From the NCBI GenBank assembly GCA_024742575.1, contig JANSYF010000019.1, positions 1 through 49,865 on the forward strand: a DNA stretch of 49,865 nt, read 5' to 3'. This document shows positions 1 through 49,865 of the stretch, one piece after another. This stretch comes from Paracoccaceae bacterium. Lineage in GTDB: Bacteria; Pseudomonadota; Alphaproteobacteria; Rhodobacterales; Rhodobacteraceae. Under the pieces are notes generated by a model that was not told the origin of the DNA, made no database searches, and saw nothing but the letters and a program-made list of their open reading frames with translations. Numbering within the stretch: position 1 is the stretch's first letter; every line of letters begins with the position of its first letter. Both the position numbers and the translations under genes were made by a program.

Positions 1-1
1 C

Positions 2-895
2 GAGACAAGTTATGGCACGCCACCTGCGAGCGGCTTCACCAAGCTGCCCTTCGCCAGTACGTCTCTGGGGGCTGAGCAACCGCTGCAGACCTCGGAACTC
101 TTGGGGTATGGCCGGGATCCGCAGGCGCCGATCAAAGATGCCGTAACGGCGGACGGCGATGTGGTGATCCCAATCGATACCGAGGCCTTTGGCTTCTGGC
201 TGAAGGCTGCGTTCGGCGCCCCGACAACCACCGGGACCGGATCCTACACCCACGAGTTCCGCTCTGGAAACTGGGCACTGCCGTCGTTCTCGGTCGAGTC
301 CGGAATGCCGGAGGTGCCGCGCTATGCCATGTATTCCGGCTGCATGGTGGATTCCTTGAGCTGGCAGATGGCGCGCTCCGGGCTGCTCACCGCGACGGCC
401 AGCATCGTGGCCCAAGGCGAAGCGGTCGCCACGAGCACCGCGGCGAGTACGCCCGCCAATATCGCCCTGAAACGGTTTGGTCATTTCAACGGGTCGATCA
501 CGCGAAACGGGGCCAACATCGGTAACGTTGTCTCTGCCGACCTTACCTATGCCAATAATCTCGATCGCATTGAGACGATCCGTGCCGACGGAAAAATCGA
601 CGGAGCGGACCCATCTATCGCAGCACTCACGGGCAACGTTGTCGTGCGGTTCGCCGATCAGACGCTGGTGACCCAGGCGATTAACGGCGAGGCCTGCGAG
701 TTGGAGTTTTCCTACACGCTGCCCACGGGCGAGAGCCTGACCCTAACGGCCCACGCCGTCTATCTTCCCCGACCCCGGATTGAGATCTCGGGGCCGCAGG
801 GTGTGCAAGCGACCTTTGACTGGCAGGCGGCCAGCGATCCCGTGGTGGGTCGTATGTGCACCGTCACTCTGACCAACGACCGCGAGGTGTACTGA
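2..895 (+). CDS. Phage tail tube protein (5' truncated by window edge)
   Basis: The frame is open from the first bases of the window, so the true start lies upstream and 297 codons are visible. The product is probably the major tail tube (tail shaft) protein that polymerises around the tape measure in a siphovirus tail. Support is positional: it directly precedes the tail assembly chaperone pair and the tape measure gene, the invariant place of the tube protein. The sequence itself is a soluble beta-rich protein without signal peptide or membrane segment. It ends with an Ig-like-looking C-terminal half (residues about 200-297, many alternating Val/Thr/Leu). A late TTG codon near 101 is inside the gene and is not the start. 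The stop is 2 nt before the next ATG, consistent with one late operon. Confidence 0.75.
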   Translation, partial: ETSYGTPPASGFTKLPFASTSLGAEQPLQTSELLGYGRDPQAPIKDAVTADGDVVIPIDTEAFGFWLKAAFGAPTTTGTGSYTHEFRSGNWALPSFSVESGMPEVPRYAMYSGCMVDSLSWQMARSGLLTATASIVAQGEAVATSTAASTPANIALKRFGHFNGSITRNGANIGNVVSADLTYANNLDRIETIRADGKIDGADPSIAALTGNVVVRFADQTLVTQAINGEACELEFSYTLPTGESLTLTAHAVYLPRPRIEISGPQGVQATFDWQAASDPVVGRMCTVTLTNDREVY

Positions 896-897
896 CC

Positions 898-1260
898 ATG
901 CTGCGCTTGAACCTTTCGACTGAGCCGCGCTGGCTCGACCTTGGTCATGGTGTCCGCCTGTTTGTGGAACCCTTGACCACTGCCATCATGCTGGCGGCGC
1001 GCAGTGACCCGGCGATTGTTGCCGCAGCGACGGAAAATGAGACCGCCACGTCCAATGACGACCTCGCGCGGATTGTGGCAAAAGCCGTTGCTCGCATCGT
1101 CGTGAAAGATTGGGACGGCGTCGGTAATGAGGACGGAAAACCGCTGGCCCTGACGCCCCAAGGCATCGACGCTCTGCTGGAACTCTGGCCAATCTTCGAG
1201 GCCTTTCAGACTAAATACATCGCAGGTGCGCTCATTCTGGACGCGGAAAAAAACGTCTGA
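898..1260 (+). CDS. Tail assembly chaperone, short form (lambda gpG-like)
   Basis: This 120-aa acidic soluble protein lies between tail tube and tape measure genes, the position of lambda gpG and its relatives, which bind the tape measure protein and recruit tube subunits before being lost from the mature tail. The ATG at 898 is 2 nt after the tail tube stop. The gene ends ...GAA AAA AAC GTC TGA, with the heptamer A AAA AAC in the correct phase just before the stop. Ribosomes slipping back by one base would continue into a second open frame of 112 codons (see 1254-1592). Family assignment is by context and by this frameshift architecture, since these chaperones diverge quickly in sequence. 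Confidence 0.75.
   Translation: MLRLNLSTEPRWLDLGHGVRLFVEPLTTAIMLAARSDPAIVAAATENETATSNDDLARIVAKAVARIVVKDWDGVGNEDGKPLALTPQGIDALLELWPIFEAFQTKYIAGALILDAEKNV
1248..1254 (+). promoter_or_regulatory. Programmed -1 ribosomal frameshift slippery site (A AAA AAC)
   Basis: The heptamer AAAAAAC is read in the zero frame as gaA AAA AAC, the classical X XXY YYZ form. It lies one sense codon before the stop of the short tail chaperone. After a -1 slip, reading continues CGT CTG ACC GCT and stays open to 1592. Dual-frame G/GT expression from such a site is well established in lambda and most long-tailed phages. Confidence 0.8.
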
Positions 1261-1592
1261 CCGCTCTCGCCGAGTGGGAATTCGGCGGGGGCGGTGACTA
1301 CTGCGCGGCCTGTTCGGGTCCATGCCCGGACTGCCCAGGCCGCCTCCATAAACCCGTAACCCTTGAGGGTTGGCAGGTCTGGGACCTGGTTCTACGCCTT
1401 GGCGGTCAGCTTCGGATTGCCGGCGGCATGAGCGGCGGCGCTGTCCTCGGCTGGGATATCGGCGCCGGCCTGCAACTCGGTGCGGCCCTCGGGCTTTCAC
1501 CCCTCATCCTCGCGGAACTCTTGCCGCCCATTGAGGCGGTGATGGTGCGCAAGATCAACGAAACCCTGCAGGCCGGATCAGGCCTGACCTGA
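1254..1592 (+). CDS. -1 frameshift extension of tail assembly chaperone (gpGT-like T domain)
   Basis: This is the -1 frame entered from the slippery heptamer at 1248-1254. It has no plausible independent start near its 5' end and would be made only as the C-terminal part of a fusion of about 231 aa. The T-type extension in phage tails binds the tape measure protein. Visible features are a Cys cluster near its beginning (C-A-A-C-S-G-P-C-P-D-C, spacing C-x2-C-x3-C-x2-C), which suggests a small metal site, and a Gly/Leu-rich middle. It stops 48 nt before the tape measure ATG. Without the frameshift this 330-nt stretch would be an odd gap in a tightly packed operon. Confidence 0.75.
   Translation, partial: RLTALAEWEFGGGGDYCAACSGPCPDCPGRLHKPVTLEGWQVWDLVLRLGGQLRIAGGMSGGAVLGWDIGAGLQLGAALGLSPLILAELLPPIEAVMVRKINETLQAGSGLT
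1266..1289 (+). promoter_or_regulatory. Candidate frameshift-stimulating hairpin
   Basis: CGCCGA (1268-1273) pairs perfectly with TCGGCG (1282-1287) around an 8-nt loop. The stem can be extended by a G-U and a C-G pair to 1266/1289. It begins 11-13 nt after the slippery heptamer, slightly further than the usual 5-9 nt. Its role as a stimulator is inferred. Confidence 0.45.
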
Positions 1593-1640
1593 CCTCGTTT
1601 CCATTGGGAACGAGGTGTGACCCACCAAGGAAATGTTCCG

Positions 1641-4100
1641 ATGGCAGAGAAACGTGTCAGCGTTCGGCTTTCCGCGACTGGCGGCCGTCAGGTGCGCGCC
1701 GAGTTGGAAGGTGTCGGAGAGGCCGGGTCTCGGGGCTTTGGCCGTCTCAGCCGTGAGATGGAACTCGCGAACACTCGCATGGCCGCTTTCGCGCGCCGAG
1801 CGAGGATCGCGGCGACCGCCGCCGCAACTGCTTTGGCCAGTGCCGTTGTCGCGATGACCCGCTCTAACGTGGCTGCGGCCAACGAGATCGGCCAACTCAG
1901 CCAGGTGGCTAATGCAAACCCGGAGGCCTTCCAGCGCTGGTCGGCTGCCTCGGCCACCGTCGGCATCGAACAAGAAAAGCTTGCCGATATCCTGAAGGAC
2001 GTGAATGACCGGGTGGGGGATTTCCTGCAGACGGGCGGCGGTCCGATGGCGGATTTCTTCGAGAATATCGCGCCGCGGGTCGGCGTGACAGCCGACCAGT
2101 TCGCACGGCTTTCGGGGCCGGAGGCGCTGCAACTCTATGTCGACAGCCTCGAGCGCGCGGGCGTCAGCCAACAGGAGATGACCTTCTATCTCGAGGCCAT
2201 GGCCTCGGATGCGACGCGGCTGATCCCGCTCCTGCAAAACGGTGGGGCGGAGATGACGCGGCTCGGGGCGCAAGCACAGGCGCTTGGGGCGGTGCTCGGC
2301 GCTGATGCGATTGCAGCCATGCGCCGGTCGGAACTCGCGCTGGTCAGCATTGGGCAGGTCTTCACCGGGGTGCGCAACCGGATCGCTGTCGCGCTGGCGC
2401 CTACGCTGGAGGCTGCGGCCAATGCCTTCGTGGCTCTGGCCTCCTCCACTAGCCCGATCAGCCGAGCCTTCGACGCGGTGCTCGCCAATCTCGACCGACT
2501 GGCCATCTACGCAGGCACCTTCGCTACGTTCCTCGCCGGCCGCTGGATCGCGGCCATGACTGCCGCCGCGCTGTCGGTGCGGGGATTGGCCACCACGCTC
2601 GTCGTCCTGAAAGGCGCGCTCATCCGCACCGGCATTGGCGCCCTCATCGTGGGCGCAGGCGAACTGGTCTATTGGTTTACGCGGCTTGCCTCCGGCGCAG
2701 GCGGCTTCGGCGAAGCCATGGGCCTCTTGAAGGACGTCGCGGTCGAGGTCTGGGAACGGATCAAAATGGGGGCCAACGCGGCCGGGTCGCGTGCCACAGC
2801 CATGTTTTATGATCTCAAAGCGGATGCTGCGACCGGCATGGCTGGGGCCATCGAGAGTGTGGTCGCCTTTGGCAACACGACCGCCAATACCTTCGAGGGT
2901 GCGCTTCTCGCCGTGCGCGAGATCTGGTCGCGCTTGCCGGATGTGATCGGGGATCTCGTCTTCTCGGCGGCCAACCGCATGCTCGACGGGATCGAGGCCA
3001 TGCTGAACGGCGCAATTCGCCGAATTGACGCCTTCACCGGGCGCATTCGCGATGGGCTCGCGGCTGTCGGCATCGAGACCACCTTCGGGCAAATCGGTGA
3101 GATCAGTCTCGGCGACATCCCGAACCCCTTTGCCGGGGCCTCCGCAGATGCAGGAACGGCTGCGGCAGAGGCGTTTCGCCGAGCCTTCGAGGACAACCCG
3201 CTCACGGCCCCTGAACTTGGTCTTGATGGGATTGCCGCCGAGGCGCTGGCCACCGCGAACACCTACCGTCAGGCTGCGACCGATCTGGCAAATGGCGCGA
3301 CGGCCCCGCTGACCTCTTGGGGCGCGCTTCGTGACGCCGTTGCGGGCACGGGTGAAGAAGGCGCGGCGGCGCTGGATGAGGCCACGGCCTCCGCGGATCG
3401 GCTGTCGGATGCCATGGGGCGTGCCGGTGGTGCGGCAGGAAGTGCGGGAGATCGGATCGCTACCGGCTGGCGTGCAGTCTCTGAATCTCTTCAGGCTTAT
3501 GCCACCGACGCCCTGAACTGGGGCAAAGGCCTCGGCGAAACCCTGACTGGCGCCTTCAACGGTGCGGAGAGCGCGTTCCGAAGCTTCGTCGAGACCGGCA
3601 AGTTCGACTTCAAGAGCCTCGTGCGCTCGATCCTGGCGGACTTGGCTGTCCTGTCGTTCAAGCGTGCAGTGCTGGGGCCCATCGCCTCGGCGCTCTCCGG
3701 CATCTTCGGCGGCGGGTCCGTTGCGGCGGCTGTCTCGCATGCGGGCGGTATTGTTGGCCTGTCGGGCCATACACGGCAGGTGCCCGCGGTGGCTTTCGCT
3801 GGTGCTCCCCGGATGCATTCAGGAGGGACCGTGGGGCCGATTGGCGCCTGGGCGGGGCTCCGCCCCGACGAAGTCCCGACGATCCTGCAACGCGGTGAAC
3901 GGGTGCTCAACCGGCGCGAGGCGGCGAGCTACGGACAAGGCAGCACTGGTTCGGGTGTAATCGTCAATATCGACGCGCGCGGGGCGCAGATGGGCGTGGC
4001 TGAACAGATTGATGCGCGACTGCGGGCGGCCATCCCGGAGATCGCCCGCATTGCGAAGGAAAGCGTGGCCGATGGGCGGCGCCGGGGACAGGTGATCTGA
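1641..4100 (+). CDS. Phage tail tape measure protein
   Basis: This 819-aa protein sets tail length and is threaded through the tail tube. The C-terminal third resembles lambda gpH-type tape measures: a region rich in Phe/Lys (about residues 630-690, with motifs such as SFKRAVLGPIASAL) followed by a Gly/His-rich stretch and a short C-terminal domain. The centre is Ala-rich and helical with hydrophobic segments near residues 290-345. The ATG at 1641 is preferred over a GTG at 1617 because AAGGA lies about 10 nt upstream of the ATG. At 819 aa a tail of roughly 120 nm would be expected if the usual ~0.15 nm per residue holds; that figure is an inference. It follows the chaperone pair and is followed after 1 nt by the tail-tip genes. 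Confidence 0.9.
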   Translation: MAEKRVSVRLSATGGRQVRAELEGVGEAGSRGFGRLSREMELANTRMAAFARRARIAATAAATALASAVVAMTRSNVAAANEIGQLSQVANANPEAFQRWSAASATVGIEQEKLADILKDVNDRVGDFLQTGGGPMADFFENIAPRVGVTADQFARLSGPEALQLYVDSLERAGVSQQEMTFYLEAMASDATRLIPLLQNGGAEMTRLGAQAQALGAVLGADAIAAMRRSELALVSIGQVFTGVRNRIAVALAPTLEAAANAFVALASSTSPISRAFDAVLANLDRLAIYAGTFATFLAGRWIAAMTAAALSVRGLATTLVVLKGALIRTGIGALIVGAGELVYWFTRLASGAGGFGEAMGLLKDVAVEVWERIKMGANAAGSRATAMFYDLKADAATGMAGAIESVVAFGNTTANTFEGALLAVREIWSRLPDVIGDLVFSAANRMLDGIEAMLNGAIRRIDAFTGRIRDGLAAVGIETTFGQIGEISLGDIPNPFAGASADAGTAAAEAFRRAFEDNPLTAPELGLDGIAAEALATANTYRQAATDLANGATAPLTSWGALRDAVAGTGEEGAAALDEATASADRLSDAMGRAGGAAGSAGDRIATGWRAVSESLQAYATDALNWGKGLGETLTGAFNGAESAFRSFVETGKFDFKSLVRSILADLAVLSFKRAVLGPIASALSGIFGGGSVAAAVSHAGGIVGLSGHTRQVPAVAFAGAPRMHSGGTVGPIGAWAGLRPDEVPTILQRGERVLNRREAASYGQGSTGSGVIVNIDARGAQMGVAEQIDARLRAAIPEIARIAKESVADGRRRGQVI

Positions 4101-4101
4101 G

Positions 4102-4689
4102 ATGGCCATTCCTGTCTTGCCGCTGACGCTCGTGTCCTCGCTCGAGCGGAGGCTAATTACGTCCGTTGCCGAGGCCCGCTCGCCCTTTACCGGCACGTCC
4201 CAGATCCAGGACTGGGGCGCGTCGTGGTGGGAGTACCAGATCGAGATGGCGTTGACCCAAGGGGCCAAGGCCCGGCAGCTTTCGGCTTTCTTCACGGCGC
4301 TGGGTGGATTGCGGGGCCGGTTCCTCTTCCCCGATCCCTCGATCGAGGTGCCGGTGGCGGCTGGCAATCCTTACGTCACTGAGGCTCAAGTCGCTGGAAC
4401 ATCGACGCTTCGCACGGCCGGTTGGGGGCTTGGTCTGCGCGCGGGGGATTTCTTCCAGTTGGGCGGAGATGCCACCACGCGGCTTTATCAGCTGACGGCG
4501 GATGTAACGCCTTTGGGCAGCGAGGCCACGCTCGCCTTCGTGCCGCCGCTCCGGGCTTCCGTGCCGGTCGGGACGCTCCTTGGCCTTGATGCTCCTTCGG
4601 TCCTGTTGCGGCTGACGGCCCCGGTTCCCTCGGTCATCGGCCGGGCGGATCAGCATCGCTTTACGATCTCAGCGCGGGAGGCCTTTTGA
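4102..4689 (+). CDS. Minor tail protein of the tail tip (lambda gpM-like position)
   Basis: This 195-aa soluble protein starts 1 nt after the tape measure stop. It has a conserved-looking N-terminal core with DWGASWWEYQIEM and a central LRGRFLFPDP motif, typical of small distal-tail proteins that join tube and hub. No catalytic motif or membrane segment is seen. Function is assigned by the gene order tape measure, this gene, gpL-like gene, peptidase-like gene and J-like hub, which parallels lambda H-M-L-K-J. It could also be related to the DUF2460 family found at the same place in gene transfer agents, but I cannot confirm this from motifs. Confidence 0.65.
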   Translation: MAIPVLPLTLVSSLERRLITSVAEARSPFTGTSQIQDWGASWWEYQIEMALTQGAKARQLSAFFTALGGLRGRFLFPDPSIEVPVAAGNPYVTEAQVAGTSTLRTAGWGLGLRAGDFFQLGGDATTRLYQLTADVTPLGSEATLAFVPPLRASVPVGTLLGLDAPSVLLRLTAPVPSVIGRADQHRFTISAREAF

Positions 4690-5249
4690 TGAGCCGTGAT
4701 CTCACCGTCGCCTTCGCCACCGCACTGGCCGATCAAAGCCTGCGGCCGGTCATCTTTTTCGAGGGCCAGTTCGCGACAGGCTGGGTTCGGATCTGGTCTG
4801 GCCTTGGGGCTGTGACTTGGAATGGACAAACTTGGGCCGGGGCTGGGTCTCTTCTCGGGCTCAGCTCCCTCGACGAAACCGGGGAGGTCGTGGCGGGCGG
4901 TACGGCAGTGTCGCTGTCCGGCGTGCCCCTTGATCTCGTGCAAGTGGCCATTGATGAGGCGCGCCAGGGCCTGCCTGGACGAATTTGGCTGGGGCTCTTG
5001 GCTGAGAATGGCAGCGTCATCGCCGATCCCGTTCAGGCCTTTTCTGGTCGCCTCGATGTCCCGGAAATCAAGGATGACGCCGACAGCTGCACGATCACCA
5101 TCAGCTATGAGAGCCGTCTCATCGACCTGACTGTGGCGCGGACCTGGCGCTACACCCATGAAAGCCAGCAAGTCTTGATCCCGGGCGATCTTGGCTTCGA
5201 ATACGTGACCGCGATCCAGGACAGGGAAATCACCTGGGGGCGCGGATAG
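4689..5249 (+). CDS. Minor tail protein near the hub (lambda gpL / DUF2163-like position)
   Basis: This 186-aa beta-rich protein has an ATG overlapping the previous stop by 1 nt (TGATG). Its C-terminal motif QQVLIPGDLGFEYV ... ITWG resembles the P-G-D ... W-G ending of phage tail-hub-adjacent proteins. No Cys-rich Fe-S motif like that of lambda gpL is present. It lies directly before the DUF6950-type peptidase-like gene, so a role in forming the tail tip is inferred. Related proteins in gene transfer agents (DUF2163 group) are usually longer, so membership in that exact family is uncertain. Confidence 0.6.
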   Translation: MSRDLTVAFATALADQSLRPVIFFEGQFATGWVRIWSGLGAVTWNGQTWAGAGSLLGLSSLDETGEVVAGGTAVSLSGVPLDLVQVAIDEARQGLPGRIWLGLLAENGSVIADPVQAFSGRLDVPEIKDDADSCTITISYESRLIDLTVARTWRYTHESQQVLIPGDLGFEYVTAIQDREITWGRG

Positions 5250-5251
5250 TC

Positions 5252-5659
5252 ATGGCACGCGTTGAACACTGGGAACGTCTTCTCGCCGCAGCCATAGATA
5301 CAGCACGGGCGAAGCCTTTCGTTTGGGGCGTCCATGACTGTCCCACCTTCGCCTTCGAGACGCGGATGATCATCACTGGCGGAGAGGATGTCGCGGCTCT
5401 TTGGCGGGGTCGCTACACCACCGCGCTCGGCGGCTTGCGGGTGATACGCCGACTGGGCTGGGCCTCGCTCGAGGAGATGGGCCGCGCCTTACTTGGCGAA
5501 CCTAAACAATCCGTCCTTCTTGGCCAGCGAGGCGACATCGTCCTGGCCGATACTGGCCTCGGCTTCGGCATCTGCACTGGGGCCTCGGCGGTTGGCATGG
5601 CGCCCGAGGGCCTTGTGACCGTGCCGCTGACCTCTTGCCGGCTTGCTTGGCCTATCTGA
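5252..5659 (+). CDS. Tail-tip peptidase-like protein (DUF6950, NlpC/P60-type position)
   Basis: This is a 135-aa protein with the N-terminal motif PFVWGVHDCPTFAF. The W-G-x-H-D-C signature is typical of the DUF6950 family of phage proteins, related in position to the NlpC/P60 peptidases (lambda gpK; gene transfer agent gp14) that trim peptidoglycan during DNA entry. The Cys of HDC would be the nucleophile. A clear downstream catalytic His is not obvious, so enzymatic activity is not certain. It starts 2 nt after the previous gene and is followed 15 nt later by the J-like hub gene. Confidence 0.7.
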   Translation: MARVEHWERLLAAAIDTARAKPFVWGVHDCPTFAFETRMIITGGEDVAALWRGRYTTALGGLRVIRRLGWASLEEMGRALLGEPKQSVLLGQRGDIVLADTGLGFGICTGASAVGMAPEGLVTVPLTSCRLAWPI

Positions 5660-5674
5660 ACACGGATCCACTCC

Positions 5675-8221
5675 ATGCCCTTCATCGTGACAGCCGTCAC
5701 CGCGATCGCGGGGGCGATCAGCGGCGTATTGGCTGCAGGCGGAATTGGTGCCGCGCTCTTGCGGATCGGCGGGACGCTACTGCTGTCCTATGCGGCGCAG
5801 GCATTGATGCCCAAACCGCAGACCACGATGCAGCCGCGCACCGTGACGATCCGCGAGCCCGTCGTGCCGCGCGATCTGGTCTATGGCCGCACCCGCAAGG
5901 GCGGGGTCATAGTCTTCCTGCACTCCTCAGGATCGGACAACAAATACCTCGATCTGGTGATCGTGCTGGCCACGCATCGGGTCAAATGGATCGGAGCGAT
6001 CTATTTCGAAGGCGAAGTGGCTGTGAATGCCGCTGGGACCGCGCAAGGCCGATGGGCCGGAAAGGTCGTCGTTGAAAAGAAACTCGGCGCCGCCAACCAG
6101 ACGGCTTTCGCGGGCCTCAAGGCAGCGCTGCCCGACAAATGGACCGAGAACCACAGACTTCGCGGGTGCGCGGCCATTCGGCTGCGGCTGACCTATGATC
6201 AGGATGCCTTCCCAAGCGGAATCCCGAACATCACCGTGGACATCGAAGGCAAGGACGACATCTGGGACCCGCGGACCCAAACCGCCGGCTATTCGGAAAA
6301 CTCCGCGCTCTGCCTCGCCGACTATATGGCCAATTCGACCTGGGGCATCGGCGCCCGCATCGGCCAGCCCGACGGGATCGACGAGATGTCCCTCGTTGAG
6401 GCGGCGAACATCTGTGACGAGACCGTTCCTCTTGCAGGCGGTGGGACCGAGCCGCGCTATGCCTGCAACGGGGTGATCACCCTCTCGGAAGTCCCGAAGA
6501 CGATCATCGAAGGGATGCTCTCTTCCTTCGCCGGGCGCTGCGCCTTCTCGGGCGGGTCCTGGCGCATTCATGCTGGTGCATGGCGCGCGCCTGATGTTGC
6601 GCTGACCTCGGACCATGTCCGCGAAGGCGGGCTGACGCTGGCCACGCGCGTCACGATGTCCTCGAACTTCAATGGGGTCCGTGGCCAGTTCGTCAGCCCC
6701 GAAAACGATTGGCAGCCGGATGACTTTCCGGCCTATTCGAGCTCTGTCTATGTGGCCGAGGACGGTGGCGAACAAAAGTGGCGCGATATCTCGCTGCCCT
6801 TCACGATCTCGGCCGCCATGGCGCAGCGGCTGGCCAAGATTGAGCTCGAGCGCGCGCGTCGGCAGATGACGGTGCGCCTGTCGGGGAAGCTCTCCGCCTG
6901 GGCGGCCACCGTCGGGGATGTGGTGACGCTCTCCTACGCCCGGTGGGGCTTTGCCGCCAAACCCTTCGAGGTGCACGGGGTCAGCCTTGATCTGACGGCC
7001 TCGGGCGATGGCCCGCTTCTCCTGCCGGAGTTGGTCCTGCGCGAGACATCGCCCTTGATCTATGACTGGTCGGCCTCTGAGCAGCAGATCTACGCTGCCG
7101 CCCCGCGAACAGCGCTGCCCAATGCCTATGACATCCCGGCACCAGGCGCGCCGCAGGTCACCGAGGACCTCTATGTCACGCGAGACGGGGGCGGGCTGAA
7201 GGTTCTGGCGCGGATCACCTGGGAGGCGTCGCCATCTGGCTTCGTCGCTCAGTACCAGCTGCAGGCGCGGCAGGGAGGAACTGGGGACTGGATCGATTAC
7301 GGCCGGACGGATGGTTTGGCCCTTGAGATCCGCGACATCGCGCCGGGGGCTTGGGCTTTCCGCGTCAAAGCCATCTCGGTTCTGGGCGTTTCCTCGATCT
7401 GGCAGGAGACGGCGGTCGAAATCCTCGGGCTCACCGCGCCTCCGGCCCAACTCGAGAATGTGACGCTGCAAACGGCGGGTGGCCTTGCGATCCTCAAATG
7501 GACCCGCTCGGCTGATCCCGACGTCCGCGTGGGCGGCAACATCGTGATCCGGCACTCAAAGGAAGCGACGGCCACCTGGGCTGACAGCTATTCGATGGAC
7601 CGGGTCTCGGGCGGCGAAGCCATCGCCGTCGTGCCGCTGAAACCCGGCACCTATCTCGTGCGAGCTGAAGACAGCGGCGGCCGCGCCGGGCCTGAGACCC
7701 GGGTCTCGACCAAGGGCGCGCAGGTGCTGGCCTTCTCGACCTTGGACTTCCTGCAGGCCGATCCCGGTTTTGTCGGCCCTAAATCCGGGCTGCAGGTGAC
7801 AGGCTCCAACCTGACCCTCGCCACGGCGACCACAAATGGCGTGACGCAAGTGATTGGAATGGAGGGGCAATACGCCTTTGCCGCCGGGCTTGATCTTGGT
7901 GCAGTGAAACGCGTGCGGCTCCGCTCCGAAATCGGCGTGGCCGCCCTGGCGCTCAATGATCGGATCGATGCGCGCACTGCCTTGATGGACACATGGGCCG
8001 ACTTTGACGGATCGGCTGGTGCAGAAATCGATGTGCTCTTCGAGATCCGCGAGACCGATGACGATCCGGCCACATCGCCGAACTGGGGTCCTTGGGGCCG
8101 TCTCGACAACCACGAAATCGAGGCCCGCGCCGTCGAAGCACGGGCGTTTCTCACGACGAAGGATGCGTCCTACACGCCCATCGTCAGCCAATTGCGGCTC
8201 TATGCCGATGAGGTCGTTTGA
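5675..8221 (+). CDS. Tail hub / host specificity protein (gpJ-like)
   Basis: This 848-aa protein is the central fibre/hub at the tail tip, expected to contact the host receptor. Residues 1-45 form a hydrophobic Ala/Gly-rich segment typical of J-type proteins, followed by a conserved hub domain (residues about 50-470, with VPRDLVYGRTRKGG). Fibronectin type III-like segments follow at about 490-680 (motifs such as ARITWEASPSG and LKWTRSADPD). The C-terminus is the likely receptor-binding part. It sits after the peptidase-like gene exactly as J follows K/I in lambda-like tails. Its stop overlaps the next ATG by one base. Confidence 0.85.
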   Translation: MPFIVTAVTAIAGAISGVLAAGGIGAALLRIGGTLLLSYAAQALMPKPQTTMQPRTVTIREPVVPRDLVYGRTRKGGVIVFLHSSGSDNKYLDLVIVLATHRVKWIGAIYFEGEVAVNAAGTAQGRWAGKVVVEKKLGAANQTAFAGLKAALPDKWTENHRLRGCAAIRLRLTYDQDAFPSGIPNITVDIEGKDDIWDPRTQTAGYSENSALCLADYMANSTWGIGARIGQPDGIDEMSLVEAANICDETVPLAGGGTEPRYACNGVITLSEVPKTIIEGMLSSFAGRCAFSGGSWRIHAGAWRAPDVALTSDHVREGGLTLATRVTMSSNFNGVRGQFVSPENDWQPDDFPAYSSSVYVAEDGGEQKWRDISLPFTISAAMAQRLAKIELERARRQMTVRLSGKLSAWAATVGDVVTLSYARWGFAAKPFEVHGVSLDLTASGDGPLLLPELVLRETSPLIYDWSASEQQIYAAAPRTALPNAYDIPAPGAPQVTEDLYVTRDGGGLKVLARITWEASPSGFVAQYQLQARQGGTGDWIDYGRTDGLALEIRDIAPGAWAFRVKAISVLGVSSIWQETAVEILGLTAPPAQLENVTLQTAGGLAILKWTRSADPDVRVGGNIVIRHSKEATATWADSYSMDRVSGGEAIAVVPLKPGTYLVRAEDSGGRAGPETRVSTKGAQVLAFSTLDFLQADPGFVGPKSGLQVTGSNLTLATATTNGVTQVIGMEGQYAFAAGLDLGAVKRVRLRSEIGVAALALNDRIDARTALMDTWADFDGSAGAEIDVLFEIRETDDDPATSPNWGPWGRLDNHEIEARAVEARAFLTTKDASYTPIVSQLRLYADEVV

Positions 8222-8877
8222 TGGCGCAGACTTCCAACTTCGTGATCGCGAATGATGCGGGCGCGGCCGTTCGGGCGCGGATCAATGAGGTGATCGCTGC
8301 GCTGCAATCAACAAGTGCCGGGGCCTCGGCGCCGACGGCGACGACGGCGGGCATGCTCTGGGTCGATACCTCGGTCTCGCCCCCGGTGCTCAGACGGCGC
8401 AACGCCACCAACACCGGCTGGGATGCGCTCTTGGATGCGGCGGGCAATCTGGCGGGGCTCGCCAACACAGCCATGGCACGCACGAACCTTGGCCTCGGGA
8501 CGATGGCGACCAAGTCTGCTGCCGACTATGACACGGCGATTGCTGCAAAAGCGGCGCTGTCCGGCGCAAGCTTCACCGGCGTGGTGACGGCTCCGAACTT
8601 CGTGTCCTCATCTGATGTGCGGCTGAAGTCGGAGGTCGAGACCATCGTCGACGCGCTGGCTTTGGTCTGCGCCCTGCGCGGCGTGCGCTTCACCATGGAT
8701 GGAAGCCGCCAGATCGGCGTCATCGCCCAAGAAGTGGAGCCGATCTTACCCGAGGTGGTCCGTGACAACGAGGCGGGTCAGCTCTCGGTCGCTTACGGCA
8801 ATATCACCGGCCTTCTGATCGAGGCCGTCAAGGAACTGGCCGCCCGCGTGGCGGCGCTTGAGGAGGCACGCCCATGA
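8221..8877 (+). CDS. Tail fibre protein with C-terminal S74 intramolecular chaperone
   Basis: This 218-aa protein has a short fibre stalk and a C-terminal peptidase S74 (intramolecular chaperone, auto-processing) domain from about residue 128. The hallmark S-S-S-D-V-R-L-K lies at residues 129-136. In the family the fibre trimerises with the chaperone, which then cleaves itself before the Ser using a Ser/Lys dyad; both residues are present here. G-V-I-A-Q-E-V-E-P follows, as is typical, and the C-terminal helix LIEAVKELAARVAALEEA is a predicted coiled coil. A second gene at 12676 carries a paralogous S74 end with an almost identical junction (F-T-G-x-V-T-A-P-N-F-V). The ATG at 8221 overlaps the hub stop. 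Confidence 0.85.
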   Translation: MAQTSNFVIANDAGAAVRARINEVIAALQSTSAGASAPTATTAGMLWVDTSVSPPVLRRRNATNTGWDALLDAAGNLAGLANTAMARTNLGLGTMATKSAADYDTAIAAKAALSGASFTGVVTAPNFVSSSDVRLKSEVETIVDALALVCALRGVRFTMDGSRQIGVIAQEVEPILPEVVRDNEAGQLSVAYGNITGLLIEAVKELAARVAALEEARP

Positions 8878-9188
8878 ATGATGGTGGGTTCATCGACATG
8901 ATCAACTCCTTCTTCGGAGGCGCAGTTACCACGCTGATCGGCGCCTTTACGGGGCGGCTGATGTGGCACTCAGGCGAGGTGAAGCTCGGCAACCGCCGCT
9001 TCTTCGGCAAGGAACTCCTCTGGGAAATCCCCGTGGCCGTCGGCATGGCGCTCATCGGGGAGGCGGCGGCGCGCTATATTGGCCTGACTCAGCCTGTTTC
9101 GACCGGATTTGTCGCGACGCTCGCCTATCTTGGGCCTCGGGGGGCAGAAGCCGTTCTCGCCACCTGGCTTGGGCGCCGGAAACCCTGA
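8874..9188 (+). CDS. Holin, LydA/superfamily III-like
   Basis: This 104-aa protein starts with an ATGA overlap of the fibre gene. It has an N-terminal hydrophobic segment (about residues 8-27, FFGGAVTTLIGAFTG) and two further hydrophobic stretches (about 50-66 and 74-90). The pattern RRFFGKELLWEIPVAVG and the C-terminal AYLGPRGAEAVL ... WLG resemble LydA-type holins of alphaproteobacterial prophages. Holins open the inner membrane at a set time so that the endolysin can act. The endolysin and spanin genes follow within 2 kb, which supports the call. Confidence 0.75.
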   Translation: MNDGGFIDMINSFFGGAVTTLIGAFTGRLMWHSGEVKLGNRRFFGKELLWEIPVAVGMALIGEAAARYIGLTQPVSTGFVATLAYLGPRGAEAVLATWLGRRKP

Positions 9189-9255
9189 GCTTGTCTTGAA
9201 CTTGTAATCTTCCTCCGCCATCTACCGGGCATCCCCTTTTTGACTGGAGAGTTTT

Positions 9256-9528
9256 ATGTCCAGCTCGGACCTACCTGCATTGCTTGCGGAAGTGACCTCG
9301 GCCTCGAACCCTGTGGAGGTGATCCGGGCAATCGTGTTGCAAACCGGTGGCTTTTGGCAGGATGAAACCCAGAAACCTGGCCTTTTTGAGATCCAGTTGG
9401 CCGGCATCACGGGGCTTGGTCCATCGGCGGAGACGGCTGTAGATGACTGGCTCCAGCAAGCGCAGCGCGTGAAGGTAGAAGGGGCTCTGACCGGAGAGAC
9501 TCAACCAAGCCTTACGGCTCTTCGCTGA
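9256..9528 (+). CDS. Small phage protein of unknown function
   Basis: This 90-aa acidic soluble protein lies between holin and endolysin genes, with a GGAGAG ribosome site before the ATG. It has no signal peptide, Cys or recognisable motif. The sequence LQTGGFWQDETQKPGLFEI gives it a compact folded look. It is followed by a rho-independent terminator, so it closes the first transcription unit. A role connected with lysis timing is possible from position only. Confidence 0.55.
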   Translation: MSSSDLPALLAEVTSASNPVEVIRAIVLQTGGFWQDETQKPGLFEIQLAGITGLGPSAETAVDDWLQQAQRVKVEGALTGETQPSLTALR

Positions 9529-9558
9529 TCACAAAAGACAATCGAGAAACTGCCACAA

Positions 9559-9582
9559 GGTCGCCTAAGGGCGGCCTTTTTT
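9559..9582 (+). terminator. Rho-independent terminator between phage genes
   Basis: GGTCGCC (9559-9565) pairs with GGCGGCC (9570-9576, one G-U pair) around TAAG and is followed by six T. The GGAGG ribosome site of the endolysin gene begins only 3 nt after the T-run, so the terminator may also modulate lysis gene expression by partial read-through. Confidence 0.75.
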
Positions 9583-9596
9583 ATTGGAGGATGGCC

Positions 9597-10529
9597 ATGA
9601 CGCCGTTTGACATTGCCCGGAGCTACATTGGCACGACCGAGGGCCCGGGCCCCGCCGACAATTCCGTCATCATGGAGATGTATGCCTCCGTCGGTCATGA
9701 CTGGGTGGAACATGACTCTGTGGCCTGGTGCGCGGCCTTCCTTGGGCATTGCCTGGAGCGAGCTGGCATTAAGTCCACCCGCAAGCTGACTGCGCGCTCT
9801 TACCTCGACTGGGGCGTGCCCATCGACGTGGCAGACGCCCAACAAGGCGACATCGGTGTGATCCCCCGCGGCAGTTCCCGCTGGCAGGGCCATGTGTTCT
9901 TTATCGATCGGATTGAGGGCGCTTGGGTTTGGGGGCTCGGCGGCAACCAGGACGACGCCGTCAATGTTAAACGCTTTCCAGTCTCGAAGCTCCTCGGGGT
10001 ACGGCGCGCGGGCAATGTCGTGCCAAGCGTGACGATGTCCGTCGAGGAGGTGCAAAGACGTCTGAAGGACCTCGGCTATCACGAAGTCGGCCAAATCGAT
10101 GGAAAGATCGGGCCGCGCACCCGCGCTGCCATTTTGGCCTTCCGGCATAACAACGACCTGGCTCTCGTACCAATCATTGATGTGGCGCTGACCGAAGCGT
10201 TGGACAGAGCGTCACCTCGAGAAATCGCACCTGAGAGGGCATCTGGCGCGCCTGCAGAAAGCAGGATCGTAACAGCATCCAATGCACAGATCGGTCTCGG
10301 CGTGATTGGCGCGGCGGGATCGATCGGCAGCCAGATAGCGCCGGCACTCGTGGAGGCCGAACAGGCCCGAGACATGGCAGGACGCGTGTTCACCTTGATC
10401 GGGCTGGAAAGCTGGCTTTCCAATGTCCTGCCATGGATCGGCGCGGCAGTGTTCGTCGGCGTCATTCTATATGCGCTGCGCGCAAAGGCGGCCCGGATCG
10501 ACGATCACCGCACGGGGAAAACGCCATGA
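9597..10529 (+). CDS. Endolysin: CHAP/NlpC-like amidase with peptidoglycan-binding domain and C-terminal TM
   Basis: This 310-aa protein has an N-terminal TIGR02594-like Cys peptidase domain (residues about 1-140). Catalytic candidates are Cys45 (in SVAWCAAFLG), His99 (in QGHVFF) and Asn117 (in GGNQDD). A PG_binding_1 repeat follows (about 148-195, EEVQRRLKDLGYHEVGQIDG), then a linker and a transmembrane helix (about 280-300, WIGAAVFVGVILYAL). It cleaves cell-wall peptides at lysis or during release. The membrane helix at the C-terminus is unusual for a holin-dependent endolysin and may hold the enzyme at the membrane. ATG 9597 is preferred to ATG 9591 because GGAGG ends at 9590, leaving normal spacing only to 9597. 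Confidence 0.85.
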   Translation: MTPFDIARSYIGTTEGPGPADNSVIMEMYASVGHDWVEHDSVAWCAAFLGHCLERAGIKSTRKLTARSYLDWGVPIDVADAQQGDIGVIPRGSSRWQGHVFFIDRIEGAWVWGLGGNQDDAVNVKRFPVSKLLGVRRAGNVVPSVTMSVEEVQRRLKDLGYHEVGQIDGKIGPRTRAAILAFRHNNDLALVPIIDVALTEALDRASPREIAPERASGAPAESRIVTASNAQIGLGVIGAAGSIGSQIAPALVEAEQARDMAGRVFTLIGLESWLSNVLPWIGAAVFVGVILYALRAKAARIDDHRTGKTP

Positions 10530-10744
10530 TCTGGGTCTTGATTGTCGTCTCCTGCCTTGCAGGGGATGACCTGCCTGTCTGCGCTAGCAGCATCAGCCAA
10601 AGCCGCTACGCACACTTCACCGACTGCGAGGATGCCGCGGTCCGCACGCATGATCACCTGCGGGCCATCGCCGATGCGCGCGGACAATCCGTGCTGCTGC
10701 TCGATACACGCTGCTTGGCCCTTTCACTGGGAGCGCCCGCATGA
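10526..10744 (+). CDS. Small exported or membrane phage protein, unknown
   Basis: This 72-aa product starts with ATGA overlapping the endolysin stop. Residues 1-14 (MIWVLIVVSCLAGD) are hydrophobic, and four Cys are present (in VVSCLAG, PVCASS, DCEDA and TRCLA). The pattern suggests a short signal peptide and perhaps disulfides in the periplasm. It lies between endolysin and Rz-like genes and is therefore probably part of the lysis cassette. No family is recognised. Confidence 0.6.
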   Translation: MIWVLIVVSCLAGDDLPVCASSISQSRYAHFTDCEDAAVRTHDHLRAIADARGQSVLLLDTRCLALSLGAPA

Positions 10745-10998
10745 GCGCCATCCTGACCACGCTGTTCGCAGGCCTTGGTCGTCGCTTCGCCTATTGGGGC
10801 GCAATTGTTGCGGCCGTTGGCGTCGCAGTCTGGATCCTGCTCCGGCAGGGCAAGCACGCCGCAGAGGCCGACCTCGCCATCCGCCGCGCCGATGCCCGGG
10901 TTCGCGCGCTGCAAACGTCCAAGGACATCCGTCATGACCTTCAAAACACTGATCGTACCGATCTTGAGCGTCGGGCTGACCGCTGGATGCGCGATTGA
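10741..10998 (+). CDS. Rz-like inner-membrane spanin
   Basis: This 85-aa protein has one N-terminal transmembrane helix (about residues 17-35, YWGAIVAAVGVAVWILL) followed by a charged helical region (about 38-82), the layout of i-spanins. Spanins fuse inner and outer membrane in the last step of lysis. Its last 65 nt overlap in another frame with a lipoprotein gene that carries a lipobox (10934-11137), the classical nested Rz/Rz1 arrangement. The start overlaps the previous stop (ATGA). Confidence 0.75.
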   Translation: MSAILTTLFAGLGRRFAYWGAIVAAVGVAVWILLRQGKHAAEADLAIRRADARVRALQTSKDIRHDLQNTDRTDLERRADRWMRD

Positions 10999-11137
10999 CC
11001 CTCGTGGTTTGCAAGACGATTGCGATTGGGCTGAACCTATTCGTCCTTCTCGTGGTGATGTGCTGAGCGACGGCACTCTGGCGCAGATCGTTGCCCATAA
11101 CGAGTTAGGCGCGCGGCTCTGCGGGTGGCAGCCATGA
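10934..11137 (+). CDS. Rz1-like outer-membrane lipoprotein spanin (nested start)
   Basis: This 67-aa protein begins inside the Rz-like gene in a different frame (ATG 10934). Its N-terminus has a short signal with lipobox L-T-A-G-C at residues 15-19, so the mature lipoprotein would be about 49 aa and begin at Cys19. Unlike lambda Rz1 it is not strikingly Pro-rich. Two further Cys (DDCDWAE, RLCGWQP) could form a disulfide. Partner of the Rz-like spanin by analogy with lambda. Confidence 0.7.
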   Translation: MTFKTLIVPILSVGLTAGCAIDPRGLQDDCDWAEPIRPSRGDVLSDGTLAQIVAHNELGARLCGWQP

Positions 11138-11487
11138 CAATCGCCACTTTGAGCGAAGGTCCGGCGATCCTCGTTGGCTATGCTTGGCGTCTGCAGATTG
11201 AGGCCGAGGCACCGGTCTTTGCCGAGGGTGCAAGCTATGCCGGCCATCTGCGCCTCAAACCCAGTGATCCGACGCTGCTTGCAGAACTGTCCAGCGCCAA
11301 TGGCGGGATACAGTACATCACCGACACGGTGTTGGAACTATCTCTGACGCCTTCCCAAACAGCAGCGCTCTCACCCGGCCGCGTGGTGCTGGATTTGGTG
11401 CGCACCGATCTCGAGCCAGACCTGCACTTGGGGTTTCTTCTCGAAATCCCCGTGATGTTGCCGGTGACGCGAGGGCTAAGCCCATGA
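11134..11487 (+). CDS. Tail-associated protein of unknown function (117 aa)
   Basis: The gene starts with an ATGA overlap of the Rz1-like gene and ends with an ATGA overlap of the collagen-like gene. The product is soluble and beta-rich, without signal peptide or Cys. Motifs such as YAGHLRLKPSD and VVLDLVRTD give it the appearance of a small structural or baseplate-adjacent domain. Context (followed by fibre genes) suggests a fibre attachment or assembly role. No family recognised. Confidence 0.55.
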   Translation: MTIATLSEGPAILVGYAWRLQIEAEAPVFAEGASYAGHLRLKPSDPTLLAELSSANGGIQYITDTVLELSLTPSQTAALSPGRVVLDLVRTDLEPDLHLGFLLEIPVMLPVTRGLSP

Positions 11488-11690
11488 GCGAAGCGATCCA
11501 GCAAACAGGCCCGATTACCATCACCGCGCCGATCAAGGTGCGCGTTGTAAACGGGCCATTCCGTATTCGCCTCGGCGGACAGCCAGGACCGCAGGGGGCG
11601 ACAGGCCCACAAGGCGACAAAGGCGATCAAGGTGATCCAGGCATCACGATCCTGCCCACCGACGCGCCCATCAATGGAGGATTTTTCTGA
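11484..11690 (+). CDS. Short collagen-like tail protein
   Basis: This 68-aa protein has an N-terminal beta-rich part (ITITAPIKVRVVNGPFRIRLGG) and a C-terminal run of Gly-X-Y triplets from about residue 33 to 54 ([20 protein letters not shown]), then a short tail. Such triplets form trimeric collagen-like stalks in phage fibres. It is tightly coupled to the neighbours by overlapping start and stop codons and probably forms a stalk or adaptor of the following fibre. Confidence 0.65.
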   Translation: MSEAIQQTGPITITAPIKVRVVNGPFRIRLGGQPGPQGATGPQGDKGDQGDPGITILPTDAPINGGFF

Positions 11691-12673
11691 TGGCCAATAC
11701 GATCCAGCTCAAACGCCGCGTCTCCGGCGTGGCGGGTGCGCCCGCGGCTCTCAAATCCGGCGAGCTTGCCCACAACGAGGTCGACAACACGGTCTATGTC
11801 GGCAAGGGCGACGACGGCAGCGGCAATGCAACCTCCATTGTCCCTGTCGCGGGGTCGGGCGGCTTTCTGGCGCTGGTCGGCACTCAAACCATCGCCGGGG
11901 CCAAAACCTTCTCTTTCGTGCCAAAGTCGAGCCAAGATGCCAGCGGCGGGACCGACCTTGTTCGCAAGTCCCAGGTCGACGGCCTGCTGTCGACGAAAGC
12001 ACCCTTGGCGTCACCAAGCTTCACGGGATCGCCCACGGCGCCCACGGCGGTCGCGGGCACGAACTCGACGCAGATTGCGACGACAGCCTTCGTCAATGAC
12101 GCCATTGCCGGCTTTGGCGCCGGCGACATGGCAAAATCCACCTATGACACGGACAATGATGGCAAGGTGGATGCCGCGGAAGTTGCGGATGCCGCTCCAT
12201 GGGCCGGGATCACCGGAAAGCCCACAAGCTTCACGCCCTCCAGCCACAGCCATTCGATCGCGCAAGTTACGGGGCTCCAGACGGCGCTGGATGCAAAGGC
12301 GCCTCTTGCATCGCCGGCACTATCAGGATCGCCGACCGCCCCCACGGCAACGGCCGGCACAAACACGACGCAGATCGCCACCACAGCCTTTGTTGCCGCC
12401 GCAATTGGTGCGCTCATCGATGCCGCTCCCGGTGCCATGGACACGCTGAACGAATTGGCGGCGGCCCTCGGCGATGACCCCAGCTTCGCAACGACCGTAA
12501 CCAATGCGCTGGCGGGCAAACTTTCCGCTGCCTCGAACCTCTCTGATCTGCCGAACAAGACTACAGCACGCTCGAACCTCGGGCTGGGCTCCATGGCCAC
12601 GCAAAACGCAAATGCAGTCGCGATCACAGGTGGCGCAATCAACGGCATCACTCTCGATTGCGGGACCTTCTGA
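11690..12673 (+). CDS. Phage tail fibre with two internal repeat modules
   Basis: This 327-aa fibre begins [10 protein letters not shown], as does the next fibre ([10 protein letters not shown]), so the two share an N-terminal attachment module of about 40 residues. Two copies of a 33-aa module (starting KAPLASP, ending TQIATTAFV) lie 300 bp apart, at residues about 103-135 and 203-235; this module is common in phage tail fibres. Between them is D-T-D-N-D-G-K-V-D, resembling a Ca-binding loop. The C-terminus has the fibre motif [12 protein letters not shown], which also occurs in the 8221 fibre. Host adsorption is the likely role. Confidence 0.75.
11996..12394 (+). repeat. Two 99-bp fibre repeat modules, 300 bp apart
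   Basis: The module occupies 11996-12094 and 12296-12394 in the same reading frame. The encoded 33-residue units differ mainly at four positions. They are protein-level fibre repeats, not a mobile element. Confidence 0.75.
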
Positions 12674-12675
12674 TC

Positions 12676-13742
<1,067 letters not shown>

Positions 13743-13746
<4 letters not shown>

Positions 13747-14648
13747 TCGAGACCGGACTGCATGTCATCTACAATACAGGCACGCCGCTGCATTATGCCG
13801 TCGATGTCCAGGACACCTACGCCGGGCTTGCCGTCTTTGCGTGCAGCGAAGCTGGCGAGGGCCTGCGCAACAGTGTTGGCGCCATGGAATGGGCAGAACT
13901 CTCGGCAGAACTCGCCACGCCCTTTGACCAGGACCGGGGCGCTGGCTTCGTTGATATGCGCGGCAATGGGCTTTTTGTGCCCGACCTGCCGGGCTGCCCA
14001 AATGGCGGGATCTATAAAGGCCGGTCCTATGTCTTCCTCGACGGCATGCGCGGCCATGATGAAATCACCGATCACGCTCTGATCGACATCATGACAGACG
14101 CACAGGGCTTTCCGCTGCCTTGGCGCAATCGCTTTGCCCAATCCGCCCGTGAAAAAGTTGATCTCTCTTTCCGCCACCGCGCGCGTGTGCAAGCGGCCAA
14201 TGCCCTCGTGATCTTCATGCCGATCAAGGGGCCGCTCTCCTCGGCCCGGATCGAGATCCTCTGCGATCAGGACCCCATCCTCTTGAACGGCACCAAGGTT
14301 GCGGGCCGGATCGATGACGAAACCATCCCGAATGACGGGCAGTGGTTCAAACAGTTCTATTTCCACGCGGTCGCGACCGAGACGGTGACCGTGCCCGCGG
14401 AAGGGCGGGCTCATGTGCCGATCGCGCTCAGTTGGAATGGGAATGGTACGCCTTGCGCCCATGAACTGGCGCTGAAGCTCGAGAGCGACGCCGGCTATCT
14501 CCCGAAACGGCGGCTGACGACTGATGCAAGCGGGGTCGGCAGTTTTGCCGTCGACGCCCTGGGGCTCAGCCCGGGAGATCAGATCGCGGTCAAGATCAAC
14601 ACCGAGCATTACACGGCGATCGGTAAGATCATTCTGGAGGTGGTGTGA
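13743..14648 (+). CDS. Phage protein of unknown function (301 aa), tail-fibre cluster
   Basis: This soluble 301-aa protein starts with an ATGA overlap of the S74 fibre gene and is itself overlapped by one base by the oxygenase-like gene. It has no signal peptide, membrane segment or enzyme motif that I recognise. A pair of Cys occurs in DLPGCPNGG and ILCDQD, and the C-terminal 90 residues look like a beta-sandwich carbohydrate-binding or adhesin domain. Position suggests that it is a fibre tip or a fibre assembly factor. Function unknown. Confidence 0.55.
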
Positions 14649-15388
14649 TGGAAATCGCCACGACGACCGAGTTCCAGCTGATCTACCCCAGCTTTGTCCT
14701 GCACAAGCATTGGGACATGCCCGACGGCTTCAATGACCGCTTGCATGCGTTGGCGGCCGAGGATGCTCTGGCGAACCGCATTCAAGATGCGGGTGACGGA
14801 CGCAACGTCGGTGATGATACCAACCATCTTGGGCATCTGCGGCACAACTTCCTGATGGACCGGCAGGACCCGGCCATCGCAGTACTGGCGCAGATGGTGG
14901 CGGCAGCTGTCCAGGAATACCTGCAGCTTGCCTATGGCTACGACCATACCGGCGACATCCGCATGATGTCGGACACCTTCTGGCAGCGGCGCTCGTTGCG
15001 CGAGAACGTCGGGATCAACGCGCACACGCATATCCAGACCGACATCGTCTGCACCTACTACCCGCGGGTCGCGCTCGATGCGGATTGCCCCCAGACCTCG
15101 CTTCATCGTGGAGCGGTGCGGTTTTATGATCCAGCCAATGTCGGCAAGCGGCTCTGGCCTTGCAACAACCCGGACGCCTATGTCGGCGGCTGGTATGCGG
15201 TCGAGCCGCGCACGGGCTCGATGCTGGTCTTTGAAGGGCATGTGCCCCACGACAGCACCTATTTCGATGGCGAGGAACGGATGTGTATTCCGGTCCTGTG
15301 CTCCCTCGATCTCCCCAATTCCCACTGCAAGGCCGGTTTCTCGGAGATCCTGGCCCATCAGGCGCAAGGAGGCAGCCATGGCCTATAA
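14648..15388 (+). CDS. 2OG-Fe(II) oxygenase-like protein (phage tail cluster)
   Basis: This 246-aa protein has the layout of prolyl-4-hydroxylase/TIGR02466-like double-stranded beta-helix proteins. A His-rich strand (GINAHTHIQTDIVCTYYP) is followed by a later conserved-looking EGHVPHDSTYF, which supplies a distal His. A strict H-x-D pair is not visible (the first motif reads H-T-H-I-Q-T-D), so metal ligands are uncertain. Such enzymes hydroxylate amino-acid side chains using 2-oxoglutarate, Fe(II) and oxygen. It is translationally coupled to the next gene (11-nt overlap), which encodes a Cys-rich small protein, and a second, clearer oxygenase follows. Confidence 0.6.
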   Translation: MEIATTTEFQLIYPSFVLHKHWDMPDGFNDRLHALAAEDALANRIQDAGDGRNVGDDTNHLGHLRHNFLMDRQDPAIAVLAQMVAAAVQEYLQLAYGYDHTGDIRMMSDTFWQRRSLRENVGINAHTHIQTDIVCTYYPRVALDADCPQTSLHRGAVRFYDPANVGKRLWPCNNPDAYVGGWYAVEPRTGSMLVFEGHVPHDSTYFDGEERMCIPVLCSLDLPNSHCKAGFSEILAHQAQGGSHGL

Positions 15389-15671
15389 GGTCGGAACCAC
15401 AATCGTGATCGATGACAGTGGCTTTGTGGATTGGTCCCGCATTGCCAATAAGCCGGCCATCGGCGCTGGCGATATCACCTCTGTTGCCGTGCAGAACGGG
15501 GGCACCAGTTCGGGGGTCAATGTTGGTCTCAGCATGTTCTCAACCGGTGGGAATTGTAACTGTACCGCCAATTGCTACGTCACCAGCCTGTCTGGAGGTG
15601 GGGCCGCGGGCGATGTTTCGATCACCGCCAACCGATCGTACTTCAATTGCAACTGCGCGTGTCGGTGCTGA
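15378..15671 (+). CDS. Cys-rich small tail protein, candidate substrate of the adjacent modifying enzymes
   Basis: This 97-aa protein has two parts. The N-terminal part (residues 1-58) has no Cys and resembles phage tail proteins (DDSGFVDWSRIANKP). The C-terminal part has seven Cys in two clusters: G-N-C-N-C-T-A-N-C near residue 60 and F-N-C-N-C-A-C-R-C at the very end. Asn, Gly, Ser and Thr dominate between them. The gene is overlapped by the upstream oxygenase gene and followed 2 nt later by another oxygenase and then a radical SAM/SPASM enzyme. This leader-plus-Cys-rich-core architecture next to SPASM enzymes is typical of modified peptides (RiPPs). That it is modified is an inference. Confidence 0.7.
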   Translation: MAYKVGTTIVIDDSGFVDWSRIANKPAIGAGDITSVAVQNGGTSSGVNVGLSMFSTGGNCNCTANCYVTSLSGGGAAGDVSITANRSYFNCNCACRC

Positions 15672-15673
15672 CG

Positions 15674-16306
15674 ATGCAAGTTCAGCAGACGAACCTTACG
15701 CTCTGGCCCACCCATGTCAGCTTTTTTGAAGCGCCGGTGGACTGGGAGGTCAATCGCCAGCTCGCGGATGAGGCCATTGCGGCCGTTGGCGGAGATAGGG
15801 GCGCCAGTCCGCTCAGCGCTGCCAAACGCCGGGTGCGCGACATTCTCGAGAGAAGCGCAGCCGGTCAGACCCTAAAAACACACCTCTTTGCCTGCGCGCG
15901 GGCCGTGCTTGGACAATGGGCCCAATACCTTGATCCCGACCATTGCGAAAATCGTGCCCTCGTCATCGAGCCCGGCGGCTTCATCTCAACCCACAAGGAC
16001 AGCCGCGAGGGCGACCTGACCTGCGTCCACTTCCTGACTGGGAGTGGAACGGGCCAGCCGGTGAACAGCGTGGGCACCCCGCGCTTCGTGATCGAGGACC
16101 CATCGCGCTATTTCGACGAGGGGCGGCTGCCCTTTGAGAGCCGCCACGGCTACTCGGTCAATCCACGGCCGGGGCTTTCGGTCTTCTTCCCCTCTCACAT
16201 TCCCCACAACCAGCACCCCTACGAGGGGAACGCGCCGCATGTTCAGGTCGTCGCGAACTTCCGCGTCAACCTGCCCGTGGCAATCGAGGAAAGGCTGTTT
16301 GACTGA
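15674..16306 (+). CDS. 2OG-Fe(II) oxygenase
   Basis: This 210-aa protein has the H-x-D motif (GGFISTHKDSREGDLT, about residues 97-112), a distal His region (FFPSHIPHNQHPY, about 174-186) and an Arg after it (NFRVN). That is the expected order H-x-D ... H ... R for Fe(II) and 2-oxoglutarate binding. The likely reaction is hydroxylation of a peptide or protein side chain. ATG 15674 lies 2 nt after the Cys-rich protein stop; upstream in-frame codons overlap that gene and are not needed. Its stop overlaps the radical SAM start by one base. Confidence 0.75.
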   Translation: MQVQQTNLTLWPTHVSFFEAPVDWEVNRQLADEAIAAVGGDRGASPLSAAKRRVRDILERSAAGQTLKTHLFACARAVLGQWAQYLDPDHCENRALVIEPGGFISTHKDSREGDLTCVHFLTGSGTGQPVNSVGTPRFVIEDPSRYFDEGRLPFESRHGYSVNPRPGLSVFFPSHIPHNQHPYEGNAPHVQVVANFRVNLPVAIEERLFD

Positions 16307-17541
16307 TGTGGTTCGATTTGACACTGGAAGCGCGTGACGGCAGCCGTCACCAACTACGCTACAACCCCCACACTTCCGAATGCGAGGGGCTGCCGCTGCC
16401 GGTCAAACCGGGGATTTTTGCACCGGTTGCCCGCGTGGCCAAAGACAAGCCCCTCGGAAAATCTCGCGCACCCCGTGTGCTGAAAATCCAGCTCGGGCTC
16501 TCCTGCAACTATGCCTGCAGCTATTGCAGCCAGGCCTTCCAGATCGGCGATGCCACGGTCTCGAAGCTGGCCGATGTCGAGCACTTCCTGACCCAGCTCG
16601 ACGGTTGGATCGCCGACGCCCCGGAAAAGATCGAGCTCTGGGGCGGGGAGCCCTTCCTCTACTGGGCCAAGATCAAGCGGTTGATCCCTGAACTGGCGGA
16701 GCGCTTTCCGGCGGCGCGCTTTTCGATCATCACGAATGGTTCGCTCTTCAATCGAGAAAGGATCGACTTCATTGCCGCCCACGACATCGCCATCACCATC
16801 TCGCATGATGGGCCGGGCCAGCATCTGCGCGGGCCGGATCCGTTCGACGATCCTGACAAGAGCCATTGGATCCAAACCCTGTTGGCCGAGCGTCCCGAAA
16901 AGACCGGGTTCAATGCGGTGCTGACGCGCCAGAATCACGACCTTCGGGCCCTTAAGGCCTGGTTCGCTGAAAAGGTCGGACCGGACATCTTCGTCGGGCT
17001 CGAGGGCGTCGTGAATGTCTATGACGCCGCGACCGCCATCGGGACGGGGCGGTTCGACCCCGCGGAGCTGACCAGCCTGACGCGGTCAATCTTCGAGGCG
17101 CTGGTCGAGGACCCCAACGCCTTTGGCCTCGGCGAGCGCATCAACGAATTCTATTCTTCGATTCAGCGTCGGCGGCCCATCGAAGCGCTTGGCCAAAAAT
17201 GCGGGATGGACAGCCCCGACGCCATTTCCGTCGACCTGCGCGGGAACGTGATGACCTGCCAGAACACCGGTGCGAAGGGCGTGCACAAGATTGGTCACGT
17301 CGCTGACTTTGACGCCATCGCGCTCGACACAGCGACGCATTTTGCCTTCCGGGACGAATGCATGTCATGCCCGGTCGTTCAGCTCTGCAAGGGGTCCTGC
17401 ATGTTCCTCGAAGGCGAGTTCTTCAAGCAGAGCTGCGCCAACGAGTTTGCCTTCAATATGGGCATCATGCTGGCGGCCGTCTGGCATTTGACGGGGATGG
17501 TGGTGGTTAGGATGGAAGGCGGCTGCTCGCCGTCCTCGTAA
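16306..17541 (+). CDS. Radical SAM/SPASM protein-modifying enzyme
   Basis: This 411-aa enzyme has the radical SAM motif L-S-C-N-Y-A-C-S-Y-C (Cys67, Cys71, Cys74; C-x3-C-x2-C) and the G-G-E-P motif (LWGGEPFLY). The SPASM region (about residues 300-385) contains Cys in QKCGMD, VMTCQN, DECMSCPVVQLCKGSC and QSCANE, enough for auxiliary [4Fe-4S] clusters. Family members install thioethers, C-C crosslinks or formylglycine, or mature quinohemoproteins. Its one-base overlap with an oxygenase gene and closeness to a Cys-rich small protein suggest that this protein is the substrate. Finding it inside a phage tail operon is unusual. Confidence 0.88.
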   Translation: MWFDLTLEARDGSRHQLRYNPHTSECEGLPLPVKPGIFAPVARVAKDKPLGKSRAPRVLKIQLGLSCNYACSYCSQAFQIGDATVSKLADVEHFLTQLDGWIADAPEKIELWGGEPFLYWAKIKRLIPELAERFPAARFSIITNGSLFNRERIDFIAAHDIAITISHDGPGQHLRGPDPFDDPDKSHWIQTLLAERPEKTGFNAVLTRQNHDLRALKAWFAEKVGPDIFVGLEGVVNVYDAATAIGTGRFDPAELTSLTRSIFEALVEDPNAFGLGERINEFYSSIQRRRPIEALGQKCGMDSPDAISVDLRGNVMTCQNTGAKGVHKIGHVADFDAIALDTATHFAFRDECMSCPVVQLCKGSCMFLEGEFFKQSCANEFAFNMGIMLAAVWHLTGMVVVRMEGGCSPSS

Positions 17542-17750
17542 TCGCGACGAGCTTGTTGACCGGTTGCGCGACGGCGGGTTTTGAAACTGGCGGCGTGGCA
17601 GCACGTCCGCCACTTGTGGAATACAGCGGGGAGTTTCAGGCACGGGCGGCTGAGGAGTTGGCAACACTGCCGGATGGGTCTGCCATCGTCGAGATGATGG
17701 GCGACTACGCTGTTTTGAGGGAACAGCTTCTTATTTGCGTGTCGGAATAA
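17511..17750 (+). CDS. Small lipoprotein, o-spanin-like; start codon unresolved
   Basis: The frame is open from 17511 to the TAA at 17748-17750. It encodes a lipoprotein signal (RRLLAVLVIATSLLTGC) with lipobox L-L-T-G-C. The mature part begins CATAGFETGG and includes PPLVEYSGEFQARAAEELATL, which resembles small outer-membrane lipoproteins of alphaproteobacterial phages. No ATG or GTG is available in frame upstream of the signal; the only ATG there (17512) is one base out of frame. Candidates are CTG 17523, TTG 17553 (which would destroy the signal) or a -1 frameshift from the overlapping radical SAM frame. Last + strand gene of the prophage part. Confidence 0.5.
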   Translation, partial: DGRRLLAVLVIATSLLTGCATAGFETGGVAARPPLVEYSGEFQARAAEELATLPDGSAIVEMMGDYAVLREQLLICVSE

Positions 17751-17760
17751 GTTAAAATTA

Positions 17761-20529
17761 TCAACAAAACTCAACATAGCCAATCAGTTCAGCGGAATAG
17801 CTTCCATCGCCACTAGCCGAACCTTTGTGCTTCAATTCCCGCTGCAGAGTGGGCTCCACATGCCGCTGAAAAAGTTCAAGACGTTGTTCAATACTCATGA
17901 TGGGAGGTGAAGTCTTTGCGCGAAGAACAGCTTCTACTCGGCGTTCAGCAGCGGGAATCCGTTGCCCATCCAAATTAACGGCTATTGTTTGAAGCGTGGT
18001 TTTTCGTTCTCCTGCGCTGTTCGAAGTCTCAACCATCCAAACAGAGAGGACACCCTGACCAAACTCTGCGCCGTCTATCGAGACGCCGAGATCTTCCGGG
18101 GGGACACTACGCCAGCGACCCAACTCCTCTTGGACGACCGGATGGTCTAGTCCCAAAAGGTCGAAGTCATCGCTAGTGGTAGCTGTTTCGCGGTCGAGGG
18201 TGAACCGATTGAGGCGAGTTCCGTCTGCTCCAACAAGATCTAACGTTTGCTCATCGACCATGACAATGCTGAGGTTGCGTCCGGCAAATGCTGTTGAAAG
18301 AAAATCGACCAAACGCCCCAAACCAGATGTGACATCAGAAAAGGGCTTGTAGTCGTCCAAACTGAAGCCATCGAGTTCTTGGAACAAATCAAATACCACC
18401 TCCCTTGCTTCCCGCGCATTAGACAAAGCGGCCTCCAATTCCACGGCTGTCCTTTTTAGTTCCGGATCGCCTAACGCCTCCTGATAAAGGCGGTCGTAGT
18501 TCAAGCGTTCAGAGAGCTGTCCAAGTATTTGCGATCGAAGATCTTCAGCAACATTCCCTTCGGCATCCACCTTGCCGAGAGTACGGGCAATCTCTTGAAG
18601 CTTATCGTCAAGAAGCAGAAAGATCCGTCCTTCGATCGTGTCGGACAAGACTAGATTGTAGACCTGTGCGGTATGCATTTGGCCGTAGCGGTGAATTCGT
18701 CCGATCCGTTGCTCCATGTCCATCGGGTTCCAAGGGAGATCAAAATTGAACAGGATGCGCGCGAATTGTAGATTGATACCCTCCCTGCCTGCCGCCGTGC
18801 AGACAAGCACTCGAGGACCATTCTTCTGTTTGAAACGACGTTCGGCAGCGACTTTTGCGCCGTGATCACCGCCTCGGAGCACCACGACGCCTTGCCCTGG
18901 GTATACTTTTTCGATTTCGCGGGCGAGTAGATCAACGGTGCCTAGGTATGTTGCGAAGATCACGACTTTCTCGTCGGAGTTCTGCCTCCAAAGAACACCG
19001 AGCCCATCCAGCAGTTTTTGAACTTTGGTTTCGCGTTGGCTTGGGAAACAAGCAAGCAGTTCGGCGATGCGTAGCCGCTCTTCAGGCAGATGAAGTTCTA
19101 CCGCCGCGGACGCTATGTCCTCTACGTGAGACGAGTCAAATTCGCTGCCATACGGGTCGGAGGCCATTTCAAGCGCTTCTTCGTCAAGCTTCTTTGCCAA
19201 GCGGTATTTTAAGTCCGCCATCACCCGGTCAACTTCGCTTCGGCTGATCGGATCCCGCTCTAGTCCCCATTCTGCGTGGATTAACTCGCGGGCTTCATCG
19301 TAGAGTCGTTCCCGACCTTCAATGTCCAATTCTCGGTCGCGTAGCAGTGCCTCGTGCAGAGTAAGCATCAGCATCCTGCGCTTAAGCGTCCTCCGCACGG
19401 CCGCAAAACTTGATGCTGCAATCTTTTGGAAGATCGCCATCAGAAACCCAAGAGCACGACCTTGATTTCCTTGTCGCTTAGCCAAATCGAAACCGTCTTC
19501 AAGGTATTCTCTGAGCTTTTCGTAGAAACCGCGCTCTTCTTCTCCCATCAGGAAAGATTCGGTATGTACCCATCGACGCGCGAACAATGCATCTCCGTTT
19601 GGTTTGCACGCGTCTGCCTTTGTTCTCCTGAACATCACAGTATTCAAGCGATGACGGTTTTCGAGCATATCCTCGGGATTGTTGAAGAGCGTCGGGTTCA
19701 ACAACTGGACCAACATCCAGAACTGGAAGTGGTTGCCTTGGTGCGGCGTCGCGGAGAGCAAAAGCAGGTCGCGAGTATGGCCTTTGAGGGCTTCGCCTAG
19801 ATTATAGTTCTCTGTCTTTCGGACCTTTCCGCCGGTGCGGTGCGCCGTCAGATGGTGGGCTTCATCGAAGACCACTAGGTCCCATCGAGGCGCATCGAGA
19901 AGCCGCTTAATCCGTGCCGGACGCTTCAATGTGTCAATGCTGGCAATCAGCCTGTCATGTTTGGCGAATGCATTTGTCTTTCGGTCCGTGATATCGCCTG
20001 CGGAACCAAAGACTTCAAAATCCAGGTTGAAGACATCATTCAGTTCCTCGTGCCAGTTATTCACCAACCCAGCAGGAACCACCATCAGGGCGCGATCCAA
20101 CTCACCTCGACTAGCCAGCTCTCGAAGGACCAGCGCAGTTTCGATGGTCTTTCCAAGGCCGACTTCATCGGCAATTAGATACCGGCGGGGAGAGGCCGTT
20201 GCGATCCGGTGGGTCAGAACAACCTGGTGCGGCAACAGGTCAATCCTTGCGGAGGTAAGCGCTGAGGCGCTTTCCATCGCGGGCAAAGCATGTGCCTCAT
20301 AGGAAAGCCAAACCTTCTTCGCCCGATCAGCTGTGCCTTCAACAGATCCCAGTATTCGCTCGGTTCTCGACAGTTCGCGCTGGATGCTGGCGACGGGCAC
20401 GCGGCGTTCGCCGCCGCTGAAGAACGCGCGTAGATAGCCGTCCCGAGGTGCTTCCAGGACAACGCCGGGGCCATGGTCCGAGTGGTTGATCCGTTCGCCT
20501 GGGGAGTATGTGACCTCTTCAACCTGCAT
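17761..20529 (-). CDS. brxHII: SNF2-family helicase of a BREX-like system (BrxHII-like)
   Basis: This 922-aa superfamily 2 helicase has Walker A-type motif LIADEVGLGKTIETA (about residues 120-135), DEAH box (VFDEAHHLT), motif III LLLLSATPHQGN, and C-terminal motifs V/VI (REGINLQFARILFNFDLPWN and QRIGRIHRYGQ). These are the motifs of SNF2/RapA-type ATPases, which translocate on DNA. The ATG at 20529 is chosen because it lies 2 nt after the stop of the upstream gene; the frame is open further up but that part overlaps the neighbour. In type 3 BREX a SNF2-like BrxHII accompanies a DUF1156 methylase, as here. The symbol is by architecture and context. Confidence 0.8.
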   Translation of the reverse strand: MQVEEVTYSPGERINHSDHGPGVVLEAPRDGYLRAFFSGGERRVPVASIQRELSRTERILGSVEGTADRAKKVWLSYEAHALPAMESASALTSARIDLLPHQVVLTHRIATASPRRYLIADEVGLGKTIETALVLRELASRGELDRALMVVPAGLVNNWHEELNDVFNLDFEVFGSAGDITDRKTNAFAKHDRLIASIDTLKRPARIKRLLDAPRWDLVVFDEAHHLTAHRTGGKVRKTENYNLGEALKGHTRDLLLLSATPHQGNHFQFWMLVQLLNPTLFNNPEDMLENRHRLNTVMFRRTKADACKPNGDALFARRWVHTESFLMGEEERGFYEKLREYLEDGFDLAKRQGNQGRALGFLMAIFQKIAASSFAAVRRTLKRRMLMLTLHEALLRDRELDIEGRERLYDEARELIHAEWGLERDPISRSEVDRVMADLKYRLAKKLDEEALEMASDPYGSEFDSSHVEDIASAAVELHLPEERLRIAELLACFPSQRETKVQKLLDGLGVLWRQNSDEKVVIFATYLGTVDLLAREIEKVYPGQGVVVLRGGDHGAKVAAERRFKQKNGPRVLVCTAAGREGINLQFARILFNFDLPWNPMDMEQRIGRIHRYGQMHTAQVYNLVLSDTIEGRIFLLLDDKLQEIARTLGKVDAEGNVAEDLRSQILGQLSERLNYDRLYQEALGDPELKRTAVELEAALSNAREAREVVFDLFQELDGFSLDDYKPFSDVTSGLGRLVDFLSTAFAGRNLSIVMVDEQTLDLVGADGTRLNRFTLDRETATTSDDFDLLGLDHPVVQEELGRWRSVPPEDLGVSIDGAEFGQGVLSVWMVETSNSAGERKTTLQTIAVNLDGQRIPAAERRVEAVLRAKTSPPIMSIEQRLELFQRHVEPTLQRELKHKGSASGDGSYSAELIGYVEFC

Positions 20530-20531
20530 GC

Positions 20532-21032
20532 TCAGGTGATCCGCAGATGAAAAAGCCCGGCAGGCTTGTTGCCGTTCGCGAGGATGATTTCCTGTGGATA
20601 CTCGCGTGCTTCGCCCCACAGCAGTCGGCCAAAGTCCAGCGTTTCTCCTCCATATGGTGCGGAGCATTTCCAGGTGACAGCATCGCTCGCCGTTTGAACC
20701 TGCAATCGGCGTTGACCACCGGGGAGCCAGAACACCAGTGCGGCATCACCTTCGTAGGCATCCTGAAATGACAGGATGACATGCTTGAGCGTGTCTGCGA
20801 GCCACTCTTCGGCTTCGGCAGGGGACAGCAGATCGAGGCAAGCGTCGAGACCTGCGACGACCAGTGTGTTCCCGGCATTGCTGGGCAGATCGTCGGGCCA
20901 GTTCTTCGACGCGCGGATCATTTCACGGAGGCTGAATACCTCTCCGGCCTTGGTGACCTCGGAGAAGGCATCGTTCTCCCAGATCCAGCTTACGCCGCGC
21001 CGTTGCCAGACCGTGTCATGCAGCTGCTTCAT
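20532..21032 (-). CDS. Unrecognised 166-aa protein inside the BREX-like operon
   Basis: ATG 21032 follows the methylase stop by 2 nt and has a strong AGGAGG site that overlaps the end of the methylase gene. The protein is soluble and acidic, with a motif-like stretch LVVAGLDACLDLLSP (about 54-68), ALVFWLPGG (about 94-102) and a C-terminal W-G-E-A-R-E ... G-L-F-H-L-R-I. There is no P-loop, so it is not a normal BrxF, and it does not look like BrxA or BrxB. The hydrophobic strand followed by ALVFWLPGG recalls the core of a Rossmann-type or inactive P-loop fold, but this is weak. Its place between methylase and helicase suggests an adaptor. Confidence 0.65.
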   Translation of the reverse strand: MKQLHDTVWQRRGVSWIWENDAFSEVTKAGEVFSLREMIRASKNWPDDLPSNAGNTLVVAGLDACLDLLSPAEAEEWLADTLKHVILSFQDAYEGDAALVFWLPGGQRRLQVQTASDAVTWKCSAPYGGETLDFGRLLWGEAREYPQEIILANGNKPAGLFHLRIT

Positions 21033-21034
21033 GG

Positions 21035-24000
21035 TCAGTCCTCCTGAAACAGGGACAGCTGCCGGACCTGGTCTTTGTTGCTGGCGGCCCAGTTGTTGTA
21101 GATGGTCAGCGCCCGCGATGCGGCGTTTCGCATCGATTGCATCTGTCCCCGCTTGCTTAGCCATTCGAGTAGGCTTTTCAGGGCGGGGTGCGGTTTGAAG
21201 TTTTCGTTCTTGAGCGTGTCCGACGCGTTGATACCGCTGCCGTCGAAACACGCGCCGATAATCACCAACGCCTGATCAAGATCGGCGGTCAGACGGCGGC
21301 GATGTTTGCCCTGCCAATCGCGGGCGAAATCCAGCGGATCGGCGAGGTGGAAGACCTTCTTTTCTTCGGCGCACCAACCCCGGTTCACAAATTCATCGGG
21401 CGCGATGCCGGAGCCGCGCAGCAGCTTCTGCATCTGGTCACGGGCGAGTTCTGTCTTGCCATCGAAGATGCGCAGGAACTGCCGGGTGATGGGCTCGGCG
21501 ATGACCGGGGGCGGTTCTGAGGCCTTGTTGGCATCCTCGTCGATCAGTTGGTTGATGCCGACCAAAGCGTCCTTGACCGAGATCGGCCGACCTTCGTCGA
21601 CGTAGACCTTGCCATAGTGGCGCGAGAAGTATTCCAGCGCCTTACCGCGGCGGATGACCTGCAGGTCGGCGGCGGGCAGACCGGCGCGGGCGTGGTTTTC
21701 CAGCATGCCCTGAAGCTGGCGTACGTCGGCTAAGACCTCACGGCGCATCCGGCCCCAGCTAACTTCCTTGGGTTCTTCAATCCGCTTTCGGCAGACGTGA
21801 ATGATGTCGTATTCGATTGTCTTAGATCCAAACTGACCGTCGCCTTTGGTTTCATCAGAGCGGATCGGATAGGTCGCTTCGAGGTAGAATCCGGAATCGA
21901 AAAGGGACTCCAACACCGAAACCCACGGGGCGTCCTCACTGTGATGAAATGTGAAAGCCAACATTCCACCAGGTTTGAGAGCCCGGTGACTTTCTCCCCA
22001 ACAGGCAGTGAGAAGTCTTTTGTAGAACCCATCCGGATCTTCTGGCTCGCGGGCTCTGTTTGCCACTGCCTCCATCGACTTCGGGCTATAAGCCCCTCGA
22101 AAAACCTCAGGGTACTCCGGCTCAAGAAGTGTTTTTAACCAAACATAGAAAAAGTCAGATAGTTCTGAGTAGTGGAGAAGGCCGCCAAACGGAGGATCCG
22201 TAATTACTAGATCTAAACTTTCATCAGCATAGTGCTGCAAATCCGTGGATGAACATGGAGTTATGGCCGCTCCACGCACTATATCATGTGGATACACCTT
22301 TTCGCTTTTTCCCGAAATGGCATCTCCTAGATGATTATCCAATGATGAAATGAAGTCTGAACTAACAGTCTCCCAAGGGTCCTTTGCCCATTCTAGCCCG
22401 TGTGTAATCCACTTGAATAGCGCGTTGAAGTTTCCCGCACCTACTGCAGAAAACAAATTCCCCTCGACGGTATTTGCCTTGGGGTGAAAGTTGTTGTTCG
22501 AGAAGTGCGGAATCAATTTATCGTATTGGCTTTGAAAGATCCCAAACATGCAGTGATATCGCAAAATCTGCACATAAGAACCGGTTACCGCCTCAACAGC
22601 AGATTTTGAGTAACCTCTTTTCTGCGCATTTGACAAAAACCGCATTGCAAGGGCGTGAAGCAAGAGCTGTCGCGGATTAAACATGGTCCACCAATGCGTA
22701 AATCCGTGACCTGTGCGAATGTCGCCATTTGCGATCGCTGTCATGAAACCAAATGGAACTTCGGATCGCGGCCAAAAATCTCGCAGGTCTTGGTCTCTCC
22801 GATTTTCCCATTCTTTCACCGCAGCGCTGTATTGTGCGGCCAACTTGTTCTCGAAGGGTGAGAAGAATCTTCCACCATAAGGAATTCCATCTTCATCTCG
22901 TTTGGGCGAATAGGATTGAACTGCGTAGGCGGCCATAGGGCCAGCTTTTCCAGTTGCTTTTATCGCGTCCAAGACGTCGTTTTCCTTGCCGTCAGATTGG
23001 CAAGTAAAGGTTGATTTCTTCGGAACTGTTCCGCCTTCTTTCCCCGTTGCGAACGCGACATCAGTTTCGGGACAGGTCACCGTGTCAGGAAGCTTTCCGC
23101 GCACCTCCAACAAACGAATGTGCTGTGCTCTCTCTGCGTTCCATGCAGCGGTAGATGCAGCGTCGTCCTGCGGCGAGCCACCGTATTCCACGCCATTGGC
23201 GTCCGCGCGCGGGCTGCCAGCCAACCATTGCGGATGAATCAGAAGCGAAAGCTCAACCTTTTTGTTTTTCCCTTTACCCAGACGTAGCTGGCCCCGCCCG
23301 CTTTCAATGTGGAGACCCGTCTTTGGGTGAACATGCGCGGAGAATTTGTGTTGGCAGCCGGGGCAGGTCACATGCCCATCGTTGGACAGCACCGCGTAGG
23401 TGGGTTCGTCCGGAGCAACATAGAGAGGCACATCAGGTGCCATGCGAGCGGCCGCCGCTTCAATATCAAACGAAGTCTCACAGGAAGGGCATGTGTGCGC
23501 CCAGCTTTTCACTGAAATGGATTTCACCGCCATCACCGGGTTGGTCATGATGGGCGTGCGATGGCCGCAACCAGTCACCTGGCAGGGACCATGCTTGGCC
23601 CAGAAGGTGTAGATAATCTCGGGCCCGTCGTAGTCGTAGTCTTTCCGCTCCTCCGGCTTCAGTGCCAGCGGATCGAAATCCGGGCCCATCACTTCGCCGG
23701 TTGGTTTGTGTGTCCAGGTGCCTTTTTCGCCGTTCGGGCCGTCGCAATAGTAGAACGGCATGATCTGCGGCTTCACCTCGGCCTCGATATCGGCCAGCAG
23801 GCGCTTCACCTCGTCCAGATCAACATCCGCAAGCTCTTGCTTGACCACGAACCATGCGACGGGGTTTAGATCGTTCCCCGACATTTGCATGCCGAGGCGT
23901 GAGCCCTCGACCAGCGTTGTGCCGCCGCCCATGAAAATGTCGGCGACCTTCAGGTGCTTGAACGCGCCTTTCTTCTGGTGGTTGGCGTAGTAATTGTCCC

Positions 24001-24298
24001 AGACCAGCTTGGCGGCGTGGGACGGATCATCCGGAGCCTTTGTCGCCGCCGCGATGAGCATGGAGCGAAAAACGCTTGACCGGCGCCGCGCCCACCATTT
24101 CGACATCTGATAGATCGGCTTGCCCGCGTTCCCCTCGATCACCGCGACCTGGTTCACCGGCAGGATCGGAAAATCAACCTCAAGGCAGGTTTTCGGACGG
24201 TTCGGATCGCTGAAATCCACCGTCTCCATGGCGACAGGTTTTCCGGAACCAACCGCTCGGGCGACTTCTTGCGCAATGCGTTCTTTCTTCGTCGCCAT
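21035..24298 (-). CDS. pglXI: DUF1156 adenine-specific DNA methylase (PglXI-like)
   Basis: This 1087-aa protein begins with the DUF1156 region (about residues 36-85, CLEVDFPILPVNQ ... YQMSKWWARRRSS), followed by SAM-binding motif I (DIFMGGGTTLVEGSRLG, about 118-134). Zinc-ribbon Cys pairs follow (CQVTGCGH, CPSCETSF, CPGCQHKF). The catalytic motif IV is D-P-P-F in LVITDPPFGGLLHYS (about 703-717). The family (COG1743) methylates adenine. In BREX the methylase marks host DNA, and the system blocks replication of unmarked phage DNA. Type 3 BREX uses this DUF1156 form. It starts 13 nt after the PglZ gene and ends 2 nt before the small gene. Confidence 0.88.
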   Translation of the reverse strand: MATKKERIAQEVARAVGSGKPVAMETVDFSDPNRPKTCLEVDFPILPVNQVAVIEGNAGKPIYQMSKWWARRRSSVFRSMLIAAATKAPDDPSHAAKLVWDNYYANHQKKGAFKHLKVADIFMGGGTTLVEGSRLGMQMSGNDLNPVAWFVVKQELADVDLDEVKRLLADIEAEVKPQIMPFYYCDGPNGEKGTWTHKPTGEVMGPDFDPLALKPEERKDYDYDGPEIIYTFWAKHGPCQVTGCGHRTPIMTNPVMAVKSISVKSWAHTCPSCETSFDIEAAAARMAPDVPLYVAPDEPTYAVLSNDGHVTCPGCQHKFSAHVHPKTGLHIESGRGQLRLGKGKNKKVELSLLIHPQWLAGSPRADANGVEYGGSPQDDAASTAAWNAERAQHIRLLEVRGKLPDTVTCPETDVAFATGKEGGTVPKKSTFTCQSDGKENDVLDAIKATGKAGPMAAYAVQSYSPKRDEDGIPYGGRFFSPFENKLAAQYSAAVKEWENRRDQDLRDFWPRSEVPFGFMTAIANGDIRTGHGFTHWWTMFNPRQLLLHALAMRFLSNAQKRGYSKSAVEAVTGSYVQILRYHCMFGIFQSQYDKLIPHFSNNNFHPKANTVEGNLFSAVGAGNFNALFKWITHGLEWAKDPWETVSSDFISSLDNHLGDAISGKSEKVYPHDIVRGAAITPCSSTDLQHYADESLDLVITDPPFGGLLHYSELSDFFYVWLKTLLEPEYPEVFRGAYSPKSMEAVANRAREPEDPDGFYKRLLTACWGESHRALKPGGMLAFTFHHSEDAPWVSVLESLFDSGFYLEATYPIRSDETKGDGQFGSKTIEYDIIHVCRKRIEEPKEVSWGRMRREVLADVRQLQGMLENHARAGLPAADLQVIRRGKALEYFSRHYGKVYVDEGRPISVKDALVGINQLIDEDANKASEPPPVIAEPITRQFLRIFDGKTELARDQMQKLLRGSGIAPDEFVNRGWCAEEKKVFHLADPLDFARDWQGKHRRRLTADLDQALVIIGACFDGSGINASDTLKNENFKPHPALKSLLEWLSKRGQMQSMRNAASRALTIYNNWAASNKDQVRQLSLFQED

Positions 24299-24311
24299 CG
24301 GCGGGAAATCC

Positions 24312-25301
24312 TTACTTCGTCAATTCAATAAAGGGGCAGAGCATCTCCAGCAGGGAGAGGCCGCCATGCGCCAGCGTTGGGTAACCGCCCTGGCTGCGCC
24401 ATTTCCAACGGCCGAGGGCGAGCAGGTGAGGTCCATGCGGGCCGTTGGCCTGAAGCGCGACCGGGGGAACAAATGGCCCGGGGTCGTGGTCGCCGGGCAC
24501 AAGCCGACCGCTTCGCAGGGCGCTCTTTAGGAAAGCCCCCTGTTCGTCAGGGGCATCAAAGAATTCACCGGTCGCGGCGTAGCCGTGGTCAGACGTGATG
24601 AGGAGCCGACGACCCGTCGCCAAACGCTCCAGGAACGCCCAGAAGTCATCACTGGCGAGCTGCGCGGAGATATCGTTCGTGAGAACGCTAAGACCTTGTC
24701 CAGCCCCGGCGGTGGCGTGGAGTTTTGTATCCGGCCATTGATGCCAGAAGATCCAGTTGGGCGAAGCATCGATCAGGTCGCAGCAATCCTTCCAGGGAAG
24801 GTCTATACATTCGGTGCTCGCAGGAGCGAGCCGATGCAACATGCCGCCACCGTTGTTCTGCAGCTGGCTACGACTATTGAAGCCAAGTGCCTTGGCGAAC
24901 GCGTTCGTCTCACTCGGGATCTCCGCCCCATAGGTCGTAGAAGCATGCAAGGTGAAGCCACGCTCTTTCGCTCCCTCAATGATCCACGGCATTTCCCTCA
25001 AGCTGATCCCGTCCAGGATCAGGACTGCCTTTTTGCTGTACGGCTTGCCCCACCACTCGCTGACCTGCTCGGCGTTACGCGGAACCACATCTCCGAATGC
25101 TTCCCATAGATCCCAAGCGACCGAAGAAAGAAAATGGTCCAGCTCTCCAATCGAACGGTCTCGCCGCGTGACTTCGGCTGAAGCATTGCTCGCGCTCAAA
25201 GGGGAGCAGCAGATTTCCAGAACGCGATCAATCACCACTTGCCAAGCTTCTTCATCCGTCGCATTCGTCAGATCGCCGAGGTACCGGGTGTCGAGCGCCA
25301 T
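24312..25301 (-). CDS. pglZ: Short PglZ-domain protein
   Basis: This 329-aa protein has alkaline-phosphatase-fold PglZ features: a strand and nucleophile-type motif AVLILDGISLREMP (about residues 91-104), the metal-binding LLITSDHGY (about 233-241) and a C-terminal A-H-G-G-L-S-L-L-E-M motif. PglZ is the signature BREX protein and is essential for defence. It is much shorter than the roughly 800-residue PglZ of type 1 BREX, leaving little beyond the catalytic domain. The ATG overlaps the stop of the DUF499 gene by one base (TAATG), so the two are translationally coupled. Confidence 0.85.
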   Translation of the reverse strand: MALDTRYLGDLTNATDEEAWQVVIDRVLEICCSPLSASNASAEVTRRDRSIGELDHFLSSVAWDLWEAFGDVVPRNAEQVSEWWGKPYSKKAVLILDGISLREMPWIIEGAKERGFTLHASTTYGAEIPSETNAFAKALGFNSRSQLQNNGGGMLHRLAPASTECIDLPWKDCCDLIDASPNWIFWHQWPDTKLHATAGAGQGLSVLTNDISAQLASDDFWAFLERLATGRRLLITSDHGYAATGEFFDAPDEQGAFLKSALRSGRLVPGDHDPGPFVPPVALQANGPHGPHLLALGRWKWRSQGGYPTLAHGGLSLLEMLCPFIELTK

Positions 25302-28045
25302 TAGCTGTCTTCCTTGTCCAACGAGATCTCGAACGTCATGCCGTCAGGCAGCTTTTTTAGGAGCTCTTTGAGCTGCGCACCGGTTGCAGCAGACACCTTC
25401 AGAGTTACTTCCTTCACGGGCGTTGCCGGGCCGATGCCCCAGCCTTCCATCTTTCCGATCAGGTTGAGGGGCGATGTGGGTGCGCTGAACAAAGGTGTGC
25501 GGCCACTGCTCGTACCACTGCCGAAAATCCCCGCCGGCTCTGGCCCTGTGCCCCCCGGGTCGTCGGCCGGCCCTGTCCCAGTAGGGCCATCCGTAGGCGG
25601 CTCGCCTCCTGTGCCAGGCCCTCCGAAAAGCCCGCCAGCCGGAGGGGTGCCCGCGGGTGGCGTCACTGGTGCGGATCCTCCTGTCGAAGGCACCGCAGAT
25701 GGCTTTAGGAGGAAGACTTCATCCAGTTGACGGCCCGTTAATCCAAGTTTGGACCGCAGTCTTTTCCAAGCGGTATCTTCGCCTTCACCTGCTTGAGCCT
25801 GCAGATATTCCATGCTCCGAAGATTGATCGCGACTTTCCCACGCGCGCAAAGCCGAATGATCCTCTCTTTCATTGCTGTTTCCCCAAGCCAGGGAATGCA
25901 GTCTTGTCCAGAAGGCCGGGGTTCTTGCAGCTCCTTCAACAGCTTTCCGACGGAGCTGTTGTTGCTCGCGGCCTCCAAAACTAGATCTTGGAAGTCCTCG
26001 GGCACGAAGAGGTCGCTTGTAAGTGAAGCTTCAATAGCATCAGGGATTTTGGAGCCCTGTTCTTTGAGTGTTTCAATGTGGAAAACACATTGCGACGTAT
26101 CGGAGAAATTCCATCGGTGCAGGGCGGCAAAGCGATCGAAACGCTTCTTAAGAATGTCGCGCAGCTCGCCTTGGTACTTCGTTTGTAGCTTCCGGTATTC
26201 AGAGTTTTGCGAACCCCATTCCTGAGCCTTCATTTCTGCGCGAGCGAGAATAAGCAGGTCTCTATCATAAAACGCGTTCGTATATCCTGAGCGCGGCAAC
26301 AAGAAACGAACTGTATTGCGCCGTTTCTGAAGGTGATCCTTCAGCCACTGACCTAGCCGTTCATTCAGACGATCGGGCTCTTCTGGCAAAACTAATATTG
26401 GAAGTCTGTCGTCCCACTTGTCAGGATGCTCTCCTTCGTCCAGACCAGTCCATGGATCAGTCAACCAATTCCTCGGAAGCGCGATCACCCGAAAATTCTT
26501 CGCGACCTCCTCCGTGCCGCCGATGACGTATCGGATCTCTTTCGCCAGCTGGACCAAGTCGCTGCCATCGGTGAAGAGCTTGTCGTTTCTGGCAGATGCC
26601 ATCACTTTGGCTTGAGGGTTCTCCTCTTCCTTGAAGACGAGTCGCGTTCCATCCTGATGGATGTTGAAACTGTTCTCGATGATCGTCGCCAGTTCCACCT
26701 GGAAGGAGTTATCATCGATCTTGTTGGCCTTTGTGATGTCGGCTTGAAGGACAGCAGGTTCCGCTCCAGCCATATTGCCCACTGCGATTGATCGTAGCCA
26801 AAGGGCACCCACGATATCCTCTAGGTGAGGCGCTTTGGTTGTGTAGTCTGGAACCGCCTCAACAACCGATGTCAAATTTCGTCGAGCTTTATCTCGCAGG
26901 GCGCGATGCTGCTGATTTGCGACCGAGTCGAGCAAAGCGCCTATCCCGGTAGCTTCATCGTTCAGTTTAAAATCCGCAGAAGTCAAAACTGGGGTTTTCT
27001 CTCCACGACTCTTAAACAGACTTGCCAGAATGCGGATCAGGTCCCGTGTTTCTTGGGCATCAGTGGCGACAAGGACCTGATCTTCGAGAAGCTGCAAAAG
27101 ATGGGGCGCGAAAGGCCAAGACTCTCTAAAGTCATTGAGCTTTCGGTCTTGCTCCGCTGGAGGGACATTGAGCAGTCGAAAGAATTCGGCCACGTGGATT
27201 GCTAAAACTCCATCCACTGAAGACTCGTCAATTTGGAGTCTGTTTTCAAATAGTCGGTGCAGTAGCATCCTGCGACGATCATTCTGAATTTTATCGGGAC
27301 TACCTCCAGCGCGAAAGTCTACTTGCACCGGATTTACGCGGTGAATTTGCTGATAAGCATCGCTTGTTCCGTTCCGAACAGACACGACAAGGACAAGCAG
27401 GTCAGGATGTTCCTTAGCAATTTCAGACAAGATCTGAACAAAGTTGAACGCCCAATTCTTCCAAGGATACTGCTTGGTGTTGGTGAGACCGTCGAACCAA
27501 GTCTGGAATTCATCCAGAAGAAGCATCATCGGGGTGTGACGAAGGAGCTCGAGAATCAACTGATCGGATGGGATGTCCGGCTTGGCCGAACCCATTCCTT
27601 CCCATTTACCCTTGATATATGTTCCGTGAGGGTGGCGCTCAAAAAGAATATCCCACAGAAATTTGTAACGCTGGCGATGCAGGCTCTCTCCGATAACCAG
27701 CATTTCGTCGCGAAGTGGAATTGCGCCTATTTTGGCATCACCTAGTTTGCCTGACCAATCTGATAGCCACGCTTGGGTCGATTTTGGATCACTAACGGCG
27801 TGATATAGTGCCGCCATTAAGTGCGACTTTCCGAGCCCACGTTCGCCGATCACCACGACGGGACGTCCTTGGCTGGGGCCGACAGCCTCAATACCCTTGA
27901 GAAGATCCAAAGTTGGATACGTTATTTCCAGAAAATTCTCTGCCGGCACTTGAGTAGCGCCAGTATTCGACTCGTTTGAGAGTTCGATAGCTGTGCCCTT
28001 CAGGCGCCGCCCCAAAAACTCATCCCTTAATTTAAGCCCTAGCAT
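25301..28045 (-). CDS. brxC: DUF499 ATPase (BrxC/PglY-like)
   Basis: This 914-aa P-loop ATPase has Walker A G-E-R-G-L-G-K-S (about residues 69-76, in VVVIGERGLGKSHLMA) and Walker B LLLDEFQTW (about 176-184). DUF499 proteins are the BrxC/PglY ATPases of BREX. Near the C-terminus a low-complexity Pro/Gly-rich linker (roughly 785-850) joins the ATPase body to a final helical or beta segment of about 60 residues. ATG 28045 is preferred to ATG 28075: GAGGGG lies at normal distance before 28045, and 28075 would overlap the WYL gene by 20 nt. The protein is shorter than typical type 1 BrxC (about 1200 aa). Confidence 0.85.
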   Translation of the reverse strand: MLGLKLRDEFLGRRLKGTAIELSNESNTGATQVPAENFLEITYPTLDLLKGIEAVGPSQGRPVVVIGERGLGKSHLMAALYHAVSDPKSTQAWLSDWSGKLGDAKIGAIPLRDEMLVIGESLHRQRYKFLWDILFERHPHGTYIKGKWEGMGSAKPDIPSDQLILELLRHTPMMLLLDEFQTWFDGLTNTKQYPWKNWAFNFVQILSEIAKEHPDLLVLVVSVRNGTSDAYQQIHRVNPVQVDFRAGGSPDKIQNDRRRMLLHRLFENRLQIDESSVDGVLAIHVAEFFRLLNVPPAEQDRKLNDFRESWPFAPHLLQLLEDQVLVATDAQETRDLIRILASLFKSRGEKTPVLTSADFKLNDEATGIGALLDSVANQQHRALRDKARRNLTSVVEAVPDYTTKAPHLEDIVGALWLRSIAVGNMAGAEPAVLQADITKANKIDDNSFQVELATIIENSFNIHQDGTRLVFKEEENPQAKVMASARNDKLFTDGSDLVQLAKEIRYVIGGTEEVAKNFRVIALPRNWLTDPWTGLDEGEHPDKWDDRLPILVLPEEPDRLNERLGQWLKDHLQKRRNTVRFLLPRSGYTNAFYDRDLLILARAEMKAQEWGSQNSEYRKLQTKYQGELRDILKKRFDRFAALHRWNFSDTSQCVFHIETLKEQGSKIPDAIEASLTSDLFVPEDFQDLVLEAASNNSSVGKLLKELQEPRPSGQDCIPWLGETAMKERIIRLCARGKVAINLRSMEYLQAQAGEGEDTAWKRLRSKLGLTGRQLDEVFLLKPSAVPSTGGSAPVTPPAGTPPAGGLFGGPGTGGEPPTDGPTGTGPADDPGGTGPEPAGIFGSGTSSGRTPLFSAPTSPLNLIGKMEGWGIGPATPVKEVTLKVSAATGAQLKELLKKLPDGMTFEISLDKEDS

Positions 28046-28055
28046 CGAGGTCCCC

Positions 28056-28925
28056 TCAAACTCCGGTCTCAGCACGGTTCAATTCCGTGTGAGGTGTTAA
28101 CAAAACAATCTGCTGATCCTGCGGTTTCCTAGCACCTGGATCGGTATCGAGCCCCAGACGTTTCAGAGCATAGTAGAGCAGAGCGCGTCGCACCTTGATC
28201 TTCGCCGTGCCACCGCGCATTCCATAGTCGAGCGCAATCACCTTTTTCTGGCTCTCTGAGAGTTCAGGGTGGGGGGCAATCTCCAGCGTGACGTGCTCTT
28301 GCCAATCGTCATCGGCCGCATCCGTTGCGCCGCCGGCGTCTACGCCACGCGTCTCGAGGATGCGCGAAAGCAGGAAGTCCTTGAAAACTTCGTCGGTTTT
28401 ACAAAATGCCCGTGTGTGCCATCGGAAGCCATCGAATCCAATGGCGTGGGGCGCGATCCACCGCCAGCTCGGCTCCGGACGCGAGAGAGACTGATACTTC
28501 ACCTCGATCGCTTCAGAGCGGCGGATTGCACAGACTACAGATCGCAGTGTCACGGGGTTCACACCACGGGCCGGAGTGGGCGTGGCGTCATAGGCTGGTA
28601 GTTCAGCAATCCACGCGTCGTCGCTATCCATGAGGCCATCAGCCAAAGAGCGAAGCTGTGCGAGGTAACGGCTAGCATCGGGTTTCAGGAACTGAGCAGC
28701 ATAATCGGGACCTCGGACGTACGTCCGCGCACTCTTGTCGTAGACCATGTTGTCCGGAGCCAGACCGATATAGCGGTTCAGGTCGGCGGACGCTTGGTTC
28801 ACCGATAGTCCAAACTGCTCCATCAAATCGCTTCGGTTCACATGCCCCTCCCAAAACAATCGGAACTCGATGAACTCGAGGCGCTGTGCGACCCCCCAAC
28901 GAAGCTCCGACTTGCTGTTATCCAC
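28056..28925 (-). CDS. WYL-domain transcriptional regulator of the BREX-like operon (BrxR-like)
   Basis: This 289-aa protein has an N-terminal winged HTH (about residues 12-75, with NRSDLMEQFGLSVNQASADL as recognition region). Its WYL domain (about 125-205) contains IEVKYQSLSRP, WRWIAPHAIGF and FRWHTRAF ... DFLLSRI. BrxR-type WYL repressors of about this length are first genes of many BREX loci and bind inverted repeats upstream. The start is GTG 28925 with GGGAG 6 nt before it. A near-palindrome sits 17-41 nt upstream. It is 10 nt from the DUF499 gene, so regulator and effectors share one transcript. Confidence 0.85.
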   Translation of the reverse strand: MDNSKSELRWGVAQRLEFIEFRLFWEGHVNRSDLMEQFGLSVNQASADLNRYIGLAPDNMVYDKSARTYVRGPDYAAQFLKPDASRYLAQLRSLADGLMDSDDAWIAELPAYDATPTPARGVNPVTLRSVVCAIRRSEAIEVKYQSLSRPEPSWRWIAPHAIGFDGFRWHTRAFCKTDEVFKDFLLSRILETRGVDAGGATDAADDDWQEHVTLEIAPHPELSESQKKVIALDYGMRGGTAKIKVRRALLYYALKRLGLDTDPGARKPQDQQIVLLTPHTELNRAETGV

Positions 28926-29261
28926 TTCGCACTCCCGACTCGGCGCGCATGATTTATGTACGCGCCCATTTTTTGTGCTGACTGCACGCTAACGGGGAGT
29001 CGTGTCGGGTTCAATCGAAATCCCGCGATCTTTCGGGGGTTTGCTCCAATGAACAGGACCGAACCGCTAATGCCGGAGCAGGGTGTCGACCTCGCGTCTC
29101 CCCGGCACGACTGCGATTATCGCCACCGCTTTAGCGGCTGCGCGGCCGGCGAAAACTCAAGCCGGCCTGGTGGGCTCCGAGCGGCTTAGCCGCCATCTCC
29201 ACCGCCACGCTCGATCCGACCTAACGTCCGGCGTTTCCCGCGGCTCCCGCGATTATCGGAC
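28926..29261. other. 336-bp intergenic region rich in GC hairpins
   Basis: This gap between the HEPN gene end and the WYL start holds no convincing gene. It contains the operator candidate above, a 7-bp inverted repeat GGCCGGC/GCCGGCC around a 10-nt loop (29144-29167), smaller hairpins CCGCTttAGCGG and GCGGCttaGCCGC next to it, and a repeated GCGATTATCG. None is followed by a T-run, so they are not standard terminators. Confidence 0.5.
28942..28966 (-). promoter_or_regulatory. Candidate WYL operator/promoter region
   Basis: GGCGCG (28942-28947) and CGCGCC (28961-28966) flank an AT-rich centre; the inner CAT/ATG pair extends the near-palindrome to 25 bp. It lies just upstream of the WYL start and would cover the -10 region of a minus-strand promoter. 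Autoregulation by the WYL protein is inferred. Confidence 0.45.
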
Positions 29262-29978
29262 CTATTCGGCGACGGGATAAAACGGCTTACCCCAATCCTC
29301 ATCGGGATTGTCCATCATAATGTCGACGAATACAGGCATAAGAAACCCAAGGATTTCAGCGCCGTCTTGAACCTGAGACCGGTTGACGCTGCTGTTCCAG
29401 GTTGAGCCACCATGGACGAGCTGATTGCGCAGGACGTAGAGCCGATCAAACACAAAGCTCAGGACCCGCGCAGTATCTCCAGCCTGAAAAGACAGAGCGA
29501 AGGATCTCGCGGAGGCTTTGAATCTTTCCTCCCAATCATCGAATCCATCGATCCCGTTGTGGTGCTGCCAAAACGGATTGAACACATAACGGTTTTCCAT
29601 GAGCATCCTTACTGGACCTGAAAACCGCTGCCAAAGCGCCTGGTAAATACGCCTATCCTTGTCTAGTTGGTCGAGCCTTCCGAAAAAATCTAGAAACGCC
29701 GCACGTTCTCCCGGTGCTATCGACTGAAATTCCTGCTCGTCTGCATAAGCGGCGTTGAAAGCAATCCAAAGAAATATGAAGCGCGCGTCATCATCATCGA
29801 CACAGGCTTCACCACGCCCGATCCAACTGATCGCGCGATGGACGCGTAATCCCATGGTTTCAGGAAAACCATCGCGAATGGCACGTTGTTTGGTTTTTAG
29901 TGCGGCGTGGTCGATGGCTTTTGTCATTGGCGAGCCCGGCTCCCGAGATTTCTTTGATTTAACAATGCTATTCCCCAT
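29262..29978 (-). CDS. HEPN-domain protein with intact RNase-type motif
   Basis: This 238-aa helical protein has the HEPN signatures F-L-W-I-A-F-N-A-A-Y (about residues 69-78) and R-N-Q-L-V-H (Arg184, Asn185, His189; R-x4-H). The latter is the catalytic motif of HEPN ribonucleases, many of which are toxins or abortive-infection effectors. No antitoxin partner such as MNT is seen nearby. It lies between the BREX-like operon and a divergent nuclease-helicase gene, 50 bp apart. Start ATG 29978 has no clear ribosome site; an internal ATG at 29927 is an alternative. That it acts in defence is inferred from fold and context. Confidence 0.75.
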   Translation of the reverse strand: MGNSIVKSKKSREPGSPMTKAIDHAALKTKQRAIRDGFPETMGLRVHRAISWIGRGEACVDDDDARFIFLWIAFNAAYADEQEFQSIAPGERAAFLDFFGRLDQLDKDRRIYQALWQRFSGPVRMLMENRYVFNPFWQHHNGIDGFDDWEERFKASARSFALSFQAGDTARVLSFVFDRLYVLRNQLVHGGSTWNSSVNRSQVQDGAEILGFLMPVFVDIMMDNPDEDWGKPFYPVAE

Positions 29979-30028
29979 AGTGTGAGCTGTCGACGAGACA
30001 ATTTCGGGGGCAAAGGGTTCACAGGCAG

Positions 30029-33000
30029 GTGCGGAAGCTCAAAAGCCATTTTTTGTTTTCAGCGTCGGATTTGATGCGTTTTATGGGCTGCGCACACGCG
30101 ACGGCTCTTGATCTCATGTATTTGCGTGGCGAGGGACCTGAGCCTGGCGAGGATACTGAGGATGCCGTGCTTCTTAAAAAGCAGGGCGACGCGCATGAGG
30201 CGGCGCATCTTGCTCGCCTCAAGGAGGCCGGACGCACAGTCATGGAAATTGAGCGCGGCAAGCTTGGCGAGAACGCCGAAGCAACACGCGCAGCGCTCGC
30301 CGCTGGTCCGGATGTGGTGTTTCAGGGTGCGTTTCTATCCGGAAACTGGGGCGGCTGGTCCGACTTCCTGGAGCGTGTCGAGACACCCTCGGCGCTTGGG
30401 TCGTTCAGCTATGAAGTGGCCGATACCAAGCTGAAACGACGGGCTGATCCCAAACATGTGCTTCAGCTGGTTCTGTATTCTGATTTGCTGGCGGAAATTC
30501 AGGGGGTGGTGCCCGAGTTCGCGCATGTCGAATTGGGAGACGGCACCCGCGCGACGCTGCGCCTGGCAGACTACTCTTCCTATGCTCGGATGGCGCGACA
30601 ACGGCTGGAAGCCTTCGTCGCCGATCCGCAGCCGACACGCCCGGTACCATGTGCTGATTGCGGTCTGTGCCGCTGGGCCGAACATTGCAACATTGTCTGG
30701 CAGGCCGAAGACAGCTTGTTCAATGTCGCCAACATCAGTCGTGGTCAGGTGAAAAAGCTAGAAGCCGCGGATGTTCACACATTGGAGGCTCTCTCGACGC
30801 TGGATCAGCCAGTGCGCGGAATGGCCGAAAATACCCAGGCCCGTTTGGTCACTCAGGCCCGCCTGCAGCAGGCCCGCAAAACCGGGGAGCCAGATTTCGA
30901 ACTACGGGCACCTGAGCCTGGCAAGGGCTTTGACCTGTTGCCTGAACCGCAGCCGGGCGACCTGTTCTACGACATTGAAGGCGATCCACACTACGAGGGC
31001 GGTCTCGAATACCTACACGGCATCTGGTTCGATGGGCGGTTCCAGGCGTTCTGGGCACATGACCACGATGCCGAAGCGCGGGCATTGTCGGACTTGCTGG
31101 CGTTCTTTCGTGAGCGGATTTCGCAATACCCCACTGCGCGCATCTATCACTACGCGCCATACGAGATCACAGCGCTCAAACGCCTGACCACGAAATATGG
31201 GATCGGTGAGGCTTTCCTCGACCGGTTGTTGAGGGAACGCCGCTTCGTAGATTTGTTCGCCGTCGTGCGCGGCGGGCTGATCGGGTCTGAGCCAAACTAT
31301 TCCATCAAATCGATGGAGGCATTTTACAATCGCAAGCGCGACGGCGAGGTCAAGACGGCGGGTGGCTCGGTCGTTGCCTATGAGCGCTGGCGCGAAACGC
31401 AGGACCAGCGGATTTTGGACGAGATCGAGGATTACAACCGCATCGACTGTATCTCCACTGAGGAACTGCGCGACTGGCTGGTAGGCATCCGACCCAACGG
31501 CCCTTGGCCGACACTTGCCCCGGACGCTGGGGAAAAGGAGGTCGAACAGGATGCCGATACGCAAGCATTGCGGAGCATGCTGGCGGAGTCCGGCTTGCCC
31601 GAGGCGCGGCAGGATATGCTGTTCAACCTCGGCGTCTTTCACAGCCGTGAGGTGAAGCCCGCGCAATGGGCCGTGTTCGATAGCGCTGCGAAAGACGAAG
31701 ATGATCTGCTTGACGATCTCGATGCACTTGGTGGGCTTGAGGCAGCGGGCCCTGTCGAGCCCGTGAAGCGATCCTTCGCGCGCCGATACACCTATCCCGA
31801 ACAGGAGACGAAGCTTCGTAGCGGAAAAAAGGCGACGGTTCCCGTGTTTGACAGCCCACCTACAACCGTCGGGATCGAGTCCATGGATCACCGCGCCCGC
31901 CAGATCACGGTCAAAGCAGGTCCAGGCAAGGCTGACCTTCTGGCGGATCAACTGAGGCTGCATCCGGACTGGCCGATCCAGACGGGTGTCATTGCCGGTG
32001 CTTTGCTCGATGTGATCGCCGATCAGTGCGGCGCTCGCCGGTACACGGCCGTGGATGACCTGCTGTCGCGCACTGCACCGCGCCTGAGCAATGGTCCAAA
32101 GGGTAATCTTCTGGGCGGGGCAGACTCCGTAGCGGGCACCATCGCTGTGGTAAATGACATGGATGGAACGGTCCTGCCGATCCAGGGGCCGCCTGGCACC
32201 GGTAAAACCTTTGTTAGTGCCCGCGCAATACTGTCTCTTGTCCGGAAAGGGCACCGCGTCGGTGTTGCTTCGAACAGTCACGAAGCAATCCGCAATGTTC
32301 TCATGGGCTGTCTTCTCGCCCTCGACGATGACGATCCTGACATCACGCTGGAAAATGTCGAACTGGCGCACAAGGTCGGTGGCGGTGAGGATGGGTATCC
32401 CGATGGATTTTCCGGGATTACCCGCGCCCAGTCGAACCATGACCCTGCGCTATCAGACGCCCATGTCGTGGGCGGCACGGCGTGGTTCTTTTCCCGCGAC
32501 GAGAATGTGCAGGCTTTTGACTGGCTGTTCGTCGACGAGGCGGGCCAGGTTGGCTTGGCAAACATGGCTGCCATGGGTCGTGCTGCGCGAAACATCGTGC
32601 TTGTGGGCGACCCACGCCAGTTGCCGCAGGTCATTCAGGGAGCGCATCCGGTACCTGCAAACCTGTCGTGCCTAGATTGGATGCTCGGTGAGCATGCGAC
32701 GGTTCCAGCCGACCGGGGCATTTTCCTTCCCATGTCGCGGCGCATGCACCCTGACGTCTGTCGGTTTGTCTCGGAACAGGTGTATGAAGGCCGACTGACC
32801 AACCATCCAGATACCGCTCACCAGCGCGTGACAGGCACGGCGCTCCCCGAAGCTGGGGCTTTCTGGGTGCCGGTCCTGCATGAGGGTAATGCACAGATCG
32901 CACAAGAAGAAGTCGCCGCAATTGGAGGCACCGTCGCCAAGCTTCTTGGTGGAAGCTGGACGGAAAAGGATGGCAGAACACGGTCAATGCGCGAAACGGA

Positions 33001-33352
33001 CATCATCGTTGTTGCCCCGTACAACGCACAGGTGAATGCTCTCAGAGATGCCCTTCCATTGGGTGTCCGGGTCGGAACTGTGGACAAGTTTCAGGGACAA
33101 GAGGCACCGATCTGCCTGGTTTCCATGACCGCATCTTCTGCTGAAGAAACCTCGCGTGGGATGGAGTTTCTGTTCTCTCTCAACCGCATCAACGTCGCGG
33201 TGTCACGCGCCAAGGGACTCGCATTAGTCTTTGGGTCGCCGCGTTTGCGTGAGGCGAAGTGCAATACTGTCGAGCAAATGCAGTTGGTGAATACGCTGTG
33301 TGCTCTGCCGCCGTTGTTGGCGGAATACGGCTGCATGAATAATCCAGATTAG
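30029..33352 (+). CDS. TM0106-family RecB-like nuclease / RNase H-like / SF1 helicase fusion
   Basis: This 1107-aa protein has three modules. (1) A PD-(D/E)XK RecB-like nuclease (residues about 1-225) with G-W-S-D-F-L, E-V-A-D-T-K and Q-L-V-L-Y, then a Cys cluster C-A-D-C-G-L-C-R-W-A-E-H-C typical of Fe-S nucleases. (2) An RNase H-like exonuclease domain (about 310-490) with F-Y-D-I-E-G-D and Y-N-R-I-D-C. (3) An SF1 helicase (about 690-1100) with Walker A Q-G-P-P-G-T-G-K-T, VDEAGQ, GDPRQLPQV, VDKFQGQE and NRINVAVSRAK. The layout is Dna2-like. Start is GTG 30029. A role in DNA repair or in degrading foreign DNA is possible; the defence island context favours the second. Confidence 0.85.
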   Translation: MRKLKSHFLFSASDLMRFMGCAHATALDLMYLRGEGPEPGEDTEDAVLLKKQGDAHEAAHLARLKEAGRTVMEIERGKLGENAEATRAALAAGPDVVFQGAFLSGNWGGWSDFLERVETPSALGSFSYEVADTKLKRRADPKHVLQLVLYSDLLAEIQGVVPEFAHVELGDGTRATLRLADYSSYARMARQRLEAFVADPQPTRPVPCADCGLCRWAEHCNIVWQAEDSLFNVANISRGQVKKLEAADVHTLEALSTLDQPVRGMAENTQARLVTQARLQQARKTGEPDFELRAPEPGKGFDLLPEPQPGDLFYDIEGDPHYEGGLEYLHGIWFDGRFQAFWAHDHDAEARALSDLLAFFRERISQYPTARIYHYAPYEITALKRLTTKYGIGEAFLDRLLRERRFVDLFAVVRGGLIGSEPNYSIKSMEAFYNRKRDGEVKTAGGSVVAYERWRETQDQRILDEIEDYNRIDCISTEELRDWLVGIRPNGPWPTLAPDAGEKEVEQDADTQALRSMLAESGLPEARQDMLFNLGVFHSREVKPAQWAVFDSAAKDEDDLLDDLDALGGLEAAGPVEPVKRSFARRYTYPEQETKLRSGKKATVPVFDSPPTTVGIESMDHRARQITVKAGPGKADLLADQLRLHPDWPIQTGVIAGALLDVIADQCGARRYTAVDDLLSRTAPRLSNGPKGNLLGGADSVAGTIAVVNDMDGTVLPIQGPPGTGKTFVSARAILSLVRKGHRVGVASNSHEAIRNVLMGCLLALDDDDPDITLENVELAHKVGGGEDGYPDGFSGITRAQSNHDPALSDAHVVGGTAWFFSRDENVQAFDWLFVDEAGQVGLANMAAMGRAARNIVLVGDPRQLPQVIQGAHPVPANLSCLDWMLGEHATVPADRGIFLPMSRRMHPDVCRFVSEQVYEGRLTNHPDTAHQRVTGTALPEAGAFWVPVLHEGNAQIAQEEVAAIGGTVAKLLGGSWTEKDGRTRSMRETDIIVVAPYNAQVNALRDALPLGVRVGTVDKFQGQEAPICLVSMTASSAEETSRGMEFLFSLNRINVAVSRAKGLALVFGSPRLREAKCNTVEQMQLVNTLCALPPLLAEYGCMNNPD

Positions 33353-33379
33353 CGCCATACGCGATGCCATCAATTTTCA

Positions 33380-33405
33380 GGAATAAATTTTGTCACTGAA
33401 CCGTC
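33380..33405 (+). promoter_or_regulatory. Putative ECF sigma promoter 1 (GGAAT-N17-CGTC)
   Basis: GGAAT (33380-33384) and CGTC (33402-33405) are separated by exactly 17 nt. The same pair with the same spacing occurs at 36667 and 43549. The -35 GGAA and -10 CGTC types are those of ECF sigma factors, and an ECF sigma gene lies at 37096. It starts 28 nt after the nuclease-helicase stop and precedes the leader ORF. Confidence 0.7.
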
Positions 33406-33442
33406 TCCTTGATGACAACAACCGCCATCAAACAAGGAGACG
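33402..33442 (+). repeat. Inverted repeat linking -10 element and ribosome site
   Basis: CGTCTCCTTG (33402-33411) is the perfect reverse complement of CAAGGAGACG (33433-33442). The left arm contains the promoter -10 element, the right arm the ribosome-binding site of the leader ORF. If transcription starts about 6-9 nt after the -10, the left arm is mostly untranscribed, so a DNA-level site is as likely as an RNA hairpin. Confidence 0.6.
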
Positions 33443-33448
33443 ATCCAG

Positions 33449-33544
33449 ATGTGTTGCCAAAATCGATTCCCATTGGCTTTAAGATTGGCTCAGTTCGCTG
33501 CGTTGGTCTCTATGAAAATGGGAGACCTCTATGCTGCACGTTGA
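33449..33544 (+). CDS. 31-aa leader ORF upstream of the DUF4258 gene
   Basis: ATG 33449 follows an ideal AAGGAGA site. The 31-residue product starts M-C-C-Q-N-R-F and has a Leu/Ala-rich middle (LALRLAQFAALV). Its TGA (33542-33544) lies 14 nt inside the downstream gene, whose own ribosome site GGGAG is inside this ORF. That suggests translational coupling. It could be a tiny antitoxin-like partner or just a leader peptide. Nothing in the sequence identifies a family. Confidence 0.5.
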   Translation: MCCQNRFPLALRLAQFAALVSMKMGDLYAAR

Positions 33545-33812
33545 CTTTACCCATCATGCCCGAGAGAGATTGCAGCAACGCGGATTTCGCAGAGCTGATG
33601 TCGATCTTGTCCTGGAGGCTGCGAGCGAAATTCAACCCAAGGTTTACGTTCTCACCGATCAGGATGCCGCTCGCGAAATAAAGCGGCGCAAGCAAGAAAT
33701 ACAACATTTGGAACGGTTGCGTGGCGCAACTCTGGTGATCGACGAAGGCCGTCTCATCACGATGTATCACGCAAGAGATGAGACGATCAGAGAGCTTTCA
33801 AAAAAGCGCTGA
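33531..33812 (+). CDS. DUF4258-domain protein
   Basis: This 93-aa basic protein has the DUF4258 pattern: H-H-A-R-E-R-L-Q-Q-R-G-F near the start (residues 6-18), a middle with beta strands (KVYVLTDQ) and a C-terminal ATLVIDEGRLITMYH. DUF4258 proteins are small and resemble BrnT/RelE-type folds; several occur in toxin-antitoxin-like pairs, but the function of most is unknown. No classical antitoxin follows. The gene is translationally coupled to the 31-aa leader ORF and lies downstream of ECF-type promoter 1. Confidence 0.65.
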   Translation: MLHVDFTHHARERLQQRGFRRADVDLVLEAASEIQPKVYVLTDQDAAREIKRRKQEIQHLERLRGATLVIDEGRLITMYHARDETIRELSKKR

Positions 33813-33885
33813 GTTGTCGCCTTATCAAAAAACATCACCGCCACAACGCGCTTGCGAAGTAGCGCTTTGAACCTTGGAGGCCGAA

Positions 33886-35484
33886 ATGGTTCGGTGTAAT
33901 TCAACACTTGATGACAAGAACGCATTGCTGCCCGAGCGTGAAATGCGTGCTCATAATGCGCGATATGCCGGGCGCCTGAAAAATCTGGCTTGGTTAATCG
34001 AAATTGTTCTTGTGACAGCTGGCTTGGGCATCGCCTTGGCTCAAACACAAGATGCCTGGGCCACGGCTGGTTTCGTCCAGTCCTTCCCGGTATTTGCTGT
34101 TTTTCTGATCTTGGCGATTGTTGAGCTTGCGAAGATTCCCGCGACTACTGTCATTTTTCACGCTCGTGGGATCGTACGCGTGTTAGCGCTGCTTGGTTTG
34201 TTGGTCGCGGCGGGGATTTCGTTTGAAACAGTGTTCAACGGGTTTGAGCGTTTTGTTCATCACACCACTCAAAAAGTGAGCGACGCTAGGGCAGAACTTC
34301 AGGAGATAGAGAGCGAGATAGCCCGCTTGCAATCGACTTCGTTCGAAAGTGAAATTTCGGGTGAGGCGATTGAGGAAGCTGACAAGAAACAGAGAGATCT
34401 GCTAGAACAACGCGTTTCAAGCGCTGAAGCAGCTGTTTCGGCCGCAAGCCAGAATTTGGAAAGCTCAAAAACAAAAGATTTACGGCTTCAGTTGAACCGT
34501 GTTCTGCAGCAGCAAAATGATGCCGGTCGTATTGCCGGAGACGAGTGGCAAAAAGAGCAGGAATGGATCATGCAGCGCTTGGAAAGCGAAGCCATTGATT
34601 CACGCACACGCGGTCAGCTCAATGCGCGCATGCGGTCAATGCCTGCAAAGCAAAATGTTGTTGCTGCTGCCCGAGCTGAATTTGACGATACAGTGAAAAA
34701 TCTGAACGCTGAAATTGAGGCATCAATACAAGCCCCATCTGAACAAGCGCTCAAAATAGTGGCAGCCCGACAAGCAGAACGCGATCGCGCAATGGAGGCC
34801 TTGGCAGCGTTCGACAAAGAAGCACGTGCCCGCGAGCGCAGCAGAACCGAAGCCCTCATCAATCTTCAAGCTGATAAAGCAAAGCGAGCAGCCTTGATTG
34901 AAGAACTTGAAGCAAATGCGGTTCAGGCAGAGAGGGCGCTATCTGCTGCTGCTAACGGATCGCAAATGCACCGCTGGGCATCTGCAGTGTTTAAAATCAA
35001 TCCTGAAGAAGTTCAGGATCACCAAGCGAAAACTGTTGGTACGGCGTTTGGGGTTTTCCTGGGAGTGGTAGCTGCTCTCACAGGGTCCAGTGTTGCGATG
35101 TACGCCGAATGGTTTCGTATGAGAGGTGTGGCGCCTGTTGTCGTGAAAGAAGAGGTGCCCGTTGAGGTCATCGTAGAAAAAGAAGTGGAAAAGCCCGTTG
35201 AAGTTGAGGTTCCAACCACAGTCTACAAATATGTTCCCGTGCCGATTGGTGATGATCCATCTGACACGATTGCAGCTATTCTGGATATCTTGCCGGATGA
35301 AGCCGCAGAGAGCTTGAAAAGCCAGCTGCCTGACGGCTTTGGGATCTTCAAAGGTGATAGCCCGAATAGAAAAGTCTCGAATGATGACTCCAAACATACT
35401 GTGTCTGGATCAAATTCAGCAAGCTCCGGCCCCAATGAATCAAAGACCAAAGATGCGGGAGGCTCCTATGCGCGAGCGGCATGA
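33886..35484 (+). CDS. Membrane protein with long coiled-coil domain, unknown function
   Basis: This 532-aa protein has two or three N-terminal transmembrane helices (about residues 30-50, 58-80 and 92-112), then a long Glu/Ala/Gln-rich coiled coil (about 125-360). Another transmembrane helix follows (about 385-405, AFGVFLGVVAALTGSSVAMYA), then a Val/Glu-rich segment (EVPVEVIVEKEVEKPVEVE) and a C-terminal soluble part. ATG 33886 is used because TTGGAGG lies 5 nt upstream. It resembles membrane sensors or scaffolds rather than an enzyme. Its 3' end overlaps the ClpP-like protease gene by 17 nt, which suggests that the two proteins work together at the membrane. Confidence 0.7.
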   Translation: MVRCNSTLDDKNALLPEREMRAHNARYAGRLKNLAWLIEIVLVTAGLGIALAQTQDAWATAGFVQSFPVFAVFLILAIVELAKIPATTVIFHARGIVRVLALLGLLVAAGISFETVFNGFERFVHHTTQKVSDARAELQEIESEIARLQSTSFESEISGEAIEEADKKQRDLLEQRVSSAEAAVSAASQNLESSKTKDLRLQLNRVLQQQNDAGRIAGDEWQKEQEWIMQRLESEAIDSRTRGQLNARMRSMPAKQNVVAAARAEFDDTVKNLNAEIEASIQAPSEQALKIVAARQAERDRAMEALAAFDKEARARERSRTEALINLQADKAKRAALIEELEANAVQAERALSAAANGSQMHRWASAVFKINPEEVQDHQAKTVGTAFGVFLGVVAALTGSSVAMYAEWFRMRGVAPVVVKEEVPVEVIVEKEVEKPVEVEVPTTVYKYVPVPIGDDPSDTIAAILDILPDEAAESLKSQLPDGFGIFKGDSPNRKVSNDDSKHTVSGSNSASSGPNESKTKDAGGSYARAA

Positions 35485-36604
35485 CACGGTAATGCTAGAA
35501 CAAGTCACGACAGCTCTTGCCAATAGGCTAGAAGCCCCAGCAAAAGCACTGAACGCGGCGTCTGGAAGATTGGATGAAGAAGTCCAGATGAAAGTTGCAG
35601 AACGTCAGGCTGAAGCCCAGGTATCCATTCTCCGCGCAAAGTCAGTTTCAATTGCGACAATGTTACTTTGTCTTGCTGTGTTGGCAATCGCTCTTGGTCT
35701 TATGGGAAGACTAGTTCTGGGAGCCATCTACACTGAGAACCCTTCGGTATCGGACACAAAACCCATTTCATCTCCCGTTCAACTGCCAACATTGCCTCCA
35801 TCTGTTGACCTCGATAATGCGACGGTGACAAGTAACTTTACTCTATTTCGTCAGGTCGCCGCTCGCATTGGGGAGCAAGAGCTTACAGTTCAAGCGGGAC
35901 ACCATTTTGCGAAGAGCACCGATACAGATTTTGAGCATGCTTGGTGCTACTCAGACATTACTGTTGAGGATGTCACGTACGATCTCATGCTTGGAATCAA
36001 GAACCCGGGAAGCAAGGCGATACTGAGGCCGATTTCTGATGGTATGCAAAAAGCAACAGGGTTGAAGCCAGCTGATCACCGAGCTTTATTCGAAAAATGT
36101 CCATGGCTAGATGGTAATCCGAATGTCTCGACAGGTTCTTCGCGATCCAACACCTACGAACTTCGTGGTGAGGTAGACCAAGCTGCCGTGGACCGACTCA
36201 TTGCCGCCGTTGAGCAAGGCGTCAAATTAGTGAGGCTGAATTCTCCTGGTGGAGATATGGGACATGCTATGCGCGCCTTTGATTTTTTGGCCGCGGCGAA
36301 CGTTGATACGGAAGTACGCGGCATTTGTGCTTCAGCATGCAGCATAATTTTTCTGGCGGGTAACAACCGACATGTACCAGTAGGCTCGAGTTTTGGTGTT
36401 CATCAATGGGTGTCTCTGAACAATGCTGTAACAGAGGCGGAAACGCAGTTCTTCGCAGCTGAAATTATGGAGCGGTTCAAGAAAGCTGGCGTCGATGAAG
36501 CTCTGTTTATAAATGCGTCAAAAACCCCGCCCTCTCGCATGTATTGGTTGTCGGAGTACGAACTCAAAGTCTGGGGCGTGACCCGGTCGGGTTTATCGTC
36601 CTGA
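35468..36604 (+). CDS. Membrane-anchored ClpP-like serine protease (COG3904-type)
   Basis: This 378-aa protein has one transmembrane helix near residues 58-82 (LLCLAVLAIALGLMGRLVLG), a linker, and a C-terminal ClpP/crotonase-like domain (about 230-378). Visible are L-N-S-P-G-G-D, the nucleophile elbow C-A-S-A-C with Ser289, and F-G-V-H-Q-W with His312. These correspond to the oxyanion Gly-Gly, catalytic Ser and catalytic His of ClpP-type proteases. With the helix N-terminal, the domain should face the periplasm. ATG 35468 has GGGAGG 5 nt upstream. A second gene of this type lies at 47050. Possible substrates include the anti-sigma-like protein encoded downstream; this is speculation. Confidence 0.75.
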   Translation: MRERHDTVMLEQVTTALANRLEAPAKALNAASGRLDEEVQMKVAERQAEAQVSILRAKSVSIATMLLCLAVLAIALGLMGRLVLGAIYTENPSVSDTKPISSPVQLPTLPPSVDLDNATVTSNFTLFRQVAARIGEQELTVQAGHHFAKSTDTDFEHAWCYSDITVEDVTYDLMLGIKNPGSKAILRPISDGMQKATGLKPADHRALFEKCPWLDGNPNVSTGSSRSNTYELRGEVDQAAVDRLIAAVEQGVKLVRLNSPGGDMGHAMRAFDFLAAANVDTEVRGICASACSIIFLAGNNRHVPVGSSFGVHQWVSLNNAVTEAETQFFAAEIMERFKKAGVDEALFINASKTPPSRMYWLSEYELKVWGVTRSGLSS

Positions 36605-36666
36605 GCAAGCCTTAGCGCGCTCCCCTTTCCCAGTGCACGGCTGATTTTCAAAAATTTCAATCACCT

Positions 36667-36692
36667 GGAATAAAAACTGATCGGCAAACGTC
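36667..36692 (+). promoter_or_regulatory. Putative ECF sigma promoter 2 (GGAAT-N17-CGTC)
   Basis: GGAAT (36667-36671), 17 nt, CGTC (36689-36692), in the 130-bp gap between the ClpP-like gene and the small secreted protein gene. It would also drive the sigma gene 360 bp downstream if transcription continues, giving autoregulation. Confidence 0.7.
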
Positions 36693-36734
36693 TATTGAGA
36701 AGGAAGCATATTCTAGCACAGAGGAAACCCTATA

Positions 36735-36998
36735 ATGCGTATCATGATGACAACCATTTTGCTTATGCTCGCGACACCGGCGATTTCAGGAGAAGAAGAC
36801 CAGCCGGGCGTATACGAAGCTGAACAGCCAACAGAGCGTGGAAACATCCTTGCTGATGACGCATACTACCGCCACTTGTCACTGAGGGCTGTGTGTGGCG
36901 GAGCACAACGAGATGAACCTTGGGCAGATGGTGATCCGCTGCAGGTGCGTCCGGTTCCAAACAAATCTGCCGTGTTTCTCACAAGATGTGTCTGGTAG
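36735..36998 (+). CDS. Small secreted protein upstream of the sigma gene
   Basis: This 87-aa protein has a clear signal peptide (MRIMMTTILLMLATPAISG, cleavage after about residue 19), a GAGGAAA ribosome site, and a mature acidic part of about 68 residues with two Cys (VCGGAQR and TRCVW) that could form a disulfide. It lies 43 nt downstream of ECF-type promoter 2 and about 100 nt before the sigma factor gene. It may be an effector or signal of the sigma-controlled response. No family recognised. Confidence 0.65.
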   Translation: MRIMMTTILLMLATPAISGEEDQPGVYEAEQPTERGNILADDAYYRHLSLRAVCGGAQRDEPWADGDPLQVRPVPNKSAVFLTRCVW

Positions 36999-37095
36999 GC
37001 ATGCGATGATGTCGCCAGCCGCGGGGCTGGTAGAAGTTGATCGAAGTGAGGTCGTCCGTTAGCCTTCATGGTACGCAGGCAGATGAGGCGCACTC

Positions 37096-37608
37096 ATGAC
37101 GGACGCAGAGTTTCGGCAGGCAGTCTTGGATTTATTTCCAAAATTGAAGGTGTTGGCCATGGCAAGGACAAAGAATGGGGCCTTCGCCGAAGACATTGTT
37201 CAGGACGTCATGGTTAAAGTTTGGAGCAGCCCTGGGCAAATTCTTGAAGCCGTTGAACGTCTGGAAGTCACTTTGGAAAAGTACCTAAAGCGGATGGTAG
37301 TCAATCGCTTTTATGACGTAATTCGCAGAGAGAATCGGTTGGTGCATGACGATGATTTCGCTGACCAGCTAGAGGAAGTTGTTCCATCGGATCCAACTCG
37401 GCGGAATTTGTTGCTTCGAGACCTCGCGCGCCATTTGGCCAATATAGGTGATGATTGCAGGGGCTTACTGGTCGAACGAGCCGCTGGAATTAAGCAGCAG
37501 GAGTTGGCAGATCGCAGAGCAATTTCACAATCTGCTGTGAACAAACGGATCGCAAAATGCCTTAAAGAGCTGCACGAGAGTTGCGGTGGGAGCCTGCACG
37601 ATGCTTAG
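37096..37608 (+). CDS. ECF-type RNA polymerase sigma factor
   Basis: This 170-aa protein has the two-domain layout of ECF sigma factors. Region 2 covers about residues 8-78 (AEDIVQDVMVKVWSS, the core-binding and -10 recognition helix, then the R-M-V-V-N-R-F-Y-D-V-I-R-R-E-N motif). Region 4 covers about 105-160, with helix-turn-helix Q-Q-E-L-A-D-R-R-A-I-S-Q-S-A-V-N-K-R-I. The gene overlaps the next one by 8 nt (ATGCTTAG), so sigma and the anti-sigma-like protein are made together. Three GGAAT-N17-CGTC sites in the window are its likely targets. Region 4 should read the GGAAT element; this is inferred. Confidence 0.88.
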   Translation: MTDAEFRQAVLDLFPKLKVLAMARTKNGAFAEDIVQDVMVKVWSSPGQILEAVERLEVTLEKYLKRMVVNRFYDVIRRENRLVHDDDFADQLEEVVPSDPTRRNLLLRDLARHLANIGDDCRGLLVERAAGIKQQELADRRAISQSAVNKRIAKCLKELHESCGGSLHDA

Positions 37609-39289
37609 GGACCTCGAACATGACGATTTGCAAGGCAAGCTCATTGCGTATCTGGACGGGGAACTGTCCGCTGCCGAAGTTGCAGAGCTAAACATTATGC
37701 TGGCGAACGATCCAAGTTTGCGCCGGGATTTGGAAGTTTATCAGGAAATGTCCAGTTATCTTGAGGAGCTTTGTGAGGCGGATGGCGCGTTAATTCCTGA
37801 GCAAGTTCTGGCTCGTTTTAATGTTGATCAGGCGTTTGTGCAGCGCTCCCCAAGCCGCACTGGGCCTGATGACCGAGTGGATTTTCAAAAAAGCACAGCA
37901 ATTTCAAAGTCGGCTGACGAACTCATGCAAGCCAAAATTGCTGCTGCCAAAGAGCGCGATCAACCAAAACGCTCTCAAAGCGCGGAGGCCGATAACCGCT
38001 TGCGAGCATCAAAAGACGCGCGGAAAGCTGAAGATATCGAAAGAAAACGGAAAGCAGAAACAGAACACAGCGCTAGGAAAAAGCAGAATGACCAATTGCG
38101 ATCAGCTGAGTTAGCCAGGCTATATTCTTTAGAGAACCCTAGAGACCGAATAGACTGGCTGCTTGGAACTCAGCTTCCACTGCCGGCAATTCCTGAGGAC
38201 GTTTTCAAGCCGACGCTGTCCATAAGGCTCGAATTAAACACACTAAAAACAGCGCAACTCTTAAAGAGACTTTCCAATTTTCCCGAAAGGAAAAAATCTG
38301 TTTGGTATCAGTTACGTCAGAAGGTGGAAATGCTGCATCAGGTTCAGCGCGAAGAACTGCAAGGTAAGCTAGTTGCTTACCTCGACGGCGAGCTTTCTCC
38401 CGCCGAGGTTTCTGAACTGGAGGCTTTGTTGTCGTGCGATGCAGATCTACGAGGCGAATTGGAACTTTACAGGCAGATGTCTGATCACCTTAAAGTGCTT
38501 GCAACCGCTGATGGTATTTCAGCGCCGAGTCATATTCTGGCAAAGTTTCGAGTGGATGATCCAATCCCCGACTATCCTGTGCCAGAGGAAATTCAAAAAG
38601 TCGGTGATATTGGCACTGCTTTTCCTTTTGGTACTAACAGTATCAAGTCGCGTCCCAAAAAAATTCCAAGCCACTTAGCGTCAGTGAAATCTTCTAGAAG
38701 CATTGATGATAATGACGTGAAAGATTTTGCTGCGCGAAGCGAAGCCAAACACACTAGGACAAGACCGCAATCCAGATTTTTTACCCGTCAGAGTATTATG
38801 CAAATGGCAGCCGCATTGGTGCTGGGGATCTTTGTTGGACCGCAAATTTTTCATGTACCTGGCCCACAAGGTGGCTTGGAGGGCGTGGGGGCTATTCAAC
38901 TAAGAAGCGGCGATAACCTTGCGGCAATTAATGAACAGTTACCCATAAACCCAGTAAGTCTCCTAGCTCTGTCGGACGAGGGTATTTTTGACCGCCGCAT
39001 CGAACCGGGAGGCGTCATCGAGGCAGGTAAGCCATTTGTCTTAAGATTAAATGCACCGCTTGATGGTATTGTTCGAGTCTATGACGTTACGCGGACTAAG
39101 GGGGTGGATGCTAGTTTACAAGAAAACCGAACGGTTATTTATCAGGGTCCTGTTACTCTTGGTGACCGCTTCGCGCTACCTGAAAAAGGAGCGTTTAGCT
39201 TGAGTGACCAGACAAGCTTTGCCCTAGCCGTGATATTTGAGGGTGCGAGTGAAACATATGAAGCGAGCTTTTCATTTTTTGTGGATTAA
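37601..39289 (+). CDS. Membrane anti-sigma-like protein with duplicated N-terminal domain
   Basis: This 562-aa protein contains two copies of the same domain: residues about 5-75 (DDLQGKLIAYLDGELSAAEV) and about 246-320 (EELQGKLVAYLDGELSPAEV). It resembles anti-sigma N-terminal domains (E-x-L-x-A-Y-L-D-G-E-L-x-x-x-E), without the zinc-binding H-x3-C-x2-C. A charged linker separates them. A transmembrane helix lies at about 399-418, and a C-terminal beta domain (about 440-562) resembles DUF4384-type domains and would be periplasmic. The overlap with the sigma gene strongly suggests that it binds this sigma factor. ATG 37601 is preferred over an upstream GTG. Two sigma-binding domains on one chain are unusual. 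Confidence 0.8.
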   Translation: MLRDLEHDDLQGKLIAYLDGELSAAEVAELNIMLANDPSLRRDLEVYQEMSSYLEELCEADGALIPEQVLARFNVDQAFVQRSPSRTGPDDRVDFQKSTAISKSADELMQAKIAAAKERDQPKRSQSAEADNRLRASKDARKAEDIERKRKAETEHSARKKQNDQLRSAELARLYSLENPRDRIDWLLGTQLPLPAIPEDVFKPTLSIRLELNTLKTAQLLKRLSNFPERKKSVWYQLRQKVEMLHQVQREELQGKLVAYLDGELSPAEVSELEALLSCDADLRGELELYRQMSDHLKVLATADGISAPSHILAKFRVDDPIPDYPVPEEIQKVGDIGTAFPFGTNSIKSRPKKIPSHLASVKSSRSIDDNDVKDFAARSEAKHTRTRPQSRFFTRQSIMQMAAALVLGIFVGPQIFHVPGPQGGLEGVGAIQLRSGDNLAAINEQLPINPVSLLALSDEGIFDRRIEPGGVIEAGKPFVLRLNAPLDGIVRVYDVTRTKGVDASLQENRTVIYQGPVTLGDRFALPEKGAFSLSDQTSFALAVIFEGASETYEASFSFFVD

Positions 39290-39304
39290 AAGGGACTAAT
39301 CAAA

Positions 39305-42300
39305 ATGGCAGGAATAATGCGTTTCAGGTTTATTTGCCATAAGCGCATTGGCAGCTTTATCATAAATGACCCTCATAATATCCAGTTACCTTTAGGATTT
39401 TTTTCTCTTATTTTGTCGATAGCCTCAATTTTTTGCCAAATGGCTTGGGCCAACAGTGCCAATAATTTTGACGAAAGTAAGCTCAAAGCACTGCTTGAGG
39501 TGGAGGCATATGACTCAGCACTCGCAGAAGTAACTCCATATGCCGGGCAAGGAAGTCCTAGGGCGCAATTTTGGCTTGGGAAAATCTATGATGAAGGGTG
39601 GGGAGTTGGCGAGGATGATACGGCAGCTAGTGAATGGTACCGTTTAGCTGCCGAGCAGGGTGATATCAATGCTCAATTCATTTTGGGATTGATGTACGAC
39701 GAAGGCGAAGGGGTAACGGAAGACAATCAAGAGGCGATCAAGTGGTACCGTTTAGCTGCCGAGCAAGGTGACGCTCAAGCTCAGGTCAATTTGGGTCTCA
39801 TTTATGACTTAGCCGATGGCGTGGTTGAAGACAATCAAGAGGCCATCAAGTGGTACCGCCTTGCTGCGGCTCAGGGGGCGGCAGAAGGGCAGCGTTTGCT
39901 TGGTGCAATGTATGATGACGGTGAAGGTCTGCCGGAAGACAACAAAGAGGCCATCAGATGGTATCGCCTAGCGGCGGAACAGGGTGATGATGTTGCTCAG
40001 GTTTTGCTTGGACAAATGTATGATGAGGGCGAAGGAATTGCGGTGGATGATTCAGAAGCGGTAAAATGGTACAAGCTTGCAGCACAGCAGGGCAATGCCG
40101 AAGCACAAAATAATCTAGGCGTTATGTATGAGTACGGTGAGGGAATTGAAAAAAATTCACAACAGGCTGTTTTCTGGTACGAACAAGCAGCTAGCCAGGG
40201 CTTTGGGGTTGCCCAATTTAATTTAGGCTTAGCCTATGAAATAGGCGATCTAACTGCCCAAGACATAAATTTAGCACTTAAATGGTATGAAAAAGCAGCT
40301 GAAAATGGTATAATAGATGCGCCCGCAAAAATTGGTACGATTTTTGACGACGGCGTTGCCGTGCCAGAAAATAATGAAATAGCAGTTCAGTGGTATCGTA
40401 AGTCCGCTGAAATGGGCGATCCGAAAGGTCAGCGCTTGCTTGGTTGGATGTACGACCATGGACAGGGAGTGCCCGAAAACAAAAAGCAGGCGTTTGAATG
40501 GTACCAAAAAGCAGCTGAACAGAATGATGCCGTGGCGCAGAGGCTACTCGGATGGATGTATGATAAAGGTGAAGGCGTCGAAGAAGATGATGAACAGGCC
40601 ATCCGATGGTATCTTTTAGCTGCTGAACAAGGTGATGCGACCGCCCAGAATTTACTCGGAAATATGTTCTTTTATGGTGACGGAGTTGAAGAAAGTTTGT
40701 CCAGTGCTAATGAGTGGTATCGAAAAGCGGCTGAGCAGGGCAATGCAGATGGGCAGGTAAATATTGGGCTGGCATATGACTTTGGTGAGGGTTTCGAAGA
40801 GGACAATGTAAAGGCTATATTTTGGTATGAGAAGGCTGCGAATCAAGGTCATGCTGGTGGTCTGTATCTCTTGGGTACCATGTATGATTATGCCGAAGGT
40901 GTTCCGGAAGATAACGATGAAGCGCTTAAATGGTATCATGCCGCTGCAGAAAATGGCAGCGATCGCGCGCTTAATCGACTTGGTTGGATTTACCGTTCTG
41001 GAGATGGTGTTGCCGCAAATGAGGAGTACGCTGAAAAGCTTTTTTTGAAAGCTGTTGCAAATGGCCATGCGCAGTCTTCGATAGACTTGGGGTATCTCTA
41101 CACACTTGAACGCTTTATCGAAGGCAAGACGGAGAATGGAATAAAATTGCTGTCGGAGGCAGCTTCTAAGGGCTCCCTTGAAGCGCTGACGCATCTCTCA
41201 GATTATTTTATTTCAAGCCAAGATATTGCAGCAGCGGAAAGAACACTGTTTTCCGACAACTTTGATTTCTCTTCTGATAAAGGCTTCCAGGATATTGAAA
41301 GGCTTTGGCTGATGCAAAGCCTTCGCGATTATTACGCATCTCTTCAAGTTTTTAATAAAGCGGTTTACTTTAGCAAAGCTGCGTTGAGCTTTGCTGAAAA
41401 ACATTATGGCAACTCATCAGCCCAGTTTTTTGATGAGCTAGTGAGTTTGTCGCATCTTCAACTGGCGGCGAATGACAATGTTGGTGCTTTAAGGAGTATC
41501 AAAAGCTATCTCGCAAGCGAGAAGTTTTTAGCTGACATTGATCTTGAGAACCACGCTTATTTGTTGGTGAACCTCGCGTATTCCAAACTACGGTTAGGTA
41601 TCGATCCAACGCAAGATTTTTCCTCCGCTAAAACAAAATTTCAAGAACTCCAGAATGACTGGGGACTAGGCCAGATAGATCTTGGAGAAGCTGAGTATTT
41701 TTTAAAGAACGGTGAATGTGAAAAAGCTGATGAGAGACTCAGTGAAGCTTTTGATAAATTGGTATTGGAAGAGCTTGATATTTTGGATTCATCTGCTTTT
41801 CATTGGAATATAAATCTAATTTATATGGATATGTGTATGGAAAATTATAAGCAAGCACAGCATGTATTTGTTAAACTATTTAATGCTTTGGAAGGAAGAA
41901 GGGCGGCTAGTGAAGTATTATTAAATTCTTATTCTGTTGAGTCTCAAGTTTCGCATAGGCAACAATTGCTTGAAGCTGCTTTGAGGGGTGGCGCAAGTTT
42001 TCTTGAAACACCAAAAATGAAAAATGCTGTTTTTCAATTGATGCAGAATGTATCTGGTAAAGATGAAGTGAGTCAAAGTTTTTTAACTAGCATGGTTAAA
42101 TCTGTTGAGCCTAAGTTGAGCTTTGAGGTTCAAAAGGCTTTTCAAGATAAAGATACGTTTTTGAATTTTAGAAACCGAGATGTGGAGGCTGAGCATGCTA
42201 CTCTCATATCAAGTCAAAAGAGCCGAGCCCAGATTTACCGTAGTTTAAAAATTACATCGGATAACCTTCGTGCGAGAAACGATAATCTGTATGAGCTTTT

Positions 42301-43531
42301 ATTTCCCCAAAGCCTTTCAATTGATTATCTTCAATCGCGCCTTCAGAACAAAGAGATCTTCCTTTATTTTCATACTTCCAGCCAGGATGAACGAATTTAT
42401 GTTGTGGCTATTTCTAAAGATAGCACACTTTTTTATGAGTCAAAACTTAAACAAAAGGATTTTACCTGGCGTATTATAGCACTCAGAAATTCCATTGATC
42501 TTTCTAGATCAGAAGGTCTTCTGAAATTTGATTTTAAGACTTCATATGATATCTACGACGCCCTTCTAGGCCCGGCTGAAAAACTACTGAACGAAGCAGA
42601 TCACTTGATTGTCTCGTCGTCCGGTTTTCTTGAAAGTTTTCCCTTTAACATTTTAATATCTGAGCCGCTTTCCGATTATGGTGAAGATCACTTGGAATTA
42701 TACCCCAGTGCAGCGTGGTTGCCCAAGTCATTCACAATTCAGTCTCTTTCGGCACCGTCATCTTTAAACATGATCCGAGGCTTGTCAGAACAGAGAATTG
42801 CAATGTCGGATGCATTTATAGGATTTGGTGATCCAATTTTGGAGGGTCAACCCAGTGCATTAAGGGGTCTAGAGATCGTAGATGTCTATGAAGGTGCAAA
42901 GGCAGATTTGGGCAAGCTTCGCGCTTTGCCTGAATTACCTGACACAGGGGAGGAGCTACGCAGCATTGCAGAATTCTTGGGTGCGCCGCCCGCAAACGTA
43001 TTTCTGAGAGAGAACGCAACTGAGGCCCAGGTCAAATCAACATCTCTCAATCGCAGTAGCGTCATTGCTTTCGCTACGCACGGGTTAATAAGTGGCGAGT
43101 TAAACGGTTTGGCGGAGCCCGCACTCGTTATGACGCCGCCAGATAAAGCCACCGAATATGACGATGGCCTTTTGACGGCGAGCGAAGTAGCGCAGTTGGA
43201 TCTGAATGCCGATATCGTCTTGTTGAGCGCATGCAACACCGGCGCCGGCAAGGAACTTGGGGCCAGTGGTCTGTCCGGCTTGGCCAGGTCATTCATCTAT
43301 GCTGGTGCTCGGTCGTTGCTCGTCACACATTGGTCTGTCGACAGCAAGGCAACGACTAAGCTCACAACAGGTATGTTCGAAGCGATGGCGTCGGATCCAA
43401 GCATTGGCAGAGCCGAGGCTCTTCGACGGTCGATGTTGAACATGATCAATGATGACGAGAACCCGCATTATGCGCACCCTGCTTTCTGGGCTCCTTTCAG
43501 CTTGATCGGCGACGGTCAAACAGCAAACTGA
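39305..43531 (+). CDS. Exported Sel1-repeat protein with C-terminal CHAT caspase-like protease
   Basis: This 1408-aa protein has an N-terminal signal or anchor (about residues 32-51, FFSLILSIASIFCQMAWANS) and 15 consecutive Sel1-like repeats of exactly 36 residues (about 78-620, pattern A-Q-x-x-L-G-x-M-Y-D-x-G-x-G-V). A helical middle follows, then a CHAT domain (about 1040-1405). The catalytic dyad is visible: His1259 in F-A-T-H-G and Cys1310 in L-L-S-A-C-N-T-G-A-G. CHAT proteases (separase/caspase clan) act in conflict and signalling systems and are usually cytoplasmic; an export signal is notable. The gene follows the anti-sigma gene by 15 nt and is AT-richer than the left half of the window. 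Confidence 0.85.
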   Translation: MAGIMRFRFICHKRIGSFIINDPHNIQLPLGFFSLILSIASIFCQMAWANSANNFDESKLKALLEVEAYDSALAEVTPYAGQGSPRAQFWLGKIYDEGWGVGEDDTAASEWYRLAAEQGDINAQFILGLMYDEGEGVTEDNQEAIKWYRLAAEQGDAQAQVNLGLIYDLADGVVEDNQEAIKWYRLAAAQGAAEGQRLLGAMYDDGEGLPEDNKEAIRWYRLAAEQGDDVAQVLLGQMYDEGEGIAVDDSEAVKWYKLAAQQGNAEAQNNLGVMYEYGEGIEKNSQQAVFWYEQAASQGFGVAQFNLGLAYEIGDLTAQDINLALKWYEKAAENGIIDAPAKIGTIFDDGVAVPENNEIAVQWYRKSAEMGDPKGQRLLGWMYDHGQGVPENKKQAFEWYQKAAEQNDAVAQRLLGWMYDKGEGVEEDDEQAIRWYLLAAEQGDATAQNLLGNMFFYGDGVEESLSSANEWYRKAAEQGNADGQVNIGLAYDFGEGFEEDNVKAIFWYEKAANQGHAGGLYLLGTMYDYAEGVPEDNDEALKWYHAAAENGSDRALNRLGWIYRSGDGVAANEEYAEKLFLKAVANGHAQSSIDLGYLYTLERFIEGKTENGIKLLSEAASKGSLEALTHLSDYFISSQDIAAAERTLFSDNFDFSSDKGFQDIERLWLMQSLRDYYASLQVFNKAVYFSKAALSFAEKHYGNSSAQFFDELVSLSHLQLAANDNVGALRSIKSYLASEKFLADIDLENHAYLLVNLAYSKLRLGIDPTQDFSSAKTKFQELQNDWGLGQIDLGEAEYFLKNGECEKADERLSEAFDKLVLEELDILDSSAFHWNINLIYMDMCMENYKQAQHVFVKLFNALEGRRAASEVLLNSYSVESQVSHRQQLLEAALRGGASFLETPKMKNAVFQLMQNVSGKDEVSQSFLTSMVKSVEPKLSFEVQKAFQDKDTFLNFRNRDVEAEHATLISSQKSRAQIYRSLKITSDNLRARNDNLYELLFPQSLSIDYLQSRLQNKEIFLYFHTSSQDERIYVVAISKDSTLFYESKLKQKDFTWRIIALRNSIDLSRSEGLLKFDFKTSYDIYDALLGPAEKLLNEADHLIVSSSGFLESFPFNILISEPLSDYGEDHLELYPSAAWLPKSFTIQSLSAPSSLNMIRGLSEQRIAMSDAFIGFGDPILEGQPSALRGLEIVDVYEGAKADLGKLRALPELPDTGEELRSIAEFLGAPPANVFLRENATEAQVKSTSLNRSSVIAFATHGLISGELNGLAEPALVMTPPDKATEYDDGLLTASEVAQLDLNADIVLLSACNTGAGKELGASGLSGLARSFIYAGARSLLVTHWSVDSKATTKLTTGMFEAMASDPSIGRAEALRRSMLNMINDDENPHYAHPAFWAPFSLIGDGQTAN

Positions 43532-43548
43532 AAAAATTGCATCATCCA

Positions 43549-43574
43549 GGAATAATCTCCGAAGGTGGTTCGTC
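43549..43574 (+). promoter_or_regulatory. Putative ECF sigma promoter 3 (GGAAT-N17-CGTC)
   Basis: GGAAT (43549-43553), 17 nt, CGTC (43571-43574), only 17 nt after the CHAT gene stop. Like promoter 1 it reads GGAATAA and CGTCTCC, and it precedes the 56-aa secreted peptide and the VWA gene. Confidence 0.7.
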
Positions 43575-43617
43575 TCCTAGCCACAAGGATGAAACGACCA
43601 CGCAATCTTAGGAGATC
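43571..43617 (+). repeat. Inverted repeat linking -10 element and ribosome site (second case)
   Basis: TCTCCTA (43573-43579) is the reverse complement of TAGGAGA (43609-43615); a G-T pair extends it. As at 33402, the left arm overlaps the -10 CGTC and the right arm is the ribosome site of the next gene. The shared geometry at two ECF-type promoters argues against pure chance. Confidence 0.5.
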
Positions 43618-43620
43618 AAA

Positions 43621-43791
43621 ATGAAAAAGATCGCACTTACCGCCGCTGCAATTGTTTCGTTTGCAACAGTGTCGCAAGCAACAACGACAATCCAGACCAT
43701 CGGCAATCACACCTACATCAACAGCTATGGAACCAGCGGTTTTTCTTCGACGGTGTGTACGACAATTGGCACGACGGTCTACTGCAACTGA
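43621..43791 (+). CDS. Secreted 56-aa Thr-rich peptide with two Cys
   Basis: ATG 43621 follows AGGAGA by 5 nt. Residues 1-20 (MKKIALTAAAIVSFATVSQA) form a textbook signal peptide with an A-x-A-like cleavage site. The mature 36-residue peptide is Thr/Ser/Gly/Tyr-rich and contains two Cys near its end (S-T-V-C-T-T-I-G-T-T-V-Y-C-N), which could form a 9-residue disulfide loop. The gene is the first of the unit behind ECF-type promoter 3 and lies 125 nt before the VWA gene. It may be a signal, toxin or surface peptide. No family recognised. Confidence 0.7.
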   Translation: MKKIALTAAAIVSFATVSQATTTIQTIGNHTYINSYGTSGFSSTVCTTIGTTVYCN

Positions 43792-43916
43792 GTTTGCTGC
43801 TGGCGTCACTGTCCCAATCGTATGGCGGGGCATTGGCGCTGTATCCATCTAATGCAGCCCTTGGCAGTCCGGCCAACGCTTGGCTTCGTTATAAAATTTT
43901 CCCAGAAGGTGGTAAA

Positions 43917-45245
43917 ATGATTGATCTCAAATTCTCGGCAGAGAAAAACGGTTTGCGAGCGGGGTACCCTCAAACCTTTAACGTATTGCTTCGCATATCT
44001 TCTGCTGAAAGTGCCCGTCCCGCCGAAAAGCGCTCGGCTCTGAATATTGCTTTGGTTATCGACAAATCAGGATCAATGGCGGGAGACCCGCTTAACCAAG
44101 CGAAGCGGGCTGCTTCGATGGTTTTGGAACGGCTGGCAGACTATGATCGTCTTTCAATCATAGCATACGACCAAAGCGTCGAAGTGCCAGTGCCATCAAT
44201 GCCGGTTCGTGGATCGCGACTTGAAATAGAGCGCGCAATTCATGCTATCCAGCCTGGCGGTACCACGGCGCTTTTTGATGGTTGGAATGCAGGCGCGCAG
44301 CAACTGTCACGAACAAAGCAAAAATCGGATATCTCCCGTGTGATGTTGCTTTCCGATGGCTGTGCAAATGCAGGTTTAACTGATGTGGGGGAAATCTCAC
44401 AGTTTTGCGCCCGCATGGCGGACTCTGGGGTTTCAACATCAACGTATGGTTTGGGCCTAAATTTTAATGAACTCCTAATGGCGCAAATGGCTGAAGCAGG
44501 GCAGGGCCGTCCGTATTACGGACAAACGGCAGATGACTTGATGGATCCGTTTCAGGAAGAGTTCGAGCTTTTTGATGCATTGGTGGCGCGCAGCCTTAGG
44601 TTGAAACTGACGCCCGAGCCGGGTGTCCGCTTCAAAGTCCTGAATTTGTATCGTGAAGGCTCTGACGGTTCTTTTATATTACCGGATCTTGCCCATGCCG
44701 GAGAGGTTTGGGCATTACTTGAAGTCGAGGTTTGCGACGAAGGGATGGTGTCACAGGTTGGTTCTTCTGTGCGCCTTTTGACGGCGAGGGCAGACTTCAA
44801 AAACCGTGATGGCGAATATGTTGAGAGTGATCAGGCGATACTTGGGCTCGACACTTTGAACCAACAAGATTTCGCCCGCCTAGAAGTTAATCCAGATGTT
44901 CAGAGCCGATTGACTGAAATACGTGCCAGTCAAATGCAGTCGGAAGCAGCGGAAGCCGCGCGACGAGGAGATTGGCAGCGTGTGGATGCCCTAATTGCCC
45001 AGATACGGGAGACTGGACAGGGTAATGCGTGGGTGGTGCAGTCTATTCAGCGTCTGCAGGCATATGCCGATCTACGCAGCGTCAGCGCTTTCGCAAAGGA
45101 AGCGGATCATAAAGCTCATTCCATGAGGAATCGAATGGCTTCGATGTCGGAAAGTGCTGGCAGCTGGTCGGCATCTGAAGAGGCGATGAAGCCAAGATAT
45201 CTGCGGCGCAAACTTGAGCGAGGTCGAAAGCACCCTGGTGATTAA
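43917..45245 (+). CDS. VWA-domain protein with intact MIDAS
   Basis: This 442-aa protein has a short beta domain (residues about 1-40), then a von Willebrand A domain (about 43-225). The metal-ion site is complete: D49-K-S51-G-S53 in VIDKSGSMAG, Thr in G-G-T-T-A-L-F-D-G, and Asp in L-L-S-D-G-C-A-N-A-G. A C-terminal helical region follows. No signal peptide is present with ATG 43917, which has AAGGTGG upstream; a longer reading from GTG 43755 would overlap the secreted peptide gene. VWA proteins act as scaffolds with ATPases or proteases. Together with the CHAT protease it suggests a multi-protein assembly. Confidence 0.82.
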   Translation: MIDLKFSAEKNGLRAGYPQTFNVLLRISSAESARPAEKRSALNIALVIDKSGSMAGDPLNQAKRAASMVLERLADYDRLSIIAYDQSVEVPVPSMPVRGSRLEIERAIHAIQPGGTTALFDGWNAGAQQLSRTKQKSDISRVMLLSDGCANAGLTDVGEISQFCARMADSGVSTSTYGLGLNFNELLMAQMAEAGQGRPYYGQTADDLMDPFQEEFELFDALVARSLRLKLTPEPGVRFKVLNLYREGSDGSFILPDLAHAGEVWALLEVEVCDEGMVSQVGSSVRLLTARADFKNRDGEYVESDQAILGLDTLNQQDFARLEVNPDVQSRLTEIRASQMQSEAAEAARRGDWQRVDALIAQIRETGQGNAWVVQSIQRLQAYADLRSVSAFAKEADHKAHSMRNRMASMSESAGSWSASEEAMKPRYLRRKLERGRKHPGD

Positions 45246-45318
45246 GCCTTGGCAGTAGCCCTGCCATTCCGTGAACGTCCGAAGACTGAAAGACAGTAGA
45301 ATCCCAGAAAGGCAAATC

Positions 45319-45585
45319 ATGCCATACACTTTGAGCAGTCGTTGTCTGGTTCGGGGCTGTGGTGGTCGCATTCAGCCTGACAGCGAGCTTTGTGAGCGTT
45401 GTTATGTGATGTTGAGTAGAGGTGTTTTAATACCGTCGGCGGCTTGGTTCGCGACCGAACTCGAATTCCTGAATAGGCAAAATGAAGAGGCAATGAATCG
45501 AATTTGCGATCTTCACAGGGAAATTGAAGATCTTAGATCGCCAAGCGATCAAGATGATGGGACGCGTGGTTCTTTGGGGAGGTGA
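45319..45585 (+). CDS. Small zinc-finger-like protein
   Basis: This 88-aa protein has four Cys in the order C-x4-C-x10-C-x2-C (SRCLVRGCGG ... ELCERCY, residues 9-28), which fits a zinc-binding knuckle. A helical C-terminal half follows (FATELEFLNRQNEEAMNRICDLHREIEDL), with a coiled-coil look. ATG 45319 is preferred to an upstream start at 45271. It lies 73 nt after the VWA gene and its stop overlaps the thermonuclease GTG (GTGA). Function unknown; a protein-protein or nucleic-acid-binding role is possible. Confidence 0.6.
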   Translation: MPYTLSSRCLVRGCGGRIQPDSELCERCYVMLSRGVLIPSAAWFATELEFLNRQNEEAMNRICDLHREIEDLRSPSDQDDGTRGSLGR

Positions 45586-46181
45586 AAAGAGACATGTTGA
45601 GCAGCCTACCCGCCCAAAACCGTCGAATTGAGACCTGCAACCTGGTGCAAAGGGAGCGACCGTATAAAATGCTAATCGGACAGCTTCGCAATTCGCCTGA
45701 TGATCATGTTCTTGATGCTTTGTACGGCTCTCAATTTCTTTGGTGTGTGAAGGTGGTGGTATTCTCCGGATTTTGCATCGCATTCTTGGTTTGCGCAATC
45801 CCAGCAGCCAGTGCACAAACTGGCCAGATTGACGGCCGCGTGACCAAAGTCCGTGACGTTGACACAATCGTAGTGGCTGGCACAGCCGTTCGCCTCAACG
45901 GCGTCGACGGCCCTGAAACTTCCAACCGTTACGGTCGCGATGCTCGGGTCTTTATGAGGCGATTGGTGGAAGGCAAGAGGGTCACGTGCAATCTGAACGG
46001 TACGCGCACCTACGATCGTTGGGTCGGCGTCTGCTACCTTAATGGCCGTGACATCGGAGGAATCGCAATCTCGCAGGGGCATGCTTTGGACTGCCCGAGA
46101 TATTCGGGCGGCGCTTACAGCAGCTTTGAGACGCAAGCTGCGCGCAGCAGGCTGCCGAGGGCAAGCTATTGCCGTCGGTAA
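45582..46181 (+). CDS. Exported thermonuclease (SNase-like)
   Basis: This 199-aa protein has a hydrophobic signal or anchor around residues 55-78 (ending CAIPAASAQ), preceded by an unusually long hydrophilic N-terminus, then an SNase domain (about 80-199). Catalytic and Ca-binding residues of staphylococcal nuclease have counterparts: D94-T95 (in RDVDTIVV), R104 and D109/E112 (in VRLNGVDGPE), and R146 (in TYDRWVGV). It should degrade DNA or RNA in the periplasm or outside. The start may be GTG 45582 (overlapping the previous stop), ATG 45594 or ATG 45669; the last would give a shorter and more usual signal peptide. Confidence 0.75.
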   Translation: MKRDMLSSLPAQNRRIETCNLVQRERPYKMLIGQLRNSPDDHVLDALYGSQFLWCVKVVVFSGFCIAFLVCAIPAASAQTGQIDGRVTKVRDVDTIVVAGTAVRLNGVDGPETSNRYGRDARVFMRRLVEGKRVTCNLNGTRTYDRWVGVCYLNGRDIGGIAISQGHALDCPRYSGGAYSSFETQAARSRLPRASYCRR

Positions 46182-46196
46182 GTCAACCTAAGGTGA

Positions 46197-46303
46197 CCTT
46201 GGTCTCGAAGTTAATTCTTTCAAGAACCGTTTTACGCCTCAGCAAATTACTCCCGGCATTTGCACCACAACTCTTGCACATCAATCACTCACTGAGACCA
46301 AGG
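46197..46303 (+). repeat. Perfect 10-bp inverted repeat with 87-nt spacer upstream of a gene
   Basis: CCTTGGTCTC (46197-46206) and GAGACCAAGG (46294-46303). The right arm includes the AAGG ribosome site of the gene at 46312. No GGAAT-N17-CGTC promoter is found here. It could be a 5' UTR hairpin controlling translation. Confidence 0.5.
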
Positions 46304-46311
46304 ATGAGATC

Positions 46312-46950
46312 ATGACGACTATTGGCGAAGTTGACCGCACCTGTGCTTTGTGCGGCAAGACAAGCGAACAAATGACGTTAGGCAGCACCAACGCGATGGG
46401 GGCTCCAGACCTCGACCTTCGTCCTTCCGAAATGCAACGCTCCACTATGAGCCTCTGGATCGAACATTGCGTGCATTGCGGCTATACGAACAAGCGCATT
46501 GACCTGTCTGTGGTCGGTGCTGAGGCTGTTTTACCTGCACAAAATAAACCTGAGCAGGCTCTTTCATTGATCGAACAATTTTTGACAGCAAGCCGTGTGG
46601 CAGACCTGACAGGCGATAAGACTCAGGCCGCACATTACGCCTTGTGCGCAGCTTGGGCTGCCGATGACAAAGAAGAAACTGATACGGCCGTGCGCTGCCG
46701 GCGACGTGCGATCGCTTACTTCAATGCCGCCACTGATACTCCTGACGCAGACCCGGATCAACGACTCCATACGCGTGTTCGGATGGTGGACTTGCTGCGG
46801 CGCTGCCTGGACTGGGAGGCGGCGTCGCAACTTGCTCAAGAAATAATGACCGAGGGCGCTGATGGTGTAATCGGCGACGTCGTTCGATTTCAGCTTAAGC
46901 TTTGCAAGCAAGGCGATGCAAATTGCTACACGGTTGCAGATGTAGATTAG
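46312..46950 (+). CDS. Zinc-ribbon protein with helical repeats (DUF2225-like)
   Basis: This 212-aa protein has two Cys pairs, C-A-L-C-G-K (residues about 12-17) and C-V-H-C-G-Y (about 54-59), arranged as in DUF2225-type proteins whose second pair also reads C-x-x-C-G-Y. The rest is helical with Ala-rich TPR-like segments (ALCAAWAADD, LLRRCLDWEAASQLAQE). No signal peptide. Function of the family is unknown. It is preceded by 130 nt containing a long inverted repeat and is therefore probably a separate unit. Confidence 0.6.
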   Translation: MTTIGEVDRTCALCGKTSEQMTLGSTNAMGAPDLDLRPSEMQRSTMSLWIEHCVHCGYTNKRIDLSVVGAEAVLPAQNKPEQALSLIEQFLTASRVADLTGDKTQAAHYALCAAWAADDKEETDTAVRCRRRAIAYFNAATDTPDADPDQRLHTRVRMVDLLRRCLDWEAASQLAQEIMTEGADGVIGDVVRFQLKLCKQGDANCYTVADVD

Positions 46951-47049
46951 GGCGCAGGCATCTTGGCGTGCGGCTAGGAATACCGAGCACAAACGACGGC
47001 AAGCGGATAGGTCGAGCGGCAAAATAGGCCAAGAAGGAGCAGTAAGAAT

Positions 47050-47811
47050 ATGAAGGTGACAATCATAACCGTGGCCAGTGTGATCATGGTGCTTGAGGCT
47101 GGCTTGGCGTTTGCTGGCGATCGCTTCTCAATAGACGGAAACGTGCTAATCTACGACACGACATTTCCACCAGAAACGATAGCAGAAGGCATCTTGCCGG
47201 AAAGCCGATCGCAACAAAGCGATGACGCGGCCGCAGCCGCCGCGTCGGACAATGGAGATGAAGACCGCGACAGCGTTGAGTACTCCGACGTTACATTATT
47301 CCATGAAATTCTTGCCGAGCGCTCCAACATTGAGGCCGTTAAGTTAACCTCGGACGGGGGATCTCCGGGCGCGGGCTATCAAATTGGGCGGATCATTAAC
47401 GAATACGGCCTCGACACAGTAGCGGACCGCGACTGCATCAGCGCGTGTACGTTCATTTTTCTCGGAGGTAAAAATCGGTCAATGACCAAAGGATCACGTT
47501 TGGGCTTTCATCATCTTTATTGGAGTGTGGCTGACGTCAAAGAGTTTTACGAGAGAATGCGCGAAGAAATGGGATGGAACGATCCGTTTGAATTCGCGGA
47601 ATGGGCTTATCGTGAAGGGCAGCGTGATGCTAATGTTTTACTCTCATATTTTGTCACAGCCGATGTAAGCCCAGATTTTGCCCTGGACATCTTGGAACGT
47701 GGTGACGAGCGGATTTGGTACCCTGCTCGAAATATACTTGAGGCTGCTAATGTCCTCCGGTCAGACGCCAGCGATGCAAAAGTTGCCCATCAGGACCTTG
47801 ATCGGAAATAG
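47050..47811 (+). CDS. Secreted ClpP-like serine protease (COG3904-type), second copy
   Basis: This 253-aa protein has an N-terminal signal peptide (about residues 1-22, VIMVLEAGLAFAGD) and a ClpP-like domain. Visible are K-L-T-S-D-G-G-S, the nucleophile elbow C-I-S-A-C with Ser131, and L-G-F-H-H with His154/155. Both Cys flanking the Ser are conserved with the copy at 35468 (C-A-S-A-C), so a disulfide next to the active site is possible in the periplasm. It lacks the transmembrane helix and long linker of that copy. The next gene starts 1 nt after its stop. Confidence 0.75.
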   Translation: MKVTIITVASVIMVLEAGLAFAGDRFSIDGNVLIYDTTFPPETIAEGILPESRSQQSDDAAAAAASDNGDEDRDSVEYSDVTLFHEILAERSNIEAVKLTSDGGSPGAGYQIGRIINEYGLDTVADRDCISACTFIFLGGKNRSMTKGSRLGFHHLYWSVADVKEFYERMREEMGWNDPFEFAEWAYREGQRDANVLLSYFVTADVSPDFALDILERGDERIWYPARNILEAANVLRSDASDAKVAHQDLDRK

Positions 47812-47812
47812 A

Positions 47813-49012
47813 ATGCTGGCTTGTTTTAAATACCATATTGCGTGGCGAGCTCGTCTGTTTGTCGGCCTGTGTTCGTGCGTTGCTTTCCCGTCATTCGCGC
47901 AGGATGCTCAAATTTTTGACTACCGACTTGGGGACCATGTAATCGATTATCCTCTCAGCACGTTAGACGTCATCAGCTCAGGCTTAGACAGTTTTGGCGG
48001 CCAAGCGTTCATACATGTGAACGCTCCGAATTCAACGGAAGTTGTGCTGAAGTTCGAGCATACCAGACAAACGCTGCAACAGATCGAACACTCTTGGATT
48101 GATCGCAGCAGTACCGCGCCCACGGCTCTGGGACTGCCCGGCTTTCCTGAATTTACATTTGGGCAGACAAGCATATCGGACATCCGGTTATCGCTCGGCC
48201 AACAAGGGTTTCAATATACTTGCCGCCAACTGGAACCAATTTCAGAAAAGCAGCTCACCTTTGTTTCTTTCGAGATGCCTGAAAGAAAAAATGTGATCTA
48301 CACCTTTATTGCGGAGGACTCGCAAGAACTGGCCGACGATAAGCCCGTTGAAAACGAAAATATGGACCTCACGCAGACGATCTTGATCGCAGTGATTGTA
48401 TCTCAGTCGCGCGACCTCACAGCTGGGTGCGAGGAGCGATTTCTATCTAAGGTTCATCCCGTGGAAGTGTTGGAAGAAGAAAGGTTTGAAACATTTTTGC
48501 CGGGCGGCGCGCAAGTTACAGATAAGAGTCCGTGGGAGCTTACAATTGACCCACATCTGATGATCCACAAAAACGGCGCGCTGACATGGGGCGACCGCCT
48601 ATACATCATCCCTAACCCGGCAGATTGCACGCGCGCAGATTTTATGATTTGGGCGCATACTTTTGATGATGAGGGTCTTCTGGCGCTCAAGGGGCAAGAA
48701 GTCGATGCAGCCTTCAATATTTTGCTTGTGGAACAGAATCGAGTGCCTCTTCAGTCGCCTGTGCCGCTTGCGAACACTCTCTACGCCCCGATCCATGCCA
48801 GGGATTGGCCACCTTTTGCTTTGGGATCCTTCGTTTTTGGTTCCTTTGATTTTGTACGGATCATAGCCACCGAACCCGATCCATCAGTTTTGGGATTTTC
48901 ATTGGAGTTTCCGGAGGAAACGGCAGGATTTCAAGACAATTATTGGTCACTGGAAGGACTCTTCGAAGTGGGCAACAAAGCGCTGTGGCTTTGTCGGGAA
49001 GGTGAGGGATGA
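47813..49012 (+). CDS. Exported protein of unknown function (399 aa)
   Basis: ATG 47813 follows the ClpP-like gene stop by 1 nt; a longer open frame upstream overlaps that gene and is ignored. Residues 1-30 form a signal peptide (LFVGLCSCVAFPSFAQ, cleavage near AQ-DA). The mature protein is beta-rich with four to five Cys (for example YTCRQLE, AGCEERF, ADCTRAD, LWLCREG). No catalytic motif is recognised. Coupling to the ClpP-like protease suggests a partner or substrate. Its stop overlaps the next start (ATGA). Confidence 0.65.
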   Translation: MLACFKYHIAWRARLFVGLCSCVAFPSFAQDAQIFDYRLGDHVIDYPLSTLDVISSGLDSFGGQAFIHVNAPNSTEVVLKFEHTRQTLQQIEHSWIDRSSTAPTALGLPGFPEFTFGQTSISDIRLSLGQQGFQYTCRQLEPISEKQLTFVSFEMPERKNVIYTFIAEDSQELADDKPVENENMDLTQTILIAVIVSQSRDLTAGCEERFLSKVHPVEVLEEERFETFLPGGAQVTDKSPWELTIDPHLMIHKNGALTWGDRLYIIPNPADCTRADFMIWAHTFDDEGLLALKGQEVDAAFNILLVEQNRVPLQSPVPLANTLYAPIHARDWPPFALGSFVFGSFDFVRIIATEPDPSVLGFSLEFPEETAGFQDNYWSLEGLFEVGNKALWLCREGEG

Positions 49013-49494
49013 AGCGTTTGCTGCCGTATTTGGTTTTCCTGACCTTTGCGCTTTTGTGCGGGAAGGCACTCGCCCAAGACTCGTCCCGTCAACTTTCTAT
49101 CTTGATGGTTGTAAAAGGAACTTGTCCCACGCTCGTGCTGGCGGGAGAGCAACTGCCCTGTGAGGGAACACTTATCCACACCGAATATGACGATGGCCGA
49201 ATAGGTTTCTATTTTGCGGCAGCGGTGCCTGAAGGAAAAATCATCACGTTTTCGGGGCGCGGCCAAGATCAGCGGGCACCATCCGAGAATGTCCGCATCC
49301 AGCCCGTTGATGCGGTAATTCTCTCAAATGGAATTGTCCACGTTTCGGGTGAGTGTCTGTTTGAAAATCCATTTGACGGTCAAGCGCGGATTCAGTGTGC
49401 CGCCAAGTCAGCCGCGTCAGATGAATACCAAGGGCAGTTCCTGACTGATGGGCACGAGCCAAGCATTGTGAACTTGGGAGCCGATAATGGTTGA
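49009..49494 (+). CDS. Small exported protein of unknown function (161 aa)
   Basis: The protein has a signal peptide (MKRLLPYLVFLTFALLCGKALA, cleavage after about residue 22) and a mature beta-rich domain of about 139 residues with Cys in GTCPTL, LPCEGT, GECLFE and IQCAAK, consistent with two disulfides in the periplasm. It starts with ATGA overlapping the previous gene, so the ClpP-like protease and the two exported proteins form one operon. No family recognised. Confidence 0.65.
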   Translation: MKRLLPYLVFLTFALLCGKALAQDSSRQLSILMVVKGTCPTLVLAGEQLPCEGTLIHTEYDDGRIGFYFAAAVPEGKIITFSGRGQDQRAPSENVRIQPVDAVILSNGIVHVSGECLFENPFDGQARIQCAAKSAASDEYQGQFLTDGHEPSIVNLGADNG

Positions 49495-49572
49495 TAGAGG
49501 CGCAGCCCCAAGTGTTAAGGTTGACGACCACCCTTCTTCAGCGCCTGTGAGCTAGCAAGAGCGAGGTTTCAG

Positions 49573-49865
49573 ATGCCGTCAGTGATGAATTGGGGCAGAG
49601 TGCGTTACGAAAAGAAAATTCGTGATCAAGGCTATGCGCCTGTAGAGGATCCTCGACCATCCTCTAAGCCCAAACTTGCTAAAGTAAAAAAACCAAAGGC
49701 TTCGTTAGCGAGTTCCAAAAAAACGCATAAACCCAAAAGAAGACGCAGTTTAGCCGAGAGACGTGAAGCCTCCCGCAGGAATTATATTGCTGCGGTTAAA
49801 AAGGCTATGGTGAGTGGTCAAACGGCCCCGCCTCCTTTCAAAAAGCTGGACCCAAAGATTAAAGA
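49573..49865 (+). CDS. Lys/Arg-rich protein (3' end beyond window)
   Basis: ATG 49573 begins a frame open to the end of the window (97 codons). The product is very basic: repeated K-P-K, K-K-T-H-K-P-K-R-R-R and E-R-R-E-A-S-R-R motifs with many Ser and Pro between residues 30 and 75, suggesting a disordered nucleic-acid-binding or ribosome-binding segment. No family can be named from the visible part. GCGAGG about 8 nt upstream is a possible ribosome site. Confidence 0.55.
   Translation, partial: MPSVMNWGRVRYEKKIRDQGYAPVEDPRPSSKPKLAKVKKPKASLASSKKTHKPKRRRSLAERREASRRNYIAAVKKAMVSGQTAPPPFKKLDPKIK

Follow-up and report, generated by a model that had tools for sequence, protein, structure and literature searches.

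Three GGAATA-N16-CGTCT sites around a divergent ECF sigma factor gene point to a candidate regulon that includes a Sel1-repeat/CHAT protease in a Paracoccaceae bacterium

The window analyzed here is a stretch of 49,865 nucleotides from a Paracoccaceae bacterium (assembly GCA_024742575.1, contig JANSYF010000019.1, positions 1 to 49,865), in which three putative operons on the + strand attracted our attention. The first comprises a leader ORF of 31 aa (33449..33544) with a Shine-Dalgarno-like AAGGAG recognized by eye, and the genes for a DUF4258-like small protein of 93 aa (33531..33812; PF14076, E=6.2e-5, 23.7 bits, just below the cut-off of 25), a coiled-coil-like protein (33886..35484), and a ClpP-like protein (35468..36604; CLP_protease, E=6.9e-5, 23.2 bits against 20.2) with one hydrophobic segment (residues 60-78). 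The leader ORF runs 14 nt into the DUF4258 gene, which suggests translational coupling, and it may alternatively begin at an ATG at 33412, giving 89 aa. The coiled-coil-like protein has about four hydrophobic segments by hydropathy, with the coiled coil itself judged by eye; it matched no family and had no plasmid relative at E 1e-5. The second putative operon contains a gene for a small protein of 87 aa with two Cys (36735..36998; signal-like N-terminus by eye, no segment over the hydropathy limit), followed by the genes for the sigma factor, its predicted anti-sigma factor and a Sel1-repeat/CHAT protease. The third is predicted to consist of the genes for a 56-aa peptide with two Cys (43621..43791; signal-like N-terminus by eye) and a VWA-domain protein (43917..45245; Pfam VWA, 7.8e-15), the latter with an uncertain start codon in an ORF that opens at 43755.

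The 170-aa product of the gene at 37096..37608 (+ strand) is a divergent ECF sigma factor (Sigma70_r2, 1.8e-8) that scores 59.5 bits against TIGR02937 (cut-off 42.9), as expected for the ECF superfamily; its best NCBIfam match, TIGR02985, reaches 66.6 bits and lies below the cut-off of 126.4. The closest relatives found, which we take to be EcfG from their sequences and their GGAAC/CGTT sites, share 26-31% identity with it, and two comparisons with RpoE6 gave 19% or 24%. In a tree of 50 rows, whose EcfG-like rows had been chosen as the best matches of the local sigma factor (14 of its 19 relatives), it was nested with these rows (99/96), though its own branch is very long (9.0), and lay outside the RpoE6-like group. 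No orthologue turned up among 101 relatives, 385 class genomes, 394 family genomes, viral contigs, plasmids or in one scan of genome contigs, and the relatives at 26-31% were all that these searches gave.

The gene for the predicted anti-sigma factor (37601..39289, + strand; zf-HC2, 1.3e-7, 32 bits against 22.2) overlaps the end of the sigma gene by 8 nt with its ATG. Its product carries two sigma-binding-like domains, identical to each other at 39 of 75 positions, a single hydrophobic segment (residues 398-416 in the searched stretch of 561 aa) and a C-terminal part. The domain was modeled as three helices with best fold matches to RsiW and the SigK partner, which were non-significant (E=0.75), and the C-terminal model was of unusably low quality (pLDDT 43). 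The features of a class I anti-sigma factor are present in the zf-HC2 match above the cut-off, the hydrophobic segment and the overlapping gene, the fold match being suggestive only. Relatives amounted to a single 57-residue match among 197 other genomes of the family; a plasmid search at E 1e-3 gave no match. The next gene (39305..43531, + strand) encodes a protein of 1408 aa with Sel1 repeats in 14 stretches (3.2e-132), a CHAT domain (PF12770, 9.7e-54, 183.2 bits against a cut-off of 24), and an export-like N-terminus with a hydrophobic stretch at residues 26-44. It contains the motifs ATHG and LSAC, which presumably hold the predicted catalytic dyad His1258/Cys1309.

The initial annotation had placed three sites of identical internal spacing at 33380, 36667 and 43549, each just upstream of a + strand gene. 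Their sequence and spacing were confirmed as GGAATA-N16-CGTCT in promoter 1 (GGAATAAATTTTGTCACTGAACCGTCT, 33380..33406), promoter 2 upstream of the sigma operon (GGAATAAAAACTGATCGGCAAACGTCT, 36667..36693) and promoter 3 (GGAATAATCTCCGAAGGTGGTTCGTCT, 43549..43575), and the first base of the next start codon follows the last base of each site after 43, 42 and 46 nt, respectively. All three lie outside ORFs of at least 150 aa and were left uncovered in a greedy gene call; at a lower ORF limit, a reverse-strand ORF of 110 aa runs across promoter 3. With a spacer of N15 to N17, GGAATA/CGTCT has three matches in the window against 0.02 expected, a number equaled in none of 100 shuffles, and with the spacer fixed at N16 an order-1 Markov model gives 0.012 expected and P(≥3) of 2.8e-7. 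Significance varies with the motif chosen: the loose form first noted, GGAAT-N16..18-CGTC, has three matches where 1.66 are expected, a count equaled or exceeded in 25 of 100 shuffles, and by itself it was rejected as evidence. Sigma-70-like promoter matches occur at near the shuffled number (16 versus 11.9), and one weak match of this kind (9/12, 43528-43556) overlaps promoter 3. Promoters 1 and 3 carry inverted repeats that might have formed an operator, an idea set aside because promoter 2 has none. The folding of the leader RNAs was unremarkable (z -0.7 to 0.1), and an Rfam scan of 30000-49865 gave zero matches above the gathering score.

We used the whole 3.49-Mb source assembly, which is 87% complete, to look for equally good matches elsewhere. 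The exact motif occurs there three times, only as the three window sites. Matches with at most one mismatch showed no excess (34 versus 37 for a reversed control). Of the 31 one-mismatch sites, 27 were examined, and 26 of these fall inside ORFs of at least 150 aa. A wealth of comparable matches scattered over the genome, the outcome that would have refuted the initial annotation, did not appear. The loose form has 94 matches genome-wide versus 37 for its reversed control, with 28 of 30 examined lying inside stop-to-stop ORFs of at least 150 aa. Among the source and 100 related genomes, 40 of the 101 contain the exact motif (64 matches). In none of the 100 related genomes does a single contig carry two exact copies separated by 100 kb or less; outside the source assembly, no two matches sharing a contig are closer than 119 kb.

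The motif had also been described as a known ECF promoter type, and it agrees with a published one. Of the nine promoters that we used from Table 1 of the S. meliloti study (PMC6180224), those of SMc04291 and SMc04051 are exactly GGAATA-N16-CGTCT, and those of SMc01418 and SMc01022 have equal spacing with one base changed; the spacer is 15 nt long in four others, and the last has no match. Promoters marked RpoD or RpoH were left out, as were SMa0143, SMa0139, SMa_sRNA_10, SMa0187, SMb20065 and others. The window sites contain the ECF26 promoter class features reported there (-35 GGAATA, -10 GT core, CGTCT at N16) and, judged by sequence, match the published ECF26-type (RpoE1/RpoE4) promoters. 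We then compared control loci, searching both strands of an interval that begins 300 nt ahead of the sigma ORF and extends 150 nt into it. GGAAC-N16/17-CGTT lies near the sigma gene in 13 of 19 EcfG-like loci (nine on the gene strand), and GGAATA-N15/16-CGTT in 19 of 30 RpoE6-like loci (16 on the gene strand). GGAATA/CGTC was found in none of these 19 EcfG-like and 30 RpoE6-like loci, so that the exact CGTC form draws its backing solely from the published promoters and from a related genome (G074), which has five exact sites, one of them located 131 nt ahead of the segment matched in an RpoE6-like gene. The uniqueness of the motif in the assembly, its earlier publication, the placement of the sites outside genes and the 42-46 nt spacing to start codons together count for real promoters.

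The sites are probably promoters for holoenzyme containing the ECF sigma factor encoded at 37096-37608, and the proposal of an autoregulon of this sigma factor is thereby largely supported, with binding at the sites inferred from sequence. Most likely the locus is a self-contained, positively autoregulated module for envelope signaling or defense. In the resting cell, the membrane anti-sigma factor encoded directly after the sigma gene would hold the sigma factor through its sigma-binding-like domain pair, and an envelope signal would inactivate the anti-sigma factor. The freed sigma factor would then drive transcription of the leader/DUF4258/coiled-coil/ClpP-like unit, of the unit encoding the small secreted protein, the sigma factor, the anti-sigma factor and the Sel1-CHAT protein, which would provide both positive feedback and delayed shut-off, and of the secreted peptide/VWA unit. 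We infer the reader of the sites, the extent of the operons, the restraint by the product of the next gene and the nature of the signal, together with the binding, transcription and protease steps. As the step that we favor but hold with least certainty, the exported CHAT protein may cleave the anti-sigma factor in its outer part, by analogy with Csx29 acting on Csx30 in Craspase; otherwise, the CHAT protein would be an output of the regulon.

Three other explanations were weighed. That the matches are a coincidence, a dyad picked post hoc, is highly improbable. The window does hold 56 distinct 6-mer/N16/5-mer dyads with at least three copies, and the loose motif lacks significance; however, GGAATA/CGTCT is the only one of these dyads for which the gene call leaves at least two copies mostly uncovered, with all three wholly uncovered (the call being crude, with 5.3% of the window uncovered and the ClpP-like gene missed). 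The motif was moreover published independently, its cluster is unique among 101 genomes, and its distance to start codons is nearly constant. Rather unlikely, too, is that the sites are real ECF promoters read by another sigma factor, unassembled or encoded elsewhere in the assembly, with the local one serving different targets. The incompleteness of the assembly leaves room for such a reader, as do the 11 places matching TIGR02937 (three below the cut-off), the recognition helix of the local sigma factor (SAVNKRIAK), which departs from that of the EcfG-like and RpoE6 rows, and the reading of the motif by published ECF26 sigma factors (PMC6180224). Yet a regulon acting in trans should possess further near sites, which the mismatch counts do not provide; a scan of 700 bp upstream of four other ECF genes showed no GGAAT/CGTC; and the local sigma gene is flanked by all three sites. 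The local sigma factor was the sole match at E<=1e-10 in the source assembly, and a search for RpoE6 at E<=1e-20, a threshold that the local sigma factor itself fails, gave no match with eight of nine candidates scored. No competing EcfG/ECF26-type sigma factor was thus detected in the incomplete assembly, which is a weak test. One other ECF gene (C68) has two GGAAA..CGT matches upstream. Other sigma factors of the assembly are labeled RpoD and RpoH.

The remaining explanation accepts the promoters as those of the local sigma factor and makes the CHAT protein an output effector only, with the anti-sigma factor destroyed by the ordinary site-1/site-2 proteases (DegS/RseP type) of the host or through some change within its outer domain; we give it an even chance. 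Anti-sigma factors undergo stepwise proteolysis, with DegS and RseP as the site-1 and site-2 types. Such cleavage by proteases other than CHAT is established, RseA and DegS being described in PMC10028731. Relatives of the CHAT protein are also found where ECF genes are absent, next to caspases and other proteases and sometimes together with a two-component system. In 32 genome regions (from all 22 other genomes with a match, 39 of 42 listed places) and eight plasmid loci (of 166 matching records), neither an ECF gene by a home-made profile nor the exact motif was found near them, so CHAT does not need the sigma factor. Against a role as output alone stand the position of the CHAT gene directly after the anti-sigma gene in the sigma operon, an export-like N-terminus that would suit a cleaver of the outer part, and the Craspase precedent (PMC10028731).

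The GC content of the locus is low and Hma-like genes, which we take to be defense genes, lie nearby. The regulon sits in a probably acquired island beside phage-defense-like genes. The closest plasmid CHAT domains (about 39-40% identity) are on roseobacter (Pseudosulfitobacter) plasmids, whose CHAT islands have caspases and a two-component system nearby and no ECF gene in the stretches read. No CRISPR-like repeats were present in 28000-49865, where direct repeats of at least 24 nt were Sel1-coding only, and no Cas effector was named among the proteins scanned.

Among known systems, EcfG/ECF15 supplies the closest proteins found and has a GGAA-type promoter too, and the tree tentatively places the local sigma factor with it. 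It differs in having GGAAC-N16/17-CGTT instead of the GGAAT/CGTC of the window sites, in the extreme divergence of the local sigma factor, and in the anti-sigma component: EcfG is governed by NepR/PhyR, whereas a membrane anti-sigma factor is predicted here. The ECF26 system of S. meliloti (RpoE1/RpoE4) shares the identical promoter, an anti-sigma gene adjoining the sigma gene and, upstream of rpoE1, a gene for a signal-peptide protein, SMc01418 (PMC6180224). The local protein is nevertheless not recognizably ECF26 by its sequence identity and tree placement, the member compared being RpoE6. By analogy, the nearest functional parallel is Craspase (Csx29, Csx30 and CASP-sigma of type III-E CRISPR), whose locus likewise encodes an ECF sigma factor, an inhibitor protein and a CHAT protease with repeats; PMC10028731 describes three strong sigma-motif matches inside the locus and cleavage of Csx30 by the TPR-CHAT protein Csx29. 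Here, in contrast, CRISPR-like repeats are lacking in 28000-49865, the CHAT protein has Sel1 repeats and an export-like N-terminus, and the inhibitor is a membrane anti-sigma factor with zf-HC2-like domains. The predicted EACC2 systems (PMC8195603), in which caspase conflict genes are linked to an ECF sigma factor, are described as carrying caspase and EACC2 domains, in place of the Sel1-CHAT protein and predicted membrane anti-sigma factor found here. An ECF-Sel1-CHAT regulon was described in none of the literature matches listed, the nearest being Craspase and the caspase systems of PMC8195603.

These results tie seemingly unrelated, functionally uncharacterized genes for DUF4258-like, coiled-coil, ClpP-like, CHAT, VWA and small secreted proteins into one candidate regulon with three promoters, and offer a counterpart, independent of CRISPR, to the Craspase circuit of ECF sigma factor, inhibitor and CHAT protease. 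The pairing of a very divergent sigma factor with an ECF26-type promoter would make a good test case for the way in which ECF sigma factors encode their promoter specificity. A bolder and unlikely reading is that the exported caspase-like protease senses an envelope event such as phage attack, cuts a membrane anti-sigma factor able to hold two sigma factors, and so fires a closed, CRISPR-independent regulon of three promoters that comprises proteases and small secreted proteins. If protease sensing of this kind were true, the Craspase circuit would be one case of a wider protease-sigma design.

All three GGAAT/CGTC sites of the initial annotation were found in the window where it had placed them, at 33380-33406, 36667-36693 and 43549-43575 on the + strand (sites 1 to 3). 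By itself this short form is unremarkable, with three occurrences against 1.66 expected and 25 of 100 shuffles reaching three. The informative motif is the longer GGAATA-N16-CGTCT, seen three times in the window against 0.02 expected; with fixed spacing the expectation is 0.012 and P(>=3) is 2.8e-7 (order-1 Markov model). The initial annotation had named numerous comparable matches elsewhere in the genome as a finding that would refute a local regulon; in the assembly (G000), all three copies with this exact spacing belong to this locus. Three further assembly matches, with a spacer of 15 or 17, each fall inside an ORF of 150 aa or longer. Allowing at most one mismatch, G000 has 34 matches versus 37 for the reversed motif used as control, and 26 of the 27 one-mismatch sites examined (of 31) fall within ORFs of that size. 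The short form (GGAAT-N16..18-CGTC) has 94 matches across the whole assembly versus 37 for its reversed control, a 2.5-fold excess; of 30 examined, 28 fall in stop-to-stop ORFs that reach 150 aa or more. The regulon, if one exists, looks restricted to this locus.

The motif was picked after being seen in the sequence, and repetition by itself is weak proof, because the window contains 56 dyads of this shape with three or more copies each. The finding nevertheless survives this caution, since GGAATA-N16-CGTCT is the only one of the 56 with at least two copies mostly outside the gene call, and since it had been published earlier for another bacterium. The call is crude and greedy, with 5.3% of the window left uncovered, and places all three copies wholly outside genes; once the ORF limit is lowered, a 110-aa ORF on the reverse strand overlaps site 3. 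From the last base of sites 1, 2 and 3 to the next start codon there are 43, 42 and 46 nt, respectively. Downstream of site 1 is a 31-aa leader ORF overlapping the DUF4258 gene; an alternative ATG at 33412, six bases past the -10 element, would give 89 aa. At promoters 1 and 3, inverted repeats (33396-33448, 16 nt at 88%, and 43573-43615, 7 nt, perfect) pair the -10 region with the Shine-Dalgarno region downstream of it; none was reported at promoter 2.

For comparison, an author-selected set of nine promoter strings was taken from Table 1 of PMC6180224, where those of SMc04291 and SMc04051 (rpoE4) are exactly GGAATA-N16-CGTCT and those of SMc01418 and SMc01022 have the same spacing with one base different; of the remaining five strings, four are spaced by 15 nt and one has no match. 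The ECF26 consensus appears in that source as GGAATA/GT. The exact motif is present in 40 of 101 genomes (100 relatives plus that of the window), with 64 matches in total, and outside G000 no pair lies less than 119 kb apart on one contig, many of these assemblies being fragmented.

The gene at 37096-37608 encodes an ECF sigma factor (TIGR02937, 59.5 bits versus a cut-off of 42.9); its top NCBIfam match is TIGR02985, below that model's cut-off. This sigma is isolated: its best relatives are 26-31% identical, and no relatives were found in 384 other genomes of the class at E 1e-12, on plasmids at E 1e-8 or in viral contigs, with one 27% match among genome contigs. The 26-31% relatives look EcfG-like. 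Some GGAA(T/C)/CGT(C/T) site occurs in 15 of their 19 loci, and GGAAC-N16/17-CGTT lies at the sigma gene in 13 (either strand; 9 on the gene's own strand), which serves as a check of the method. A 50-row tree placed the local sigma among EcfG-like rows (99/96), a position that is unsure because its branch length is 9 and the neighbours, 14 of the 19 EcfG-like relatives, were selected for matching it. Identity to the ECF26 member RpoE6 is 19% to 24%, so that the local sigma stands beside an ECF26-type promoter, yet is not a demonstrable ECF26 protein.

Another sigma factor of the same cell might read these promoters instead. Four other ECF sigmas were examined in G000 (C79, C57, C68 and C75). 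Three longer TIGR02937 matches over the cut-off resemble RpoD/RpoH, and three more fall below it. An RpoE6 search at E 1e-20 gave matches in 144 of 385 genomes of the class and none in G000, with eight of nine candidates scored and a limit that the local sigma itself fails; with the local sigma as query at E 1e-10, G000 returned only itself. These searches thus detected no EcfG or ECF26 competitor in the 87%-complete assembly, which makes for a weak negative. Among the best 30 RpoE6 relatives, GGAATA-N15/16-CGTT lies at the sigma gene in 19 and GGAATA/CGTC in none. One relative genome (G074) has five exact GGAATA-N16-CGTCT sites; one of them, which a 158-aa reverse ORF overlaps, is 131 nt upstream of the matched portion of an RpoE6-like gene.

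The predicted anti-sigma gene begins at 37601, before the sigma gene has ended, and was searched from 37604 onwards. Its product has two sigma-binding-like domain copies about 240 residues apart (identical at 39 of 75 residues, with a score of 202 where the best of 500 shuffles reached 59), followed by one hydrophobic segment at residues 398-416. Copy 2 is over the zf-HC2 cut-off and copy 1 just below. A two-row model of the domain, at a mean pLDDT of 61, shows three core helices; in the PDB it matches RsiW in complex with SigW best (E 0.75) and the SigK partner third (E 5.8), both non-significant. The product at 39305 (1408 aa) combines 14 Sel1 stretches and a CHAT domain with a hydrophobic N-terminal stretch and ATHG/LSAC motifs. 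Unit 1, behind site 1, encodes a DUF4258-like protein just below cut-off, a coiled-coil-like membrane protein and a ClpP-like protein; unit 3, behind site 3, encodes a 56-aa signal-bearing peptide and a VWA protein. A Staphylococcal-nuclease-like protein (45582-46181, +) is encoded a short way past the VWA gene. A 253-aa protein with a hydrophobic N-terminus (47050-47811, +) probably shares a fold with the ClpP-like protein because a single ORF of a CHAT-relative locus (L143) matches both.

In 2-kb windows, GC is 0.60-0.67 up to 18 kb, the region of phage-tail-like genes, and 0.40-0.56 across 32-49 kb. The higher-GC phage-tail-like module (1617-13743, +) includes tape-measure and tail-like genes, a peptidoglycan-binding protein and a collagen/endosialidase-chaperone protein. 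A helicase/methylase gene group (17761-28075, -) is probably an operon related to Hma or BREX: against PADLOC its SNF2 helicase matches HmaA at 1.4e-92 and BrxHI better, at 2.7e-98, and its methylase HmaB at 1.9e-34. The group also encodes a large ATPase-looking protein without a family match. A WYL protein (28056-28925) adjoins it, and an 1107-aa RNase H-like/SF1 helicase fusion (30029-33352, +) is similar to MkoA/MkoC of PADLOC. The regulon's own proteins gave no strong PADLOC match. From this context we infer that the regulon may be horizontally acquired and defence-associated.

CHAT relatives (32-51% identical, E<=1e-30) occur in 22 of 389 other genomes of the order, and on roseobacter plasmids near caspases and trypsin-like proteases; one plasmid type has a two-component system beside the CHAT relative. 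On a Pseudosulfitobacter sp. DSM 107133 plasmid (L047), an island at 138-16832 has two caspase-family proteins, serine proteases, a patatin, a CHAT protein and a two-component system, followed by CcdAB-like genes, possibly a protease-based conflict system under different control. Across the CHAT-relative loci (32 genome regions, 8 plasmid), a home-made profile detected no ECF gene and no exact motif was present; as far as seen, the CHAT-sigma link is local to this genome. The closest named parallel is Craspase. There the ECF factor CASP-sigma is inhibited by Csx30, which TPR-CHAT Csx29 cleaves, and the CASP-sigma motif is reported to have three strong matches at the locus (PMC10028731). Both combine an ECF sigma with a CHAT protease and three sigma-motif matches in one locus; unlike Craspase, the window locus has no CRISPR-like repeats within 28-49.9 kb and its CHAT protein appears exported. 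A second parallel is offered by caspase conflict systems predicted to be coupled to ECF sigma factors (PMC8195603).

In the proposed mechanism, an envelope signal would lead to loss of the anti-sigma and release of the sigma, which would fire the three promoters, giving positive feedback alongside renewed anti-sigma; on the model of Craspase, the CHAT protease may be the trigger of release. The claim that these genes form the autoregulon of the sigma at 37096 is largely supported by motif, placement and confinement to the locus, with the longer motif replacing the short one. The locus would thus be a putative self-contained ECF autoregulon, in which an unusual orphan sigma is joined to an anti-sigma with a duplicated domain and a CHAT protease.
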